DNA of 64,000 nt from an uncultured Alphaproteobacteria bacterium (GTDB lineage: Bacteria; Pseudomonadota; Alphaproteobacteria; HIMB59). The stretch's first letter is position 1; the number at the start of each line of letters is the position of its first letter. Positions 1-64,000 of this stretch are shown piece by piece. The translations under genes were made by a program, and so were the position numbers. The notes under the pieces were generated by a model. It had not been told where the DNA came from, did no database searches, and worked only from the letters and a program-made list of their open reading frames with translations. The stretch lies in assembly GCA_902515765.1 (NCBI GenBank), contig CABXVZ010000004.1, positions 1-64,000 of the forward strand. The letters run 5' to 3'.

Positions 1-288
1 CCTGCTGAGGAGCAAGATCAGGCAAGGTCACAGCTTTCTACATCACTTCAGATGGTAATGACCCAAAGACTTTTTAAAAGAACAGATAAAGGTGGAAGAA
101 TTGGTGCCTTTGAAGTTATGGTTTGTAATTCTGCGATTAGAAATTTAATCAGAGAAAACAAAATACCTCAGATTGATCAAATGATAGAAACAGGTTCCAA
201 AGAGGGCATGATTAAAATGGATAAATACATATCTGAATTAGTGTCTAAAGGTATTATTGATCAACCTGATGCGAAATCATCACATTAA
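1..288 (+). CDS. pilT: Twitching motility ATPase PilT, C-terminal fragment
   Basis: This is the last 95 codons of a type IV pilus retraction ATPase; the start lies before the window and the frame is open from base 1. The sequence reads QLSTSLQMVMTQRL, then GRIGAFEVM, AIRNLIRENK and IETGSKEGM, the familiar end of PilT. The AIRNLIRE block fits PilT better than PilU or PilB. In the family PilT is a cytoplasmic hexameric ATPase that depolymerises the pilus. Its end overlaps the first minor-pilin gene by about 20 bases, so retraction ATPase and pilins are probably co-transcribed. The Walker motifs are outside the window. Confidence 0.85.
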   Translation, partial: PAEEQDQARSQLSTSLQMVMTQRLFKRTDKGGRIGAFEVMVCNSAIRNLIRENKIPQIDQMIETGSKEGMIKMDKYISELVSKGIIDQPDAKSSH

Positions 289-856
289 AGGTTTTTCATT
301 AGTTGAAATACTAATTGTCATAGCAGTCATAGGTATAATTGCTGGAACCGGAATGATTTATACCACCAATAATGCAAATATGGCTAAAATTTCTAATGAG
401 TATACACATTTGATACAACTGATTAAAAAATATTCTCTGGTTTCAGAAAAACAAAGTGAGCCAATGTTATTGGAATTTGATTTTTCTAATAATGACACAC
501 AAACATTGGCGACACTTAAAAAATATGAAGACTCAAATTATAAAAGACTAAATTCAACTGACTGTGAAGATTTAGATACAACATTTCAAGAGGTTGTAGC
601 TTTGAATAAGGATGACCATATCTTTGAAAACGTTAGAATTCTCATCTGCCCTTCTGACAGTTCATCTTCTTTAACTTACGATGGTATTTGTTACACAGGA
701 AGGGGTGAAACTTATGAAACTGCAATATTTTACTTACACTCTGGAAAAGATAGTAAACAAAATTGTGATGATATTGAGGGACTAATTAGTTCGAATTATT
801 TAAGAAAACTGACTGTCTACAGCACAGGATATGTTGAAGATGAGAGAAATTTTTAA
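269..856 (+). CDS. Type IV minor pilin, FimT/GspH-like
   Basis: A prepilin with leader MRNHHIKG followed by FSLVEILIVIAVIGIIAG: glycine at -1, phenylalanine at +1 and glutamate at +5 are the prepilin peptidase PilD signature. The hydrophobic N-terminal helix (about residues 9-30) anchors it in the inner membrane before assembly. I chose the ATG at 269 rather than the TTG at 257 because it gives a normal 8-residue leader. The C-terminal part holds several cysteines (TDCED, ILICPS, DGICYTG, QNCDD) that could form disulfides in the periplasm. It overlaps pilT upstream and the PilV-like gene downstream. Order and length fit a FimT/GspH minor pilin; the exact subtype is not certain. Confidence 0.8.
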   Translation: MRNHHIKGFSLVEILIVIAVIGIIAGTGMIYTTNNANMAKISNEYTHLIQLIKKYSLVSEKQSEPMLLEFDFSNNDTQTLATLKKYEDSNYKRLNSTDCEDLDTTFQEVVALNKDDHIFENVRILICPSDSSSSLTYDGICYTGRGETYETAIFYLHSGKDSKQNCDDIEGLISSNYLRKLTVYSTGYVEDERNF

Positions 857-2168
857 AAAATTTAGAGGTTTTGGAATTATTGAGGCCATTATTGCCTTGG
901 CAATTTTGGGTGTTGCTCTCTCAGCAATGATGCAGAGTACGACAATTATGTTTAATGCTCTTAAAACTGATAATACTATTATTAGAGACAATAAATATTG
1001 TGAAAATATTTTTAATAATTTAGGAGAAATTTATGATGATACATTTGATATCTATGAAAACTCTTATTTTAATTATAGTGGTAGCGATATATCCTCATCT
1101 AAAATCAACCTTGAAGATGTAAATTTTACAGTTGATAGTTTTACTTCCTTTGAAAATGGAATTTTGTCGATGCCAAGTGTCAAACCCAGTCTTGAAGTTT
1201 TTAGTGTTACAGACAAAGGCAATAATCAATATGAGCTTTCAATAAAAAACCCCTTAAGAGATAATAATCAAATATCACCTATTAGTAACAATACTGGAAT
1301 ATATACACTCAATAAAGAAGAAAACTTTTTGGATTATAGTGAACTTTTTGACTTAACTACTAGGGAAGAAATATTTCAAACTTCTAATTCTGGGTTCGTA
1401 GTAAACGATAAAGTTAATGTATCTACTATAACTAATCGCGATTTGACTGTGATGACAAAGTATAATTTCTGTGTGAAAGAAAATGGAAAATATATAAAAA
1501 AATCCAACGTTGCTATGGACTCCATCATAGTAGGCTTCAAAAGTTTTACTTCTTACCCTGAGAAAGAATACCCAAGAACTCCTTTTAATAAATCCCCAAT
1601 GCAAAATAGTGTTATCATTCAAGAACGTGAGTCTGGAGTTGAAATTGCAGATTATCAAATGGTATGTTTACCAACTACTAATAATTGTAATTCACCGATG
1701 GATAGGTTATGCGTAGAAAGTCGCTATTCTATTTTGACTTCTCAAGACTTAAAACTTTTAGGTAACATTTTTTTTATTTATAATGTCAATAATGTTATCA
1801 AATCTATTGATGACAAAGATCCTGTAACTTTTTTGTATTTAGAGAAAAATGAGTTGGACGGATTTAGGGTTACCAAAAATTATACTGATAGTTATGAATA
1901 TGGTGGCGATTTGATTAAATTAGAGGATGATTACAAGGATGATTTAAACTCCTCTTTAACAAATTATTACTCCTCAATCACAGACGAATGGAGAACATTA
2001 GCTGAGGATAATTTAAGACATACAGATGTTGATATAACCATTGGATGTGAGATGTTAGCAGATGATGGTCAAACTTGTTATTCGTCAAGTAGAGTAGCAA
2101 CTTGTCAGATAAATAATAATAGTGGTAGTAGTATGAAATTTAGTAAAATTTATCGAAAAGATCTTTGA
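840..2168 (+). CDS. Large PilV-like minor pilin
   Basis: A prepilin with leader MREIFKKFRG followed by FGIIEAIIALAILGVALSAM, so class III processing between G and F with glutamate at +5. I prefer ATG 840 to ATG 831 because the AGGA at 826-829 is then correctly spaced. At about 442 residues it is more than twice the size of an ordinary PilV (about 170-200). The extra C-terminal part has no domain I recognise and ends in cysteine-rich stretches (CLPTTNNCNSPMDRLC; CEMLADDGQTC). The gene overlaps its neighbours on both sides. Likely part of the minor-pilin priming complex, with a large exposed domain at or near the pilus tip; that location is inference. Confidence 0.75.
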   Translation: MREIFKKFRGFGIIEAIIALAILGVALSAMMQSTTIMFNALKTDNTIIRDNKYCENIFNNLGEIYDDTFDIYENSYFNYSGSDISSSKINLEDVNFTVDSFTSFENGILSMPSVKPSLEVFSVTDKGNNQYELSIKNPLRDNNQISPISNNTGIYTLNKEENFLDYSELFDLTTREEIFQTSNSGFVVNDKVNVSTITNRDLTVMTKYNFCVKENGKYIKKSNVAMDSIIVGFKSFTSYPEKEYPRTPFNKSPMQNSVIIQERESGVEIADYQMVCLPTTNNCNSPMDRLCVESRYSILTSQDLKLLGNIFFIYNVNNVIKSIDDKDPVTFLYLEKNELDGFRVTKNYTDSYEYGGDLIKLEDDYKDDLNSSLTNYYSSITDEWRTLAEDNLRHTDVDITIGCEMLADDGQTCYSSSRVATCQINNNSGSSMKFSKIYRKDL

Positions 2169-2767
2169 AAAATATTTACAGTAAATCAAAAGGTTTTTCT
2201 TTAGTTGAACTAATCATATCTATTGTGATAATTTCAATGGTGGTTGGAGGTGCCTTGTTAGCTTTTCAGATAATGCAACAAAATACCTCTTCAAGTATTG
2301 CTTTAAATAAATCAAATCAAATATCTGATTTTATTTTTAACAAAATGGAAAGAGATATTAAACAAGCGGGGATTTTTTATGATATTGACACCATCTCTGA
2401 CTACAATTTTGACTCAGATTTAGTTGCGGCAGCTAACAATTACGACATAGATAATATTCTTGAAATAAAAAGTTCATATTGGACTCTTAACATATGTTAT
2501 GACCGAACAAAATTTGAAAGAATTAGAGTGAAATATCGTTATGATCAAGATAGTTCAACTAGTGGGGGTAATTTAAGGCGAAAAAAAGAAATTGTTACAC
2601 GTTGTAATGAAGGTTTAAACAATAGCTTATATGAACCTATTGCAAAAGGTATTGAAAACTTTGAGATAAATCTTAATGATAATAAATTTACTCTCAATTT
2701 GTCATTACGAGGAACAAATGCAACTACATATAATTATGAAAAAATTATTCTTTTCCCTCAAATTTAA
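2165..2767 (+). CDS. Type IV minor pilin, PilW-like
   Basis: A 200-residue prepilin: leader MKNIYSKSKG, then FSLVELIISIVIISMVVGGALLAF. The start is a TTG at 2165 that overlaps the stop of the previous gene (TTGA), a sign of translational coupling. The body has the PilW-like pattern of a helix followed by FNKMERDIKQAG, and a repetitive beta-rich C-terminus. It sits third in the FimT-PilV-PilW-PilX order seen in minor-pilin operons. Known role of the family: initiates pilus assembly together with PilV, PilX and FimU/FimT. No sign of decay. Confidence 0.75.
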   Translation: MKNIYSKSKGFSLVELIISIVIISMVVGGALLAFQIMQQNTSSSIALNKSNQISDFIFNKMERDIKQAGIFYDIDTISDYNFDSDLVAAANNYDIDNILEIKSSYWTLNICYDRTKFERIRVKYRYDQDSSTSGGNLRRKKEIVTRCNEGLNNSLYEPIAKGIENFEINLNDNKFTLNLSLRGTNATTYNYEKIILFPQI

Positions 2768-4115
2768 ACTAAATCGTATCCCAAGTGATGGAATGGCTAT
2801 TGCTATTGTGACTATGATTTCATTAATGATGACATTAAGCACAGTTTCAATTTATTATCTTACTTCAGGATTTAGTGAATCTACACTCATTAGTTCTTTC
2901 AAAAAACAAACAAATTATTTCGCTGAGTCGGCTGCCGACCAAGCTTTAATTTATCTTAATGAAAAAACATCTCTTGAGGGACACATAAATGTAATTAATG
3001 ACAATGATATAATTGATCAAGAAGATTATACTGACAATATTAACGCTCTTAAATGTCTTGGATTGATGGGTTATGATAACTCTGAACATAGATATATTTA
3101 TAATGTGGATTACAGTGGGCCAGATACATTTCCAGAAGATACAGACACTGAAGACTATGAGAGTTATTATTTAGTTCAAAAGATTACCCAATCAACCCCT
3201 GTAATTCCAATTTCCCAAAATAATAATTTTGATGACAATCGATTATTTCTGAAAATGGATAATACGAATGCTTATGGTCAAACTATATTAGAGACAGCAT
3301 TTTCATTAGAAATAAATGCTTGGATTGACCAATCAACCATGATGGGCAAAACATTGTTCAGAATGGGGACAAAAAGTGAAAGTGGTAAAACAACTTTAAG
3401 ATTATATTTTGATAGAAATGGTGACTTAGTCGCTCAATTTCAAGATGCCAATTTTTGGCCAACTGGAAGGATGAATTCATTCAAGGCACCATCAATTATT
3501 TTTGATAAAGATTATCCATCACACATAGTTGTGACTTACAATGATTTAGATAATAAATTGGTTGTATATGTAAACAATCGATATGATCATGGATCATTTG
3601 ATATAGTATTGGGCTCTAGTAATTCAAAATACGACTTTAGGATAGGGCAGTTTAATGGTTACTTAACAATGATAAGGTTATGGAATGATGAACTAACGCC
3701 TGATGAAGTAATTGGCCTAAGTAATGATTATGTTACAAATTCCATTGTAAATTCTGATCTTTTATTAGCATTTCATTTTGATGAAAATAGTTTTGATAAA
3801 CAATACAATGCTCTATTTTATGAAAACAAAGTTGACCATGATGTTGGTATCTGTAATGGACGTAATAGATGCAAATTTCATACCGTCCCTAATTTAGAGG
3901 TTGAAGAGAAAGTTACATATTTTAGTTTATCTAGTAGTGATAATAACATAGATGAACTTAAGTTTTCTTCCTCAAGTATTCCCAATGCATCCGTTTTTAA
4001 AATTCTTTCCTGTGGGGTCGGTCCAAATGACACGATAAGTGGTATTGAAAGATTGGTAAAATATGATGGTTTTAATTCTATTAATCAAACAATCTTAGGT
4101 GAAAGGAAGCTTTAA
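2736..4115 (+). CDS. PilX-like pilus protein with laminin-G-like domain
   Basis: A 459-residue protein in the PilX position. The ATG at 2736 is preferred over an upstream start at 2676 inside pilW. Residues 1-20 are basic, followed by a single hydrophobic segment (about 20-45) and the motif YFAESAADQALIYL, typical of PilX N-termini, which lack the usual FSLIE cleavage motif. Residues about 180-330 resemble a laminin-G/concanavalin-like jelly roll: FSLEINAWI, HIVVTYNDLDNKLVVYVN, FRIGQFNGYLTMIRLWNDELTPDEV. Ordinary PilX proteins are about 170-190 residues, so this is a PilX-like anchor joined to a sugar- or protein-binding domain. No PilY1 gene follows. An adhesive tip role is inference. Confidence 0.7.
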   Translation: MKKLFFSLKFKLNRIPSDGMAIAIVTMISLMMTLSTVSIYYLTSGFSESTLISSFKKQTNYFAESAADQALIYLNEKTSLEGHINVINDNDIIDQEDYTDNINALKCLGLMGYDNSEHRYIYNVDYSGPDTFPEDTDTEDYESYYLVQKITQSTPVIPISQNNNFDDNRLFLKMDNTNAYGQTILETAFSLEINAWIDQSTMMGKTLFRMGTKSESGKTTLRLYFDRNGDLVAQFQDANFWPTGRMNSFKAPSIIFDKDYPSHIVVTYNDLDNKLVVYVNNRYDHGSFDIVLGSSNSKYDFRIGQFNGYLTMIRLWNDELTPDEVIGLSNDYVTNSIVNSDLLLAFHFDENSFDKQYNALFYENKVDHDVGICNGRNRCKFHTVPNLEVEEKVTYFSLSSSDNNIDELKFSSSSIPNASVFKILSCGVGPNDTISGIERLVKYDGFNSINQTILGERKL

Positions 4116-4528
4116 ATATAAAATTTACTACAAATAATTTTTTTTTGCTCTTCAGTAAATTCCTTAAAAATAATATTAATTTGTGGCTTAATAATCCTTG
4201 TTCTTTGTTGAGAGTCATAAAAACTAAATTCAGATGCAATTATACTTACATCCATTAGTTGATTAAGATATTTTTTAGAGATATCAAAGTTCTTATTATT
4301 TCCTGGAAATTTAAACTGACAAATTTCTAATAGAATTATTTTGGATTGAATAAAATCAAGTAAAACTAAGTCTTCTTTAGGACCACTCGATTTAAAATCT
4401 AAATTACTTGAAAACTCCAGCAAATTGTCATGGAATATCGAATATTGCAAAGAATTAGAAAACTGAGCAAAACTATTATTAGATACTAGTAAACTAATAG
4501 AAAATAAAATTGATAAAAAGTATCTCAT
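4112..4528 (-). CDS. Secreted hypothetical protein
   Basis: A 138-residue protein I do not recognise. It begins with a clear signal peptide (MRYFLSILFSISLLVSNNSFA, predicted cut before QFSNS), so it is probably periplasmic or outer-membrane associated. The mature part is mostly helical with a conserved-looking end, EEQKKIICSK. There are two cysteines (EICQFKF and IICSKF). It is convergent with the PilX-like gene, overlapping its stop by four bases, and divergent from the next gene. Position beside the pilus genes may be chance. Confidence 0.55.
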   Translation of the reverse strand: MRYFLSILFSISLLVSNNSFAQFSNSLQYSIFHDNLLEFSSNLDFKSSGPKEDLVLLDFIQSKIILLEICQFKFPGNNKNFDISKKYLNQLMDVSIIASEFSFYDSQQRTRIIKPQINIIFKEFTEEQKKIICSKFYI

Positions 4529-4588
4529 ATGTTCAAATTAACATATATGTTTGTTATAATCCAATTTTAGGTATATAAATTCAATTTT

Positions 4589-5299
4589 ATGACAGAAAAT
4601 AAAGATAACTTAAAAGAGCCTTTTCTTGAGACTAATGAAGATAATAATGACATTGACTTTGATTTAGAAGAATCAAAAGATAATACAAGTGAAGAAATTA
4701 GTTTTGAGGATATGCCAGAAGAAAAGGCAGATAATATAAGTTTCGAGGATTCCTCTAATGATGACTCAAATAATTTTTCTGATACCTCTGATGATTTTAA
4801 TGATATTGAAAATGATTTAAACAAAGATTTTAATATCAATAACTCAGACTTAACCGATAACAAAGATATTGCAGTCGACGATAGTTCAGTTAACGAATTA
4901 ATGCATAAATTATCAAATACAATAACAAGCATTGATAGCTTAACATCAACATCAGAAAAGTTATTACCAGACGTCGTGGATTTAAAGTCAAATATGATGG
5001 ATATTAAGAGTCAACTGGAAAAATTAGATAAAAATGTTGCAGATCTATCTCTTAAAGTACCTAAATCAAATTTTAGCACTAATGAGTCAAAATCAAAAAA
5101 TAGTGACAAGAAAATGGAAACTAAAACAGTGACCCAATTAACCCCTTTGGGAGGTTTAGTAACTATTATTTTTTTTGCATTTTTAGCACTAGGTTTATTA
5201 GCTTACGTTGATCAAATAGGCACACTACCAAATAATTCTTTCTTCGATATTATAAGACCCACTTTTGGAATATTTGATCCCTTACTTAATTTAATTTAA
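4589..5299 (+). CDS. Acidic coiled-coil membrane protein, unknown function
   Basis: A 236-residue protein of unknown function. Residues 1-100 are extremely acidic and rich in Asp, Glu, Ser and Asn (repeated ISFED and DDSN units), probably disordered. Residues about 100-150 look like a coiled coil (heptads in NELMHKLSNTITSIDSLTS and DIKSQLEKLDKNVADLSLKV). One membrane segment follows at about residues 185-207 (LVTIIFFAFLALGLLAYV), then a short tail. There is no signal peptide, so the acidic part is likely cytoplasmic. The neighbouring genes give no functional hint. Confidence 0.55.
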   Translation: MTENKDNLKEPFLETNEDNNDIDFDLEESKDNTSEEISFEDMPEEKADNISFEDSSNDDSNNFSDTSDDFNDIENDLNKDFNINNSDLTDNKDIAVDDSSVNELMHKLSNTITSIDSLTSTSEKLLPDVVDLKSNMMDIKSQLEKLDKNVADLSLKVPKSNFSTNESKSKNSDKKMETKTVTQLTPLGGLVTIIFFAFLALGLLAYVDQIGTLPNNSFFDIIRPTFGIFDPLLNLI

Positions 5300-5311
5300 T
5301 TTATTAAAAAA

Positions 5312-7351
5312 TTACTTGCTTGATTTTTTAATATATTCAATAACATCGTCACGATTTTCTCTTCTAGCTTCATCTAATGGAGTAGCACCCCATCGATCAC
5401 GTACAGAAAGTAAGTGACCATGATTAATTAAATATATTACTGCATCTAAACTTCCCTCAGCTGCAGCTAAATGTAGAGAAGTTCTTGAGTCTTTGTCTCC
5501 TACATTTATAGGTATTCCTTTAGCAACTAATTGTCTAAGACCATCAACATCGTTTTCAGATGCTGCAAAAAGAAATTCAATAATTGCTAATTCATCATCA
5601 TATTTTTCAATTTTATCAGTTTTGCCATTTGGTTCTTCAATTAAATGAAAAGGTTCAGAATAATCTATATCTAACTTTAAAAACTCATCAACAATTTCTT
5701 GATGATTATTGTTTCTAGCATCAGAAATTGGGTAACCTCCCCATCGATCAGGTATCGGTTTCACACCATTTTTTAATAAAAATTTTACAACATCTATTTG
5801 ACCCTCAGCTGATGCCAAGTGCAAAGGAGTACGAATGTCATAATTACCATATTTTAAATCTCTTTGTTGTCCTAACAATTTCTCTAAAGTTCTTACATCT
5901 CCATAGCTAGCTGCCCAAATTGCTTCACCGCAATTATTTGCTCTCCATTTTGCTATCTTTAATCTTGGGTCAACACGATCAATATCCGTCATAGTGCTAT
6001 CAAAAATATGAACTAAATACTTAGAGGTAATTTTTCGAGCTACCTCTATTCCACGAACACTGTTGCCAGCTAGATCCAATCGTGGCGAAAATATACATAT
6101 ACCCATAACTTGTGGAACTATTAATAATACCCCACCACCGACTCCGCTTTTTGAGGGTAAACCAATTTCTTGAAAAAATTGCCCACTACTGTTGTACATG
6201 CCAGATGTTTGAACAACTGGCAATACATCTCGAATAGTTTTTTGGCTAAATATTCTTTGTTGAGTAAGTGGACACACTCCACCATTTGCTAAAGTAGCTG
6301 CTGCTACAGCAACATCTTTTGCAGTCATTTCTAAAGAACATATACTGAAATAAACTTTTAATGCATCTGTTACTGCAGGTTCAAAATAAAAATCATAGTC
6401 ATATTTATCATCTGCAAGTTTATCTTTAGGAAGAGTAGAGTCTGAATAGGGGATATTACCAGTCGCCATCAATAAAAATCCTGCAGCGATATTATTATAT
6501 CCTTTAAAATTTTCCTGACGGGCCATATTTTTATTAAATCGTGGAATGTCTACGTCAGATATACCTTCGCTATCCCAGCCAATTGATTTTCCAATTTGTT
6601 CTCTAACATAATTTAGTCTTTCTGTTGTAGATGATTTAGATTTTATTAAACTTGTAGTCATAATAGCACCAGGGTTTACCATGGGATTAAAAGGTATCTT
6701 ACTATCAGACGATATATCTCCACTAACTCTGTCACTCATCATTAAAGTAAGATCATTAAATAGTCGACCAGACGGTTCAGCGCCAACATGTTCATTTACC
6801 TTCTCTAAGCCTAAATCTTCAATAGCAATACAATAGTTAAATGGTTTACACATCGATTGTATTGAAAAATCTACTTGAGTATCACCACGCTGATATACTT
6901 GACCATCTGCTGTAACTACTGCTATGCCAAATTGTTCTGGATTGACTTCTGCAAGCGGGGGAATATAACTCGCCAATTCACCGCTTTTATTATTTATGAC
7001 TTCATCATAAATTATATCTAAGTTATTTGAGAATTTTTTAAAATCAGGTACTGCTAGTTCTCCTCTTAAGGCTCTTTCTATTAACAAACCTCCCAAACTC
7101 ATTAAATTAATAAATTCCTCAAAATTTATTGTTTCACCAATTTCTTCGAGCATTTCAAACAAATTTTTTAATCTGTAATCATTTGGAACAAGACCTGAAT
7201 CATTTAGGTACTCTTTAAATTTACTCTTTAAAATTGTATTACCTTGACTTTCACATAGAGAAAAATAAAGATCACCAGCTCGCTTAGGAATATTTTTCAA
7301 CCAATCAAACTTAGTGCTAAGTTGATTGTTATTTTTATTTTCTTTATTCAT
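5312..7351 (-). CDS. glsA: Glutaminase with helical N-domain and ankyrin repeats (kidney-type architecture)
   Basis: Hydrolyses glutamine to glutamate and ammonia. Residues about 25-110 resemble the N-terminal helical domain of animal GLS (FSLCESQGNTI, DYRLKNLFEMLEE, VPDFKKFSNNLDIIYDE). Residues about 127-450 are the beta-lactamase-like glutaminase domain with the S-x-x-K pair in QSMCKP (S166, K169), then AEPSGRLFN, NPMVNPGAI and GLPSKSGVGGG. Residues about 470-560 and 590-675 hold ankyrin repeats (TPLHLASAEGQIDVVKFLL; TSLHLAAAEGSLDAVIYLI). Typical bacterial GlsA is about 310 residues and lacks the flanking domains; at 679 residues this matches the human GLS layout. It stands alone. Fits the nitrogen-centred content of the window. 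Confidence 0.9.
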   Translation of the reverse strand: MNKENKNNNQLSTKFDWLKNIPKRAGDLYFSLCESQGNTILKSKFKEYLNDSGLVPNDYRLKNLFEMLEEIGETINFEEFINLMSLGGLLIERALRGELAVPDFKKFSNNLDIIYDEVINNKSGELASYIPPLAEVNPEQFGIAVVTADGQVYQRGDTQVDFSIQSMCKPFNYCIAIEDLGLEKVNEHVGAEPSGRLFNDLTLMMSDRVSGDISSDSKIPFNPMVNPGAIMTTSLIKSKSSTTERLNYVREQIGKSIGWDSEGISDVDIPRFNKNMARQENFKGYNNIAAGFLLMATGNIPYSDSTLPKDKLADDKYDYDFYFEPAVTDALKVYFSICSLEMTAKDVAVAAATLANGGVCPLTQQRIFSQKTIRDVLPVVQTSGMYNSSGQFFQEIGLPSKSGVGGGVLLIVPQVMGICIFSPRLDLAGNSVRGIEVARKITSKYLVHIFDSTMTDIDRVDPRLKIAKWRANNCGEAIWAASYGDVRTLEKLLGQQRDLKYGNYDIRTPLHLASAEGQIDVVKFLLKNGVKPIPDRWGGYPISDARNNNHQEIVDEFLKLDIDYSEPFHLIEEPNGKTDKIEKYDDELAIIEFLFAASENDVDGLRQLVAKGIPINVGDKDSRTSLHLAAAEGSLDAVIYLINHGHLLSVRDRWGATPLDEARRENRDDVIEYIKKSSK

Positions 7352-7492
7352 ATATTAGAAGATCTCAAACTTATTAAAGAAGAAAATAAATAAAAAATCT
7401 ATATATTTAGAATAATATCATTTTAATTTAGATTAAAAAAAAATTAGGTATGAATTTTCAACATAGATAAATATTATTGATAAAAAATAAGA

Positions 7493-8032
7493 TTAATCAT
7501 CATAATAATTATCGAAAGATTCATCATTTGAACTATTTCCATCAATAATTTCATCAATGGACATATTATTTATGCCTTTATCAATGATGATTGGAGATCC
7601 ATCAATCATAAATTCTTCAACTTTTTTAAAATATTCTTCATAATCCTCTAAACTTGAGATGGGCATATTGGTATCAATGGAGTTAATTAAAAGACTTTCA
7701 AACTGGTTATAGGTATTTCTGTCAATAAAAAAACCATTCAACAAATCATAAGATGCTTGTGAGTATGGGTATTTTGTCAAGATTTCTTCATAAATAGGCA
7801 GGATATCCTTTTCATAATTTTTTAAGCATGAAATAACTGTTGTGATACTGTCGAGTAATTGACTTTGTTCAGATGATATAACTGAATTAGTGACTTTTAA
7901 AGCTATTGACTGAATATTACATCCACTATTCAAAGTTTTAGTTTTTGCATCAATAAAAAGTTTATTTGAGATATCTTCTGAAGCCAAAAGTAGATTAGGT
8001 AGAATTAATAATACGTATAAATATTTTATCAT
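7493..8032 (-). CDS. Small secreted hypothetical protein
   Basis: A 179-residue protein I do not recognise. It has a plausible signal peptide (MIKYLYVLLILPNLLLAS, then EDISN), so the product is likely exported. The mature part is helical, with two cysteines (SGCNIQ and ISCLKN) that could pair in the periplasm. The last 30 residues are strongly acidic and end NSSNDESFDNYYDD. It lies downstream of the tRNA-Asp side of the block, with no operon partner. Real by composition and signal peptide, function unknown. Confidence 0.5.
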   Translation of the reverse strand: MIKYLYVLLILPNLLLASEDISNKLFIDAKTKTLNSGCNIQSIALKVTNSVISSEQSQLLDSITTVISCLKNYEKDILPIYEEILTKYPYSQASYDLLNGFFIDRNTYNQFESLLINSIDTNMPISSLEDYEEYFKKVEEFMIDGSPIIIDKGINNMSIDEIIDGNSSNDESFDNYYDD

Positions 8033-8102
8033 ATTTTTTTATTATACAATTTTTAAATATAATTAAAATGAGTTATTAATTTTTATATAAGTTGTAGTAT
8101 TT

Positions 8103-8340
8103 TTAGAAATGTGTCAGTTTAATTTCGCTTATAAAGTTTTGACTCAATTCTTTCGTATGGTTACTACTTGGATTCAAAATCTTATGAATTGGAAAACCAT
8201 CCTCTGAGTTAGGGATCAATTTCCATAGGAACTCCTGTTCTGAGTTTAAGTCACTCCCATAATCATTTTTAATAATGCTTGGGAGTATTGTTTATAACCT
8301 GTTCAGCAGTACAAGGAAATTTTATGAAATTATTAAACAT
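8103..8340 (-). pseudogene. Frameshifted small gene, probable remnant
   Basis: The 388-base stretch between 8033 and the tRNA-Asp gene holds no intact gene, but it shows a broken one. From an ATG at 8340 the minus strand reads MFNNFIKFPCTAEQVINNTP and then stops (KHY, stop). A +1 shift at CCC-A-AGC, near 8280, continues without stops as SIIKNDYGSDLNSEQEFLW, then KLIPNSEDGFPIHKILNP and onward to a stop at 8103-8105. Together this would be a protein of about 78 residues. The second frame has no start codon of its own, yet it stays open for 62 codons. I do not recognise the family. It could be a decaying gene, an assembly error, or a programmed frameshift. Confidence 0.4.
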
Positions 8341-8420
8341 TTAATTTCATTATTACCAAATTTAGAGGAACAGAAAATATTGAAAAAGTTATGAAAAACA
8401 ATAACCACCTAACCTTTAAG

Positions 8421-8497
8421 TGGCGGGAGCGACGGGACTCGAACCCGCGACCTCCTGCGTGACAGGCAGGCGTTCTAACCAACTGAACTACACCCCC
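8421..8497 (-). tRNA. tRNA-Asp (GTC)
   Basis: Cloverleaf read on the minus strand: acceptor GGGGGTG pairs with CGCTCCC, the D-arm is GTTCAGTTGGTTAGAAC, the anticodon stem CCTGC/GCAGG encloses loop CTGTCAC with anticodon GTC, and the T-loop is TTCGAGT. The 3' CCA is encoded (TGG at 8421-8423). Confidence 0.97.
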
Positions 8498-8510
8498 GAC
8501 TATTATCGAA

Positions 8511-8586
8511 TGGTGGGCGATGACGGACTCGAACCGCCGACCCTCTCGGTGTAAACGAGATGCTCTACCAACTGAGCTAATCGCCC
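8511..8586 (-). tRNA. tRNA-Val (TAC)
   Basis: Minus-strand cloverleaf starting GGGCGATTAGCTCAG. The anticodon stem TCTCG/CGAGA encloses loop TTTACAC, giving anticodon TAC. T-loop TTCGAGT, encoded 3' CCA. It lies 13 bases from tRNA-Asp and just downstream of hupB, so it may be co-transcribed with them. Confidence 0.97.
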
Positions 8587-8603
8587 TATCTAATTAACAA
8601 AAA

Positions 8604-8885
8604 TTAGACTGTGGACTTTATTAGTTCTTTGAGCTGTTTTCCAGCAAGAAATTTTGGCTTTTTTGATGCAGGAATTTGAATTGACTCACCAGTTCTTGGG
8701 TTCCTTCCAGTTTTAGCTTTTGTGTCAGCTACTTTAAAAGTTCCAAAACCAGCGATCTTGACGTCGCCGCCGCCTTTTAATGTTGAAGTAATAATTTCAA
8801 ATAAACTTTCTACAGCCTTAGTTGCATCTGATTTACCAACATTGTTTTTTGTACTATATTCAGCAATGAGTTCATTTTTGTTCAT
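8604..8885 (-). CDS. hupB: DNA-binding protein HU
   Basis: A 93-residue histone-like protein of the HU/IHF family that bends and compacts DNA as a dimer. It begins MNKNELIAEYSTKN, has the central strand GGGDVKIAGFGTFKV, and the beta-arm signature GRNPRTGESIQIPASKKPKF. Length and motif fit HU rather than IHF-alpha or -beta, which differ in the arm. A GGAGG ribosome site lies just upstream. It follows lon on the same strand (70 bases apart), the standard clpX-lon-hupB order of proteobacteria. Confidence 0.95.
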   Translation of the reverse strand: MNKNELIAEYSTKNNVGKSDATKAVESLFEIITSTLKGGGDVKIAGFGTFKVADTKAKTGRNPRTGESIQIPASKKPKFLAGKQLKELIKSTV

Positions 8886-8955
8886 ACCGAACCTCCTTAG
8901 TGATTCTATTAGTTAATTGTAGTAAGAAAAAGGTAAGGAAATCAACAACAATATA

Positions 8956-11373
8956 TTAGTTAACAAATGTTTTTTCTTGATTTTGCTGGTTTTTTTGCTT
9001 CATGGACTCGCTAACAATGTGTCTCCAGTCCAATTTTTTGTTGATTTTAGTGACTTTTCCGTCCAAAGCTATATCAAGAACCTCTCTAGCAAACTCCACT
9101 GTTTTAATGTTTATTTTATTTTTAAGATCCTTTTGAATTTCTACTAAGTCCTTTTCATTTTCTTTTGGAATGATGACAGTTTTAATTCCATACCTTATTG
9201 CAGCTAAAAGTTTTTCTTTTAGTCCACCGATTGGAAGGACTCTTCCTTTAAGAGTTATCTCCCCTGTCATGGCTATTTCCTTTTTGACTTTAATATCAGT
9301 CAGTGAAGAAATTAATGATGTGAAGATTGTAATTCCTGCACTTGGTCCATCTTTTGGAATTGCACCTTCAGGAACGTGTAAATGAATATCTATTTTATCA
9401 AAAACTTTAGGATTAACACCGAATTCAACAGAATTTGATTTAATATATCCAAGAGCCGCAGTAATAGACTCTTTCATGACATCTCCTAATTTTCCGGTAG
9501 CATTTATCATACCTTTACCTGCTGAAAGATTAACCTCAATATTAAGGATATCTCCTCCAACTTGAGTCCAAGCCAAACCATTAGTAATTCCAACTAAGTT
9601 TTTCTTCTCTAAAACACTATCTTTGAACTTTTCAGGTCCAAGGAAGTTTTTAATCGACTTATCGTCGAATATAAAAGGCTTCTTAGAACGAGATTTATTT
9701 TTTTCTAACTGAAAAACTAGTTTTCTAAAGAGTTTATCAAATGTTTTTTCAAGACCTCTAACGCCCGACTCTCTGGTATAATTTCTTACTATTTTAGCAA
9801 TAGAGGCTTTGTCTAATTTAAATTCACTTGGCTTCAAAATGTTTTTATTCATTTTTCTTGGAACTAAGTACTTTTTAGCTATTTCCACTTTTTCTTTTTC
9901 TGTATATCCTGAAACTTCAATAACTTCTAACCTATCTAGCAATGGTCCAGGAATATTATAAGTATTACCCGTGCAAATGAACATGACGTTAGATAAGTCA
10001 TAATCCACCTCCAAATAATGATCATTAAATTGGTTATTTTGTTCTGGATCTAATACTTCTAACAAAGCAGAAGAAGGGTCGCCTCTCCAGTCACTACCTA
10101 CTTTATCTATCTCGTCTAATAAGATAATGGGGTTTGAAGTTTTTGTTTTCTTCATGGCTTGCACAAATCTACCTGGCATAGAACCAATATAAGTTCTTCT
10201 ATGGCCTCTTATTTCTGCTTCATCACGAATACCCCCTAGAGAGATTTTGGCAAACTCTCTCCCAGTAGCTCTGGCAATCGACTTACCTAGAGATGTCTTA
10301 CCAACTCCTGGAGGGCCTACAAAACAAAGAATAGTACCTGTGGCTTTTTTGGATCTTTTTTTAACAGCGAGAAATTCGAGAATCCTATCTTTTACTTTTT
10401 CTAAACCATAGTGATCTTGATTAAGAATTTTTTCTGCTGTTGCTATATCAATAACTTCTTTAGAAAAGGTCTCCCAAGGGATATCTAATAGCCATTCTAA
10501 ATAATTTCTAATAACTGAAGCTTCAGCGGACATGGGACTCATAGATTTAAGTTTTTTAAATTCATTCAAGGCTTTTTCTTTTGCTTCTTTTGATAATTTA
10601 ACTTCGTTGATCTTTTTTTCTATTTCGGAATATTCATTTGAACCATCCTCCCCATCACCTAGTTCTTTTTGAATAGCTTTCATTTGCTCATTGAGATAAT
10701 ACTCTCGTTGAGTTTTTTCCATTTGACGCTTTACTCTATTTTTAATTTTCTTTTCTAGTGCAGAGAAATTTAATTCTTTAGAGAAGAAATTTAATAAATT
10801 TTCAATTTTTTTATTTATATCAAGAATTTCCAAATTTTTTTGTTTATCTTCAATACTTACATTGAGGTTGTAATAGACATTATCAATAAAATGGAATGGA
10901 TTATCAATATTTAATAGGCCTTCTAAAATATCATTATTGTTTCCAATATTTTGGATGTAATTTTGAAACTCATTTTTGAGAACTCTTAGGGATGCTTTAA
11001 GTTCTACAGAATTTTTCTTATTAACCGTTAAGGGTTCTATTTTTGCAGTGAGGAAATTATTACTAGCTTTGACTGCTGATTTAATTTTTACTATTTCTAG
11101 TCCTTCAGTGAGAACTTTATAAGTATTATCTGGTAGCTTTAGAAATTGGATTATTTTTGATTTAACGCCATAGGAAAATACATCATTCACTTGTGGATCA
11201 TCAGTTGTTGGCTCTTTTTGTGTAAATAGATAAATTATCTTATTATTGCTATTCATAGCAAAATTAATTGCATCGATAGATTTAGCTCTACCTACAAATA
11301 AAGGTGAAGTTATCGAGGGATATACGACTAGGTCTCTTAAAGGTAAGATAGGTCCAATGATTTGATTTTCCAT
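8956..11373 (-). CDS. lon: ATP-dependent protease Lon
   Basis: An 805-residue Lon protease, full length for the family. Domains: N-terminal substrate-binding domain (1 to about 200, beginning IIGPILPLRDLVVYPS), coiled-coil linker, AAA+ ATPase with Walker A GPPGVGKTSLGKS and Walker B ILLDEIDK, and a C-terminal Ser-Lys protease with DGPSAGITIF (catalytic Ser) and GGLKEKLLAA (catalytic Lys). It acts in the cytoplasm on misfolded and regulatory proteins; HU is a known Lon substrate in E. coli. It lies 23 bases after clpX, on the same strand. Confidence 0.97.
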   Translation of the reverse strand: MENQIIGPILPLRDLVVYPSITSPLFVGRAKSIDAINFAMNSNNKIIYLFTQKEPTTDDPQVNDVFSYGVKSKIIQFLKLPDNTYKVLTEGLEIVKIKSAVKASNNFLTAKIEPLTVNKKNSVELKASLRVLKNEFQNYIQNIGNNNDILEGLLNIDNPFHFIDNVYYNLNVSIEDKQKNLEILDINKKIENLLNFFSKELNFSALEKKIKNRVKRQMEKTQREYYLNEQMKAIQKELGDGEDGSNEYSEIEKKINEVKLSKEAKEKALNEFKKLKSMSPMSAEASVIRNYLEWLLDIPWETFSKEVIDIATAEKILNQDHYGLEKVKDRILEFLAVKKRSKKATGTILCFVGPPGVGKTSLGKSIARATGREFAKISLGGIRDEAEIRGHRRTYIGSMPGRFVQAMKKTKTSNPIILLDEIDKVGSDWRGDPSSALLEVLDPEQNNQFNDHYLEVDYDLSNVMFICTGNTYNIPGPLLDRLEVIEVSGYTEKEKVEIAKKYLVPRKMNKNILKPSEFKLDKASIAKIVRNYTRESGVRGLEKTFDKLFRKLVFQLEKNKSRSKKPFIFDDKSIKNFLGPEKFKDSVLEKKNLVGITNGLAWTQVGGDILNIEVNLSAGKGMINATGKLGDVMKESITAALGYIKSNSVEFGVNPKVFDKIDIHLHVPEGAIPKDGPSAGITIFTSLISSLTDIKVKKEIAMTGEITLKGRVLPIGGLKEKLLAAIRYGIKTVIIPKENEKDLVEIQKDLKNKINIKTVEFAREVLDIALDGKVTKINKKLDWRHIVSESMKQKNQQNQEKTFVN

Positions 11374-11396
11374 ACTATAAAGATAGTGAGGAATTT

Positions 11397-12650
11397 TTAA
11401 TTTTCACCTACTTTTTTTTTAATTTTTAATTTTTCTTTGTAGACAATAATTGGTTTGTTTGCTACTACGGCATCCTTATTTAAAACAACTTTATCAACAG
11501 TTTCTTTGTCTGGGATATCGTACATGCATTCTAAAAGAATTTTTTCCATAATAGATCTAAGTCCTCTTGCACCTATTTTTTTATCAACAGCTAATTGCGC
11601 TATCTGCTCTCTGCCATCTTCAGTAATTTCAAATTCTACTCCCTCAAAAGATAGTAAAGCCTTGTATTGTTTAGAAATTGCATTTTTAGGCTTTGTGAGT
11701 ATTTCTTTTAAATCCTCCAAGGTTAATTCGTCTAAGCTGGCGCTAACAGGTAATCTACCCACTAATTCTGGTATAAGTCCAAATTTAATTAAATCATCAT
11801 TTTCTAATTGAGTAGTCATAGGAGATTCTTCATCAATTGATTTATTAAAACCCATAGATTTTTTATTAATTCTACTTTTAATTATTTTATCGATACCTTC
11901 AAAAGCTCCACCACAAACAAAAAGTATATTTTTTGTGTCAACTTGAAGGAACTCTTGTTGAGGGTGTTTTCGGCCCCCTTGTGGAGGAACGCTAGCAGTA
12001 GTTCCTTCTATTATTTTTAATAACGCTTGTTGAACGCCCTCACCAGATACATCTCTAGTAATGGAAGGGTTTTCACTTTTTCTACCAACTTTGTCTATTT
12101 CATCGATATAGACAATACCCTTTTGGGCCAGTGTTACATCATAATCGCACTGTTGTAACAATCTAAGAATAATATTTTCAACGTCTTCTCCCACATAGCC
12201 TGCCTCAGTGAGAGTTGTTGCATCCGCAATTGTAAAGGGGACATTTAAATATTTAGCTAAAGTTTGAGCTAAAAGTGTTTTACCACAACCCGTAGGACCT
12301 ATTAATAAAATATTAGATTTTGAAATTTCTATGTCTTTTGAAGGATTCTGAACTCTCTTGTAATGATTATAGACTGAAACAGATAATATTTTCTTAGCTT
12401 GATCTTGACCGATGATATGATCATTTAAATAATTAAAAATTTCACTTGGTTTTGGTATTTCAAATTTTTGCTTAGTATCAATTTTGTCATCTTCTACAAG
12501 AATATCTTTACATAAAATAACACATTCGTTGCAAATATAGACGTTTGGACCTGCTATTAATTTCTTAACCTCTTCCTGGCTTTTCCCACAGAAAGAACAT
12601 GATATTTTTTTATCAGATGAGTTAGCAGGAGTGATTTTGTCTTCAGACAT
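11397..12650 (-). CDS. clpX: ClpXP unfoldase subunit ClpX
   Basis: A 417-residue AAA+ unfoldase that feeds substrates to ClpP. The N-terminal zinc-binding domain has two Cys pairs (CSFCGKS and CNECVILC). The ATPase part has Walker [14 protein letters not shown], Walker [10 protein letters not shown] and the sensor stretch [13 protein letters not shown]; the [13 protein letters not shown] segment is also typical. It follows clpP by 5 bases, so the two subunits of the protease are co-expressed. Normal length, no anomalies. Confidence 0.97.
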
Positions 12651-12655
12651 TAATT

Positions 12656-13246
12656 TTATATATCTCCTCTATTAGAAATTATTTTATCGATTAATCCAAA
12701 CTTTAAAGCTTCCTCTGGGTCAAAAAATCTATCTCTTTCCATAGCTTTTTCAATTTCACTAATGCTAATGCTGGTGTGTTTTTGGTAAATTTCATTGAGT
12801 CTTTTTCTAGTTTTTAAGATTTCCTCTGCATGAATCTTAATATCTGTTGCTTGGCCCGAGAAACCACCAGAAGGTTGGTGAATCATGATTTTAGCATGAG
12901 GTAATGAGTATCTATTGCCAGCCTTACCAGAGGCTAAGATGAGGGAGCCAGCAGAAGAGGCTTGACCAATACAAACTGTATGAACAGGACATTTAATGTA
13001 TTGAATAGTGTCATACATAGCTAATCCAGCAGTTACTAATCCTCCTGGGGAATTAATATATAAGCTTATAGATTCTTCTGGATTCTCAGACTCTAAAAAT
13101 AATAATTGAGCACAAATCAAAGATGCAACTTGATCGTCGATAGGTCCTGTGAGAAAGATTATTCTTTCTCTTAAAAGACGAGAGAAGATATCAAAGGATC
13201 TTTCGCCTTTGCCTGATTGCTCAATGACTATGGGTACTAGATTCAT
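12656..13246 (-). CDS. clpP: ClpP protease subunit
   Basis: A 196-residue serine protease forming the double heptameric chamber of ClpXP/ClpAP. The catalytic triad is visible: S98 in GQASSAGS, H123 in MIHQPSGG, D172 in ERDRFFDP. The start overlaps the end of tig by 26 bases, and clpX follows after 5 bases: tig-clpP-clpX-lon-hupB, the usual proteobacterial order. Length is typical. Confidence 0.97.
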
Positions 13247-14447
13247 GGTTATGTGATCCTTTATTCATCATCTCTTCTAAACTTAACTTAGTTTCTTTTA
13301 TTTTAAAAGTTTTCATAGAATGATCAGCTATTTTATTTCGTAAAAGTGTCCCATATGCAGTTTCTGCAGTTCGCTGGTCAATTTTATCGCCATAATATTT
13401 TTGAACATGCTCCTGTAGTTCTTTTTGATCTACTTTCACATCTAAATATTTAACCAATTCAGAGAAAATAAAATCCTTTTGTATATTATCACTGGTAAGT
13501 TTTTTTAAGTTATCCACTCTCTTTTTATGTTCATCTTTTAAAGTAGATGTATCGACTTGATATTTTCTTTTAAGCTCTAAATCGACAACTTCTTGGTGAA
13601 TATCAATTTTCTTTTTTTCAGACAATACCTTAAGTAAATCTTCAATAAAAAATTCTTTTTGGAGATAGTTAACATCCTCATTTAGCTTCTCAGTTATTTT
13701 ATTATTAAGGTCTTTGACTGTATCCATTTTAAGAATTTTTATTAATTCATCATCTGTCTTTGGAAATATTTTTTTATTAATATCTTTAATTAAGCAATCA
13801 ATTTTTATACCTTTAGTAGTAATGCTAAACTCAGATTTATTTTTTATTTTTAATAAAACTTTTTTTAAATCTGAAAATGTTTCTTCTTCAGTTTTGGTAT
13901 TTAAGTCTATTCTTACTTCTTTTTGCGAAAAAATTTTTTTTTGTTCTTCCTCAAAATTCAAAATTTCAAAATCTATAACAGAAGAGTCATCAGATACTTC
14001 GATGCTTTCAAGGGAATAATATTCTTTTCTAACTTTTTCTCTAAACTCATCAATGTCCTTGCCTGTTACTTCAGCAGAAATTTTTTCAATTTCACTAGTC
14101 TTTAAATCATCAATTTTAATTTCTGGTTTTAGGAAAAAAGATAAAGAAAAATTATAAGAGTCTTTGAATTGAACATCTGGTTGTATCAAAGATTCAATTT
14201 TTTCTTTTTCACCTATTTCACTTATATTTTTAGAAATTTCTTCATTTAAAACTTCATTTTCGACTTGAGGACCAATTTTTGATTTTATAATATTAATGGG
14301 AACTTTGCCTTTTCTAAAACCTGCTATTTCAAATGTTGGTTGTTTTTCTGTAATCTTTTGATCGATAACTTTTGCAATTAAATCTTTATCTAGAGATACC
14401 TCAAATGAGGATTTGTAATCTTTTTTTTCTGTATTTTTATATTCCAT
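13221..14447 (-). CDS. tig: Trigger factor, ribosome-associated chaperone
   Basis: A 408-residue trigger factor, slightly shorter than the roughly 430 of E. coli. The N-terminal ribosome-binding signature is [16 protein letters not shown]. The middle prolyl-isomerase domain is poorly conserved by eye ([19 protein letters not shown]) and may be shortened; the C-terminal chaperone arms are long and helical. The last residues are His-rich ([14 protein letters not shown]). It binds nascent chains at the ribosome exit tunnel. First gene of the clp-lon block and just downstream of two tRNA genes. Confidence 0.92.
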
Positions 14448-14465
14448 TTTCTATCTATCTATTTT

Positions 14466-14547
14466 TGGTGCGCCAGGAGGGACTTGAACCCCCACGGTTG
14501 CCCGCTGGTACCTAAAACCAGTGCGTCTACCATTCCGCCACTGGCGC
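14466..14547 (-). tRNA. tRNA-Leu (TAG)
   Basis: Minus-strand class II tRNA with acceptor GCGCCAG/CTGGCGC. The anticodon stem CTGGT/ACCAG encloses TTTAGGT, anticodon TAG. A short variable arm follows (GCGGGCAACCGT), then T-loop TTCAAGT and an encoded CCA. Confidence 0.96.
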
Positions 14548-14553
14548 ACAATA

Positions 14554-14631
14554 TGGGGCGAGTGAGGGGACTTGAACCCCCGGCCTCCGGTACCACAAAC
14601 CAGCGCTCTAACCAACTGAGCTACACCCGCC
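14554..14631 (-). tRNA. tRNA-His (GTG)
   Basis: Minus-strand cloverleaf with acceptor GCGGGTG/CACTCGC. The anticodon stem CTGGT/ACCGG encloses TTGTGGT, anticodon GTG. A template G at -1 (base 14631) faces C73, the identity element of bacterial tRNA-His. The 3' CCA is encoded. It lies 6 bases upstream of tRNA-Leu, probably one transcript. Confidence 0.96.
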
Positions 14632-14658
14632 AAAATTAAGGATTAATTTATAGTATAG

Positions 14659-15036
<378 letters not shown>

Positions 15037-15081
15037 CCTCACTTACCTATCTACAAATATATTTTTAGGAGTATTTAAATA

Positions 15082-16497
15082 ATGGATAAAAAATCTTTAC
15101 AGAAACTTATTGATGAAAAGGGAATACAGTATATTGATTTTCGATTTACTGACCCACTTGGAACGTGGCATCACTTTTCTAACCATATTAACACATTCGA
15201 AATGGATGTATTTGAAGAAGGGGTTGGATTTGATGGCTCCTCCATTAGATGTTTTCAATCAATAGAAGCTAGTGACATGATCTTAATACCAGATATTGAA
15301 ACAGCATTTGTTGATCCTTTTTTTGCAGATCCCACTTTAGTTTTAATTTGTGATATTCAAGATCCAATAACAGGCCAAAAATATGATAAAGATCCTAGAT
15401 ACGTTGCTAAAAAGGCAGAAGAATTCGTTAAAAGTTCAGGTATTGGAGATAGTATATTTTTTGGTGCAGAGGCAGAATTTTTTCTTTTTAATGATGTAAG
15501 AATTTCAACAGACCCAAGTAACTCATTTTTTTCTGTAGACTCTGGGGAGGCAATTTGGAACAAAGGATCTGATGAGAGACCTAACTTAGGGTATCATGTA
15601 AGAAATAAAGGAGGCTACTTTCCATGTCCTCCTCACGATACCATGCAAGATGTAAGATCTGAAATGGTCAATCATATGGTTTCGATTGGAATGAGTGTAG
15701 AGGCACAGCACCATGAAGTTGCCACAGCAGGTCAGCAAGAAATTGATTTAAGATTTGATACTCTTCTTTCTCATGCAGATGACCTTCAAAAATATAAATA
15801 TGTAGTGAGAAATACAGCTAAGAGTAATGGATTGAGTGCAACTTTTATGCCAAAACCTCTCTCTAATGATAACGGTTCTGGTATGCACTGCCACCAAAGT
15901 ATTTGGTCTAACGGAAAACCAATATTTTATGCAGATAGCGGTTATGCCAACTTGAGTGATGAAGCTAAGTTTTATATTGGAGGTCTACTAAAGCATGCTC
16001 CCTCATTATTAGCTTTTACTAATCCTACAATTAACTCCTTTAAAAGACTAGTTCCTGGATATGAAGCGCCTGTAAAATTGGCTTATTCAAATAGAAACAG
16101 AAGTGCTATTTGTAGAATTCCTGCCTACTCCCCTTCTCCTAAAGCTAAAAGAGTTGAGTTTAGATGTCCAGATGCTACCGCTAATCCTTATTTAGCATTC
16201 GCAGCTATGGTAATGGCTGGGCTTGATGGTATTAAAAATAGAATAGACCCAGGTGAGCCAATGGATAAAAATCTTTATGATCTTCCAGCTGAAGAACAAG
16301 CTAAAGTTAAAGAGGTACCGGCAACTCTTGAAGAGGCAATTAATAATCTAGAAGCTAATCATGATTACTTACTAGATGGTAACGTCTTTACCAAAGATTT
16401 AATTGAGTCTTATATCGAATTCAAAAGAGAAGAAGAAATAGAACCTAATAAATTAGTTGTTACTCCTAAGGAGTACGATCTTTATTACGACTATTAA
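15082..16497 (+). CDS. glnA: Glutamine synthetase, type I
   Basis: A 471-residue GSI that makes glutamine from glutamate, ammonia and ATP; a cytoplasmic dodecamer. Motifs: FDGSSIRCF near 50, FGAEAEFFLF, NGSGMHCHQSIW with H269 and H271, NRSAICRIP, and the adenylylation site NLYDLPAEE with Y399, so it is probably regulated by the GlnE encoded convergently. A GGAG ribosome site (TAGGAGTATT) lies upstream. This is the true ammonia-assimilating enzyme; three other GS-family proteins in the window (34091, 38497, 44012) are divergent and likely act on amines. Confidence 0.97.
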   Translation: MDKKSLQKLIDEKGIQYIDFRFTDPLGTWHHFSNHINTFEMDVFEEGVGFDGSSIRCFQSIEASDMILIPDIETAFVDPFFADPTLVLICDIQDPITGQKYDKDPRYVAKKAEEFVKSSGIGDSIFFGAEAEFFLFNDVRISTDPSNSFFSVDSGEAIWNKGSDERPNLGYHVRNKGGYFPCPPHDTMQDVRSEMVNHMVSIGMSVEAQHHEVATAGQQEIDLRFDTLLSHADDLQKYKYVVRNTAKSNGLSATFMPKPLSNDNGSGMHCHQSIWSNGKPIFYADSGYANLSDEAKFYIGGLLKHAPSLLAFTNPTINSFKRLVPGYEAPVKLAYSNRNRSAICRIPAYSPSPKAKRVEFRCPDATANPYLAFAAMVMAGLDGIKNRIDPGEPMDKNLYDLPAEEQAKVKEVPATLEEAINNLEANHDYLLDGNVFTKDLIESYIEFKREEEIEPNKLVVTPKEYDLYYDY

Positions 16498-18821
16498 TCT
16501 AATTTTAAAAGTAGCTCATCTAAATATTTTTTATTATCAATTTTAGATGGGCTGCTCTCCAAATCATGAAGAATTAATTGGTTCCTAATTTTTTTTAACT
16601 CCTCATCTACTCCAAGTTCTTTATTGTTTATTAGGTAAATATCATTAGCTATCTTAAATATTTGGAACAAATCTTTCAAAATCTTTAAAGGACTTTTTAA
16701 TTCAATCATTTGTCTAATATATTTTTTATCAATTTTTAAAAATTGCGAAGTAATATTTTTTTTATGCAAATTAAATATACGTAATAAGGACTTATCCTTA
16801 GTTAAAATTTGAATTTTTATAAATGACAATTGATGAAAAACTTCATTAGTATTCCTATAAAATTCAAAAAGTTTATCTATATTTATTACTTGATCAGAGC
16901 TTTTATCAAAGGGTTTATTGCGATCATCAATAAATACAACATTTTTATCAATGTATTGGTTCACAATATTGTAAAACCTTCTAACAATTTTAATGTTATG
17001 AATATGATCGTTTAAATCAGATTCATATATGAAAAACATGTCTATATCAGAAGAAGGTAAGGCTTGTTTAATACCAAAACTTCCAAAAAATAAAGGTGTG
17101 AGATCAGAATATACTCCCTCCTTATTACAAAGATAATTGAATTTGACTATTTCAAAAAGGTTATAAATAAATTTTCTCAAAGTTCTATTACGCTTAGTAA
17201 TATAGGTGTCAGTTGAAACTTTGTTTGAGATGTAAAGATAATCTAAAAGAAAAATTATTTCATATAAATCTTGCTTCATTTTTTTTAAATCTAAATCAAA
17301 ATTATCAGTCCCATTCCTTATTTGATATTCAGGCAAGCCATAATTGAAAAGATAAACCAAAGATTCTATTAAAAAATTATTCTTATATAAAAGGTTTGTT
17401 AATTTTGGAGATTTTTGAAAAATAAATATAATTTCTATGAAAATATTTTGATTATATTTAGATAGAGAAGTTAAATGAACTCCAGATTTATAATAATTAA
17501 TTAAATAATCGAATTTTATAAGTAATTCATCTTTGTGTTCTCTCTCAGAGAGTATGGCAATTAAATGATTTATAGATTTTGTGTAGTCTTCTTTTACTAT
17601 GTCAGAGCTATTTATTTTGTCAGCACGATCAAATAGTTTTTCAATAATTTTTATGCTTTTATCATTAAATAACTTGTAATTAATATCTTTTTTAGATCCA
17701 TCATTAGTAAATAACTTTTCAAATATATTTATTATCTGGTGACTTTTAGCCTGTAGTTCTGAAACATAATCCTTTACTGATAATGCTAGAAAATTATCAT
17801 CAGCTGAGACAATATTTTGAAAAATATTTTGTTTTATGTGTAAATAATTTTCAATTTTTCTAAAAAAGTAATATGAATTTTTGACTGCAATTAGTTCTTT
17901 TGAATTTATAATAAAATCGTACTTAGATAAGATATTGAATAGTTTATGGATATTATTCTCTCTTAGTTCTGTAAATTTTCCTGACCATAATAATTGGTTG
18001 AAATGGATGATATTTTCACACGATCTTATAAAACCATATGAATTTTTAATATCTAGTGACTTGGGGTCATGTTTGATGGAAAATAATTTTTTAACTTCGT
18101 CTATTGCATAATAGTCAAATGATCTTCGAAAAAGAAAACTACTAATCGATGATATAAAATTAGAATAAAGACTGATATCACCACATAAAAAACAGGATCT
18201 ATGAAAGGCAAGTCTCTCCCAATTACGCCCAACGGAAGAATAATAATCAATTGCATCCTCCATATCAGTAACAATAAATGAGTTACCTAAATCGGGTCTT
18301 AGTCTTAAATCTATTTTATGAAAAAAGGTTGGAGAAATATTAGATATATCGCTTATTAAAGTCTTAATAAATTTATTAAATTCATACAACTCATAAGGAC
18401 TATTTTTGGAATCAAAAAAAATAATTAAATCAATATCAGAGGTGAAATTTAAGTCTTTAACTCCTATTTTGCCCATTCCTATAACAAAAAAATATTTTTT
18501 ATAATCTTTGTATTTAGCAAATAGGTAATAATGAAAAATTTTTGATAAAATATTTTTACAAATAAGTGACCACAACCGAGAAGCCTCTTCTTGATTGATA
18601 TTACTACTATGAAAAGAAATAAATATTAAAAAAATTATTTCATTTTTAAAATTTTCAATATTGGACTTTGTCGGATAATCGTTTAAAAAAAAAATACTAA
18701 GCTTTCGACGATAATGGCCTAAAATCACAGAAAGATTTAATTCTTCTGGTTTATATAGTTTGAGTAAGTATTTATACTTATTTAAGAAAGTAGACTGCTC
18801 AATTAAATTATCTAATTCCAC
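16494..18821 (-). CDS. glnE: Glutamine synthetase adenylyltransferase/deadenylylase, shortened
   Basis: A two-domain nucleotidyltransferase that adds or removes AMP on glutamine synthetase. The N-terminal (deadenylylase-like) domain has GMGKIGVKDLNFTSDIDLI at residues 115-133 with the metal-binding D129 and D131. The C-terminal (adenylylase-like) domain has GSFGIKQALPSSDIDMFF at about 585-602. At 775 residues it is well below the usual 930-980, and the second domain has lost the GKLGG wording, although its DxD is kept. It is convergent with glnA, overlapping by four bases. Very AT-rich and Lys/Ile/Asn-rich, as in streamlined genomes. Whether both activities remain is open. Confidence 0.85.
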   Translation of the reverse strand: MELDNLIEQSTFLNKYKYLLKLYKPEELNLSVILGHYRRKLSIFFLNDYPTKSNIENFKNEIIFLIFISFHSSNINQEEASRLWSLICKNILSKIFHYYLFAKYKDYKKYFFVIGMGKIGVKDLNFTSDIDLIIFFDSKNSPYELYEFNKFIKTLISDISNISPTFFHKIDLRLRPDLGNSFIVTDMEDAIDYYSSVGRNWERLAFHRSCFLCGDISLYSNFISSISSFLFRRSFDYYAIDEVKKLFSIKHDPKSLDIKNSYGFIRSCENIIHFNQLLWSGKFTELRENNIHKLFNILSKYDFIINSKELIAVKNSYYFFRKIENYLHIKQNIFQNIVSADDNFLALSVKDYVSELQAKSHQIINIFEKLFTNDGSKKDINYKLFNDKSIKIIEKLFDRADKINSSDIVKEDYTKSINHLIAILSEREHKDELLIKFDYLINYYKSGVHLTSLSKYNQNIFIEIIFIFQKSPKLTNLLYKNNFLIESLVYLFNYGLPEYQIRNGTDNFDLDLKKMKQDLYEIIFLLDYLYISNKVSTDTYITKRNRTLRKFIYNLFEIVKFNYLCNKEGVYSDLTPLFFGSFGIKQALPSSDIDMFFIYESDLNDHIHNIKIVRRFYNIVNQYIDKNVVFIDDRNKPFDKSSDQVINIDKLFEFYRNTNEVFHQLSFIKIQILTKDKSLLRIFNLHKKNITSQFLKIDKKYIRQMIELKSPLKILKDLFQIFKIANDIYLINNKELGVDEELKKIRNQLILHDLESSPSKIDNKKYLDELLLKLD

Positions 18822-19738
18822 AACTCATTACTTTCAAAATAGTTTTGCAAACTATTAATATCTTCTATAATAGTAATTTCTTTTCGAATATTTTTAGAGT
18901 TAGGGATATCATTTAGAAGAGTATAAATACTCTTCTTTATAAGATTTATATTTAAAAATTTATGTGAACGAAAATCATTAATTGATTTTAAAATAGCCAT
19001 TTTTTTATTCTTAATTTCATATAAACCAATTTTTTCGGGAAAAAAAATATCTTTAGCAAATTGTCTTCCTATCATAAAATTAGTAACTCCGTGTTTAACG
19101 AAGAATTCGAATGTTTCTTTAGTATTTATTTCCCCATTTGGAATTAAATTAAGATTGGGAAATTTATCTTTGCATCTTAAAAATAATTCATAATTAATTG
19201 TAGGAATAGTTCTGTTCTTTTTAGTATCTAAATTTAAAACACCGTTTCTACAATGAATAAAAATAGTTTTAATACCCAAATTGGAAAATAAACTCAGGTA
19301 AGAAAAGATGTAATCTATATCCTCTTCTAAGCCCAGACCTAATCTACATTTAACAGATATTTCATTTTTATATTCCACAACTGATTCAAGACATTTTTCA
19401 ACTAGTAAAGGTTCTTTAGTTAACGCTAGACCTAATTTATTTTCTTGAACACGAGAGCTTGGGCAACCAAGATTGAAATTAAGGTGTTTTATATACTCTA
19501 TCTGATTTAATTTTTGAATAGATTCTTTGATCTCTTTAGGGTCTGAGCCAGCTATTTGGATTGCACTTCGATTGGTTTTTAAAAAATGTTTTTCTAAAGT
19601 TTTAATTTCATTATGAATAATTGCTTTATCAACAATCATTTCAGAAAATGTAGTGATATTTTCTTCATATATATTGTCAGCTAGGCATCTTAGATAACAA
19701 TCTGAGTAGCCCATCATTGGTGCTAAATAATACTTCAT
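18812..19738 (-). CDS. dusA: tRNA-dihydrouridine synthase, DusA-type
   Basis: A 308-residue flavin-dependent enzyme reducing uridine to dihydrouridine in the tRNA D-loop. Motifs: LAPMMGYSDCYLR at the start, QIAGSDPKEI, LNFNLGCPSSRVQENKLGLAL with the catalytic Cys of the family (GCPS), ISVKCRLGLG, and IFIHCRNGVL. The GCPS-RVQ wording and the CRLG-D segment fit DusA better than DusB or DusC. It overlaps glnE by 10 bases, with glnE downstream in the same direction. Confidence 0.88.
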   Translation of the reverse strand: MKYYLAPMMGYSDCYLRCLADNIYEENITTFSEMIVDKAIIHNEIKTLEKHFLKTNRSAIQIAGSDPKEIKESIQKLNQIEYIKHLNFNLGCPSSRVQENKLGLALTKEPLLVEKCLESVVEYKNEISVKCRLGLGLEEDIDYIFSYLSLFSNLGIKTIFIHCRNGVLNLDTKKNRTIPTINYELFLRCKDKFPNLNLIPNGEINTKETFEFFVKHGVTNFMIGRQFAKDIFFPEKIGLYEIKNKKMAILKSINDFRSHKFLNINLIKKSIYTLLNDIPNSKNIRKEITIIEDINSLQNYFESNELWN

Positions 19739-19806
19739 TTTAAAAATAACTTTTCTTCATTGAAAAATACTGCAATAAAAGTAAAAATCATTAAAAATTC
19801 AAATCA

Positions 19807-20139
19807 TTGGAAAATATCAAATTAAATCAACTAGTTTTTAATTCAGATGGGCTAATACCTACTATAGCACAGGAGCGCTCAACTAAGGAAATTCTTATGG
19901 TTGCCTATTCTAATCAAGAGTCATTAACCTTATCGCTTAAGAATAATAAAGCGTATTTTTGGAGTAGAAGTAAAAAAAAAATATGGCTCAAGGGAGAAAC
20001 ATCTGGAAATATTTTAAAACTGTTTAATATTTATTCAGATTGTGATAACGATACTTTAATTTTTGAAGTTGACCTAGATGGCTCAGGTGCTTGTCATACT
20101 GGAGCTAAGACTTGCTTTTTTAAAAAATTAAAATTATGA
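19807..20139 (+). CDS. hisI: Phosphoribosyl-AMP cyclohydrolase
   Basis: A 110-residue HisI, third step of histidine synthesis, opening the purine ring of phosphoribosyl-AMP. Motifs: LMVAYSNQESL, AYFWSRSKKKIWLKGETSGN, the metal-binding DCDNDTLIFEVD and GSGACHTGAKTCFF. It lacks the HisE half found in fused HisIE proteins. The start is a TTG at 19807. Its stop overlaps the thrS start (ATGA), so the two are translationally coupled, an arrangement without obvious pathway logic. Confidence 0.93.
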   Translation: MENIKLNQLVFNSDGLIPTIAQERSTKEILMVAYSNQESLTLSLKNNKAYFWSRSKKKIWLKGETSGNILKLFNIYSDCDNDTLIFEVDLDGSGACHTGAKTCFFKKLKL

Positions 20140-21920
20140 ATGAAATCATTGCATATAAAGATCATAATGATGAATATTACGATCATGAAATAGCAGATGG
20201 TGTGCCTATAAAATCTAAATCAGAAGATGCTTTAAATATTATGCGCCATGACATGGCTCATATATTAGCAGAGGCTGTCACTACTTTATTTCCTAATGCT
20301 AAACCTACTATAGGTCCTTTCATTAAAAATGGTTTTTACTATGACTTTGATATGGAGAACACTCTTTCGGATGAGGATATAAGTAAAATAGAAGCTCAAA
20401 TGAAAAAAATCTTGTCTGAGGGCAGAGATTTTAAAAAAAGATCTGTTTCTAAAGAGGATGCTTTAGAAATTTTTAAAGATAATCAATATAAAGTTGAGTT
20501 AATTAATAATCTTGATAATTCTGCTGAAATTAATTTATACGATCAAAAAAACTTTACTGATTTGTGCAAAGGTCCCCATCATTCTTCTACCACAGAGTAT
20601 GATGCTAATTTTAAGATAACCAGTGTATCAGGAGCTTATTGGAGGGGAATAAGTACAAATAAAATGTTGCAACGTATTTATGCAACTGCTTTTTATAGTG
20701 AAAAAGAACTTAACAAATATCTCAAGAATTTAGAGGAAGCTAAAGAAAGAAATCATCGAAGATTAGGAACGGATATGGGTTTATTTTTGTTAACTGACCT
20801 GTCTGCCGGAAATGTTTTTTGGAAAGAAAAAGGCTTAACTCTTTACCAAAATATTGAAAAATATATTAGATCAGAGCAACAAAAATTAAACTATTTAGAG
20901 GTTAAAACACCTGAATTAGTTTCAAATGAGCTTTGGATCAAATCTGGTCATTGGGATAATTTTAAAGAAAATATGTTTACATCTGAAACTGATAATAAAA
21001 CTTTTGCTCTCAAACCTATGAATTGTCCGTGTCATATAGTTCTCTTTAATTCACAACTTATAACATATAAGGATCTCCCCTTACGTTACTCAGAATTTGG
21101 TAAATGTCATAGATATGAACCTTCTGGGGCATTAAATGGCCTATTTAGAGTTAGAGGGTTTACACAAGATGACGCTCATATCTTTTGTACAGGTGATCAA
21201 ATTTATGATGTTTGTAATGAAACAGCTCTTTTGATAGAGAGAGTTTATAAAAGATTTGGATTTGAAAAAATTAAATACAACATTTCTACAAAACCTGAAA
21301 AAAGTATAGGAACAAAGGAAAATTGGGATAATGCAGAAAATCAACTTAAAAAAGTTCTCAGTGATAATAACAAAGAGTTTAATATACTTGAAGGCGAAGG
21401 TGCCTTCTATGGTCCTAAGATTGAATTTACTCTAGAAGACTCTCTTGGAAGAGAATGGCAATGTGGAACTATTCAAATAGATTTTAATTTACCTGAAAGA
21501 TTAGGTGCCAAATATAAAGATACCAATGATAAAAATCAGACACCTATAATGATTCACAGGGCAGTTGTGGGGTCTTTAGAGAGGTTTATAGCTATTATAT
21601 TAGAAAATACTAATGGTTGGGTTCCTTTATTTATTACGCCTATTCAATTAGCGATACTACCAGTGTCAGAAAAATTTATTGAATACTGCAATGAATTAAA
21701 CCAGCATTTAAAAGAGGCTGGTATTAGAACCGTAGTTGACGGCTCTGACAATAAATTAGGATATAAAATTAGAAACTCAGTTTCTAAAAAAATACCTTAT
21801 TCACTCGTGGTTGGAGAAAAAGAGATTGAGTCTAAAAATTTTAATTTGAGAAATAGAAAAGGTGAAAATACTTCTTTTGCTGCAATTGAAGAGCTTAAAG
21901 AATTCTTTCAAAATAATTAA
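20136..21920 (+). CDS. thrS: Threonyl-tRNA synthetase without a normal TGS domain
   Basis: Charges tRNA-Thr. It has 594 residues instead of about 640: only about 34 residues precede the editing domain (IMRHDMAHILAEAV), so the N-terminal TGS domain of about 60 residues is missing or reduced. The editing domain with HDMAH and DLCKGPH remains, followed by the class II catalytic core (motif 2 FRVRGFTQDDAHIFC), the zinc-site region NCPCHIVLF, GRIEWQCG-type motif GREWQCGTIQIDF, and the C-terminal anticodon-binding domain (IAILPVSEKFIEYC). Coupled to hisI by an ATGA overlap. Confidence 0.95.
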   Translation: MNEIIAYKDHNDEYYDHEIADGVPIKSKSEDALNIMRHDMAHILAEAVTTLFPNAKPTIGPFIKNGFYYDFDMENTLSDEDISKIEAQMKKILSEGRDFKKRSVSKEDALEIFKDNQYKVELINNLDNSAEINLYDQKNFTDLCKGPHHSSTTEYDANFKITSVSGAYWRGISTNKMLQRIYATAFYSEKELNKYLKNLEEAKERNHRRLGTDMGLFLLTDLSAGNVFWKEKGLTLYQNIEKYIRSEQQKLNYLEVKTPELVSNELWIKSGHWDNFKENMFTSETDNKTFALKPMNCPCHIVLFNSQLITYKDLPLRYSEFGKCHRYEPSGALNGLFRVRGFTQDDAHIFCTGDQIYDVCNETALLIERVYKRFGFEKIKYNISTKPEKSIGTKENWDNAENQLKKVLSDNNKEFNILEGEGAFYGPKIEFTLEDSLGREWQCGTIQIDFNLPERLGAKYKDTNDKNQTPIMIHRAVVGSLERFIAIILENTNGWVPLFITPIQLAILPVSEKFIEYCNELNQHLKEAGIRTVVDGSDNKLGYKIRNSVSKKIPYSLVVGEKEIESKNFNLRNRKGENTSFAAIEELKEFFQNN

Positions 21921-21958
21921 TTATTTTTTTTAATTTTTAAATTAATGTAATTTTGTTA

Positions 21959-22855
21959 ATGAGCAATCATCTTAAAGCGGTACTAATTGTTGTAATGAGT
22001 GGGTTTATTTGGAGTTTTGGGCCATTAGTAGTGAAAAGTATGATTAATCCTCAAATGTATCAATTACCCTATTTGGTAATAAGAGGAACGACTGTAGCCT
22101 TAATTATAGGATTTTATTTATCAATTAATGAGGGTTCATCTTTTGCTAAAAAAATCCTAACAATAGATAAAATTACAATTATTGGTGGATTAAGTTTAAC
22201 AACAGCTTTTTTAGGTTTTATTTATTCTATTAGCTACACTACAGCAGCGGTAACTTTATTTATGTTAGCTTTGATGCCTTTCTTAGCTTCTATACTAGCT
22301 TTTATTTTTTTATCAGAAAAAATATCTTTTCAAAATCTTATTAGCATGATCATAGCTTTTATAGGAACATTAGTTATGATTTATGCCAGTGCATTTAGCG
22401 GTTCTTTTTTTGGATTACTTATGGGTTTCATTTCGAGCTTAGGTTTCTCTGCTTTTACAGTAACTTTAAGAAGCAAGAGTGATTTTAAAAAATTTTATAT
22501 AATAATTTATGCAGGAATGTTTTGTGCAATAATCTCTATTCTTTTAATGATTTTTCAAGGGCAAGATTTTTATTTACCTTTAAAGAATATTGGATTGAGT
22601 ATATTTCATGGATCTATAGTAGCTTCAGGTCTAATACTCTTTAGTATTGGTTCGAAGCAATTACTTTCTGGAGAACTAACAATGCTCTCTCTTTTAGAGG
22701 TTGTTGGGGGAATATTTTGGGCCTGGTTGCCTATTCTAGGAATTAACGAAGTACCAAATACAAATACTATTATTGGTGGTCTTATAATTTGTGTGGCAAT
22801 AGCAATGAACTCTTATCGTTTTGATAGAAAAAGACTTCAGAATATGACTAGATAA
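21959..22855 (+). CDS. EamA/DMT-family transporter
   Basis: A roughly 298-residue inner-membrane protein with about ten hydrophobic segments arranged as two EamA repeats (first beginning AVLIVVMSGFIWSFGPLVVK; second GLLMGFISSLGFSAFTVTL). The drug/metabolite transporter superfamily exports or exchanges small metabolites such as amino acids; the substrate cannot be read from sequence. I use the ATG at 21959; a TTG six bases earlier is possible. It is convergent with a second EamA gene, overlapping by 8 bases. The two proteins are not close copies. Confidence 0.85.
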   Translation: MSNHLKAVLIVVMSGFIWSFGPLVVKSMINPQMYQLPYLVIRGTTVALIIGFYLSINEGSSFAKKILTIDKITIIGGLSLTTAFLGFIYSISYTTAAVTLFMLALMPFLASILAFIFLSEKISFQNLISMIIAFIGTLVMIYASAFSGSFFGLLMGFISSLGFSAFTVTLRSKSDFKKFYIIIYAGMFCAIISILLMIFQGQDFYLPLKNIGLSIFHGSIVASGLILFSIGSKQLLSGELTMLSLLEVVGGIFWAWLPILGINEVPNTNTIIGGLIICVAIAMNSYRFDRKRLQNMTR

Positions 22856-23702
22856 TAAGACCCACTACTCCTAAAAAAGATAAGCAGATACCGGAAGCTT
22901 GAATCTTAGATATTGTTTCTTTTAAAATAAACCTGGCCAATATAACTGTCACAAGACCAAAACCTGATGAAATTACAACAGCAATGCTCACTCTGTCGAA
23001 TGCATAAGCGTAGACTAAACAAAAATAACCAGTGGTCTCAAGAATTCCTTGGAAAAAAAGTATTGGTATGGATTTTTTAGTTAAAAATATTTTCGATTTT
23101 GTAAATAAAAGAAGGGTTGCTATTCCTAAAAGACTAAAAAATCTTATATAAATAACAGTTTCAAGTGTATTAAGAGTATTTGATGCCTCCTGAGAAAAAA
23201 CCAATCCTAAAGCAAGCATCACACTTGACATAAAGGATATGATAACAGAATCTTTTATTTGTTTTTTAGTTAAACCCAGACTTTCTTGATGACTTTCTGC
23301 GCTGATAGATACGAAAACAGCTCCAGATATTACAATTAAAGTAGATATCCATTGAATTAAAGTAGGTTCGCTCCCCAGTGCAAAACGAATTGAAAAAACA
23401 AAAAGAGGGTTAATGGCAACTATTGGAGCAACTATTGAAACAGGCCCCATTTGTAATCCCCTGTAAAGACACAGGAGACCAAACATAATTAAAATACCTG
23501 AGAGAAAACTATTGCTTAAGCCTATAGCATTAGGTGCTAAACCGTCCCCCAAAAAAAAAAATATAAAAATGTAAAAAATAGAACCGACAACCAACATAAA
23601 AAATAAAGAATTTTTAAATCCGACTTCTTGAGAAGAAAATCTCGCTAAAAAATCACCAACTCCAAAACTAAGAGCGGATAATATACCTAAAAATACAACC
23701 AT
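22848..23702 (-). CDS. EamA/DMT-family transporter
   Basis: A 284-residue membrane protein of the drug/metabolite transporter superfamily, with about ten membrane segments in two EamA repeats. It begins MVVFLGILSALSFGVGDFLARFSSQEVG and contains GPVSIVAPIVAINPLFVF, a typical DMT phrase for the first repeat, and DRVSIAVVISSGFGLVTVILARFILKE in the second. The substrate is unknown. It lies 13 bases after sufA on the same strand, but this is probably only a neighbour. Confidence 0.85.
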   Translation of the reverse strand: MVVFLGILSALSFGVGDFLARFSSQEVGFKNSLFFMLVVGSIFYIFIFFFLGDGLAPNAIGLSNSFLSGILIMFGLLCLYRGLQMGPVSIVAPIVAINPLFVFSIRFALGSEPTLIQWISTLIVISGAVFVSISAESHQESLGLTKKQIKDSVIISFMSSVMLALGLVFSQEASNTLNTLETVIYIRFFSLLGIATLLLFTKSKIFLTKKSIPILFFQGILETTGYFCLVYAYAFDRVSIAVVISSGFGLVTVILARFILKETISKIQASGICLSFLGVVGLII

Positions 23703-23715
23703 AAATGTAAGTTAA

Positions 23716-24051
23716 TTAAACGTGAAAGCTTTCGCCACAACCACATTCACTTGTTTGATTAGGGTTGTTAAAAGTGAAACGTTCACCAAATTCTTCTTTG
23801 ACATAATCCATCTCAGTACCAATAACAAACATAATTGCTTTATTATCGATATAGAGGGGGAACTTATAATCATTAACTAGCTCACATCCTTCAATATTAT
23901 TTTCATTGGCGTAGTCCATAACATAGCTTAAACCTGCACACCCTTTTGTATTAAGAGCAATTTTTAGTCCAATAGCACCTTGGTTCTTACCCAATAGTTG
24001 GCTAATTTGATCTTGTGCATTTGAAGAAAGTTTAAAAAGTGGAGTAGACAT
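23716..24051 (-). CDS. sufA: Iron-sulfur assembly protein, SufA/IscA type
   Basis: A 111-residue A-type carrier that moves Fe-S clusters to target enzymes. The three conserved cysteines are present: TKGCAGLSYVMDY and, at the end, SECGCGESFHV. It is the last gene of the suf cluster and abuts sufT with no gap. SufA is chosen over IscA or ErpA because of the operon; sequence alone does not separate them. Confidence 0.9.
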   Translation of the reverse strand: MSTPLFKLSSNAQDQISQLLGKNQGAIGLKIALNTKGCAGLSYVMDYANENNIEGCELVNDYKFPLYIDNKAIMFVIGTEMDYVKEEFGERFTFNNPNQTSECGCGESFHV

Positions 24052-24441
24052 TTAATAACCTAATACCAATCTAGCATCTTCGCTCATCATATCTTTATTC
24101 CAAGGTGGATCAAATGTTAGTTTAACACTAACTTGACCTGAATTAGATATTTCATGGACTTTTTTTGCTACATCTAAAGGAAAACTATCAGCAACAGGGC
24201 AATTGACAGTTGTTAGAGTCATGGAAATCTTAATGTTATTAAATTTATCAATATCAATATCGTAAATCAGACCAAGATCATAAATATTTATACCTAACTC
24301 AGGGTCATTAATTTTTGTTAATTGATCAATAATTATTTTTTTTTCTAATGGCTTTGAGGCATCAGATAAAAATTTACCAAACACAAGTTCTCCATCTGAG
24401 TTTGCCTTAGGCATAAAATCAGATAATTCTTTTTCAACCAT
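24052..24441 (-). CDS. sufT: SufT-like MIP18/DUF59 protein
   Basis: A 129-residue protein of the MIP18 (DUF59) family, used in Fe-S cluster maturation. The core reads TKINDPELGINIYDLGLIYDIDI and TTVNCPVADSFP, with the conserved Cys, followed by FDPPWNKDMMSEDARLVLGY, the standard ending. It lies between sufS (1-base overlap) and sufA, the common alphaproteobacterial order. SufT assists Fe-S maturation when demand is high; that role comes from other bacteria. Confidence 0.9.
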   Translation of the reverse strand: MVEKELSDFMPKANSDGELVFGKFLSDASKPLEKKIIIDQLTKINDPELGINIYDLGLIYDIDIDKFNNIKISMTLTTVNCPVADSFPLDVAKKVHEISNSGQVSVKLTFDPPWNKDMMSEDARLVLGY

Positions 24442-25646
24442 TATTGAAGTAATTTAACTGTTTTTTCTAAAGAGTCGACTAGGATGTCAATATCATTAAT
24501 ATCATTATAAATTCCGAAAGAAGCACGACAAGAACCAGGAATATTCATTTTTTTCATGAAAGGCTGACAGCAATGCTGCCCTCCTCTTATCATTATTCCA
24601 TACTGATCAAGAAAAGTAGAAATATCATTATAATTTTTATCAATAATATTAAATGAAACTATTGAGCTAGCATTTATTTGCTTTTCAATGCCATAGATTT
24701 GAATTGAAGGAATATCTTTTAGTCTTTCAATTAAAGTATTTCTCATCTTATTTTCTTCTTCAAAATAACTATAGAAATTAATTTTATTTAAATATTCAAG
24801 AGAAGCATTAAGACCAACCACGGCTTCTATAGATGGTGTACCAGGTTCAAATTTATTAGGAAGATCTGCATAAGAAAAAGTTGATAAAGTTACGTCATTA
24901 ATCATTCCTCCACCAAGAAAAGGAGGGTCCATCTCTTCGAGAATTTTTTGTTTACCGAATAAAATACCTACACCTGATGGGCCGTATAGTTTATGAGAAG
25001 AAAAGGAATAAAAATCACAATCTAAATCTTGAACGTCAATATTGCAATGAGCGATAGATTGACATCCATCAAGAGCTATAAGAATATCTTTTGATATACT
25101 AGATTTGATTTTTTTAATATCTAAGATTTGCCCTGTAACATTAGACATATGGGTTATGGCTAGTATTTTTGTAGTATCGCTGCAGATATCAATTATTTGT
25201 TGCTCATCAATAATTCCATTTTCATTAACTGGAACTATTTTTAATTCTAAGTTTGAGTTATCGCAAATTTTCATCCAAGGAAGGTAGTTAGAATGGTGCT
25301 CTAATTCAGTAATAACGACTTGACCCCCATCTTGAAATTTTTTAATGAGAGAATTGGCTATAATATTTATAGAGTCGGTTGCCCCTCTAGTAAAAATTAC
25401 TTCTTTAGACGATTTAGCATTAATGAAATCTTTTACGCTTTCTCTTGTTCTTTCAAATTGATCTGTAGCGCTGATACTCAGAGAGTTCATACCTCTATGA
25501 ACATTTTCATATGAATTCTCATAGAAATTAGTTAAGGATTCAATGACTGAATTTGGTTTTTGAGTGCTAGCAGCAGAGTCCAAATATGTTATGGGATAAT
25601 TTCTAATTTTTTTTGATAAAATTGGAAAATCTGATTTGAAGCTCAT
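24441..25646 (-). CDS. sufS: Cysteine desulfurase SufS
   Basis: A 401-residue PLP enzyme that takes sulfur from cysteine and holds it as a persulfide for Fe-S cluster assembly. The PLP lysine is K219 in SFSSHKLYGPSG; the sulfur-carrying cysteine is C359 in RGGQHCCQP. Begins with the family pattern DFPILSKKIRNYPITYLDSAAS. Overlaps sufD by four bases and sufT by one, so it is within one operon. No sufE or sufU partner is visible in the window. Confidence 0.95.
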   Translation of the reverse strand: MSFKSDFPILSKKIRNYPITYLDSAASTQKPNSVIESLTNFYENSYENVHRGMNSLSISATDQFERTRESVKDFINAKSSKEVIFTRGATDSINIIANSLIKKFQDGGQVVITELEHHSNYLPWMKICDNSNLELKIVPVNENGIIDEQQIIDICSDTTKILAITHMSNVTGQILDIKKIKSSISKDILIALDGCQSIAHCNIDVQDLDCDFYSFSSHKLYGPSGVGILFGKQKILEEMDPPFLGGGMINDVTLSTFSYADLPNKFEPGTPSIEAVVGLNASLEYLNKINFYSYFEEENKMRNTLIERLKDIPSIQIYGIEKQINASSIVSFNIIDKNYNDISTFLDQYGIMIRGGQHCCQPFMKKMNIPGSCRASFGIYNDINDIDILVDSLEKTVKLLQ

Positions 25647-26746
25647 GTTAATAAATTATCTAATAATTTTATTGAAAAGTCTTTGATATCTTTCGTTTGA
25701 ATAATATCAAGTGTTTCAATAATAAAAGCTTTTTGAAGCAGTAAATTTGCAACTTCTTTGCTGATACCTCTGGAATTAAAATAAAATATCTGTTCTTGAT
25801 CAATCTTAGAAACAGTTGATCCATGACTACATTTTACATCATCAGCGTATATTTCTAATTCTGGTTTATTATTAGCTTTGGAAATATTATCTAATAGAAG
25901 AGATCTGCTCATTTGATAGCCGTCTGTTTTCTGAGCTATAGAGTCTACGTAAATTTTACCTTGAAAATTAGTAATAGCTCCATTGTTAACAATAGATTTA
26001 AAAACCTCTCTACTTGATGATGAGGGTTTGACATGCTGGATAAATGAATAGTTATCATTCACTCCAAAATTATTAAAATTTAAACCTGATAATTCAAAAT
26101 TGCATTTTTCTGCTAAGGATGAGAAGAATTCATTTCTTATGTGTGTGTTATTAGACTGAAATGAAGCAAAATTAAAATTAGAGTAATTAGATTGTTTTAC
26201 TTCAAAATATAAAAAAGATTTTTTATTGGAAACATCATAATGAACGACTTCTAGATTTGCATTTTCAGCTACATTAAAAATTAAAGATTTGGGAGTCTCA
26301 TCATCACAATTATAGTTCAAAAGCACTAAGGTTTTAAGTTGAGGGTCCTTTTTTTGAATAGTGATATTCTTAGAAATATTTGAAATATTTAAAAAAAGAG
26401 ATGTCTCTTTAAAATTATCTAAGTTGATAGATATTGAAGTTCTATGGACTAAGGATGAGACTCTAAAAAAACTATCCGAGTTACTAAAACCCCATTTATC
26501 AATAGTAGGCTTTAGATCTATATTAGCAAAAGTATTATGGGAAATATCGGTAGTTAGTTTAGTTAGATCTTTGTGTAATGGGGACTTAACTGTATCGGAT
26601 TGAGACTCAATATTTTTATGTAATTGAGCATATCTGTAATTTTCAATTTTAAAGTTTTTAAAAGGATTTTTTTCTAATAAAATTTCTTTTGCATGGATTG
26701 ATAGGTTCTCCATTGAAGTATCATTTAAAATATTATCTTTGATCAT
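25643..26746 (-). CDS. sufD: Fe-S scaffold subunit SufD
   Basis: A 367-residue SufD, partner of SufB in the SufBC2D scaffold. The N-terminal half is weakly conserved, as usual; the C-terminal beta-helix core has QKTDGYQMSRSLLLD, EIYADDVKCSHGSTVSKID (with the conserved Cys and His) and FYFNSRGISKEVANLLL. Overlaps sufC and sufS. Low-complexity Asn and Ser enrichment reflects base composition. Confidence 0.93.
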   Translation of the reverse strand: MIKDNILNDTSMENLSIHAKEILLEKNPFKNFKIENYRYAQLHKNIESQSDTVKSPLHKDLTKLTTDISHNTFANIDLKPTIDKWGFSNSDSFFRVSSLVHRTSISINLDNFKETSLFLNISNISKNITIQKKDPQLKTLVLLNYNCDDETPKSLIFNVAENANLEVVHYDVSNKKSFLYFEVKQSNYSNFNFASFQSNNTHIRNEFFSSLAEKCNFELSGLNFNNFGVNDNYSFIQHVKPSSSSREVFKSIVNNGAITNFQGKIYVDSIAQKTDGYQMSRSLLLDNISKANNKPELEIYADDVKCSHGSTVSKIDQEQIFYFNSRGISKEVANLLLQKAFIIETLDIIQTKDIKDFSIKLLDNLLT

Positions 26747-27492
26747 TAAGCAGTCTTAGATATCTCTTCATAGCCTTTCTCTTCTAATTCTAAGGCTAAT
26801 GAAAAATCTCCTGATTTTACAATTTTTCCATCCGCTATAATATGAACATAGTCAGGCTTAATATAATTTAAAAGTCTTTGATAATGCGTAATTACAAGAA
26901 AGCTATTATCTTTGTTTCGAAGTTTATTAACACCTTCAGATACAATTCTTAATGCATCAATATCTAAACCTGAGTCTGTTTCGTCTAAGATTGACATTGC
27001 AGGATTTAGTAGAGACATCTGTAAAATTTCTTGTTTCTTTTTTTCACCACCTGAGTAATTGACGTTAAGATCTCTTCTCAACATATCAGGAGAAATATCT
27101 AATTCTTGAGCTTGAGATTTTATTAACTTAGCAAACTCTAAAGCATCAATTTCTGGGAGTCCATGATGTTTTCTTTTTGAATTAATTGCAGTCTTTAAGA
27201 AAAAGGAAGTTTGCACTCCTGGTATTTCCATAGGATATTGAAATGCTAAAAAAAGACCTTCGTTAGCTCTTTCGTCAACTTCTAAGTCTAATAAATTTTT
27301 GCCATTATAATCTATACTGCCTCTTTCCATCTCATAGCCGTCTTTTCCAGAGAGAAAATAAGAAAGAGTACTTTTTCCAGAGCCATTTGGCCCCATCAAA
27401 GCATGAACTTCTCCTTTATTGATGGATAAATTTAATCCATTTAAAATTTTCTTTCCTTCAATAGATACATGAAGATCTTTAATATTTAACAT
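26746..27492 (-). CDS. sufC: Fe-S assembly ATPase SufC
   Basis: A 248-residue ABC-type ATPase that drives conformational change of the SufBC2D scaffold. Walker A GPNGSGKSTLSYFLSG, signature NYSGGEKKKQEILQM, Walker B SILDETDSGLD, then VITHYQRLLNYIKPDYVHI, the characteristic SufC wording. It is not a membrane transporter. One-base overlaps with sufB and sufD. Confidence 0.96.
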   Translation of the reverse strand: MLNIKDLHVSIEGKKILNGLNLSINKGEVHALMGPNGSGKSTLSYFLSGKDGYEMERGSIDYNGKNLLDLEVDERANEGLFLAFQYPMEIPGVQTSFFLKTAINSKRKHHGLPEIDALEFAKLIKSQAQELDISPDMLRRDLNVNYSGGEKKKQEILQMSLLNPAMSILDETDSGLDIDALRIVSEGVNKLRNKDNSFLVITHYQRLLNYIKPDYVHIIADGKIVKSGDFSLALELEEKGYEEISKTA

Positions 27493-28949
27493 TATCCAAC
27501 ACTTCCTTCTAAACTTATAGCTACTAGTTTTTGTGCTTCTACAGCAAACTCCATAGGTAAGTGCTGAAGTACTTCTTTACAAAAGCCATTAACAATTAAT
27601 CCAACAGCATCCTCACTATTTAAACCTCTTTGCATACAATAAAACAACTGCTCTTCATTAATTTTTGATGTTGTTGCCTCGTGTTCAACCATAGAGTCTG
27701 AATTACTTGATTCAATATAAGGTACTGTGTGTGCACCACATTCATTACCTATTAATAATGAGTCACATTGGGTGAAATTTCTAGAATTGGAGGCCTTAGA
27801 CTGAATATTGACTAAGCCTCTGTATGTATTGTTTGCCTTACCAGCAGATATGCCCTTAGATATAATTTTAGAGGAAGTATTTTTTCCAATATGAATCATT
27901 TTGGTTCCTGTGTCTGCTTGTTGCCTATTATTTGTGATAGCTACTGAATAAAATTCACCTTTAGAATTATCACCCTGTAAAATACAACTAGGATATTTCC
28001 AAGTAATAGCGGAGCCAGTTTCCACTTGTGTCCAAGAAATTTTGGAATTATTGCCTCTGCAGGCTCCTCTTTTAGTAACAAAATTATAAATACCCCCCTT
28101 ACCTTCGCTATCTCCAGGATACCAATTTTGAACTGTAGAATATTTAATTTCAGCATTCTCTAAAGTAACTAACTCAACATTAGCAGCATGAAGTTGGCTT
28201 TCATCTCTCATAGGAGCAGTGCAGCCTTCAAGATAACTTACATAACTATTTTTATCAGCTATGATTAAAGTCCTCTCAAATTGACCTGTGTTCATTGCAT
28301 TAATTCTAAAATAAGTTGAAAGTTCGACTGGACATCTCACTCCCTCGGGAATATAGACAAAAGATCCGTCAGTAAATACGGCTGAGTTTAATGCTGCAAA
28401 GGAATGGTCTGCTATTGGAATAACACTTCCTAAATATTTTTTCACTAATTCAGGATGATTTTTAGTAGCTTCAGAAATAGAACAAAAAATAATTCCTAAT
28501 TCGCTTAATTGTTTTTTATATGTTGTTGCAACAGATACTGAGTCGAATACGACATCGACAGCTACACCCGCTAATTTCTCTTGTTCTTTAATTGGTATTC
28601 CAAGTTTTTCATAAGTTTTTAAAATTTCTGGGTCAATTTCATCCAGAGACTTAGGCTTATCTTTAAGACTTTTTGGAGATGAATAATAATAGTAATCTTG
28701 AAAATCAATATCGGGGATATCTAATTTTGCCCAATCTGGCTTTGGCATTTTGTTAAATACACTAAAAGCTTTTAATCTCCAGTCTAACATCCATTCAGGT
28801 TCGTTTTTTTGGGCAGATATGTATTTTACTATATCCTCGTTGAGGCCTTTAGGAGGCTTGATATCATCAACATCGGTAGAGAATCCATACTTATAATCAC
28901 TATTGCCTAACTTATTTACTTGTTTAATTGTTTGTTCTGTTGCTGCCAT
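27492..28949 (-). CDS. sufB: Fe-S scaffold subunit SufB
   Basis: A 485-residue SufB, the main scaffold on which Fe-S clusters form. Typical phrases: [24 protein letters not shown]-like [41 protein letters not shown], and [11 protein letters not shown] near the end, with conserved cysteines. It is the first gene of sufB-C-D-S-T-A. No IscR/RirA-type regulator gene precedes it; upstream is mnmA on the same strand, 61 bases away. Confidence 0.96.
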
Positions 28950-29010
28950 AAGTCTCCGATATATAAGATAATTAAGGAAATTTACAAGAAAATACGAAAA
29001 AGTAAGGTTT

Positions 29011-30111
29011 CTAGTTCAATTTCTGTTTAATTATGCCACCACCAAGTACTCTATCTTGGTCGTAAAGCACACAAGCTTGCCCTTTTGTAATTGCCTCCAA
29101 AGGTTCATCAAATTCAAAGGAAAAACCCTCAGAGATTTTCTTTAAAGTTCCTTTTTTTGGCTCAGATAGGGATCTAATTTTGGCAGTACAACTAATTTCA
29201 ATAGCTGATTGGCTAAAGTCATAATCTGGCATGATAAAATTTAAGTTATCTAACAATAAAGATTTGCCTAAAAGGTCTTTTTTATCTCCAATTATAATTT
29301 GGTTAGTCTCTTTAATGATATCAATAACATAAAGAGGATTTTCACTTGAAACACCTATTCCCCTTCTTTGGCCAATAGTGAAATTTTGAATACCATCATG
29401 ATGGGAAATCACGTTTCCATTAATGTCGATAATATCTCCAGTCTTTTTTTGACTTTTTATAAATTTTTTATAGTCGCCATCGGGAATAAAGCAGATATCT
29501 TGGCTATCTTTCTTGTTATAAACAATTAAGCCAAGGTCTTCAGCTATTTTTCTTGTTTTATTTTTTGGAATATCTCCTAAGGGGAATCTTAAGTAGTCCA
29601 ACTGATCTTGAGTAGTGGAAAAAAGGAAATAACTTTGATCTTTTGATTTATCTTCTGCACGAAACATATGGGCGTTTTTTGCATCACCCTTTCTTTTAAT
29701 ATAATGACCCGTCGCCATACAATCAGCTTCTAATTTTTTTGCAAAATTCATTAAATCTCTAAATTTGACAGTTTCATTACATTTAACACAAGGTATTGGT
29801 GTTTCACCATTCTCATAGGCATTTACAAAATAATCAATCACTTCACTTTTAAAAGTTTTTTCATAATTAAAAACGTAATGAGGGATATCTAGTTTTTGTG
29901 CAACTCTTCTAGCATCGTAGATATCTAATCCTGAACAACAGGAACCTTTTTTAGCTGATGAGTTAGAAGAATAAAGTTGAAGTGTGATACCTATAACATT
30001 ATATCCTTCTTGTTTGAGAAGCCCTGCTGTGACGGAGCTGTCTACCCCTCCAGACATGGCAACAACAACAGTTGTCTCTGATGGTTTTTTATTAAATCCT
30101 AATGTATTCAT
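29011..30111 (-). CDS. mnmA: tRNA-specific 2-thiouridylase MnmA
   Basis: A 366-residue enzyme that puts sulfur on U34 of tRNA-Lys, -Glu and -Gln. PP-loop motif [15 protein letters not shown], first catalytic Cys in [22 protein letters not shown], second Cys in [13 protein letters not shown], and the target-recognition domain after residue about 200. Needs sulfur from a cysteine desulfurase, so its place directly upstream of the suf genes is sensible. Confidence 0.96.
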
Positions 30112-30160
30112 TATTAACTTGCTTTTTTGATTGAAACTAATCTATGATCTCTCCTCAATT

Positions 30161-30799
30161 ATGCCAGAAGTATTTATACAAGGTGGAGAAGGAAAACTCC
30201 AAGCAAAATACTCACCTAGTGAGCAAGAAAAGCCTAATATAGCAATAGTTCTTCACCCAAATCCTAAACATGGCGGAACTATGGACAGCAAGGTGAATTA
30301 TGCAGCTTTTAAAGTAATGAAAGAAGCAGGTTTTTCAACACTTAGAATAAATTTTAGAGGAGTTGGAAAAAGTGATGGGGCATTTACTGAAGGCGAAGGT
30401 GAATTAAATGATGCTAGTGTTTCGCTAGACTGGCTTCAAAAAAAGAATGAAGATTTCAGATCTTGCTGGATAGTGGGTTTTTCTTTTGGCGCTTGGATAG
30501 GGTTCCAAACGTTGATGAGAAGACCAGAAGTAGATGGGTTAATTCTAATAGCACCCCCTGTTAATCTCTATGATTTTAATTTTCTCTCACCCTGCCCTAT
30601 TAAAACTCTTATTCTCAGAGCAGAACAAGATGAAATAGTAAAAAAAGATAGCCTGAAAGAATTTCATGAGACCTTTAAAAAACAAAAAAATGCTGAGGTT
30701 TCTATGGAGACAATTTCTAAATCTAATCATTTATTTGAAGGTAAGCTAGAACCTTTAATGGCATCTATATCTAAATATATAAATAAAAATAAAAGCTAA
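30161..30799 (+). CDS. Alpha/beta hydrolase, small serine-hydrolase family
   Basis: A 212-residue alpha/beta hydrolase. I use the ATG at 30161, since the upstream extension to 30131 is not protein-like. It has HPNPKHGGTMDSKV (oxyanion region), RINFRGVGKSDG, the nucleophile elbow GFSFGAW, the acid region LRAEQDEIV and the histidine in SKSNHLFEGKL. This HPHP-like/GFSFGA pattern belongs to a widespread small hydrolase group of unknown substrate. Divergent from mnmA, convergent with anmK with a 4-base overlap. Confidence 0.8.
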   Translation: MPEVFIQGGEGKLQAKYSPSEQEKPNIAIVLHPNPKHGGTMDSKVNYAAFKVMKEAGFSTLRINFRGVGKSDGAFTEGEGELNDASVSLDWLQKKNEDFRSCWIVGFSFGAWIGFQTLMRRPEVDGLILIAPPVNLYDFNFLSPCPIKTLILRAEQDEIVKKDSLKEFHETFKKQKNAEVSMETISKSNHLFEGKLEPLMASISKYINKNKS

Positions 30800-31845
30800 C
30801 ATTTTTCTCCCAAATAAATATCTTTAGATATTCCAGTAGTAGATTTATAAGTCGAATGAATTTTATTTAAATATCTGATAGCTAATAAGCCCATACCTTG
30901 GGACTCAATAAAATCACCATCTAAATCAAAATCATCAATTAAAGAAACATCTCTAAATTTATTTTTAAATAATTTTAATAAAGTTAAGTTTTTTCTACCG
31001 CCACCCATAAGTATTATTTTATATTTTTTGTTGTTATCAATAATACGATTTATACTCTCAGGGATAACAGATAGTAAAGTATAGATTACATCTTCTATAA
31101 GAAAATCATCTTTGATATCTTTTAAGTATTGGTGAAATTGGTTTCTATCAAGAGACTTAGGTAATTTTTTTTTAAAATATTTATCATTTAATATTTTATC
31201 AAATAGGGTATCAATAATCTTACCTGATTTAGATAAATTTCCATTTAAATCAAAATCATAATTTGTTCTTAAACTCAAAATATCATTGATCAATGCATTT
31301 CCATAAGAACTGTCTCCTGCTATAATTTTATTATTTTCAATTAGTGTTATATTTGTTACTCCACCAACATTTATAAATATTGATGAACCTGTTTTTAATT
31401 GATTAGCAATTATTTGATGATATATGGGAATTATAGGAGCCCCACTACCTCCATTAAGAATATCATTCTTTCTAAAATTACAGATGATAGGAGCATGACT
31501 GTTATACTCTAATTTTTTATTGTATAGCTGTATTGAGATTTTTATTGAGGGATCGTGAAAAATTGTTTGTCCATGAATACCAATAACATCAATTTCAATG
31601 TTATTTAAAGATATAAAATTGTTAATTGCTGTTTGGTATTCTTTGTTTAATAATTTAAATACATCTAAATCAGCCAAGAAATTACATTTTATAATTTTAA
31701 GAAGTTCTTTTTTCAATTGAGGGGAATAAGGTGTGAAATTATTTGAAATTTCTATTACTTCTGAAATGCCGTCTGATTTAATGAGACTACAATCTATGCC
31801 GTCTAAAGAAGTTCCTGTCATGCAACCTAGTGCAATATATTCCAT
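30796..31845 (-). CDS. anmK: Anhydro-N-acetylmuramic acid kinase
   Basis: A 349-residue sugar kinase in peptidoglycan recycling that cleaves and phosphorylates 1,6-anhydro-MurNAc. N-terminal ATPase motif ALGCMTGTSLDGIDCSLI, then VIGIHGQTIFHDP, FINVGGVTNIT, AGDSSYGNALIND, and KIILMGGGRKN. Divergent from tyrS with a short gap. No other recycling genes lie nearby. Confidence 0.93.
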   Translation of the reverse strand: MEYIALGCMTGTSLDGIDCSLIKSDGISEVIEISNNFTPYSPQLKKELLKIIKCNFLADLDVFKLLNKEYQTAINNFISLNNIEIDVIGIHGQTIFHDPSIKISIQLYNKKLEYNSHAPIICNFRKNDILNGGSGAPIIPIYHQIIANQLKTGSSIFINVGGVTNITLIENNKIIAGDSSYGNALINDILSLRTNYDFDLNGNLSKSGKIIDTLFDKILNDKYFKKKLPKSLDRNQFHQYLKDIKDDFLIEDVIYTLLSVIPESINRIIDNNKKYKIILMGGGRKNLTLLKLFKNKFRDVSLIDDFDLDGDFIESQGMGLLAIRYLNKIHSTYKSTTGISKDIYLGEKC

Positions 31846-31878
31846 TTTATATCTATAAATTTATGCTAATTATAATAC

Positions 31879-33081
31879 ATGATTGATTATATACAGTTAT
31901 TTAAAGATAGACATCTTTTCAATCAATGCACTAATGAGAACGATCTTAATAACCTACTCAATAAGAAAAAGATAGTATTTTACATTGGTTTTGACGCTAC
32001 TGCGGATGCACTTCATGCAGGTAGCCTCGTTCAATTAAGAGCTATCAAAACTTTAGTTAAACATGGTCATAAAGCGATAGTTTTACTTGGAGGAGGTACA
32101 ACAAAAATTGGTGATCCTTCAGGTAAAGACACCTCTAGAAAAATTTTAACTTATAAAGAAATACAAACTAACATTGATAATTTTAAAAAAATATTCGAAC
32201 ACTATTTTAGAGATTATAAAAAAAATATAACTTTTATAAACAATGATGAATGGCTAAGTCAGCTTAATTATATTGAACTATTGAGGGATTTAGGAAGCTT
32301 TGTATCAATTAATCGAATGTTAACTTTTGAAAGTGTAAAAGAAAGACTTAAGAGGGAGCAATCTTTATCGTTTTTAGAATTTAATTATATGATTTTACAA
32401 AGTTACGATTTTCTTCATTTAAATAAAATATATGAATGTGATTTACAAATTGGAGGTTCAGATCAATGGGGCAATATAGTCCTAGGAATGGAAATCATTT
32501 CAAAAATTAATAAAAAAAATGCTTTTGGATTAACTACTCCGCTTTTGACAACATCTTCTGGGAAAAAAATGGGTAAAACTGAACAAGGAGCCGTATGGAT
32601 CGATCAAAATAAATTTAGCTCATATGATTTTTATCAATATTGGAGAAATGTTGATGATAATGATGTAGAAAAACTTCTTTTAATATTTAGCGATTTAGAC
32701 AAAGAGGAAATTAAGAAAATAGTATTAGAAGATATAAATAAAGCAAAAAAAAATTTAGCATATCTAGTAACTACAGACTGTCATTCTGAGGAGTCTGCTA
32801 AACAAGCAGAAGAAAAAGCAATTTCTATCTTTGAGAAAAATATGTCTGACAATATAGATGAAATTGATTTTGATATAAAAAGCCAAATTAAAATTTTTGA
32901 AGCTATTACCTCCAAAAATTTAGTTTCTTCAAAATCAGAAGCTAAAAGATTAATTGAAGGTGGTGGTATTAAGTTAGGAGACGATCAAATTAAAGATATT
33001 AATCACAGTATAACTCAAAAAGATAATGGTAAAATTTTAAAAATTGGAAAGAAAAAGTTATTTAAATTAAAATTTAATTAG
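31879..33081 (+). CDS. tyrS: Tyrosyl-tRNA synthetase
   Basis: A 400-residue class I synthetase. The HIGH-type motif is HAGSLVQL after GFDATADAL; the KMSKS-type motif is GKKMGKTEQGAVW; DLQIGGSDQWGNI marks the tyrosine pocket. The C-terminal S4 RNA-binding domain is KNLVSSKSEAKRLIEGGGIKLG. Normal length. Converges with the MetX-like gene, overlapping by 8 bases. Confidence 0.96.
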   Translation: MIDYIQLFKDRHLFNQCTNENDLNNLLNKKKIVFYIGFDATADALHAGSLVQLRAIKTLVKHGHKAIVLLGGGTTKIGDPSGKDTSRKILTYKEIQTNIDNFKKIFEHYFRDYKKNITFINNDEWLSQLNYIELLRDLGSFVSINRMLTFESVKERLKREQSLSFLEFNYMILQSYDFLHLNKIYECDLQIGGSDQWGNIVLGMEIISKINKKNAFGLTTPLLTTSSGKKMGKTEQGAVWIDQNKFSSYDFYQYWRNVDDNDVEKLLLIFSDLDKEEIKKIVLEDINKAKKNLAYLVTTDCHSEESAKQAEEKAISIFEKNMSDNIDEIDFDIKSQIKIFEAITSKNLVSSKSEAKRLIEGGGIKLGDDQIKDINHSITQKDNGKILKIGKKKLFKLKFN

Positions 33082-34090
33082 ATAATAAATTGCTTATTTG
33101 ACTATTTACTAAATCTAAGTCTTCCTTACATTTTCCTGCTCCCGCATAATGTCCATAATTTGATGGAATAATTTCTACCCTACCTTTTTTTAAATATTTT
33201 GCCTCTTCAAGGTTTTCTTCAGGAGGAAAATATAAGTCATTACTACCAGGCATTAAAACAACATTAGCTTCTATAGATGATAAAGCATCTTCTAAGTTTC
33301 CTTTAAACATATCATTGTCACTTATATCGTGATGCTGCCATGTTCTAATCATAGAAAGTAGATCGTTTGCATCCCTTTTATAGTAAATAGTTCTCCAAAG
33401 TTTATCTAGAACCTCCTGAGGTGTTTTAAAACCTTCTTTTATATATAGTTTCTCCCTAAACCAATTTTGACCTAAGGCCCAGCCAGCCCAAGCCATAGCC
33501 ATTGTTGTCTTTCCCGCATTTGGCTGTTCTTCATAGTTTCCATTATTCCAATTAAGATCTGAGGTTAATGCAGCATACATTCCTTCCAAAAATACATGTG
33601 TGTGACCACTGGTTTTAGCGTGTGCGCACATTGCTACAATATTTTCAACCATTTTGGGATATTGGGCAGCCCACTGATAAGCTTGTTGACCTCCCATGGA
33701 CCAACCTACGATTAATTTTATTTTTTCTATATGAAAGACTTCTTTTAATAATTGATATTGAGCAGAAACATTATCTTGAATAGTAATTAATGGGAAATTA
33801 GGTCCATTTAAAGGTGATGGACTATTACTTGGAGAGGTTGAGACTCCATTACTAAACATATTTGGAATTATAATAAAATAATTATCAGGATTTATTTGTT
33901 GATCTTTACCAATAAGATATTCTTGTTCAAGATGAGTTCCTGCATATCTTGTTGGATATAAGACTACATTAGATTTATTATCATTAAGATTACCAAAAGC
34001 TAAATAACTTAAATTTAAATCAACTACTTTTTGGGATTTTAGTTTAAAGTTATCAAGCTTAAATGACTTTAATTCTTTTTTATTTATCAA
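33074..34090 (-). CDS. MetX-like alpha/beta hydrolase or acyltransferase
   Basis: A 338-residue alpha/beta-hydrolase of the homoserine O-acetyltransferase-like group. It has NVVLYPTRYAGTH, the nucleophile elbow GWSMGGQQAYQWA (S131), the acid region PGSNDLYFPPEENL and the histidine in NYGHYAGAGK. True MetX reads NxGxGP in the oxyanion region and uses GGSMGGM; the GWSMGG elbow here suggests a different substrate. Its ATG directly abuts the stop of the GS-like gene upstream, so it is a tight two-gene unit. A role acting on an amide, ester or acyl product of that ligase is inference. Confidence 0.7.
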   Translation of the reverse strand: MINKKELKSFKLDNFKLKSQKVVDLNLSYLAFGNLNDNKSNVVLYPTRYAGTHLEQEYLIGKDQQINPDNYFIIIPNMFSNGVSTSPSNSPSPLNGPNFPLITIQDNVSAQYQLLKEVFHIEKIKLIVGWSMGGQQAYQWAAQYPKMVENIVAMCAHAKTSGHTHVFLEGMYAALTSDLNWNNGNYEEQPNAGKTTMAMAWAGWALGQNWFREKLYIKEGFKTPQEVLDKLWRTIYYKRDANDLLSMIRTWQHHDISDNDMFKGNLEDALSSIEANVVLMPGSNDLYFPPEENLEEAKYLKKGRVEIIPSNYGHYAGAGKCKEDLDLVNSQISNLLSN

Positions 34091-35488
34091 TTAAAATAAC
34101 TTTAGGTACTCTTTGATTTCCCAATCAGTTGTAGTTGTATGGTATCTTCTCCATTCATCATACTTGTAACCAATAAAGTTTTTTAACATAGACTCAGAAA
34201 AGACCTCTTTAGTCAAAGGATCCTCTTTAAATGCATCTATAGCTTCTAATAAGTTTCTTGGAAGAGTCTTAATATTTTTTCCCTCTTCTTCAGAAATATC
34301 ATAAAGGCTCTTATTCGTTGCTTCTGGTGGTTCCATTTTCTGAGTAATCCCTTTGGTAGCAGCTGCTGACAGTAATGAAAAAGTTAAGTAAGGATTCTGA
34401 GTTAAATCTGAAGCCCTATCTTCAATGCAATATCTATTTTGAGGAAGTCTTATCATAGAGGATCTATTATTGTTACCATAAGTCATATGTGTAGGAGCCC
34501 AAGTATGCATACCACCGTCAAGACCCTCGACCGAAGGAACAAAACCATTGTATGAATTAACTGTTGGGCAAGCGAGAGCGGTTATTGCAGCCCCATGGTC
34601 TAATATACCAGCAACAGCATTGTAAGCTCTAGATGAAAATTTATCTCCATCTTTATAAATATTTTTATTACCCTCACTGATACACTCAACACTATGGTTA
34701 ATATGAGCTCCTGATCTCCAGTCACTTATCTGTGTTTTAGGCATAAAAGATACGAAATATCCATGTTTTTTTGCTATTTCTTTTAATAAGACCCTTAAAA
34801 AAACAAATCTATCAGCCATACCAAGCATATCAGTATAGCCAAAATCTAATTCGTATTGACCGTATGCTCCTTCAGCTACAACATCATGAAGATCCCAATG
34901 CAAATCATTATTTAAAATATCAATCACTTCTTTTAAAAAATTCATACCATCAATAGAATATTCAGCATCATAACCAAATGCCTGTCTTCTTAAGGGGATA
35001 GGATCGTTGTCAATTGCCTTAACTGGTTTTCCATCTTCCCATTTCATCAAAAAAAATTCAGGCTCAATACCAACATAGAATTTTAAATCGGCCTTAGCGT
35101 TCTTGTAAATTTGTTTTTTTAAAGTTTGTCTTGGACAAACATCATAAGGTTTACCATTCCACCATAAGTCAGAAAATACCCAAGCACATGTTTTATCCCA
35201 AGGGCAAATAACTAAACTGTCTAAATCAGGAACAGGAATTTGATCATTATCAGCCGGTGTTAATTCAGGTACAAAAGATACTGAATGAACAGCAAACTGA
35301 GGGCCTTTGCCAGAGCATAAATCTTCAATGTCACATATTGGCATTGGTTTAGTTTTGGGACTTCCTAAAAAATCTATCCAGTTTGAGTAAATATACTTAA
35401 CTCCTTTAGATACTAAATCTTTTTTGATTTCTTGAACCTTCTTAGGATCAGGTAAGCAGTCTTTAAAATTGTCTATATATTCACCCAT
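34091..35488 (-). CDS. Glutamine synthetase-like gamma-glutamyl ligase, substrate unknown
   Basis: A 465-residue member of the glutamine synthetase superfamily. Recognisable parts: SNWIDFLGSPKTKPMPI, FYVGIEPEFFLMKW, YGQYELDFGYTDMLGMADRF, SFMPKTQISDWRSGAHINHS, NNRSSMIRLPQNRYCIEDRASD, and NPYLTFSLLSAA. In the metal and phosphate motif it reads GAHINHS where GlnA has GMHCHQS, so the second histidine (H271 of GlnA) is Asn. It keeps SLYDISEEE near the end, loosely like the adenylylation loop. Ribosome site AGGAG upstream. Probably glutamylates an amine; it is one of four GS-family proteins here. Confidence 0.75.
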   Translation of the reverse strand: MGEYIDNFKDCLPDPKKVQEIKKDLVSKGVKYIYSNWIDFLGSPKTKPMPICDIEDLCSGKGPQFAVHSVSFVPELTPADNDQIPVPDLDSLVICPWDKTCAWVFSDLWWNGKPYDVCPRQTLKKQIYKNAKADLKFYVGIEPEFFLMKWEDGKPVKAIDNDPIPLRRQAFGYDAEYSIDGMNFLKEVIDILNNDLHWDLHDVVAEGAYGQYELDFGYTDMLGMADRFVFLRVLLKEIAKKHGYFVSFMPKTQISDWRSGAHINHSVECISEGNKNIYKDGDKFSSRAYNAVAGILDHGAAITALACPTVNSYNGFVPSVEGLDGGMHTWAPTHMTYGNNNRSSMIRLPQNRYCIEDRASDLTQNPYLTFSLLSAAATKGITQKMEPPEATNKSLYDISEEEGKNIKTLPRNLLEAIDAFKEDPLTKEVFSESMLKNFIGYKYDEWRRYHTTTTDWEIKEYLKLF

Positions 35489-35579
35489 AGAAATCTCCTC
35501 TTTAAATATAAAGAATATTATATGATGTTAAAAATATTTTTCATTAAGAATAATTATTTAATTATGGTAAGTTTTTTTT

Positions 35580-35831
35580 ATGAACATAAGTTACTTTAAG
35601 AGATCTTGGATCCGATATTATAAGAGAGGTTTTTTTACAGGATTACTAATAATGAGTTTTATTTTAGTGATAGATCAATTTCTTTCTAATCCATTGTTCT
35701 TTAATAAGATAACAAGTCTAGATGTTTTTTTATTTATTTTATCTACAATTTTTTTTGGATCAGTTTTTTGCGGAATCCTCTCAATATTTTTCTTAGTGGT
35801 AGTGGTGTTGGCAACTAAAGAGAATAATTAG
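35580..35831 (+). CDS. Small membrane protein, two membrane segments
   Basis: An 83-residue protein with a basic start (MNISYFKRSWIRYYKRG) and two hydrophobic helices (about residues 17-35, FFTGLLIMSFILVIDQF; and 47-78, VFLFILSTIFFGSVFCGILSIFFLVVVVLA). No recognised family. Divergent from the GS-like gene and convergent with the amidotransferase gene, overlapping by 4 bases. Confidence 0.5.
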   Translation: MNISYFKRSWIRYYKRGFFTGLLIMSFILVIDQFLSNPLFFNKITSLDVFLFILSTIFFGSVFCGILSIFFLVVVVLATKENN

Positions 35832-36565
35832 ATAAGAATTTTTAACCAATTTTCTATTTCTAACTTTCTGTTGTATTTATCTTCTAATTCTAAAGACTCT
35901 AATTTACTTAATAATAAGCTAAATTCATCTTCAGTCATTAATTGAAGATAGTTCTTTTTCCAATATTTCATTAAATTGCCTATAAAGTTATAAGGTAATT
36001 CTGGATGATACTGAGTGCAGAAAATATTTTTATCTTTATGTGCTATTGATTGAATAGATAAATTATTTTGAGAAATAACTTCAAATTCAGAGCATAGACT
36101 TTCTAAACAATCGTAGTGATGACCTGGGGCCGAAAAAGTATCTTGTTTGTTTTCATAAACATTATGATTTTTAATTATTTTAATATTATCAGAGCAGCCA
36201 AATTCTGGTTTTGTGCTTTTTTTTATGGTGTCACCAAAACAAGTTGCTACAACTTGAAGGCCCCAACAGCTTCCCCATAAAGGTTTTTCTAATTTCAAAA
36301 TTTTTTCACAAATTATTAATTGGTCTCTGTTATGTTGATTGGATGTATAAATATTGCCCAAACCCCCTGTCCAAAGAAATGCATCATAGGAGCTAAATTC
36401 AAAACTATTAATGTCTTCTTCATATGAGTTAAAGACTGAAATTTGGGAATTATTTATTTTAGATGATATTATGTTATTAAAAAAGTGGTGTTGGTATACA
36501 CAATTAGCTTTATCATGCTCTTGGTCATGGACTTTTTCCATGCCGCTAATAATTAAAAATTTCAA
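35828..36565 (-). CDS. Class I glutamine amidotransferase-like protein
   Basis: A 245-residue stand-alone GATase1 domain related to the GuaA amidotransferase half. The nucleophile elbow is GSCWGLQVVAT and the His-Glu pair is in QYHPELPY; an LWTGGLGNIY segment is the oxyanion region. The start is TTG at 36565, two bases after the stop of the small gene upstream. Such proteins act as gamma-glutamyl amide hydrolases in some amine pathways; in aniline operons (tdnQ/tdnT) one is paired with a GS-like ligase, as could be the case here with the ligase at 34091-35488. That assignment is inference. Confidence 0.75.
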   Translation of the reverse strand: MKFLIISGMEKVHDQEHDKANCVYQHHFFNNIISSKINNSQISVFNSYEEDINSFEFSSYDAFLWTGGLGNIYTSNQHNRDQLIICEKILKLEKPLWGSCWGLQVVATCFGDTIKKSTKPEFGCSDNIKIIKNHNVYENKQDTFSAPGHHYDCLESLCSEFEVISQNNLSIQSIAHKDKNIFCTQYHPELPYNFIGNLMKYWKKNYLQLMTEDEFSLLLSKLESLELEDKYNRKLEIENWLKILI

Positions 36566-36567
36566 AA

Positions 36568-36738
36568 TTACTTATTAGATCTTGTAAACTTATTAAGGAT
36601 ATAATCGTTATCTTTTTTAGCTATTTTTCTTAAGATAAAGAACATAAATATTACCCATATAACAGCTGCTATGATCCTATTTTCTAGAACTAAACTGACA
36701 ATATTTTGAAAAAAATAGTTTGATGTATTGTAATCCAT
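36568..36738 (-). CDS. Small membrane protein upstream of the amidotransferase
   Basis: A 56-codon gene starting at ATG 36738 (MDYNTSNYFFQNIVSLVLEN). One membrane segment (IIAAVIWVIFMFFILRKIAKK) is followed by a basic tail ending KFTRSNK. Its stop is two bases from the TTG of the amidotransferase gene, indicating an operon, and it begins 13 bases after the terminator hairpin of the amt unit. No recognised family. Codon-like composition and tight packing are the grounds for the call. Confidence 0.5.
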   Translation of the reverse strand: MDYNTSNYFFQNIVSLVLENRIIAAVIWVIFMFFILRKIAKKDNDYILNKFTRSNK

Positions 36739-36750
36739 ATAAAATTAATA

Positions 36751-36769
36751 GGCGGGGATAATCCCCGCC
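36751..36769 (-). terminator. Hairpin terminator of the amt unit
   Basis: Perfect 8-bp stem GGCGGGGA/TCCCCGCC with a 3-base loop, by far the most GC-rich stem in the neighbourhood, followed on the minus strand by TATTAATTTTA. It sits just after the small gene 36785-36958 and before the next gene, so it likely ends the amt-small gene transcript. The T-run is imperfect. Confidence 0.75.
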
Positions 36770-36784
36770 TTAATTATAAAGTAA

Positions 36785-36958
36785 TTATTTAGTTTTGTTA
36801 GCAGTATCTGACTCGTGTCTTGCTGCAAGCATTGTAACAAGTATTAGCAAGGCTGTAACAAGAAGAGTCCAGAATATTAACGTACCTTCACTATTGGCAG
36901 ATGTGAAATAAGCATCTACACCCTCCCAACTATTTTCAGGTCCTGGCCATGAATTCAT
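36785..36958 (-). CDS. Small single-pass membrane protein downstream of amt
   Basis: A 57-residue gene from ATG 36958 with ribosome site AAGGA seven bases upstream. It reads MNSWPGPENSWEGVDAYFTS, then a hydrophobic helix TLIFWTLLVTALLILVTMLA and a hydrophilic tail RHESDTANKTK. It follows the ammonium transporter on the same strand within 22 bases and ends just before a strong hairpin, so it is the second gene of a two-gene unit. It may be an accessory subunit of the transporter; no family is recognised. Confidence 0.6.
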   Translation of the reverse strand: MNSWPGPENSWEGVDAYFTSANSEGTLIFWTLLVTALLILVTMLAARHESDTANKTK

Positions 36959-36979
36959 AATTTATCCTTTCCTTATACT

Positions 36980-38263
36980 TTATGCTGACGTATGTGCTCT
37001 TAGACCCAGTTCAGCCTGATCGATACCTGCTATTTGAACAGCATCTGGAACTCTTAACCATCCCATCATTTTCATGACAAATGATACTCCATATCCAGGA
37101 ACAAAACCTACTAAGAACATTACAATACATCCAACTAATTGACCGCCAAAGCTTGTTGGTGGAATATCACCTGCTGCTGGATAACCAGAAGCAAACAATC
37201 CCATGGCAACTACACCCCAGATACCGGCTACACCGTGAACTGAAACAGCTCCAACTGGATCATCAATTTTGAAGACACTATGCAACCAATTATTCGCAGG
37301 AATAATTATCACACCTCCAACAAAACCAAGAACAAAGGCTAATCCTGGATACCAGACGTCTAGTCCTGAAGCGCAGGAGAATATACCCGCAAGACCACCT
37401 GACATCATCCAAAAAGGATTACCTTTACTCATCCAGAAAGCGCCAATCATGCCTCCGGCTAGACCCATTAAAGTGTTGAATGCAAATGAAGATAGAGTTG
37501 CTGGGGCACCATAAATATTAACCCAACCGCCTAAATCAGCACCAGCCCAGATTAAACAACCACCTAAGAATCCGAAGAAACCAACGATGATCATCAACAG
37601 ACCAACAAAAGAAAATCTTAAATCATGACCTTCAATTTCATTAGCTGAGCCATCAGCATTATACTTACCTACTCTTGGGCCAAGATTCAGAATAACACCA
37701 AATGCAAACCAACCAGCAATCATGTGTACAACACCTGCTGCACCAACATCATGATAGCCAAATTGTGTTACTAACCAGCCATCTGGATGCCATCCCCATG
37801 CAGCGCCTAAGATCCAACAAACTGAACCTAAAAGTACAGCTAGGAAAACAAATGCACTTATTCTAATTCTTTCAAGCACTGCACCTGAGAAAACAGATGC
37901 TGTAGTACATGCAAATAGAGTAAATGCTGCCCAGAATACACCAGTAGCTTGGTCACTTAACATTGGGCCCATGGAGACATTCCATGGAGTTCCGTAACCT
38001 TCTAAATCAATAGGAGTGAAACCTCCTGGGAACGCTAAATAGATATACCAACCAAATAACCAAAACGTCGGAATCATAAAAGCGAACGCTAATAAGTTTT
38101 TTACAGCCGAAGAAACAGCATTTTTAAATCGAGATGCTCCCACTTCGTACATTAAAAAACCAACGTGAATTGTGATCATTAACGCAGTACACCACCAATA
38201 GTATGCTTCCATACTAACGTTGGCTTGCGTCGTCACAAACACTTCTAGTTCTTCAAGTGTCAT
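36980..38263 (-). CDS. amt: Ammonium/methylammonium transporter, Amt family
   Basis: A 427-residue Amt-type channel with about eleven membrane segments. The pore histidines are visible in AAGVVHMIAGWFAFG and GAVSVHGVAGIWGVV, and the ammonium-site Asp in YHDVGAAG. The N-terminal part (VTTQANVSMEAYYWWCTALMITIHVGFLMYEVGASR) differs from E. coli AmtB and fits the divergent marine-type Amt group. Divergent from gmaS across 233 bases. Because Amt proteins also carry methylammonium, uptake of methylamine for GmaS is plausible; this is inference. Confidence 0.9.
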   Translation of the reverse strand: MTLEELEVFVTTQANVSMEAYYWWCTALMITIHVGFLMYEVGASRFKNAVSSAVKNLLAFAFMIPTFWLFGWYIYLAFPGGFTPIDLEGYGTPWNVSMGPMLSDQATGVFWAAFTLFACTTASVFSGAVLERIRISAFVFLAVLLGSVCWILGAAWGWHPDGWLVTQFGYHDVGAAGVVHMIAGWFAFGVILNLGPRVGKYNADGSANEIEGHDLRFSFVGLLMIIVGFFGFLGGCLIWAGADLGGWVNIYGAPATLSSFAFNTLMGLAGGMIGAFWMSKGNPFWMMSGGLAGIFSCASGLDVWYPGLAFVLGFVGGVIIIPANNWLHSVFKIDDPVGAVSVHGVAGIWGVVAMGLFASGYPAAGDIPPTSFGGQLVGCIVMFLVGFVPGYGVSFVMKMMGWLRVPDAVQIAGIDQAELGLRAHTSA

Positions 38264-38496
38264 ATTAATGACCTCCTTATTTATTTTTATAAAAATAATA
38301 AAGAAAAGTGAAACTCATCTCCTAAAATACACATGAGAATCGTTTTACCTATCCTTAAAATTATTTTACTTTTTAATTACATAATTATAAGATTAAATAA
38401 ATTTAAATTTGATAAAAATACATTGATTTATAAGGGTTTTTTTTTATTATAAGCACCTGAATCATGCGCGTATATCACATAGAGGGGTAAAAAATA
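38264..38496. other. Divergent intergenic region between amt and gmaS
   Basis: 233 very AT-rich bases between two divergent genes, presumably holding both promoters. I looked for the TGTTTCA-N5-TGAAACA operator of this region and found only a half-site (GTGAAACT near 38309). No clear sigma-54 -24/-12 element was seen. AGAGGGG just before 38497 is a ribosome site for gmaS. Confidence 0.5.
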
Positions 38497-39804
38497 ATGG
38501 CTACAAATCTTCACCAATTTGCAAAAAAAAATGGAGTTAAATATTTCTTCGTCAGCTTTGTAGACTTATTTGGAGTACTAAGGTCTAAATTAGTTCCAGC
38601 AACTGCGATAGATGAAATTCAATCGGAGGGAGCTGGCTTTGCAGGTTTTGCCACATGGCTAGACATGTCCCCTGCTGACTCAGATATGTTTGGCATGCCT
38701 GATGGTGATAGTGTTATTCAACTCCCTTGGAATAAAGAAATTGCTTGGGTGGCCTCTGACTTATATATGAATGGAAAACCAGTAGAAGCCTCACCCAGAG
38801 TAGCTCTTAAAACACAAATAGCTAAAGCCAATAAGCTTGGAATGTACATGAAATCCGGAGTTGAATGCGAATATTTTTTAGTAAGCTCTGATGGAACTTC
38901 TTTGTCAGATCCGAAAGATACTCAAGAAAAACCTTGTTATGACTCATCTGCTTTAATGAGAAGATATGATGTTATTACTGAGATATGCGACTCAATGATT
39001 ACCTTGGGATGGAAGCCTTATCAAAATGATCACGAAGATGCCAATGGTCAATTTGAAATGAACTGGGATTTTTCAGATTGTTTAAAAACGGCAGATAGAC
39101 ATGCTTTCTTTAAATTTATGACAAAAACTATTGCAGAGAAACATGGTTTAAGAGCTACTTTTATGCCGAAGCCCTTTACTAATTTAACAGGTAATGGCTG
39201 TCATAGTCATATCTCTGTTTGGGACAAGACGGGTAAAAAGAATTTGTTTTTAGATAAAAAAGACGAATTAGGACTATCAAAAACTGGCTATCACTTCTTA
39301 GGAGGAATAGTAAATAGTGCTGATAAAATGGCAGCTATCTTTAACCCTACAGTGAATAGTTACAAAAGAATTAATGGATCTGTGACACTCTCTGGAGCGA
39401 CATGGTCACCTAGTTCAATTACTTGGGCGGGTAATAATAGAACTCATATGGTAAGAGTTCCTGGACCTGGTAGATTTGAATTAAGATTAATGGATGGTGC
39501 ATCTAATCCCTATTTACTCCAAGCTGGTAGTTTGATGTTAGGATTAGATGGAGTCCTTAATAAAAGAGATCCTGGAAAAAGACTTGATATTAATATGTAT
39601 ACTGAGGGTCATAAGGCAGGAAAAGTCAAAAAACTGCCCCTCAATTTATTAGACTCAATTAGAATTTTTGACTCATCTAAAGTTATAAGAGAGGGCTTTG
39701 GAAATCAGTTTGTAGATAGCTATGTGAAGCTTAAAAATAAAGAGTGGGAGTCATATTCAAGAAATCTTTCTCAATGGGAAAGAGATGCAACTCTAGATTG
39801 CTAA
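38497..39804 (+). CDS. gmaS: Gamma-glutamylmethylamide synthetase
   Basis: A 435-residue ligase of the glutamine synthetase superfamily that joins glutamate and methylamine using ATP. It has the length and wording of marine GmaS: KKNGVKYFFVSFVDLFGVLRSKLVPA, GFAGFATWLDMSPADSD, PWNKEIAWVASDLYMNGK, KSGVECEYFLVS, HEDANGQFEMNW, TGNGCHSHISVW and NNRTHMVRVPGPGRFELRL. The motif GCHSHIS keeps both histidines, unlike the two other GS-like ligases in this region. It supplies the substrate of N-methylglutamate synthase; two MgsABC sets lie downstream on the other strand. Confidence 0.88.
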   Translation: MATNLHQFAKKNGVKYFFVSFVDLFGVLRSKLVPATAIDEIQSEGAGFAGFATWLDMSPADSDMFGMPDGDSVIQLPWNKEIAWVASDLYMNGKPVEASPRVALKTQIAKANKLGMYMKSGVECEYFLVSSDGTSLSDPKDTQEKPCYDSSALMRRYDVITEICDSMITLGWKPYQNDHEDANGQFEMNWDFSDCLKTADRHAFFKFMTKTIAEKHGLRATFMPKPFTNLTGNGCHSHISVWDKTGKKNLFLDKKDELGLSKTGYHFLGGIVNSADKMAAIFNPTVNSYKRINGSVTLSGATWSPSSITWAGNNRTHMVRVPGPGRFELRLMDGASNPYLLQAGSLMLGLDGVLNKRDPGKRLDINMYTEGHKAGKVKKLPLNLLDSIRIFDSSKVIREGFGNQFVDSYVKLKNKEWESYSRNLSQWERDATLDC

Positions 39805-39808
39805 GAAA

Positions 39809-40366
39809 ATGACATCACCTGAAATTCTAAGAGAAAAATTTCTTGATTGGCAGTGCCAATCTAGGATACAGGCATTTAGAGTTGAAGGAGGTAGACCTAA
39901 TTCAGCAATGTCACCTATTCTTCTTGATAGAAAGGGGAATGAATTAAGTAAAATCATAGTGGTAATCACTGAAAATGACCCTGTTAATACTACAAAAATG
40001 TTTGAACACACTTTTAAGCAAACTTATGATCCAGCGACCAGGTTTGATAAAATGAATAAGTTTTTGTCTTCGGAATATTTTATAGATAGGAATAGTTTTT
40101 CAGACTCTTTGTTCGCAACATTTCCATTTGATTCCAAGATAACTAAAAAAATTTTAAAAGACAGTGAATGCACTCTTGACTTTATTCACCTCTCTACAAA
40201 TTATAGATTAGTATGCACACCCTTTATGTTAGAAAGGGATGAAGTTCACTGGGAAAACATCTTTTGGCATAATAAAAATTTTAATCCCGGCCTTGGAAAT
40301 GATATTGAAATTATCAAATTCATTCCCGATTGGGTAAAATCAAAACTTATAAGAATAACTGATTAA
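39809..40366 (+). CDS. Hypothetical protein coupled to gmaS
   Basis: A 185-residue protein starting four bases after the gmaS stop, so it is co-expressed with it. It has no signal peptide or membrane segment; recognisable features are EKFLDWQCQSRIQAFRVEGGRP, SPILLDRKGNEL and FMLERDEVHWENIFWHNKNF. I do not recognise the family. Its constant association with gmaS would point to an accessory role in methylamine use; that needs genome comparison. Confidence 0.7.
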   Translation: MTSPEILREKFLDWQCQSRIQAFRVEGGRPNSAMSPILLDRKGNELSKIIVVITENDPVNTTKMFEHTFKQTYDPATRFDKMNKFLSSEYFIDRNSFSDSLFATFPFDSKITKKILKDSECTLDFIHLSTNYRLVCTPFMLERDEVHWENIFWHNKNFNPGLGNDIEIIKFIPDWVKSKLIRITD

Positions 40367-40374
40367 AAAAAAAT

Positions 40375-40863
40375 TTATTCTACTAATTTAAAGTTATCAC
40401 CCTTAGCATAAGTTCTCTTAAGCTGGACTAATGGATGATCTGGTGACATTTGAAATTTTATTAACAATTCTCTTGCTACCATATCTCTATCTTGCTGGTC
40501 TTTGGGTAACTTCATTTTTTTAGGAAGAGTTATCCAAGCATTTGCATTTCTATCAAATACAGCAGGGTTTTCTCCCTCAAATCCCATATGGATATCTTCT
40601 AACCAATTAAGATCATCCCATCCCATTATATCGATATATTTTTTAAGAAAAGGTGTGATTTTTTTATAATCAGGTATTAGATTAACATCATAACGATAAC
40701 CAATATGCTGACCTATCATCTTTTCTCTTGATGATTTGATCTCTTTATCTTTTAACTTAGCACCACCAACAACCTTATATCCAGAACTGGAAGCAGAGTC
40801 TTTCTTTGCTTTTTTCTTTATATTTTTTTTAGTTGTTTTTTTTATTGTTTTTTTTGTAACCAT
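40375..40863 (-). CDS. Lysine-rich hypothetical protein, end of the second cassette
   Basis: A 162-residue protein. Residues 1-25 are almost only Lys and Thr (MVTKKTIKKTTKKNIKKKAK), like a nucleic-acid-binding or disordered tail. The rest is a compact domain with IGQHIGYRYDVNLIPDYKKI, MGWDDLNWLEDIHMGFEG and DQQDRDMVARELLIKFQMSPDHPLVQLKRTYAKGDNFKLVE. No known family recognised. It starts 15 bases after the MgsC-like gene, in the same direction, so it is probably the last gene of the second cassette. Confidence 0.65.
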   Translation of the reverse strand: MVTKKTIKKTTKKNIKKKAKKDSASSSGYKVVGGAKLKDKEIKSSREKMIGQHIGYRYDVNLIPDYKKITPFLKKYIDIMGWDDLNWLEDIHMGFEGENPAVFDRNANAWITLPKKMKLPKDQQDRDMVARELLIKFQMSPDHPLVQLKRTYAKGDNFKLVE

Positions 40864-40878
40864 ATTTAACTGAACTAT

Positions 40879-42213
40879 CTAAATTGAGTGATAGTTGTCT
40901 ACTCCTACTGTTAAGTTAGTTCCTGCAAGTGGCACTTTAGCCATAGCTGAGGACTCCATAGTTAGAGCTGCTAAATCTTCAGGTTCTAAGGAATGTATAT
41001 TTGTTTTACCACATGCTCGAGCTAGCATTTGACACTCAAGAGTCATGGTGCTTAGTAAGTTATATACTCTTTCAGATGCTTCCGTTGGATCTAGTCTACT
41101 TCTTAAAATTGGATCTTGTGTAGCTACACCAACAGGACATCTACCAGTATGACAGTGATAGCAAAATCCAGCTTCAACTCCCATTTCTTTTTCATAATCA
41201 GCTTCTGGAATGTCTTTATTGCAATTTAGAGCTACTAAACCTGCTGTACCTATTGCAATAGCATCGGCACCTAAGGCTAATGCTTTAGCCATATCAGCTC
41301 CATCTCTTATACCTCCAGCAAAAACAAGAGAGACTTTTCCAGACATGCCTACGTCATCTAGAGCTCTTCTAGCTTCTCTGATAGCGCCAATTCCAGGAAT
41401 ACCTGTATTCGCAGCAGCGATATGAGGTCCAGCAGCAGTGGAACCTTCCATTGAGTCTAAAAATATGGAGTCTGGGTCACATTTAGCTGCCATTCTTACA
41501 TCGTCATATACCCTCGATGCTCCAAGTTTTAGTTGAATAGGAACTTGGTTATCTGTTAATTCTCTGAGTTCTTGAACTTTTAATGCTAAATCATCTGGGC
41601 CCATCCAATCAGGATGTCTTGCTGGTGATCTTTGGTCAATACCAGCAGGAAGAGATCTCATTTCAGCAACTTGATCTGTAACTTTTTGGCCCATTAGGTG
41701 ACCACCCATACCAACTTTTTGTCCTTGGCCAATAAAAACCTCAATAGCATCCGCTAGTTGTGCGTGATGGGGATTGAAACCATACCTTGACTGAATACAT
41801 TGGTAATACCATTTATTAGAATACCTTCTCTCATCGGGGATCATTCCACCTTCACCGGAACAAGTAGCACTACCCGCCATAGAAGCACCTCTTGCTAAAG
41901 CTGTTTTGGCTTCATATGAAAGGGCACCAAAACTCATACTAGTAATATAAACAGGGACATCTAATTTAATTGGATTTTTAGCTCTTGGACCAATAATAGT
42001 TTCTGTTAGGCATTTTTCTCTATATCCTTCAATAACAAATCGAGTAAGTGTTCCTGGTAAAAATACAAGATCATCCCAATGGGGAATTTTTTTCATCAGT
42101 GCCATACCACGCATACGGTATCGACCTAATTGTGCTTTAATATGAATATCATCCATTACCTCAGGGGTAAAAATAGAATTCTGTCCTAAAAGTTGTGTAT
42201 TACGTTTACTCAT
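40879..42213 (-). CDS. MgsC-like synthase subunit, second cassette (Fe-S cysteines kept)
   Basis: A 444-residue FMN-binding domain like the central part of glutamate synthase large subunits, as in N-methylglutamate synthase subunit C (GlxD-like). It has SMSFGALSYEAKTALARGA, GEGGMIPDERR, KLGASRVYDDVR, GGIRDGADMAKALALGADAIAIG, and GFCYHCHTGRCPVGVATQ with C351, C354 and C359, which match the iron-sulfur cysteines of glutamate synthase. The paralogue at 47853-49175 lacks them. It follows mgsB-like by 8 bases. Substrate amine not known. Confidence 0.85.
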   Translation of the reverse strand: MSKRNTQLLGQNSIFTPEVMDDIHIKAQLGRYRMRGMALMKKIPHWDDLVFLPGTLTRFVIEGYREKCLTETIIGPRAKNPIKLDVPVYITSMSFGALSYEAKTALARGASMAGSATCSGEGGMIPDERRYSNKWYYQCIQSRYGFNPHHAQLADAIEVFIGQGQKVGMGGHLMGQKVTDQVAEMRSLPAGIDQRSPARHPDWMGPDDLALKVQELRELTDNQVPIQLKLGASRVYDDVRMAAKCDPDSIFLDSMEGSTAAGPHIAAANTGIPGIGAIREARRALDDVGMSGKVSLVFAGGIRDGADMAKALALGADAIAIGTAGLVALNCNKDIPEADYEKEMGVEAGFCYHCHTGRCPVGVATQDPILRSRLDPTEASERVYNLLSTMTLECQMLARACGKTNIHSLEPEDLAALTMESSAMAKVPLAGTNLTVGVDNYHSI

Positions 42214-42221
42214 TTGTTCTC

Positions 42222-43058
42222 CTAACCTAGTATACCTTTCTTTTCTGCAGGCTCTAAGTTGTCATAGTTCCACAACATTCTTCCTGCAACATATTTTTTA
42301 AACTTTGAAGCTGGCACTTTTGTTTCAATTTCAGCATTTTTAAATTTTTGCTCAAGCCATCTTACTTCATGTTCATTCATTTCTCCCTCAACGCAGTCTG
42401 TACCAAGAGATTTTGGTTCTCCACCAACAAATATTATTCCATCATACATAGAGTCTCCCATGTTGGCGCTAACATCACCACATACTATTATTCGACCTCT
42501 TTGCATCATAAAACCTGTGTAAGCTCCAGCGTTTCCACCGATTAGGATGGTACCGCCTTTCATGTCAATTCCTGTTCTAGCTCCTGCATTACCTTTAACG
42601 ATTAAATCTCCACCTCTTAAGGCGGCACCAAAACATGATCCAGCATTATTTTCTACAACAACTTTACCAGACATCATATTTTCAGCACAAGACCATCCGA
42701 CTCTACCATTAATTCTTACTGTCGGACCGTCTATGCAGCCAACGCCAAAGTAACCTAAGCTTCCTTCAAATATCAGATTTAACTTGTTAAGAATACCAAC
42801 GCCGAGAGCGTGCTTTGCTCCTGGATTTTTAATTACAACTGACCCATAGCCATCTCTTAGGGCATCTCTAATTTTTTGGTTTAATTGGTTTCCGTCTAAC
42901 TTTTCACAATCTATCTCAATTCTTTTATTAAAGTCAACCTCGTGGTTTCCATAATAAGTAAAATTTTCTTCTTCAGTAATGTCAAAAAAGAGTTTCTGGG
43001 ATCTACCAGATAAGTTTTCGTCATCAAAAGCTGTACTTTTTTTCTCTAGACCTGCCAT
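42222..43058 (-). CDS. MgsB-like GXGXG subunit, second cassette
   Basis: A 278-residue protein with the right-handed beta-helix of glutamate synthase C-terminal domains: repeated glycine motifs GAKHALGVGIL, GYFGVGCIDGPTVRINGRVG, GSCFGAALRGGDLIVKGNAGA and GGNAGAYTGFMMQRGRIIVCG. It is the structural middle subunit of N-methylglutamate synthase-type enzymes (GlxC/MgsB). Its start overlaps the end of the upstream amidotransferase gene by 13 bases. Confidence 0.85.
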   Translation of the reverse strand: MAGLEKKSTAFDDENLSGRSQKLFFDITEEENFTYYGNHEVDFNKRIEIDCEKLDGNQLNQKIRDALRDGYGSVVIKNPGAKHALGVGILNKLNLIFEGSLGYFGVGCIDGPTVRINGRVGWSCAENMMSGKVVVENNAGSCFGAALRGGDLIVKGNAGARTGIDMKGGTILIGGNAGAYTGFMMQRGRIIVCGDVSANMGDSMYDGIIFVGGEPKSLGTDCVEGEMNEHEVRWLEQKFKNAEIETKVPASKFKKYVAGRMLWNYDNLEPAEKKGILG

Positions 43059-43990
43059 ACTTTTACCTCCGCTTCATAAGGGTCGTAAGTTTTAATTTCA
43101 TGTGGAAATATGTTTCTAATAGCCACCTCTTCAGATGCACAAGCTACAATATCTTCACCTTCATAGATAACCATAGGTTTTGCAGCCATGTGATCTTTAG
43201 CCATTCCTAACTGGTCTTTTGTTGAAACAATATATGTAAAAACACCATCTAATTCATCTAAACTGTCGTGCATAGACTGTTCAAGATCAATACCTTTAGC
43301 CATTTTATCAGCAATATAAACAGCAATAATTTCAGAGTCACAATTTGAATTAAATCGATATCCACTTCTCTCCAAAATTCTTCTGTTACCCCAATAATTA
43401 GTCAATTGTCCGTTATGAACAACAGCTACATCTTGGTATGGAAAAGCCCAGTAAGGGTGAGCAGACTTGATATCAACGTCTGACTCGGTTGCCATTCTTG
43501 TGTGTCCAATGCCATGTGTTCCCATAAATTTATTTAATCCATATTGATCAGCCACAGTGGTAGCATCACCAAGGTCTTTAATTAACTCTAAACCTTTACC
43601 AATTGAAAGGATTTCAGTATTTTCAACAGTCTCTATAGCCTTAGCTAACTCTTCTAAATTTTCACTTTTATAAGTAAATTCGTATCTAAAAGCGTAAGGA
43701 GTGCTATTGGATTGCTTTGTAATTTTAGCCCCATGAGTTTTCATTATTGCATCTACTTGTTTTTTTCGATCTTTGAGAACTTCTGGATCTTCGGACTTGC
43801 TTGAGCTTTGCTCGGCTGCATTCTCCGATACTTTAAAACGAAGGATAAAGCCATCTTTTTTGGGTTTACCATACATGGCATAACCAGTTGAGTCAGGACC
43901 TCTATGCTTAATTCCTTGAAGCATAAGACTCATTTGTTCTCCTACGTTAACATTTTTCTTTTTATTAATTACTCCAGCTATTCCACACAT
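43046..43990 (-). CDS. MgsA-like class II amidotransferase, second cassette
   Basis: A 314-residue N-terminal nucleophile amidotransferase subunit. The mature nucleophile is C2 in MCGIAGVIN; other features are RGPDSTGYAMYG, HGIGHTRMATESDVDIKSAHPYW and VVHNGQLTNYWGNRR. In the family it releases the amine from a gamma-glutamylamide (for example from GMA). The insert of about residues 55-110 is similar in the paralogue at 49861, supporting a duplication. It lies 21 bases after a GS-like ligase. Confidence 0.87.
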   Translation of the reverse strand: MCGIAGVINKKKNVNVGEQMSLMLQGIKHRGPDSTGYAMYGKPKKDGFILRFKVSENAAEQSSSKSEDPEVLKDRKKQVDAIMKTHGAKITKQSNSTPYAFRYEFTYKSENLEELAKAIETVENTEILSIGKGLELIKDLGDATTVADQYGLNKFMGTHGIGHTRMATESDVDIKSAHPYWAFPYQDVAVVHNGQLTNYWGNRRILERSGYRFNSNCDSEIIAVYIADKMAKGIDLEQSMHDSLDELDGVFTYIVSTKDQLGMAKDHMAAKPMVIYEGEDIVACASEEVAIRNIFPHEIKTYDPYEAEVKVWQV

Positions 43991-44011
43991 ACTTTTCTCC
44001 TTATAATTATT

Positions 44012-45478
44012 TTATGGCAAGCAATCCAAATATTTATCAAGATCCCACTGAGTTGGAGTTGCTAGGAACTCTTCCCACTCATCTCTTTTATATTCAGTGA
44101 ACACTCTTAACATATCTCCAGGCATTGCATCTTGGATAAGTTTATCTTTGTCTAACTTGTCAAGAGCCTCTCCCAATGTCATTGGTAATTTTTCTTTACC
44201 AGCATTTGCTTCATACATGTTTTGTTGTTCGGGTTTACCTGGATCCATCTTTTCTTCAATTCCATGACCAAAAGCAGCTAACAGGCCTGAACCCATCAAA
44301 TAAGGATTATGTGCCGAGTCAACAGAACGATATTCAAATCTTCCTGGCGCTGAAACCCTTAAACCACAAGTTCTATTTTGATAACCCCAGTCAGCATAAA
44401 CAGGAGCCCAAAAACCAGCATCCCATAGTCTTCTATAAGAATTAACTGTTGATGAACCTAGTGCTGTCAAAGCAGGAAGGTGCTCCATTACTCCACCGAT
44501 AGCGTTCAATCCTATCTTACCTGGAATTTTTCTGTCATCAGTATCTGGCATAAAGACATTCTCTCCACCTCTTCGGTGATGATAAATTTGCTCCATTCCG
44601 GGAAGAGCCTTTACATCATTACCACATGGAATGAGTTGATCTTCACCATCTCTCCATAGGGAAATGTTAGTATGACAACCAGATGCTGAAACTCCAACAA
44701 AAGGTTTTGATAAAAAGCATGCTATTAAATTAAACTCTCTAGCTACTTGGGCACAAATCTGCCTGTAAGTAGAAAGTCTATCTGCATTTCTTAAAACATC
44801 ATCATAATTGAAATTTAATTCTAACTGGCCAGGTGCATCTTCATGATCGCCTTGAATTATATCAAGACCCATAAGTCTAGAGTATTCGATAACCTTCATG
44901 TAAACTGGTCTTAAAGATTCAAACTGATCTATATGATAACAATAAGGTTTTGAGAACCCGGAACCTGTAGGAGTTCCATCTTCGTTCTTGGTCAACCACA
45001 TCATTTCAGGCTCAGTTCCTGCTCTTAATTCTAAGCCATGTTTTTCTTTAAATTCTCTATGTTGTCTTTTTAGATTTCCTCTACAATCTGAAGTTAAGAA
45101 ACCACCTGGATCTTCATCTTCTTCTCTATTTCTAAAACAGGTACAAAAAACTCTAGCAATTCTTTTATCCCAAGGAAGTTGAATAAAAGTTTCTGGATCT
45201 GGAATACCAACTAATTCGTGAGCCTCCGGTCCATAACCAATATAATCACCATTTCTATTTGTAAATAAGTTTGCTGTAGATCCATAAACTAACTGAAAAC
45301 CTTTTTGAGCAACTGTTTCCCAATGGTCAGCAGGATAACCCTTACCAACAATTCTACCTGTGACTGAAATAAATTGGTAATAAATGTACTCAACACCTAA
45401 TTCATCAATCTTTTTTCTAACTTTTTTTACGTTTTCATTTCTTTCTTTATCTGAAACGTATGTTTCTAATGCTGTCAT
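44012..45478 (-). CDS. GS-like gamma-glutamyl ligase of the second cassette
   Basis: A 488-residue GlnT/GSIII-like glutamine synthetase-family protein. Motifs: YIYYQFISVTGRIVGKGYPADHW, LRAGTEPEMMWL, QGDHEDAPGQLELNFNYDDV, CFLSKPFVGVSASGCHTNISLW and NRTCGLRVSAPGRFEYRSVDSAHNPYL. In the catalytic motif it reads GCHTNIS where GlnA has GMHCHQS, so the H271 position is Asn. It sits between an FAD oxidoreductase and MgsABC-like genes in one minus-strand run. It probably glutamylates an amine other than methylamine, since GmaS is separately present; that is inference. Confidence 0.78.
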   Translation of the reverse strand: MTALETYVSDKERNENVKKVRKKIDELGVEYIYYQFISVTGRIVGKGYPADHWETVAQKGFQLVYGSTANLFTNRNGDYIGYGPEAHELVGIPDPETFIQLPWDKRIARVFCTCFRNREEDEDPGGFLTSDCRGNLKRQHREFKEKHGLELRAGTEPEMMWLTKNEDGTPTGSGFSKPYCYHIDQFESLRPVYMKVIEYSRLMGLDIIQGDHEDAPGQLELNFNYDDVLRNADRLSTYRQICAQVAREFNLIACFLSKPFVGVSASGCHTNISLWRDGEDQLIPCGNDVKALPGMEQIYHHRRGGENVFMPDTDDRKIPGKIGLNAIGGVMEHLPALTALGSSTVNSYRRLWDAGFWAPVYADWGYQNRTCGLRVSAPGRFEYRSVDSAHNPYLMGSGLLAAFGHGIEEKMDPGKPEQQNMYEANAGKEKLPMTLGEALDKLDKDKLIQDAMPGDMLRVFTEYKRDEWEEFLATPTQWDLDKYLDCLP

Positions 45479-45499
45479 TTTTTTATTCCTCCTAATACA

Positions 45500-46846
45500 T
45501 CAACTCCAAGGGAACGGGCTGTTTGAGACCGGATGTAATTTCCCTTCTTCATAACGAGAAAACCTGAAAGGTTCTAAAATATCAGATTTATTCCCAAGTA
45601 CTTCATCAGATACTAGATCGCCTATCCCTGCCATCTTATATCCATGATTTGCGTCAGCTATAATATACACATTTTCTCTGTATTGGTCGAATACTGGAAA
45701 ACGATCTGGAGTCACACAACCTACTCCACCAGCCTTTTGTCTTTTATACTGTGTGTGGCATCCATCAAACTGCTTTTGGCAAAATGCTAAAGCAGACGTA
45801 AACTTGTCTTCAAATGAAGCTCTTGGTTGAAATTCCTCTGACTTATGTCCATAAGGATCCATTTTCACTTCATTTACAGGTTTGGTAATATCATAAGGTG
45901 ATGAACCTCCTTGAATACCATTTCTATAAACATCAGGCTTATAGTAAAAACCCCACATCTCATTTTCATGGATAGTCTCACCCGTCTTAATGGAGATTAA
46001 TGGAGATTCAGTATCTACGTGGATGACAGGATACTCTTTTCCTTGAGCTGTTTTATAATTATTAGGATTAACCTCAAGTTCCCCCTCCTCTAAAGCCATG
46101 TAAGACCACATTGGAATATCATCAGTAAATGAACCATCTGCTTTTTTAATTTTAACAGAATTAGGAAGCTCTAATATCTCCCAAAATTTTCTAACCCACG
46201 GTCCAGCAGCAACAACCAATTGCGTACATTCAATAGTGCCTTGATTTGTTTCTACAGCAGAAACAGCGCCACTACCATTAGATGAAATTAAATTTGTTAC
46301 TTCAACACCCTCTAAAATTTTTGCACCTGCAGACTCAGCTAATTTTTTAAAACCCATATTAGCACCGATGTTTGCACCATACCCAGAATTTTTTTCATGT
46401 AGAACGGAAGTAATACCTTCAGCTTGCCAATCAGGTAGCATGTCCTTCATATATTTATCACAATCAGAGGCACCCTCAATAAAAGTGGAGTCATAGCCAA
46501 TTTCTTTTTGCTGATGATATACTTCTGACATTCCTTCATGCATAAGTTGAGAGTTAATCTGCATATAACCAACTGGTCTAAAGGTTAGTTCTTCTGCATT
46601 TTCATTCCAAACATTTACAGAGTGAGCCATTAACCGTCTCATTGCAGGTTGGTAGTAATTATTTCTAACGATTCCACAAGCTACACTCGTTGCGCCTTCA
46701 CCGACTTTTGTTTTTTCAAGAACAACTACTGAATTTTCTTTTAGTTGTCCTTTACTAGCTAATTTTTTAGATAAGTGCCATGCAGTACTGAGGCCATGAA
46801 TACCCGCCCCTATAATTAAGTATTCACAATTTGATGGTAAGCTCAT
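45500..46846 (-). CDS. FAD-dependent DadA/SoxB-like amine oxidoreductase, second cassette
   Basis: A 448-residue single-polypeptide flavoprotein. It opens with the dinucleotide fold YLIIGAGIHGLSTAWHL; later it has ACGIVRNNYYQPAMRRLMAHS and, at the end, GGVGCVTPDRFPVFD and ANHGYKMAGIGDLVSDEV, the FAD-binding terminus of the glycine oxidase/sarcosine oxidase beta family. It is the first gene of the run FAD oxidoreductase, GS-like ligase, MgsA-, MgsB-, MgsC-like, hypothetical. By analogy with MgdABCD it would oxidise an N-substituted glutamate, but here as one subunit. A palindromic operator lies 61 bases upstream of its start. Confidence 0.8.
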   Translation of the reverse strand: MSLPSNCEYLIIGAGIHGLSTAWHLSKKLASKGQLKENSVVVLEKTKVGEGATSVACGIVRNNYYQPAMRRLMAHSVNVWNENAEELTFRPVGYMQINSQLMHEGMSEVYHQQKEIGYDSTFIEGASDCDKYMKDMLPDWQAEGITSVLHEKNSGYGANIGANMGFKKLAESAGAKILEGVEVTNLISSNGSGAVSAVETNQGTIECTQLVVAAGPWVRKFWEILELPNSVKIKKADGSFTDDIPMWSYMALEEGELEVNPNNYKTAQGKEYPVIHVDTESPLISIKTGETIHENEMWGFYYKPDVYRNGIQGGSSPYDITKPVNEVKMDPYGHKSEEFQPRASFEDKFTSALAFCQKQFDGCHTQYKRQKAGGVGCVTPDRFPVFDQYRENVYIIADANHGYKMAGIGDLVSDEVLGNKSDILEPFRFSRYEEGKLHPVSNSPFPWS

Positions 46847-46906
46847 TACTAAATCCTCCAGTTGGTAATATGTATTTTGATCATAGGAAAGAGAAAAAAC
46901 ACTTAT

Positions 46907-46925
46907 TGTTTCAAATTATGGAACA
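46907..46925. promoter_or_regulatory. Candidate IclR operator before the second cassette
   Basis: TGTTTCAAATTATGGAACA: half-sites TGTTTCA and TGGAACA around 5 bases, one mismatch from a perfect palindrome. It lies upstream of the FAD oxidoreductase gene and matches two other sites (47734, 55947). It sits just downstream of iclR. Confidence 0.6.
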
Positions 46926-46943
46926 AAAAAATTAAAAAAAACG

Positions 46944-47711
46944 TTATTTATCAACAATTAAATTAGAAATTCTAGTTGAGGCCTTTTGCAATAATTGGAC
47001 ATAGTCAGGCATTGTCTTGGGATTCATAAGATTCTTACTACCAGACAATGAGATTCCCGCAAAGGATCTTTTATCACTATCTAATATGGCAACACCAATT
47101 CCATAAGTATTATCAAAGGCCTCACCATAGTTTAAAGAGTATCCCACGTTTCTAATTTTAGATAAATGTTTTTTAAGATCGTTTAAATTACTTATAGTGT
47201 TATTAGTATGAGGATAAAAATTATACCTTTTATAAACAGCAGCTATTTCATTTTCCGGTCTATATGCGAGCATCACTTTGCCTAAAGCACAGCAATGTGC
47301 ATCTAACCTCATTCTAAATGTACGATGGGAGGCATCACTATTTACACTTGATATTTTATCTGAATGAACAATTTGTGAACCCTCTAGCATCGCTAGATAG
47401 GTTATTAAATTTGTTTGACTGGAGATTTCTTCTAAAATTTCTCTAGAGGTTTCAGATATGGATTGCAAATAATCAGAAGTCTCTCCAAATTGAAAAGCCT
47501 TATGACCCATAATATATGTGTTAGAGATATTATTTTTATGAATGTAGCCTAATTGAGATAATACAGATAGTAATCTAAAAGTAGTTGTTCTAGAGATAGC
47601 AGCCTTTCTAGAAATATTGGCAGCTTTTAGAGGGAATAAAGATTTAGATAAAATTTCTAAAATCTTAAAAGATTTCTCTAAAGACTTATTAATATATTTT
47701 AGACTTTTCAT
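46944..47711 (-). CDS. IclR-family transcriptional regulator
   Basis: A 255-residue regulator. The ATG at 47711 is eight bases from an AGGAGG site; the GTG at 47720 overlaps that site and is less likely. Residues about 10-70 form the winged helix (KSFKILEILSKSLFPLKAANISRKAAISRTTTFRLLSVLSQLGYI), and the C-terminal effector domain reads MRLDAHCCALGKVMLAY, YSLNYGEAFDNTYGIGVAI and FAGISLSG. It lies between the mgd-mgs operon and the second cassette, and its own upstream region carries the palindrome, so it likely regulates itself and both sides. The effector is unknown. Confidence 0.88.
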   Translation of the reverse strand: MKSLKYINKSLEKSFKILEILSKSLFPLKAANISRKAAISRTTTFRLLSVLSQLGYIHKNNISNTYIMGHKAFQFGETSDYLQSISETSREILEEISSQTNLITYLAMLEGSQIVHSDKISSVNSDASHRTFRMRLDAHCCALGKVMLAYRPENEIAAVYKRYNFYPHTNNTISNLNDLKKHLSKIRNVGYSLNYGEAFDNTYGIGVAILDSDKRSFAGISLSGSKNLMNPKTMPDYVQLLQKASTRISNLIVDK

Positions 47712-47733
47712 CAAAAACACCTCCTACACAAAA

Positions 47734-47752
47734 TGTTTCACTATATGAAATT
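47734..47752. promoter_or_regulatory. Candidate IclR operator before iclR
   Basis: TGTTTCACTATATGAAATT: half-sites TGTTTCA and TGAAATT around 5 bases. It is directly upstream of the iclR ribosome-binding site, compatible with autoregulation, and resembles the sites at 46907 and 55947. Confidence 0.55.
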
Positions 47753-47852
47753 TTCAAAATATCAAATAATTTAGAATTTAACAACAAGCATATTTAGAGA
47801 AACTATATTTTTTAATCGCAGATAAGACTTTTAGATATGAATTAAATTAATA

Positions 47853-49175
47853 TTAAAATTTACTGCCAGGTATCCAACTAGTACCCGTAAGAGGAACTCT
47901 TGCCATAGCAGCAGCTTCAACAGTTAATGCACATAAGTCCTCAGGTTCTAAGTTATGTAAATCATTTTTTCCACAAGCTCGTGCAATAGTTTGAGCTTCT
48001 AAAGTCATGACTTTGAGATAATTAGATAATCTCTTTCCTGCCTTTACAGGATCTAATCTTTTCATTAGCTGAGGATCTTGAGTATTAATACCTGAAGGAT
48101 CTTTACCTTCATGCCAATCATCAAATGCGCCAGCTGTAGTTCCTAGTTTATTATAATCACTTTCCCATTTAGGGTCATTATCCCCCAAAGCTATCAGTGC
48201 AGAAGAACCAATAGAAACAGCATCTGCTCCCAAGGCTAAAGCTTTAGCAACATCTGCTCCATTTCTTACACCACCTGAAACAACTAATTGAACTTTTCTA
48301 TGCATGTCTAAATCTAGTAAGGCATCAACCGCCGGCCTTATACACGCCAGTGTTGGTTGACCAACGTTTTCTATGAAAACTTCTTGAGTAGCTGCAGTTC
48401 CTCCTTGCATACCATCTAGAACGACAACATCAGCTCCTGCTTTAACAGCTAATGCAGTATCATAATATGGTCTTGCTCCAGCAAGTTTAACAAAAATTGG
48501 AACCTTCCACTCAGTAATTTCTCTAAGCTCCAGGATCTTAATTTCTAAATCGTCTGGTCCTGTCCAATCAGGATGACGGCAAGCTGATCTTTGGTCTATG
48601 CCTTTAGGAAGTGTTCTCATTTCTGCGACTCTGTCACTTATTTTCTGACCTAATAGCATTCCTCCTCCACCAGGTTTTGCCCCCTGTCCGATTACAACTT
48701 CTATGGCATCAGCTTTTCTTAAATCATTTGGGTTCATGCCGTATCTAGAGGGTAGTAGCTGGTAGACTAAATGCTTAGATTGCCCTCTTTCCTCTGGAGT
48801 CATACCACCATCACCTGTAGTTGTAGAAGTTCCAGCTATACTAGCCCCTCTGCCTAGAGCTTCCTTAGCAGGACCTGATAGCGCTCCAAAACTCATACCC
48901 GCAATAGTAATTGGGATGTCTAGTTTTAGAGGATTTTTTGCATATCTCGTTCCTAGCGTAACTTTTGTATTACATTTCTCTCTATAGCCTTCCAAAGGAT
49001 ATCTCGACATAGAAGCTCCAAGAAAAAGAAGATCATCAAAGTGAGGAAGTCTTCTTTTAGACCCTCCACCTCTAATGTCATAAATACCAGTTTCAGCTGC
49101 TCTTCTTATTTCTGAATTTGTGTATTCATCAAAAGTCCAAGACTGACGGGGAGTTGTTTTAATTTTATTGCTCAT
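47853..49175 (-). CDS. mgsC: N-methylglutamate synthase subunit C, Fe-S cysteines lost
   Basis: A 440-residue FMN-binding glutamate synthase-like domain: GMSFGALSGPAKEALGRG, GDGGMTPEERGQSK, KLAGARPYYDTALAVKAG, GGVRNGADVAKALALGADAVSIG. Where the paralogue and glutamate synthases have an iron-sulfur motif, this copy reads GAFDDWHEGKDPSG: the three cysteine positions are F351, W354 and D359. The synthase reaction swaps the amine of glutamate for methylamine and needs no net electron transfer, so cluster loss may be tolerable. Last gene of the mgdABCD-mgsABC operon, three bases after mgsB. Confidence 0.86.
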   Translation of the reverse strand: MSNKIKTTPRQSWTFDEYTNSEIRRAAETGIYDIRGGGSKRRLPHFDDLLFLGASMSRYPLEGYREKCNTKVTLGTRYAKNPLKLDIPITIAGMSFGALSGPAKEALGRGASIAGTSTTTGDGGMTPEERGQSKHLVYQLLPSRYGMNPNDLRKADAIEVVIGQGAKPGGGGMLLGQKISDRVAEMRTLPKGIDQRSACRHPDWTGPDDLEIKILELREITEWKVPIFVKLAGARPYYDTALAVKAGADVVVLDGMQGGTAATQEVFIENVGQPTLACIRPAVDALLDLDMHRKVQLVVSGGVRNGADVAKALALGADAVSIGSSALIALGDNDPKWESDYNKLGTTAGAFDDWHEGKDPSGINTQDPQLMKRLDPVKAGKRLSNYLKVMTLEAQTIARACGKNDLHNLEPEDLCALTVEAAAMARVPLTGTSWIPGSKF

Positions 49176-49177
49176 GG

Positions 49178-49873
49178 TTAATACTCTGACACATTATCGA
49201 TATTAAAATTGTATAATTTTTTAGCTGATCCATATTTCTTAAAATCTTTAGGTTTAACATTTTTAATACTACCTTTTTTTAATAATGATGTGAGCAGTTC
49301 TAAATCTTTTTTTGTAACTTTCTTTTCTTCGCAATCTGCTCCAAGAGATTTAACAGACCCTCGAACAAATAACTTTGCTTCATAGAGACTATCACCAAGA
49401 GCCTCTCCAGCATCTCCGCAAACTACCATATTTCCTGATTGCGCCATAAATGCTGACATATGCCCCACAGATCCTTTGACTATTATATCGATACCCTTCA
49501 TAGATATTCCACATCTTGAACTGGTATCTCCATCAATAATAAGCGTTCCGCCATGAGCGGTAGCTCCAGCAGATTGAGATGCATTGCCTTTAACATGGAC
49601 TTTTCCTGACATCATATTCTCTGCTACCCCTGTTCCCACATTACCTTCAATTGTAACCAAGGCTTTTTGATTCATTCCCGCGCAATAATATCCAACATGA
49701 CCTTTAACTGTAACTTCCATTTCATCTTTTAGTCCTGCACAAACTGCATGATTACCACTTGGGTTAGAAATTAAATAATTTCTTAAATTTGATTTAGGAT
49801 CTAAATTTTGAAGAACACTATTAACGTCTCTTAGCGACTTTTTCTTTAAGTCTAATTTGATTACTTCCCCCAT
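49178..49873 (-). CDS. mgsB: N-methylglutamate synthase subunit B
   Basis: A 231-residue GXGXG beta-helix subunit: GNHAVCAGLKDE, GHVGYYCAGMNQKALVTIEGNVGTG, GNASQSAGATAHGGTLIIDGD, GSVGHMSAFMAQSGNMVVCGDAG. It is shorter than the paralogue at 42222 (278 residues), mainly at the N-terminus. Overlaps mgsA by 13 bases. In N-methylglutamate synthase this domain links the amidotransferase and FMN subunits. Confidence 0.86.
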   Translation of the reverse strand: MGEVIKLDLKKKSLRDVNSVLQNLDPKSNLRNYLISNPSGNHAVCAGLKDEMEVTVKGHVGYYCAGMNQKALVTIEGNVGTGVAENMMSGKVHVKGNASQSAGATAHGGTLIIDGDTSSRCGISMKGIDIIVKGSVGHMSAFMAQSGNMVVCGDAGEALGDSLYEAKLFVRGSVKSLGADCEEKKVTKKDLELLTSLLKKGSIKNVKPKDFKKYGSAKKLYNFNIDNVSEY

Positions 49874-50751
49874 GAATAAACTACTCCTGGTTCTGGTTCA
49901 AATATTTTTGCAGCGTTAACACCTGGTAAATGAGCCATCGCTTGAAATTCAGAAGCAATAGCTACATAGTCGTTCGTCTCGGCTATTACTGCAGGCTTAC
50001 ATGCGATTTCATCTCTTACGATAGCGAAGCCCTCTTTGGTACCTGTTATGAAAGTATAAAAACCATCTAAATCCTTTAGTCCATTGACAAGAGTATCTTT
50101 TAAAGAAATTTTTTTTGATAAGCTATTTGAAATGTAACCTGCTGCTACCTCTGTATCGTTTTGAGAGTCGAATGTTTGACCTTGTTTTATAAGATTTCTT
50201 CTTAAATTATTATGATTAGATAATGAACCATTATGAACTAAGCATTCATCTTGACCAGTTGAATATGGATGAGATCCATTAGTTGTAATAGCACTTTCTG
50301 TAGCCATTCTTGTATGGCCAATAGCGTGCGTTCCTGAAAACTTATCTAATTGAAAATTTTTAATTACTTCTTTGGGGTTTCCTACTTGCTTAAAGATCTC
50401 TATAGATTTTCCGTATCCTACAAGAGATACATTTTTTAAATCTGAAGAAATAAATGAAAGTAGTTTTTTAGGATTTTCTTCTGAGGTTATTATGACATGA
50501 TCTGAGTGTTGTTTTAGTTTTAACTTTTTGAATTTTTTTGTAATTATTTTTTTAAAAGCACTAAAAGAAAAATCATTTAAAAGACAAATGGAATATTTAT
50601 ATTCTTTTGGTTTTTTATTATTTGAATAAATAGCAAATCCTGCGCTATCAGGACCACGAGTGGCCATACCTTCCATCATTCCTGTTAAATACTTACCCAG
50701 ATCCTTAGAAAGTTTTTTATTTTTTAAATAGATACCAACAATTCCACACAT
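49861..50751 (-). CDS. mgsA: N-methylglutamate synthase subunit A, class II amidotransferase
   Basis: A 296-residue amidotransferase-type subunit; the start at ATG 50751 gives MCGIVGIYL with C2 as nucleophile. A longer in-frame reading up to 50832 would bury the cysteine and overlaps mgdD, so I reject it. Features: RGPDSAGFAIYS, GTHAIGHTRMATESAITTNGSHPYS, LVHNGSLSNHNNLRR, NDTEVAAGYI. It follows mgdD by two bases. Likely acts on gamma-glutamylmethylamide from GmaS, transferring methylamine through an internal channel. Confidence 0.88.
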   Translation of the reverse strand: MCGIVGIYLKNKKLSKDLGKYLTGMMEGMATRGPDSAGFAIYSNNKKPKEYKYSICLLNDFSFSAFKKIITKKFKKLKLKQHSDHVIITSEENPKKLLSFISSDLKNVSLVGYGKSIEIFKQVGNPKEVIKNFQLDKFSGTHAIGHTRMATESAITTNGSHPYSTGQDECLVHNGSLSNHNNLRRNLIKQGQTFDSQNDTEVAAGYISNSLSKKISLKDTLVNGLKDLDGFYTFITGTKEGFAIVRDEIACKPAVIAETNDYVAIASEFQAMAHLPGVNAAKIFEPEPGVVYSWGK

Positions 50752-50753
50752 TT

Positions 50754-51359
50754 TTATTCCCCGATGAAACCATATTCTAGAGCGGAGTCGGTAATGCTGT
50801 GGTAAAAGGATCCACCAAAACTTCTTAGGCAAAAAAGTCTAAACGTAAGTGGCTGATCATCAATAAAATCGAGCATAAAACTGATACCGTTATAAGATGA
50901 ATTGGCACAGTTATTTTTTGTAAACTCAGAATTATTTAAATTCAAAGGAGTACCCTTTTTTAAAACATCAATAGCGTGCAATCCTGAGATTTCTATTCCA
51001 GCTCTAGAGTGAGAAAGATCAGTAACAGCAAAATCATCACTATCGATAGAAGATAGTTTTTCTTTAATGTCTGTATCAGTGGACACTACCATGCATATAT
51101 GAGGGCCATTCCATAAAATTCTAGTGTCATTATTATTATAACTAACGTCTGGATATTTTTTAGGTAAATTTAGTCCGTCAATTGAGACTAAGTCTACATT
51201 AGCTTTACTACTTTTAAATTTTGCTATTTGATAAATAGATAAGTTAGTTAATTCTTTAACAGTTAAAAGTTCACTCTTTTCTTTATTATGATAATTACCA
51301 AAACTACCAATCTGATGGTCATTTATTAAAGCAGATGAATTGATATTTAAATTTGACAT
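50754..51359 (-). CDS. mgdD: N-methylglutamate dehydrogenase subunit D (SoxG-like)
   Basis: A 201-residue subunit like sarcosine oxidase gamma. Recognisable parts are PDVSYNNNDTRILWNGPHICMVVS, FAVTDLSHSRAGIEISG and FRLFCLRSFGGSFYHSITDSALEYGF, the usual SoxG ending. It begins directly at the mgdC stop, so it is part of the same operon (mgdA-B-C-D-mgsA-B-C). Its role in the complex is structural, near the folate-binding side of the alpha subunit. Confidence 0.82.
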   Translation of the reverse strand: MSNLNINSSALINDHQIGSFGNYHNKEKSELLTVKELTNLSIYQIAKFKSSKANVDLVSIDGLNLPKKYPDVSYNNNDTRILWNGPHICMVVSTDTDIKEKLSSIDSDDFAVTDLSHSRAGIEISGLHAIDVLKKGTPLNLNNSEFTKNNCANSSYNGISFMLDFIDDQPLTFRLFCLRSFGGSFYHSITDSALEYGFIGE

Positions 51360-54358
51360 TAAACTCTTACTCTTTCACCCTTAGGGTCAACATAGTGAGA
51401 AGATACAACTTCCACAGGAATAGATATGTCTTTTAAAGGATAGACAGCAAACAGTTGTTGTCCAATTTTATTTTTTCCATCTTTTAACACACCAATAGAA
51501 AAAGGATTGTTATATTCAACACTCCAACAAGAAGAAGAAACATGTCCAAGTTTAGGGTTAGGAAGAGAGGCTTTATCATTCTCAACTAAATGAGCACCTT
51601 CAGGTATTTTAGTTTTCTTATCAACGGGCACTAATCCCACTAGAGTTTGTCTAAGTGGGTTTACAAAGGCATCTTTTTCTAAAGATCTTTTACCAATAAA
51701 ATCTTTCTTTTGACTAACCATTCCTTGTAAACCTAAATCATAAGGAACTGCCCTACCATCTAACTCAGGCCCAGATACATGACCCATTTCAATTCTGAGT
51801 GTAGCCAATGCTTCAGTTCCATAAGGTTGAATACCAAATTCCTCCCCAGCTTTCATGATTTCGTTCCACATGAACAAACCATGATTAGATTCAACATTGA
51901 CCTCATAAGCTAATTCTCCAGAGAATGATATTCTATAAAGTTTGGCATGAATGCCCTCAAACTCTGTTTCAACCAGACCCATAAAAGGAAAATTTTCTGT
52001 AGAAAAATCAACTTTTGGAAAAAGCTTCTGCATTAAATCTCTTGATTTAGGTCCTGCTATTGCAGCACCTGACCATTGCTCAGTTGTAGATAAAACATTT
52101 ACTTTTAATTCAGGCCAAACTACTTGAAGATAAAACTCTAGGTGGGATAAAACATTAGCTGCTTGAGCTGTAGTAGTTGTCATATGGAAATGATTTTCAG
52201 ATAATCTAGTGGTAGTTCCATCATCAAACACCATTCCATCTTCTCTAAGCATCACGCCATATCTAGCTTTTCCTATAGGAAGTTTCATCCAGGCATTTGT
52301 ATAAACTCTATTCAAAAGCTCAGCTGCATCGGGTCCTTTAATATCAATTTTTCCAAGAGAGGTAACATCACATATACCTACATTTTTCCTTACGTTGAGA
52401 GCTTCACGATTTACAGCATCACTCATCGTCTCTGAACCTCTCGGATAATATCGAGGTCTTAACCACAATCCAGCATTTGTAAAAACTACGTTATTTTCAA
52501 TATGCCATTCGTGTGTTGGTGTTTTTCTTGTAGGTTGAAAATGATTTCCAACCTCTCTCCCTACTATTGTTCCTATAGTAACCGGAGTGTAAGGGGGCCT
52601 AAAAGTAGTGTGGCCTACTTCAGGGACTATTTTTTTTTGAATATTTGATACATGCTGAAGTCCATTAAGATTACTTGTCTTACCTTGATCACCTGCCATT
52701 CCAAGAGTTGTATATCTTTTTACGTGTTCGATAGATCTAAAACCTTCTCTGAATGCTAATTCTATATCTGAAACTGCAACATCATTTTGAAAATCAATAA
52801 ATCTTGAAGGGTTTTTTCCTTGTGGGAGTGGCATACACCAAAATTTATCGTGAGCTTGGAAAGATGGCTCATTAGAAGTTGGAACAGATGTATTTTTATT
52901 ATTTGATGTAATTGAATTTGATAAATCGAAACCCACTTGAAATCCTTCTGCTAGAGATTGATTCAAAGTGAACGAACCGTTAGCAGCCCCTACTGCAGTT
53001 TCTTTTTGTCTTTTATTATTAGGAACAAAAGCATCTAAGCTTTCATCGAATTTTAATTTATTTCCAGCTTGAGAAGAAAGATGAACTGTTGGGGTCCATC
53101 CACCAGACATACAAATACAATCGCAATCAAACTCTTCAAGACTAGTATAACTTTCTTTATCAGAGTTAAATTTTCCTATTATGGCAGAGGTAACTTTAAG
53201 GCGTCCTTTGACATCTGCTATACCAGAATTAAACTTAATATCTAAACCTAAAGACTGAGCTTCTTTAACTAACTCCCCGTCTGAACTTGGTCTTGTATCT
53301 ATAATCAGTGATTTGATATTATTTTTATGAAATTCAATGGCCGCCTTGTAAGCAGAGTCATTATTAGTAAATATAATGGGTTTTTTTCCTACAAGAGTTC
53401 CATAGACCTTCATATATTCATTAGCTGCTGATGCTAAAAAAATACCAGGTCTGTCATTATTTCCAAAGGAAAGTGGTCTTTCTATAGACCCCGTTGATAT
53501 AATTACTTCACCCGCTCTTATATAGTGAAGTCTTTGTCTTGGCATATATTTTTCAGGATTGTGAATATGGTCGCTTACCCTTTCAAACATGACTGTCATG
53601 TTATGATCATAGTAACCAAAAACTTGGGATCTGTTTTTAACTATGACGTTTGGAAGACTTTTTAAATAGCTAATTGTTTCATCTGCCCATTCTTTGCCAG
53701 ATTTATTTCCAATTGTTACATTGTCTGTTAATAACGAGCCTCCAAAGTGTGCTTTATCTTCAGCCAATATAACTCTTGCACCATTATTAGCTGCAGCTAA
53801 AGCAGAGGCTAACCCTGAGGGTCCAGATCCCACAACAAGAACATCACAATGTTCATAGTTATGTTCATATCTATCTGGATCAGGCTTGATAGGTGCTACG
53901 CCCATACCGGCAGCTCTTCTAATGATAGGTTCATAGACTTTCATCCAAAAACTTTTTGGCCACATAAATGTTTTATAATAAAACCCAGCTGGGAAAAATC
54001 TTTTGAGGACATTATTAATTTCACCTATATCAAATTTTACAGATGGCCAACAATTTTGACTTTTTGCTTTTAAACCTTCGGTGATCTCAACTTCGGTTGC
54101 CATAATATTAGGCTCTGATTTATCTCCTTCATGGAGTTGAACCATGGCATTTGGTTCCTCTACCCCTACCCCTAAGAATCCTCTTGGTCGATGATATTTA
54201 AAACTTCTTCCAACAAGATGGACTCCATTAGCAATTAGAGCAGAGGCTAAAGTATCCCCCTCATAGCCTTGGAATGAATCTCCATTAAAAGTAAAATTAA
54301 TAACTTTACTTTTATCTAATGTATTATTTTCAGATATTGTTCTAAAAGTTTCAGACAT
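51359..54358 (-). CDS. mgdC: N-methylglutamate dehydrogenase subunit C (SoxA-like, folate-binding)
   Basis: A 999-residue subunit homologous to sarcosine oxidase alpha. The N-terminus has FNGDSFQGYEGDTLASALIANG and HRPRGFLGVGVEEPNAMVQL; residues about 165-200 carry a dinucleotide fold (CDVLVVGSGPSGLASALAAA); the C-terminal third is a GcvT-like folate domain (NVGICDVTSLGKIDIKGPDAAELL; GELAYEVNVES; VPYDLGLQGMVSQKKDFIGKRS). It oxidises the N-methyl group and passes formaldehyde to tetrahydrofolate. Assigned to NMG dehydrogenase rather than sarcosine oxidase because mgsABC are in the same operon and gmaS is nearby. Confidence 0.86.
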   Translation of the reverse strand: MSETFRTISENNTLDKSKVINFTFNGDSFQGYEGDTLASALIANGVHLVGRSFKYHRPRGFLGVGVEEPNAMVQLHEGDKSEPNIMATEVEITEGLKAKSQNCWPSVKFDIGEINNVLKRFFPAGFYYKTFMWPKSFWMKVYEPIIRRAAGMGVAPIKPDPDRYEHNYEHCDVLVVGSGPSGLASALAAANNGARVILAEDKAHFGGSLLTDNVTIGNKSGKEWADETISYLKSLPNVIVKNRSQVFGYYDHNMTVMFERVSDHIHNPEKYMPRQRLHYIRAGEVIISTGSIERPLSFGNNDRPGIFLASAANEYMKVYGTLVGKKPIIFTNNDSAYKAAIEFHKNNIKSLIIDTRPSSDGELVKEAQSLGLDIKFNSGIADVKGRLKVTSAIIGKFNSDKESYTSLEEFDCDCICMSGGWTPTVHLSSQAGNKLKFDESLDAFVPNNKRQKETAVGAANGSFTLNQSLAEGFQVGFDLSNSITSNNKNTSVPTSNEPSFQAHDKFWCMPLPQGKNPSRFIDFQNDVAVSDIELAFREGFRSIEHVKRYTTLGMAGDQGKTSNLNGLQHVSNIQKKIVPEVGHTTFRPPYTPVTIGTIVGREVGNHFQPTRKTPTHEWHIENNVVFTNAGLWLRPRYYPRGSETMSDAVNREALNVRKNVGICDVTSLGKIDIKGPDAAELLNRVYTNAWMKLPIGKARYGVMLREDGMVFDDGTTTRLSENHFHMTTTTAQAANVLSHLEFYLQVVWPELKVNVLSTTEQWSGAAIAGPKSRDLMQKLFPKVDFSTENFPFMGLVETEFEGIHAKLYRISFSGELAYEVNVESNHGLFMWNEIMKAGEEFGIQPYGTEALATLRIEMGHVSGPELDGRAVPYDLGLQGMVSQKKDFIGKRSLEKDAFVNPLRQTLVGLVPVDKKTKIPEGAHLVENDKASLPNPKLGHVSSSCWSVEYNNPFSIGVLKDGKNKIGQQLFAVYPLKDISIPVEVVSSHYVDPKGERVRV

Positions 54359-54363
54359 TTTTT

Positions 54364-54630
54364 TTATAACTCTTCTTCAAGACTTGCTGTATTAAAAATT
54401 TCGTGAGTAGCGGTATCTCTTGAAGCCTTGAACCATTGCCTACATCCGGCAACATGATGCCAATATTCAGTATGTTTTCCTCTGGGGTTATCTCTAAAAT
54501 AAACAAAATTATCCCATTCTTTAGTTGAAACTTCATCTCCAAGATTTGGTCTTTTTACAGTGGCATCACCACCGTAAGCAAATTCATTTTGTGATCTCTT
54601 ACCACAATAGGGGCATTTAATTTCAAGCAT
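54364..54630 (-). CDS. mgdB: N-methylglutamate dehydrogenase subunit B (SoxD-like)
   Basis: An 88-residue zinc-binding delta-type subunit: IKCPYCGKRSQNEFAYGGDA, with the CxxC pair, then WHHVAGCRQWFKASRDT with His and Cys completing the site. Sits between mgdA and mgdC in the standard B-D-A-G order of sarcosine oxidase-type operons, 3 bases from mgdA. Confidence 0.9.
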   Translation of the reverse strand: MLEIKCPYCGKRSQNEFAYGGDATVKRPNLGDEVSTKEWDNFVYFRDNPRGKHTEYWHHVAGCRQWFKASRDTATHEIFNTASLEEEL

Positions 54631-54633
54631 TAT

Positions 54634-55890
54634 TTAGCCGATCCAGGGTTTAGGACCAACACCTTTTTCATCAATAATGTTTCCAGTATGAAATCTATCT
54701 AAGTTAAAAGGTTGGTTTAATTCATGTGGTTCATCTTTAGCAATTGTGTGTGCAAAGACGAAACCAGAACTTGGAGTGGCTTTAAAGCCCCCATAACACC
54801 AACCACAATTTAAATAGACACCATCTATATGAGTTTTATCAATAATCGGAGTTCCGTCCATTGACATATCCATAATTCCTCCCCAACTTCGAAGCATTTT
54901 TAATCTGCTAAAGTTTGGAAATACAGCTAAACCTCCAGATAAAACATGTTGTATCATGGGCAAGTTACCTCTTTGAGCATAGCTATTATAACCATCTAGG
55001 TCTCCCCCCATTACCATTTCACCTTTATCAGATTGACTGCAATAAAAGTGACCTGCACCAAAAGTTACAACATTGTGAAGTAAAGGTTTAACTGGTTCTG
55101 AAACACACGCTTGTAAGACATGAGCTTCAATTGGTAATCTCATGTTTAATTTATCAGCTAATAAAGTTGTACTTCCGGCAACACACAATCCAACTTTCTT
55201 TGTTTTAATCTCTCCTCTTGAAGTTCTTACGCCAGAGATTTTTCCATTCTCAACATCAAAACCTGTGACCTCACAATTTTGAATAATATCAACTCCCATA
55301 GAGTCTGCCTGTCTGGCATAACCCCAAGCCACTGCATCGTGACGCGCAGTTCCCCCTCTAGGTTGCATCAAAGCTCCAACTATAGGAAAGCGACAAGTAT
55401 CAGAAAAATCTGCAAAAGGAATCATCTTCTTCACTTCTTCTCTATTAAGTAAAATAGCGTCAATACCATTTAATCTCATGGAGTTGCCTCTTCTTGCATA
55501 GGCGTTTAACTGTCCGTCAGTATGAGCTAAGTTAATAATTCCACGAGATGAATACATAACGTTGTAATTCAATTCTTGACTTAGATCTTCCCACATTTTC
55601 ATTCCTAATTCATAAAAATGAGCGTTAGCATCAAACATATAATTTGATCTGAGGATTGTTGTGTTTCTTCCAACATTCCCTCCTCCAATCCATCCTTTTT
55701 CTAAAATGGCAACATTTGTAATACCATGTTCTTTGGCTAGATAATAAGCTGTGGCCAAACCATGTCCTCCACCACCAATTATGATGACATCATATTCTTT
55801 TTTTGGCTCAGGATCTTTCCAAGCTACTTCCCAATCTTGATGATTAGAAAAAGCGTTTTTAACTAAACTGAAGATAGAGTAATTTTGCAT
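54634..55890 (-). CDS. mgdA: N-methylglutamate dehydrogenase subunit A (SoxB-like flavoprotein)
   Basis: A 418-residue FAD subunit homologous to sarcosine oxidase beta. FAD-binding YDVIIIGGGGHGLATAYYLA; GNVGRNTTILRSNYMFD, the region around the covalent-flavin/active-site histidine of the family; end GGFKATPSSGFVFAHTIA. First gene of the mgdABCD-mgsABC operon, divergent from tmm; a perfect palindromic operator lies 57 bases from its start. Confidence 0.88.
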   Translation of the reverse strand: MQNYSIFSLVKNAFSNHQDWEVAWKDPEPKKEYDVIIIGGGGHGLATAYYLAKEHGITNVAILEKGWIGGGNVGRNTTILRSNYMFDANAHFYELGMKMWEDLSQELNYNVMYSSRGIINLAHTDGQLNAYARRGNSMRLNGIDAILLNREEVKKMIPFADFSDTCRFPIVGALMQPRGGTARHDAVAWGYARQADSMGVDIIQNCEVTGFDVENGKISGVRTSRGEIKTKKVGLCVAGSTTLLADKLNMRLPIEAHVLQACVSEPVKPLLHNVVTFGAGHFYCSQSDKGEMVMGGDLDGYNSYAQRGNLPMIQHVLSGGLAVFPNFSRLKMLRSWGGIMDMSMDGTPIIDKTHIDGVYLNCGWCYGGFKATPSSGFVFAHTIAKDEPHELNQPFNLDRFHTGNIIDEKGVGPKPWIG

Positions 55891-55946
55891 GATTCATTTA
55901 TACCTTTTCGAAAATATATATATCAATTTTAAGGGTACAACAACAC

Positions 55947-55965
55947 TGTTTCATAATATGAAACA
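55947..55965. promoter_or_regulatory. Perfect palindromic operator between mgdA and tmm
   Basis: TGTTTCATAATATGAAACA, a perfect 9-bp inverted repeat around one base, in the 173-base gap between the divergent mgd and tmm genes. TATAAT at 55973-55978 lies just beyond it and could be the -10 box of tmm, placing the palindrome over the -35 position. It is the best of three similar sites, the others flanking iclR, so it likely binds that regulator. Confidence 0.7.
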
Positions 55966-56063
55966 TCATTTTTATAATCCTTGTCTTTATTACATATATA
56001 GAGAAAAAATGGATTGGAAAATTTATATTTATATTTAAAGTATTATCAAATAGGAGAGGTATT

Positions 56064-57398
56064 ATGACAAAAATTGCTTTAATAGGTACAGGGCCCTGTG
56101 GATTATCATTTCTAAGATCGCTACATCAAGCTCAAAAAAATGGTGAGAGTATTCCTGAAGTAGTGGCTTTTGACAAACAAAGCGATTGGGGCGGGCTGTG
56201 GAATTACACTTGGAGAACAGGGTCTGATCAATATGGTGATACTGTTCCTAATAGTATGTATCGGTACTTGTGGTCTAATGGACCAAAAGAATGTTTAGAA
56301 TTTGCAGATTATTCTTTTGATGAACACTTTAATAAACCCATTCCCTCTTTTCCTCCGCGAGAAGTTTTACAAAGTTACATTTTAGGAAGAGCAGAAAAAT
56401 CTGATGTTAAAAAATATGTAAAATTTAATACTACAGTAAGTAGTGTTGTAGATAACGGAAATGGTTTTGACATTACCTATACTAATAAATTAGATGGCTC
56501 TACTAACAAAGATAGTTTTGATAAACTAGTGGTAGCTAGTGGTCATTTCTCTGTTCCTTATATACCAGAGTATGAGGGTATGAATAGTTTTCCAGGAAGA
56601 ATTATGCACTCTCATGATTTTAGAGATGCAGAAGAATTTCGAAATAAGAATGTTGTAGTACTGGGAAGTAGTTACTCTGCAGAAGACGTAGCTCTTCAAT
56701 GCCATAAATATGGAGCTAAAAGTGTCACTATAGGTTATAGAAATAATCCAATGGGATTTAACTGGCCTGATGGAATGAAAGAAGTCCATTACATGGATAA
56801 AATTGATGGCAACAAAGCAATATTTAAAGATGGAACTGTTCAAGAAATGGATGCTCTTATTTTATGCACTGGCTATCTTCATAACTTCCCTTTTTTATCA
56901 GAAGATTTAAAATTAAAAACTCATAATAGATTGTATCCCCCAATGTTATACAAAGGTGTAGTATGGCAAAATAATCACAATTTATTCTACCTCGGTATGC
57001 AAGATCAATTTCACACATTTAACATGTTTGATGCCCAAGCATGGTATGTAAGAGATATTATCATGAATAAGATAGCTCTTCCGTCTGATGGTGATATGGC
57101 AAAAGATATTGATGATTGGGTTAAGAAAGAAGAGGCTTTAGAAGATGCCTTTCAAATGATTGATTTTCAAACAGATTACTGCTTAGATTTATGCTCTGCT
57201 GTTGACTATCCAAACATTGATTTTGAATTAATTAAAAAGAATTTCTATGAATGGGAACATCATAAAGAAGAAAATATCTTAACCTATAGAGATAAGTCTT
57301 TTCCTTCTCCTGTTACTGGTACAAAGGGCCCTTCTCATCATACATCCTGGTTAGATGCAATGGACGACTCAATGACAACATTCTTGAATACAAAATAA
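56064..57398 (+). CDS. tmm: Trimethylamine monooxygenase
   Basis: A 444-residue class B flavin monooxygenase that turns TMA into TMAO with NADPH and oxygen. FAD site GTGPCG (residues 8-13), FMO identifying motif FPGRIMHSHDF (176-186), NADP site GSSYSAEDVA (201-210), and the ILCTGYLHNFPFL segment. Length and wording match bacterial Tmm from marine bacteria. Strong AGGAGAGG ribosome site. Linked to tdm and the TMAO transporter, which supports TMA over other sulfide or amine substrates; Tmm enzymes can also oxidise DMS, known from family work. Confidence 0.9.
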   Translation: MTKIALIGTGPCGLSFLRSLHQAQKNGESIPEVVAFDKQSDWGGLWNYTWRTGSDQYGDTVPNSMYRYLWSNGPKECLEFADYSFDEHFNKPIPSFPPREVLQSYILGRAEKSDVKKYVKFNTTVSSVVDNGNGFDITYTNKLDGSTNKDSFDKLVVASGHFSVPYIPEYEGMNSFPGRIMHSHDFRDAEEFRNKNVVVLGSSYSAEDVALQCHKYGAKSVTIGYRNNPMGFNWPDGMKEVHYMDKIDGNKAIFKDGTVQEMDALILCTGYLHNFPFLSEDLKLKTHNRLYPPMLYKGVVWQNNHNLFYLGMQDQFHTFNMFDAQAWYVRDIIMNKIALPSDGDMAKDIDDWVKKEEALEDAFQMIDFQTDYCLDLCSAVDYPNIDFELIKKNFYEWEHHKEENILTYRDKSFPSPVTGTKGPSHHTSWLDAMDDSMTTFLNTK

Positions 57399-57407
57399 GT
57401 AATTAAT

Positions 57408-57581
57408 TTGTCTAATAGAACACTAAATTTTATTGGGTGGATTTTATTTATAATCTCTGCTGTGGGATTTATTATATCAAGTATTGGTAGTTTCTGGGCT
57501 ATGTTTGGGAGTCTGTTTTTCTTTGTGGCGTGTTTTGTTTTCTTAATTCCTTTTTTTAGAAAAGCAAAAGATAAAGATTAA
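57408..57581 (+). CDS. Small membrane protein after tmm
   Basis: A 57-residue gene from TTG 57408, ten bases after the tmm stop. It reads MSNRTLNFIGWILFIISAVG, then FIISSIGSFWAMFGSLFFFV and ACFVFLIPFFRKAKDKD: two membrane segments with a basic tail. No recognised family. It overlaps the end of the convergent GcvT-like gene by four bases. Co-transcription with tmm suggests a link to TMA or TMAO handling, but only by position. Confidence 0.5.
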   Translation: MSNRTLNFIGWILFIISAVGFIISSIGSFWAMFGSLFFFVACFVFLIPFFRKAKDKD

Positions 57582-58741
57582 GGAATTTTTTTATCTATCC
57601 CTTTTGGGATTAATTTTTCTTTGTCAAAAAAAGGTAATTCTATAATTTCACAATCGATTAATTTCTCTTGACTCTGAACTTTAACACTAAAATCAATCCA
57701 ACTGCCCGAATAATCAAATCTCACATACCCAACATATTTTTTAAGAGTTGGTGACCATGTGGCGGCAGTAAGGTATCCAACTTCTTGACCATTTGATAAA
57801 AATACTTTGGATCTATGAGCTATAAGATTGTCTGAAGTTATTCCAAATAATTTTTTTCCTTGTTTTTGAGAAGCTATTTCAAGAGATTTTTTTCCAATAA
57901 AATCTTCTCTACTGAGATCTACTAAAGATCCTAGACCAGCTTCATAGGGATTTATAGAGGAGTCAAAATCAGTATTGTTATCTAGTATTCCTGCTTCGAT
58001 TCTTCTTACATCCATTGACTCAAGTCCATCAAAAATTAATCCTAATGGTGCCCCAATCTCAATTATGCTATCCCAAATATTTTTATAATTTGTTTTTTTT
58101 CCTAAAGTATAAATTTCATAACCCATCTCTGAGGTCCAACCTGTTCTAGAAATATAAACATCTTGATTGGAGATTTTATAGAAACCTGAATGATAGTATT
58201 TCAGTTCATCATTAATAGAACCATTAGTTAATTTTGATAAAATTTCTTTTGAAAGTGGTCCTTGAATTTGTATTACTCTTGATAATGGGTCTGTTATCTT
58301 AAGGTCAAAGTTTTTTTGATGTGCTCTTAACCAAGTTTCAAGTGGACCATCAGGTTGGACATACCAAAATTTATTATCATCTAGTCTAAACATCACTCCA
58401 TCTATAAATATTCCCCCATCCTCATAGCAAGCAATTGCATACCTACCCCTACCAATTTTCATATCAGAAATTTTTCTAGTAAATACCTTATCTAAAAATT
58501 CTGAAGCTTGAGGACCTTCAATTTGAATTGGCTTTTCAGGAACATCATACATCACTGCTTTTCTTCTTAAATTCCAGTATGTATTTTCGACATCATTGCC
58601 TACAGAAGTTGCAAAATAGCGACCAGCATAAATACCATAAGAATTATTTTCTTTATGATAAAAATCAAAATAGGGTCCTTTATCAAATCTATTAAGACTA
58701 ATTGGTACTGTTCGAGATTTATCTAGAAAAACAGATGTCAT
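57578..58741 (-). CDS. GcvT-family folate-dependent (de)methylase, substrate unknown
   Basis: A 387-residue aminomethyltransferase-family protein. Family signs: EGPQASEFLDKVFTRKISDMKIGRGRYAIACYEDGGIF, IQGPLSKEIL, SRTGWTSEMGYEIYTLG, RRIEAGILDNNTDFD and NPYEAGLGSLVDLSREDFIGKKSLE. It is related to GcvT and DmdA but does not read like DmdA proper. Located directly downstream of tdm (20 bases), it may receive the formaldehyde or one-carbon unit from TMAO demethylation, or act on a methylated amine such as dimethylglycine. Both are inference. Confidence 0.8.
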   Translation of the reverse strand: MTSVFLDKSRTVPISLNRFDKGPYFDFYHKENNSYGIYAGRYFATSVGNDVENTYWNLRRKAVMYDVPEKPIQIEGPQASEFLDKVFTRKISDMKIGRGRYAIACYEDGGIFIDGVMFRLDDNKFWYVQPDGPLETWLRAHQKNFDLKITDPLSRVIQIQGPLSKEILSKLTNGSINDELKYYHSGFYKISNQDVYISRTGWTSEMGYEIYTLGKKTNYKNIWDSIIEIGAPLGLIFDGLESMDVRRIEAGILDNNTDFDSSINPYEAGLGSLVDLSREDFIGKKSLEIASQKQGKKLFGITSDNLIAHRSKVFLSNGQEVGYLTAATWSPTLKKYVGYVRFDYSGSWIDFSVKVQSQEKLIDCEIIELPFFDKEKLIPKGIDKKIP

Positions 58742-58761
58742 GTAATGGTATTAATTTATTC

Positions 58762-61113
58762 TTAGGCTTTCACTCGAGATTTTGTTGGATCATAAAATGG
58801 AAATGCTACAACCTTTGCCTTAATTCTTTTTTGGTGTCCATCAATTTTACCTATTTCAACTTCAGTGTTTAATTCACAATACTTGATGTTCATTTTGCAT
58901 AGTGCAATATTTTTGTTCAAGACAGGAGATTTCATTCCACTTGTAATCACTCCCACTTGTTCTCTGGCATTATTAGATGGATGAACACAATCTCCATGAC
59001 CACAGATTTCATTTCCTTCGATTTCTAAACCTACCAGTTTTCTTTGAGGATTAGCTTTTCTTTCAATCAAAGCTTCTTTCCCAATAAAATCGTCTTCTTT
59101 TGATTTAAGAGGGACTGTAAAACCAATTCCTGCTTCAAAAGGATCTGTTTGATCATCAAACTCATAATTAGCAAAAATTAAACCTGCCTCTATCCTTACT
59201 AAATCTAGTGCATCTAATCCCATTGGAGCTATTTCAAATTCTTTTCCAGCTTCCATAACAGCATCCCAGACCTCAGTAGCCTTACTTGGATGGCAAAAAA
59301 TTTCATATCCTAATTCTCCCGTGTAGCCAGTTCGTGAAACCATTAAAGGAATACCATCTAGAGTTTTGAGACGTGCAATAGTAAATCTAAACCACTCTAA
59401 ATCTTTTAAGGGGGTTTGATGAGGGGGTGTCCAGATAATTTTGTTTAAAATTTCTCTACTTTTAGGCCCTTGAACAGAAACATTATGAAGATTGTCAGTA
59501 GATGATTTAACCCAAACTTTTAAATTTAATTCTTTAGCTTTATTTCGAAGCCATTCACCACAGTACTCATCACCACAAATCCATCTAAAATTATCCTGTG
59601 TCATTTTAAAAATAGTTCCATCGTCTAACATTCCTCCATGGTCATAACACATTGCTGTATATACAACTTGACCAACTGAAAGTTTTCTAATGTTTCTTGT
59701 GCAAGTTCTTTGAAGTAGTTCCTCTGCATCCGGACCACTCACTTCAAATTTTCTAAGAGCAGACAAATCCATAATTATGGCTCTTTCTCTGCAAGCTTCG
59801 TACTCTTGAAGGGAACCGTAATTATTATAATTAGAGGCTAGCCAAAAACCTTTATACTCAATCAAGTTCTCAGTTAAGTCTGCTACTCTTGGGTGAAATC
59901 CTGTTTCTCTGGTTAGTTTAGGTTCTGAATCTGCTTTCATTCTGTAAGCCACTCCTTTGCTAAAAGGCTTATTAGGCCTATAAACTCTAACAAAAATATC
60001 AGTAGGATTCCATCCATTAGCAGCATCTACATCATCAGGACACGCTGAGGAAACACAAACAAGATTTTTAAGAGCTTTAAACATTATATAATCTCCTGGT
60101 CTAGACCAAGGTTCATCAAAAATAAGAGCATTATTTGCATCAATAGCTGTGTTGTAGAAAAGATTGATCGCATTCCATCCTAATCTTTTTCTCAGAGTAA
60201 ATTTATTGAGAGCAAAATTAAAATTATCAGAGCAATTGGGGTGACCGAAATAACCAAGATCATCATAAAATTTCGAGGTACAAGCTGTACCAAAAGTATC
60301 ATGACGGCCAACCGTATCTCGATAGACTTCTAACATAGGAAATTGATTTTCATCATAGTATTTAGAATGAAGACCTGGCATGGGGAAGGCACTTCCCATT
60401 AAATATCTACTATTGGTAGTATCTATGCCAAGCTCTTGGCCTTTATGAAGTTTCTCTGCATCAAAAGCCATGAAATCAGAACACTGTCTTCCAAAAATAT
60501 CAATTACCTGGATAAAATCACCCTCTTGTACTTCATAAGCCGCTGCCGTGTATCTTTTAACAAAAATTTCTTCTATTGGGTCCATTAGGGGATCAGGAAG
60601 TAGGAATTCACCCTCCTCTCTCTTTCGAGATCTTTCAACTATTACTCTTAATTCTGAAGCTGGAAGTTTTTCATGAGTTATCTCACTATCACCAGGTGCT
60701 GATAAAATACAAATTGATTGATCATTTGATTGGAATTCTTCTATTGAATTAGCTAAAGAGCTTTCAGAAAAAACTAATATTGATTTATCAATTGACTCAA
60801 TCTCATATCCTAAATTTTTTAATTTATATTTAGCTATTTGAGCTGACTCTTCATTGGTCATTAAAATATTTTTTGTAAGCTCACCTTTGTGATTATGTTT
60901 AAGGCTTAAAGGTGATAGGTCACATTCTCCTTTTGAAGAAAAACAAACTAGCTCAGCCTGTTGATGGCCTTCAATATTAATAATCTTAAATTTATCTCCA
61001 GGTTCTAGTTTTAAAGTTACAGATCCCCCAGCGTTAACGAGATAATTCTCTAAATCATTTCCCAGTGCTGGAAGGCCAGGTTCGTAAGGTTTAGTAATTC
61101 TAGGTATGATCAT
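58762..61113 (-). CDS. tdm: Trimethylamine N-oxide demethylase (aldolase)
   Basis: A 783-residue two-domain enzyme splitting TMAO into dimethylamine and formaldehyde. Residues about 1-400 are DUF1989-like, the metal-bearing catalytic part, with conserved Cys/His in VGRHDTFGTACTSKFYDD, GHPNCSDNFNF and CVSSACPDDVDAANGWNPTD. Residues about 410-780 are a GcvT-like folate domain (MDLSALRKFEVSGPDAEELL; SRTGYTGELGYEIFCHPS; DPFEAGIGFTVPLK). The length and fused layout match known Tdm. Context: TmoWV upstream, tmm nearby. Confidence 0.92.
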   Translation of the reverse strand: MIIPRITKPYEPGLPALGNDLENYLVNAGGSVTLKLEPGDKFKIINIEGHQQAELVCFSSKGECDLSPLSLKHNHKGELTKNILMTNEESAQIAKYKLKNLGYEIESIDKSILVFSESSLANSIEEFQSNDQSICILSAPGDSEITHEKLPASELRVIVERSRKREEGEFLLPDPLMDPIEEIFVKRYTAAAYEVQEGDFIQVIDIFGRQCSDFMAFDAEKLHKGQELGIDTTNSRYLMGSAFPMPGLHSKYYDENQFPMLEVYRDTVGRHDTFGTACTSKFYDDLGYFGHPNCSDNFNFALNKFTLRKRLGWNAINLFYNTAIDANNALIFDEPWSRPGDYIMFKALKNLVCVSSACPDDVDAANGWNPTDIFVRVYRPNKPFSKGVAYRMKADSEPKLTRETGFHPRVADLTENLIEYKGFWLASNYNNYGSLQEYEACRERAIIMDLSALRKFEVSGPDAEELLQRTCTRNIRKLSVGQVVYTAMCYDHGGMLDDGTIFKMTQDNFRWICGDEYCGEWLRNKAKELNLKVWVKSSTDNLHNVSVQGPKSREILNKIIWTPPHQTPLKDLEWFRFTIARLKTLDGIPLMVSRTGYTGELGYEIFCHPSKATEVWDAVMEAGKEFEIAPMGLDALDLVRIEAGLIFANYEFDDQTDPFEAGIGFTVPLKSKEDDFIGKEALIERKANPQRKLVGLEIEGNEICGHGDCVHPSNNAREQVGVITSGMKSPVLNKNIALCKMNIKYCELNTEVEIGKIDGHQKRIKAKVVAFPFYDPTKSRVKA

Positions 61114-61128
61114 GATTAACTTTTAATA

Positions 61129-63204
61129 TTATAATAGACCAAGTGCTTTTTTTCTATCTTCTGCCCATTTTCTTACAATAACATCTACTGATATAGCAAT
61201 TAAAGAAACAAACACCCCTAAAGTCAAAGCTACTCCCGCTCCGTCTTTTGTTCGAGATAAAGCTCCAAATATAATCTGGCCTAAATCTTCTGTTCCAATT
61301 AAAGCTCCCAAGATTACCATTTGGAGAGAAAAGACCACTGTTTGGTTTACACCAAGCATAATTGTTGGAAAGGCAATTGGAATTTCAATATTCGTCCATC
61401 TCTGCATTCGAGAAACACCAGACATAGTTCCAGCCTCATGAAGGGAAAGAGGAACGCTCTTGAGACCCCATACAGTGTAACGTGTAGCAGGAACAGTAGC
61501 ATAAATAATAGCTGCTATTAAAACTGAAGTATCTGTAATATTAAAAAGGAAGATTACTGGAATAAGATAGACGAAAGATGGAAAGGTCTCAAAAAAATCA
61601 CAAACAGAGAGAATAAATCGAGACCCTCTTTCTGTTTGTGAAAAGATAGAGCCCACAATTATTCCATTGAGAGATGCCATTAAAACTGCAAAGGTAGCCA
61701 TGTACATTGTAATTAATGCACGATCCCAATATTCTGATAAAGCTATAAAGAGTAACATACCTCCAACTATTAACCCCGTTCTTAGCCCACCAACTATATA
61801 AGCAACTCCCATAGCTAAAGTAAAAGTAGATATGACAGGCATACCTAAATATGCTTTTTTCATAGGACCCAAAACTTGAGTTAATAAAAATTTATTAAAA
61901 GTATTTAAAGTATAAAAAAAAGTATCCCATACCCAATCAACACCTGCATCAATGTAATGAGCAATTGTCAAACCTTTTTCAATTGGAATTATGTAAAGAT
62001 AATTAATTTTATCAAAATATCCATTTGCGATAAAAGCAATAATAGAGAAAACAAGAATGGCTGTAGCAAAAATAATCAGGGATCTATGTCTTTGAAATAA
62101 AGTTAAATTTTCAAAATAATCTACTGGCTTGTTAGCCCAAGCTTTAGTAAATCTATCTAAGATAACTGCAATGATAACAATACACAAACCTGCTTCAGCA
62201 GCTTTTCCAATTTTTAAACTATTCAATGCAATTTTTAAATTCAAACCCAAGCCTTTGGCTCCAACAAAGGATGCAATTACTACCATAGCTAAACATTGCA
62301 TGATTACAGTATTGACTCCGTTTAAAATATCTCTTCTTGCCGTAGGGATTAGAACCTTAAATAATAACTGAGATTTGGTACAACCACTCATTAGCCCTGC
62401 TTCAACCACCTCTGGTGAAATCCTTTTTAAACCTAAGATTGTATTTCTGATCATAGGAGGCGTTGCAATAATAATAGTAGCTATTGAACCTGCATGATCA
62501 CCTAGTCCAAAAAGAGCTATAATAGGAACTAAATAGGCAAATTGAGGCATTGTTTGCATCACGTTTAAGACTGGTTGGAGAGCTGTTTCAACTTTCTTAT
62601 CTAAGTAACCCCAAATACCAAAGGAGAGACCCAAAACAAAACAAATAGGAGTAGTGATCAAAACAAAAGAAAGTGTTTGAATAGAGGGAACCCAATTGCC
62701 AAAGATAGCAATATATACGGCACCTATTCCTCCTAATAAACCAAGTCGAAATCCATTCAACTGATATCCTAAAATAAAAGCTCCTACAGCACCTGCCGTC
62801 CATGGTAAGGCTGGCCAAGATAACCAATCATTTTCTTTCAACCAGGCATCGTTAACAAAGACATCTATAATTTTATCTCCGCCTAATAATAATTCTCTTA
62901 CAAATGTAATTAAAAATAATAAACCTTGAGATACAGCTTTTGTAAATTCACGAAAGGCTGCTTTTTCTTCATACATTTCAAAGATAGGGTCCCAAACCTT
63001 TAAAGGAAACCAATCGTAGAGTGCTGAAAAAATTACGTTATTAATTGCTAGAGGGATACCTTTAAGAAGAGAAGGCAATCTCCAGAAATAATTTCCATCA
63101 TTATGAGGAACTAAATGATATAAAGCAAAAAATAAAACTAATAAGATACCAAACTGAGTTGGTTTTGAATTTCTAACTGTGTCTAAATAATTCTTATCCA
63201 CCAA
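61129..63204 (-). CDS. tmoW: TMAO/glycine betaine ABC transporter permease, two fused domains
   Basis: A 691-residue protein with two ProW/OpuA-type permease domains joined in one chain. Each half has an EAA-type contact for the ATPase: EAGLMSGCTKSQLLFKVLIP and EAGTMSGVSRMQRWTNIEIP. About ten membrane helices can be traced. The start is TTG at 63204, overlapping the ATPase gene stop. TMAO is the preferred call because of tdm downstream and tmm nearby; glycine betaine or choline uptake cannot be excluded. The binding protein (TmoX) would be outside the window. Confidence 0.85.
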   Translation of the reverse strand: MVDKNYLDTVRNSKPTQFGILLVLFFALYHLVPHNDGNYFWRLPSLLKGIPLAINNVIFSALYDWFPLKVWDPIFEMYEEKAAFREFTKAVSQGLLFLITFVRELLLGGDKIIDVFVNDAWLKENDWLSWPALPWTAGAVGAFILGYQLNGFRLGLLGGIGAVYIAIFGNWVPSIQTLSFVLITTPICFVLGLSFGIWGYLDKKVETALQPVLNVMQTMPQFAYLVPIIALFGLGDHAGSIATIIIATPPMIRNTILGLKRISPEVVEAGLMSGCTKSQLLFKVLIPTARRDILNGVNTVIMQCLAMVVIASFVGAKGLGLNLKIALNSLKIGKAAEAGLCIVIIAVILDRFTKAWANKPVDYFENLTLFQRHRSLIIFATAILVFSIIAFIANGYFDKINYLYIIPIEKGLTIAHYIDAGVDWVWDTFFYTLNTFNKFLLTQVLGPMKKAYLGMPVISTFTLAMGVAYIVGGLRTGLIVGGMLLFIALSEYWDRALITMYMATFAVLMASLNGIIVGSIFSQTERGSRFILSVCDFFETFPSFVYLIPVIFLFNITDTSVLIAAIIYATVPATRYTVWGLKSVPLSLHEAGTMSGVSRMQRWTNIEIPIAFPTIMLGVNQTVVFSLQMVILGALIGTEDLGQIIFGALSRTKDGAGVALTLGVFVSLIAISVDVIVRKWAEDRKKALGLL

Positions 63205-64000
63205 ATAAAACTTTAATTACCTTAGAGGGATTTATAGAGCCCACTATATTGCTATTTTCATCAGTAACTTTAATAATTTCTTTACTGTTTAAAATTTTTT
63301 CAGCAACTGTTTCAATAATTTCATTTTTAGAAATTGCAAAATCACTGGAAGCATTGGGGTCTACCCCATCCATTATGGACTCAATCTTTAGTACTTTTTC
63401 TCTTGGTACATCTTCCGTAAATCTTTTGACATAATCTGTAGCAGGATTGAGAACAATGTTATCTGGTTTATCTAACTGTTCAATAATTCCATCTTTCATA
63501 ATTGCTATTCTATCAGCTAACCTGAGAGCCTCATCAAAATCATGCGTAACAAACATAATTGTTTTATTTAAAACTGATTGGAGTCTTAGAAATTCATCTT
63601 GCATCTCTTTTCTTATGAGAGGGTCTAGAGCAGAGAAGGGTTCATCTAAGAACCAAATATCTGGTTCAACTGCTAGAGATCGTGCAATACCTACCCTCTG
63701 CTGTTGACCACCTGATAGCTCTCTTGGGAAATAATTTTCTCTACCTTTTAAGCCAACAAGTTCAACCATCTCTAAAGCTTTTTGTATGCTGTTATCCGTA
63801 GTGACTCCTTTTACCTGAAGGGGGAATGCAATGTTTTCTAAAACTGTTTTATGAGGTAAAAGGGCAAAATTTTGAAAAACCATCCCCATTTTCTCTCTTC
63901 TCAGTTCAATTAGTTGTTTATTATTCATCAAGCAAATATCTTCTCCATCCACTAAGATCTTTCCTGCTGTAGCTTCGGTTAATCTTGATATACATCTCAA
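63194..64000 (-). CDS. tmoV: TMAO/glycine betaine ABC transporter ATPase, partial
   Basis: The 3' part of an ATPase gene; the N-terminus with the Walker A motif lies beyond base 64000, and an apparent MRCISRL start is internal (homologues read TLMRCINRL there). Visible: Q-loop MVFQNFALLPHKTVLENI, signature LSGGQQQRVGIARSL, Walker B IWFLDEPFSALDP, H-loop MFVTHDFDEAL, and a C-terminal CBS-type region (DENSNIVGSINPSKVIKVLFGG). The ProV/OpuAA family uses the CBS part to sense ionic strength. Transcribed toward tmoW. Confidence 0.87.
   Translation of the reverse strand: MRCISRLTEATAGKILVDGEDICLMNNKQLIELRREKMGMVFQNFALLPHKTVLENIAFPLQVKGVTTDNSIQKALEMVELVGLKGRENYFPRELSGGQQQRVGIARSLAVEPDIWFLDEPFSALDPLIRKEMQDEFLRLQSVLNKTIMFVTHDFDEALRLADRIAIMKDGIIEQLDKPDNIVLNPATDYVKRFTEDVPREKVLKIESIMDGVDPNASSDFAISKNEIIETVAEKILNSKEIIKVTDENSNIVGSINPSKVIKVLFGG

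Follow-up and report, generated by a model that had tools for sequence, protein, structure and literature searches.

A six-gene operon on the minus strand of the window (the whole stretch of 64,000 nucleotides analysed here, derived from an uncultured HIMB59 alphaproteobacterium) is probably, as judged from its sequence and its genomic distribution, the missing route of dimethylamine (DMA) breakdown in SAR11 and HIMB59-like relatives, where it would replace the oxygen-using enzyme of other bacteria. The block encodes a glutamine synthetase (GS)-like ligase, an MgsABC-like synthase, a one-chain FAD amine oxidase and a lysine-tailed protein, and the amine to be glutamylated, left open by the original prediction, is most likely DMA. 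It is quite probable that the block constitutes a DMA catabolic module which stands in for the DMA monooxygenase DmmDABC, and reasonably probable that a monooxygenase-independent DMA pathway via gamma-glutamyl-dimethylamide and N,N-dimethylglutamate operates in SAR11, HIMB59 and many other Alphaproteobacteria, which would remove the marine DMA bottleneck that has been supposed because dmmDABC is absent.

SAR11 strain HTCC1062 does not possess dmmDABC (PMC5520151), and the report of this absence in SAR11 in 2017 led to the idea of a marine genetic bottleneck at DMA, which was invoked for DMA-rich marine aerosols (PMC5520151). Roseobacter CHAB-I-5 is likewise reported to have no dmm (PMC5520151). 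Equally, HTCC1062 grows on TMAO as the sole nitrogen source, and in 2022 the DMA step was attributed to an assumed isoenzyme (PMC8918994). The proposed DMA route would explain this growth despite the absence of dmmDABC. A literature search, excluding subscription papers and preprints, retrieved no pathway via dimethylglutamate or gamma-glutamyl-dimethylamide.

Organization and conservation of the block

The features of the block and its surroundings are as follows.

45500..46846, minus strand: FAD amine oxidase, 448 aa, DAO/sarcosine-oxidase-like in family searches; conserved first gene of the block
44012..45478, minus strand: GS-like ligase, 488 aa (Gln-synt_C)
43046..43990, minus strand: MgsA-like class II glutamine amidotransferase subunit, 314 aa (GATase; N-terminal Cys2 invariant)
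42222..43058, minus strand: MgsB-like subunit, 278 aa (GXGXG)
40879..42213, minus strand: MgsC-like FMN glutamate-synthase subunit, 444 aa (Glu_synthase; Cys351/354/359 invariant)
40375..40863, minus strand: lysine-tailed protein, 162 aa, family-less, with a conserved core of ~110 aa; marker of the module
39809..40366, plus strand: convergent gene, 185 aa, predicted FMN-binding split-barrel (PNPOx-like) fold; probable seventh member
46906..46926, no strand assigned: operator-like palindrome TTGTTCC-N7-GAAACAA upstream of the FAD gene
46944..47720, minus strand: IclR-family regulator gene, candidate to act on the palindrome
38497..39804, plus strand: gmaS, gamma-glutamylmethylamide synthetase (7cql, E=3.6e-181) of the known monomethylamine pathway; context, outside the module
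47853..55890, minus strand: mgsABC1 and mgdABCD, N-methylglutamate synthase and dehydrogenase of the known pathway; context
58762..61113, minus strand: tdm, TMAO demethylase (DUF1989 and GCV_T; 9q59, E=8.5e-264), which releases DMA; context
56064..57398, plus strand: tmm, trimethylamine monooxygenase; context

Open reading frames and family searches bear out the closely spaced minus-strand run predicted for 40375-46846, with all six genes at the coordinates originally given and separated by gaps of 8-21 bp or joined by a 13-bp overlap. Equally confirmed are the separate presence in the window of GmaS (38497) and of MgsABC and MgdABCD (47853-55890), the single-chain flavoprotein within the block and a ligase of its own, of a family distinct from GmaS but with the GmaS amine pocket fully kept. 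The operator that had been predicted for the block holds as a sequence feature, since no other site in the window matches the palindrome exactly, and the core of the palindrome recurs upstream of the FAD gene in seven relatives, of which two are distant. In place of the IclR gene, most other families have a GntR/FCD regulator, and SAR11 a MarR-like gene of 116 aa. Several relatives carry a site similar to the palindrome immediately ahead of iclR. Promoter-like sites in the block were no more numerous than in shuffled sequences.

Among 80 ligase-bearing loci, the order of the block is kept in all that reach far enough (the gaps being contig ends), including those of SAR11 and HIMB59, so that its occurrence is beyond chance. 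Core genes are found together in 17 alphaproteobacterial families; outside HIMB59, the genes for ligase, MgsABC and lysine-tailed protein cluster in 26 genomes from another 16 families, with the FAD gene near the ligase in 21 of these. In the remaining five loci the FAD gene was not seen in the neighbourhood of the ligase, and at least two of them do not simply represent contig ends. On plasmid records only ligase relatives of 40-53% identity and no lysine-tailed protein were found, and phage records yielded only distant GS proteins (27-29%).

The lysine-tailed protein matches no Pfam or NCBIfam family and no credible PDB relative, and its predicted fold, of low confidence (pLDDT 62), has no match. 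The 185-aa split-barrel-like gene is the neighbour of the lysine-tailed one in numerous distant families, including cases with gmaS at another location, and therefore probably belongs to the module. Both proteins are probably accessory, with a role in electron transfer, assembly or regulation.

Ligase, synthase and flavoenzyme

With 297.4 bits on TIGR03105, the model of the GmaS family, the ligase stays below the cut-off of 469.6, whereas GmaS of the window scores 645.3 bits, which assigns the two proteins to different families. All seven residues of the amine pocket of the crystallised RhGmaS (Lys30, Tyr147, Gln175, Asp177, Glu179, Glu186 and Asn188) are invariant in 83 ligase orthologs, with the pocket neighbour Tyr174 being Ile or Val, while GlnA differs from GmaS at five of these seven positions. 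For GmaS itself, DMA is a weak substrate (Km 16 mM, kcat 2.6 per s; PMC7948447). Since sister ligases of 53-62% identity occur outside the cassette, the ligase family serves more than one pathway and the substrate of the ligase is not readable from its sequence alone. We propose the ligase as a putative gamma-glutamyl-dimethylamide synthetase and as the probable equivalent of SAR11_1305 'glnT'. Another SAR11 gene annotated as 'glnT', SAR11_1316, was rejected as the counterpart, as that position is gmaS and the ligase matches SAR11_1305.

The three-subunit MgsABC glutamate-synthase-like set was recovered in the block by family searches; the cysteines of its MgsC (MgsC2) form an Fe-S-like motif absent from MgsC1. 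In place of a four-subunit Mgd, which in this window is encoded separately, the block contains the single DAO chain. Among the solved relatives of this FAD enzyme, for which 95 orthologs were compared, are sarcosine oxidases and dimethylglycine dehydrogenases, with weak similarity (best PDB E=2.5e-13), and its scores fall far below the NCBIfam cut-offs of both soxB (72.7 of 529.5 bits) and soxA_mon (46.2 of 479.7 bits). A family search identified the DAO domain alone and found no C-terminal folate-binding GcvT domain. The enzyme probably corresponds to SAR11_1304 'monomeric sarcosine oxidase' and is proposed as a candidate N,N-dimethylglutamate demethylase.

Association with tdm and exclusion of PF11927

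In the SAR11 array, tmoXVW / tdm-MarR-FAD-Lig-MgsABC2-Lys-amt-mgsABC1-gmaS, the block comes immediately after tdm, and the ligase is located within 20 kb of tdm in 8 of the 18 tdm-positive cassette genomes sampled, these 8 representing four families. Ligase and tdm co-occur in 20 of 289 even-sampled Alphaproteobacteria versus 2.5 expected (p=2e-19), and within the window's order tdm is present in 58 of 62 genomes with the lysine-tailed protein versus 11 of 88 without. The cassette occurs without tdm in eight of the sampled genomes and is thus not tied to TMAO; the organisms concerned could import DMA or metabolise a different amine.

Family searches found no PF11927 haem subunit with reductase subunits in the block. 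Among the 46 tdm-positive genomes outside the window's genus, 18 possess the cassette but not PF11927 and 28 PF11927 but not the cassette, while none has both and none neither; by family the distribution is 10 versus 10, none mixed, on a PF11927 background of 38 of the 289 sampled Alphaproteobacteria. These genome counts overstate independence, as a strict independent-pairs test on the tdm tree comprises only 3 pairs (p=0.25); on the same tree the two labels swap about five times, at least three of them on well-supported branches. At three loci (L178, L179 and L184) the PF11927 gene is part of a dmmD/dmmBC/dmmA cluster next to tdm, tmm or gmaS. It may be that not all PF11927 genes encode DMA monooxygenases: in genome G170, where tdm is short, the PF11927 match is just 26% to DmmA. 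HIMB59 genomes contain a short and weak PF11927 protein (51-59 bits), the only one in the genome of the window, which was rejected as a DMA monooxygenase, being 235 aa long with no reductase gene nearby.

Proposed pathway and alternative explanations

In the proposed pathway, the 488-aa ligase would join DMA to glutamate at the expense of ATP, yielding gamma-glutamyl-dimethylamide, from which the glutaminase subunit of the MgsABC-like complex would free DMA and channel it to the FMN subunit for reductive condensation with 2-oxoglutarate to N,N-dimethylglutamate. The one-chain FAD enzyme would subsequently take off one methyl group as formaldehyde or methylene-folate, and the resulting N-methylglutamate would be converted to glutamate by MgdABCD or an Mgd-II variant. 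With respect to C1 release, folD is located one gene away from the cassette in genome G228. Most cassette genomes keep gmaS, but it is absent from 7 of the 26 outside HIMB59; four of these seven carry an Mgd-like dehydrogenase next to the cassette, which makes N-methylglutamate the probable product. An Mgd of the true-Mgd clade (100/99) adjoins the cassette in G329 and Mgd-II in all three f46 genomes, and all cassette genomes searched contained an Mgd- or Sox-type heterotetramer, in G215 of Sox-type Mgd relatives only. With regard to the originally proposed check for conservation of the block in the absence of gmaS and mgdABCD, the block is thus conserved as a unit and occurs without gmaS, but in the genomes searched it was always accompanied by a heterotetrameric dehydrogenase. 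Equally, the parallel N-alkylglutamate pathway originally predicted stands as a second amine-glutamylation module conserved as a unit, but rather than being free-standing it probably ends at N-methylglutamate and would need MgdABCD or the Mgd-II variant as a branch into the known route.

That the module glutamylates another small amine, such as ethylamine, ethanolamine, a taurine-like or an unknown secondary amine, with the FAD enzyme oxidising the respective N-substituted glutamate and the link to tdm reflecting general amine metabolism, would accommodate the tdm-less cassette genomes and the sister ligases outside the cassette. We consider this unlikely, as it leaves unexplained the either/or of cassette and PF11927 in tdm-positive genomes, the SAR11 position directly behind tdm, Mgd beside the cassette in the absence of gmaS and folD near the cassette. 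A second monomethylamine route, made up of isoenzymes of GmaS and MgsABC with a one-chain dehydrogenase and, for example, a higher affinity, appears highly improbable. The retained GmaS pocket, the seven cassette genomes without gmaS and the vicinity of the monomethylamine genes in this window speak for such a route; on the other hand, retention of gmaS in most cassette genomes would be a costly duplication for streamlined genomes, the ligase scores far below the GmaS cut-off, and the PF11927 exclusion and the SAR11 order tdm-cassette-mgsABC1-gmaS find no explanation.

Slightly less probable still is a route from DMA via other intermediates, for example with the FAD enzyme working at a different stage and with gamma-glutamylmethylamide or methylamine, in place of N-methylglutamate, as the compound passed on by the module. 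It shares the genomic evidence for DMA; however, DAO-type flavoenzymes act poorly on an amide nitrogen, and an exit at the level of methylamine would need gmaS, which the seven cassette genomes lack, four of them with Mgd or Mgd-II adjacent. The preferred reading, DMA via N,N-dimethylglutamate, resembles the N-methylglutamate pathway (GmaS, MgsABC, MgdABCD) in that a GS-fold ligase sharing the amine-pocket residues gamma-glutamylates the amine at the expense of ATP, after which a three-subunit glutamate-synthase-like enzyme and a flavin demethylation follow. It differs in the separate ligase family, the cysteine triad of MgsC2, the single FAD chain in place of the four-subunit dehydrogenase, the additional lysine-tailed and split-barrel proteins and the proposed substrate. 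With DmmDABC, the haem-dependent oxidative N-demethylase (PF11927), the block would share the step after Tdm, a functional analogy based on synteny and on mutual exclusion in the tdm-positive genomes analysed. The parts of the two systems are not homologous: Dmm, a monooxygenase, yields methylamine, whereas the cassette would consume ATP and glutamate and yield N-methylglutamate. Dimethylglycine dehydrogenase and sarcosine oxidase, DAO flavoenzymes of weak sequence kinship, equally remove N-methyl groups from N-methylated amino acids, the FAD enzyme differing from dimethylglycine dehydrogenase by the missing folate (GcvT) domain. A GS-like enzyme also activates an amine for breakdown in GlnA4 (ethanolamine) and GlnA3 (polyamine) of Streptomyces and in 1-naphthylamine glutamylation; to our knowledge, an MgsABC exchange to N-alkylglutamate is not known from these routes.

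Implications

The open question of the DMA step is now tied to named genes suited to assay. If the proposed route is true, N,N-dimethylglutamate and gamma-glutamyl-dimethylamide would become measurable tracers, gene surveys based on dmm would overlook much of the DMA capacity, and one of the most abundant bacterial groups of the ocean would be able to consume DMA.

Gene content and conservation of the cassette

Six closely spaced minus-strand genes make up the cassette, and its gene content upholds the architecture proposed in the original prediction, a complete second amine-glutamylation block with its own ligase and a one-piece flavoprotein. Equally, gmaS, mgsABC1 and mgdABCD of the methylamine route lie apart from it in the window, as had been claimed.

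Genes of the cassette
40375-46846, minus strand: whole cassette, six closely spaced genes (ORF reading)
Within it, minus strand: FAD enzyme, 448 aa (Pfam DAO)
Within it, minus strand: ligase, 488 aa (Pfam Gln-synt_C)
Within it, minus strand: MgsA-like subunit, 314 aa (Pfam GATase)
Within it, minus strand: MgsB-like subunit, 278 aa (Pfam GXGXG)
Within it, minus strand: MgsC-like subunit, 444 aa (Pfam Glu_synthase)
Within it, minus strand: Lys-tailed protein, 162 aa (no Pfam match)

A palindrome upstream of the FAD gene, with a single zero-mismatch occurrence in the window, is kept in relatives. Farther along the window are tmm and tdm (TMAO demethylase), whose products align over nearly their whole length with proteins of solved structure. 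Elsewhere, at 33074-36565, genes for an alpha/beta hydrolase and a class I glutamine amidotransferase lie next to a further GS-like gene of 465 aa, a group that resembles a separate gamma-glutamylation pathway, and 5312-7351 encodes a glutaminase with fused C-terminal ankyrin-like repeats (679 aa, translation judged by eye).

Scanning genome contigs with the ligase identified 80 loci in HIMB59-like and SAR11 genomes (73-99% identity), with the order of the six genes unchanged as far as each contig extends. In an even sample of Alphaproteobacteria, 28 of 289 genomes from 17 families possess the cassette ligase (67-100% identity); in the 26 whose surroundings were inspected it is adjoined by the cassette synthase MgsABC2 and, barring contig ends, the Lys-tailed gene. 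Of these 26 regions, 21 have the FAD gene directly alongside or within a few genes; it was not seen near the ligase in genomes G313, G215, G409, G321 and G219. Furthermore, a 185-aa gene (39809-40366) adjoins the Lys-tailed gene in many inspected regions, including some where gmaS is located elsewhere. One SAR11-like cassette contig within a MAG titled Flavobacteriales (L055) is probably misbinned. Unrelated regulators occupy the same operon position, MarR-like in SAR11, IclR in HIMB59 and GntR/FCD in most others.

Ligase relatives of 52-62% identity occur without the cassette at loci L173-L177 (G391, G396, G301, G303, G419), where another GS-like gene, only distantly related (26-28% to gmaS), is their neighbour, and on plasmids NZ_CP098363.1 and NZ_CP065360.1; they possibly belong to another amine-glutamylation pathway.

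Dimethylamine as candidate substrate

In the 289 sampled genomes, tdm, whose product releases dimethylamine (DMA), occurs in 26 (one of these matches, in G230, being partial), the cassette in 28, both together in 20, and PF11927, the DmmA family of the DMA monooxygenase DmmDABC, in 38. A second draw across the phylum provided 23 more tdm genomes. Among the 46 tdm genomes outside the window's genus, 18 harbour the cassette and not PF11927, and 28 PF11927 and not the cassette, one of the latter having no more than a 52% ligase relative. Cassette-type and PF11927-type families number ten each, with no mixed family (p=4e-13 by genome and 5e-6 by family, both counts ignoring deeper kinship). On the tdm tree, labels change five times, at least three of them on starred branches, with both traits switching together every time; in a strict pairs test the pairs were too few for significance. 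Within the order to which the window belongs, tdm is present in 58 of the 62 genomes that encode the Lys-tailed protein and in 11 of the 88 that do not. In three inspected dmm-type loci, dmmA/dmmBC/dmmD cluster next to tdm, tmm or gmaS.

HIMB59 genomes also encode a short, weak PF11927 protein (235 aa; G000:C9:20731-21285, L183:9582-10289), and no reductase genes lie near it. One HIMB59 genome of 94% completeness (G004; contig C9, L185) has tdm and TMAO-transporter genes without the cassette, gmaS or a close mgdC, and seems to have lost the DMA and MMA branches together.

SAR11 has been reported to lack dmmDABC, though tmm, tdm and gmaS are present (PMC5520151), and TMAO as sole nitrogen source supports growth of HTCC1062, for which an unknown isoenzyme was assumed (PMC8918994). 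In HTCC1062, SAR11_1302 (opuAC), 1303 (aminomethyltransferase), 1304 (monomeric sarcosine oxidase) and 1305 (glnT) are followed by 1309 (hypothetical), 1310 (amt), 1313-1315 (glxBCD) and 1316 (glnT, putative GMA synthetase) (PMC3160333, PMC5069961, PMC2704228). The layout of the SAR11 locus L063, with tmoXVW, tdm, a 116-aa MarR-like gene, the cassette, amt, mgsABC1 and gmaS, matches HTCC1062, and by gene order and annotation SAR11_1304-1309 would be the cassette. The small HTH/MarR-like gene between tdm and the FAD gene (L063:8160-8507) was judged by eye.

Enzyme features and fate of the product

The amine-pocket residues described for RhGmaS, the crystallised GmaS, are all kept without variation across 83 ligase orthologs, and Ile or Val takes the place of the neighbouring Tyr174; the window's GlnA departs from this pocket at five of seven residues. 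DMA is a substrate of RhGmaS (Km 16 mM, kcat 2.6 per s; PMC7948447), which makes the reaction feasible for an enzyme of the ligase's fold. MgsA2 keeps the N-terminal Cys, and MgsC2 possesses an invariant C-x2-C-x4-C motif missing from MgsC1, which suggests that electrons take another path. The nearest solved structures to the FAD enzyme include dimethylglycine dehydrogenase and sarcosine oxidase. For the 185-aa protein, structure prediction gives an FMN split-barrel-like fold (pLDDT 85; best PDB E=4e-4), and a fold search assigned none to the Lys-tailed protein.

If the module produced methylamine, gmaS would be required. This gene is absent from 7 of 26 cassette genomes outside HIMB59, including the three from f46 as well as G228, G329 and G219, which are 95-100% complete. 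A true N-methylglutamate dehydrogenase (Mgd; tree support 100/99) adjoins the cassette in G329, and in G228 only a GntR regulator separates it from folD. In family f46, the cassette is adjoined by a second Mgd-like clade, which in f36, f76 and f17 adjoins gmaS or mgsABC1, suggesting an N-methylglutamate dehydrogenase variant. Dehydrogenases of this MgdABC-like clade, with MgdA 38-47% identical to that of the window, stand beside gmaS/mgsABC1 or the cassette at L148, L156, L157, L168, L172, L207-L209, L213 and L217 and look like divergent N-methylglutamate dehydrogenases. The missing gmaS, together with the presence of folD and of Mgd or Mgd-like genes near the cassette, fits a module whose product leaves as N-methylglutamate and which sets free a C1 unit.

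Gene content, synteny, co-occurrence, mutual exclusion and conserved residues are directly observed. DMA is likely the substrate of the module, and N,N-dimethylglutamate would be a fairly probable intermediate. We infer the roles of the individual cassette enzymes and the participation of the Lys-tailed and 185-aa proteins. The favoured reading is a DMA module that takes the place of DmmDABC, a pathway that would be new though assembled from enzyme kinds already known.
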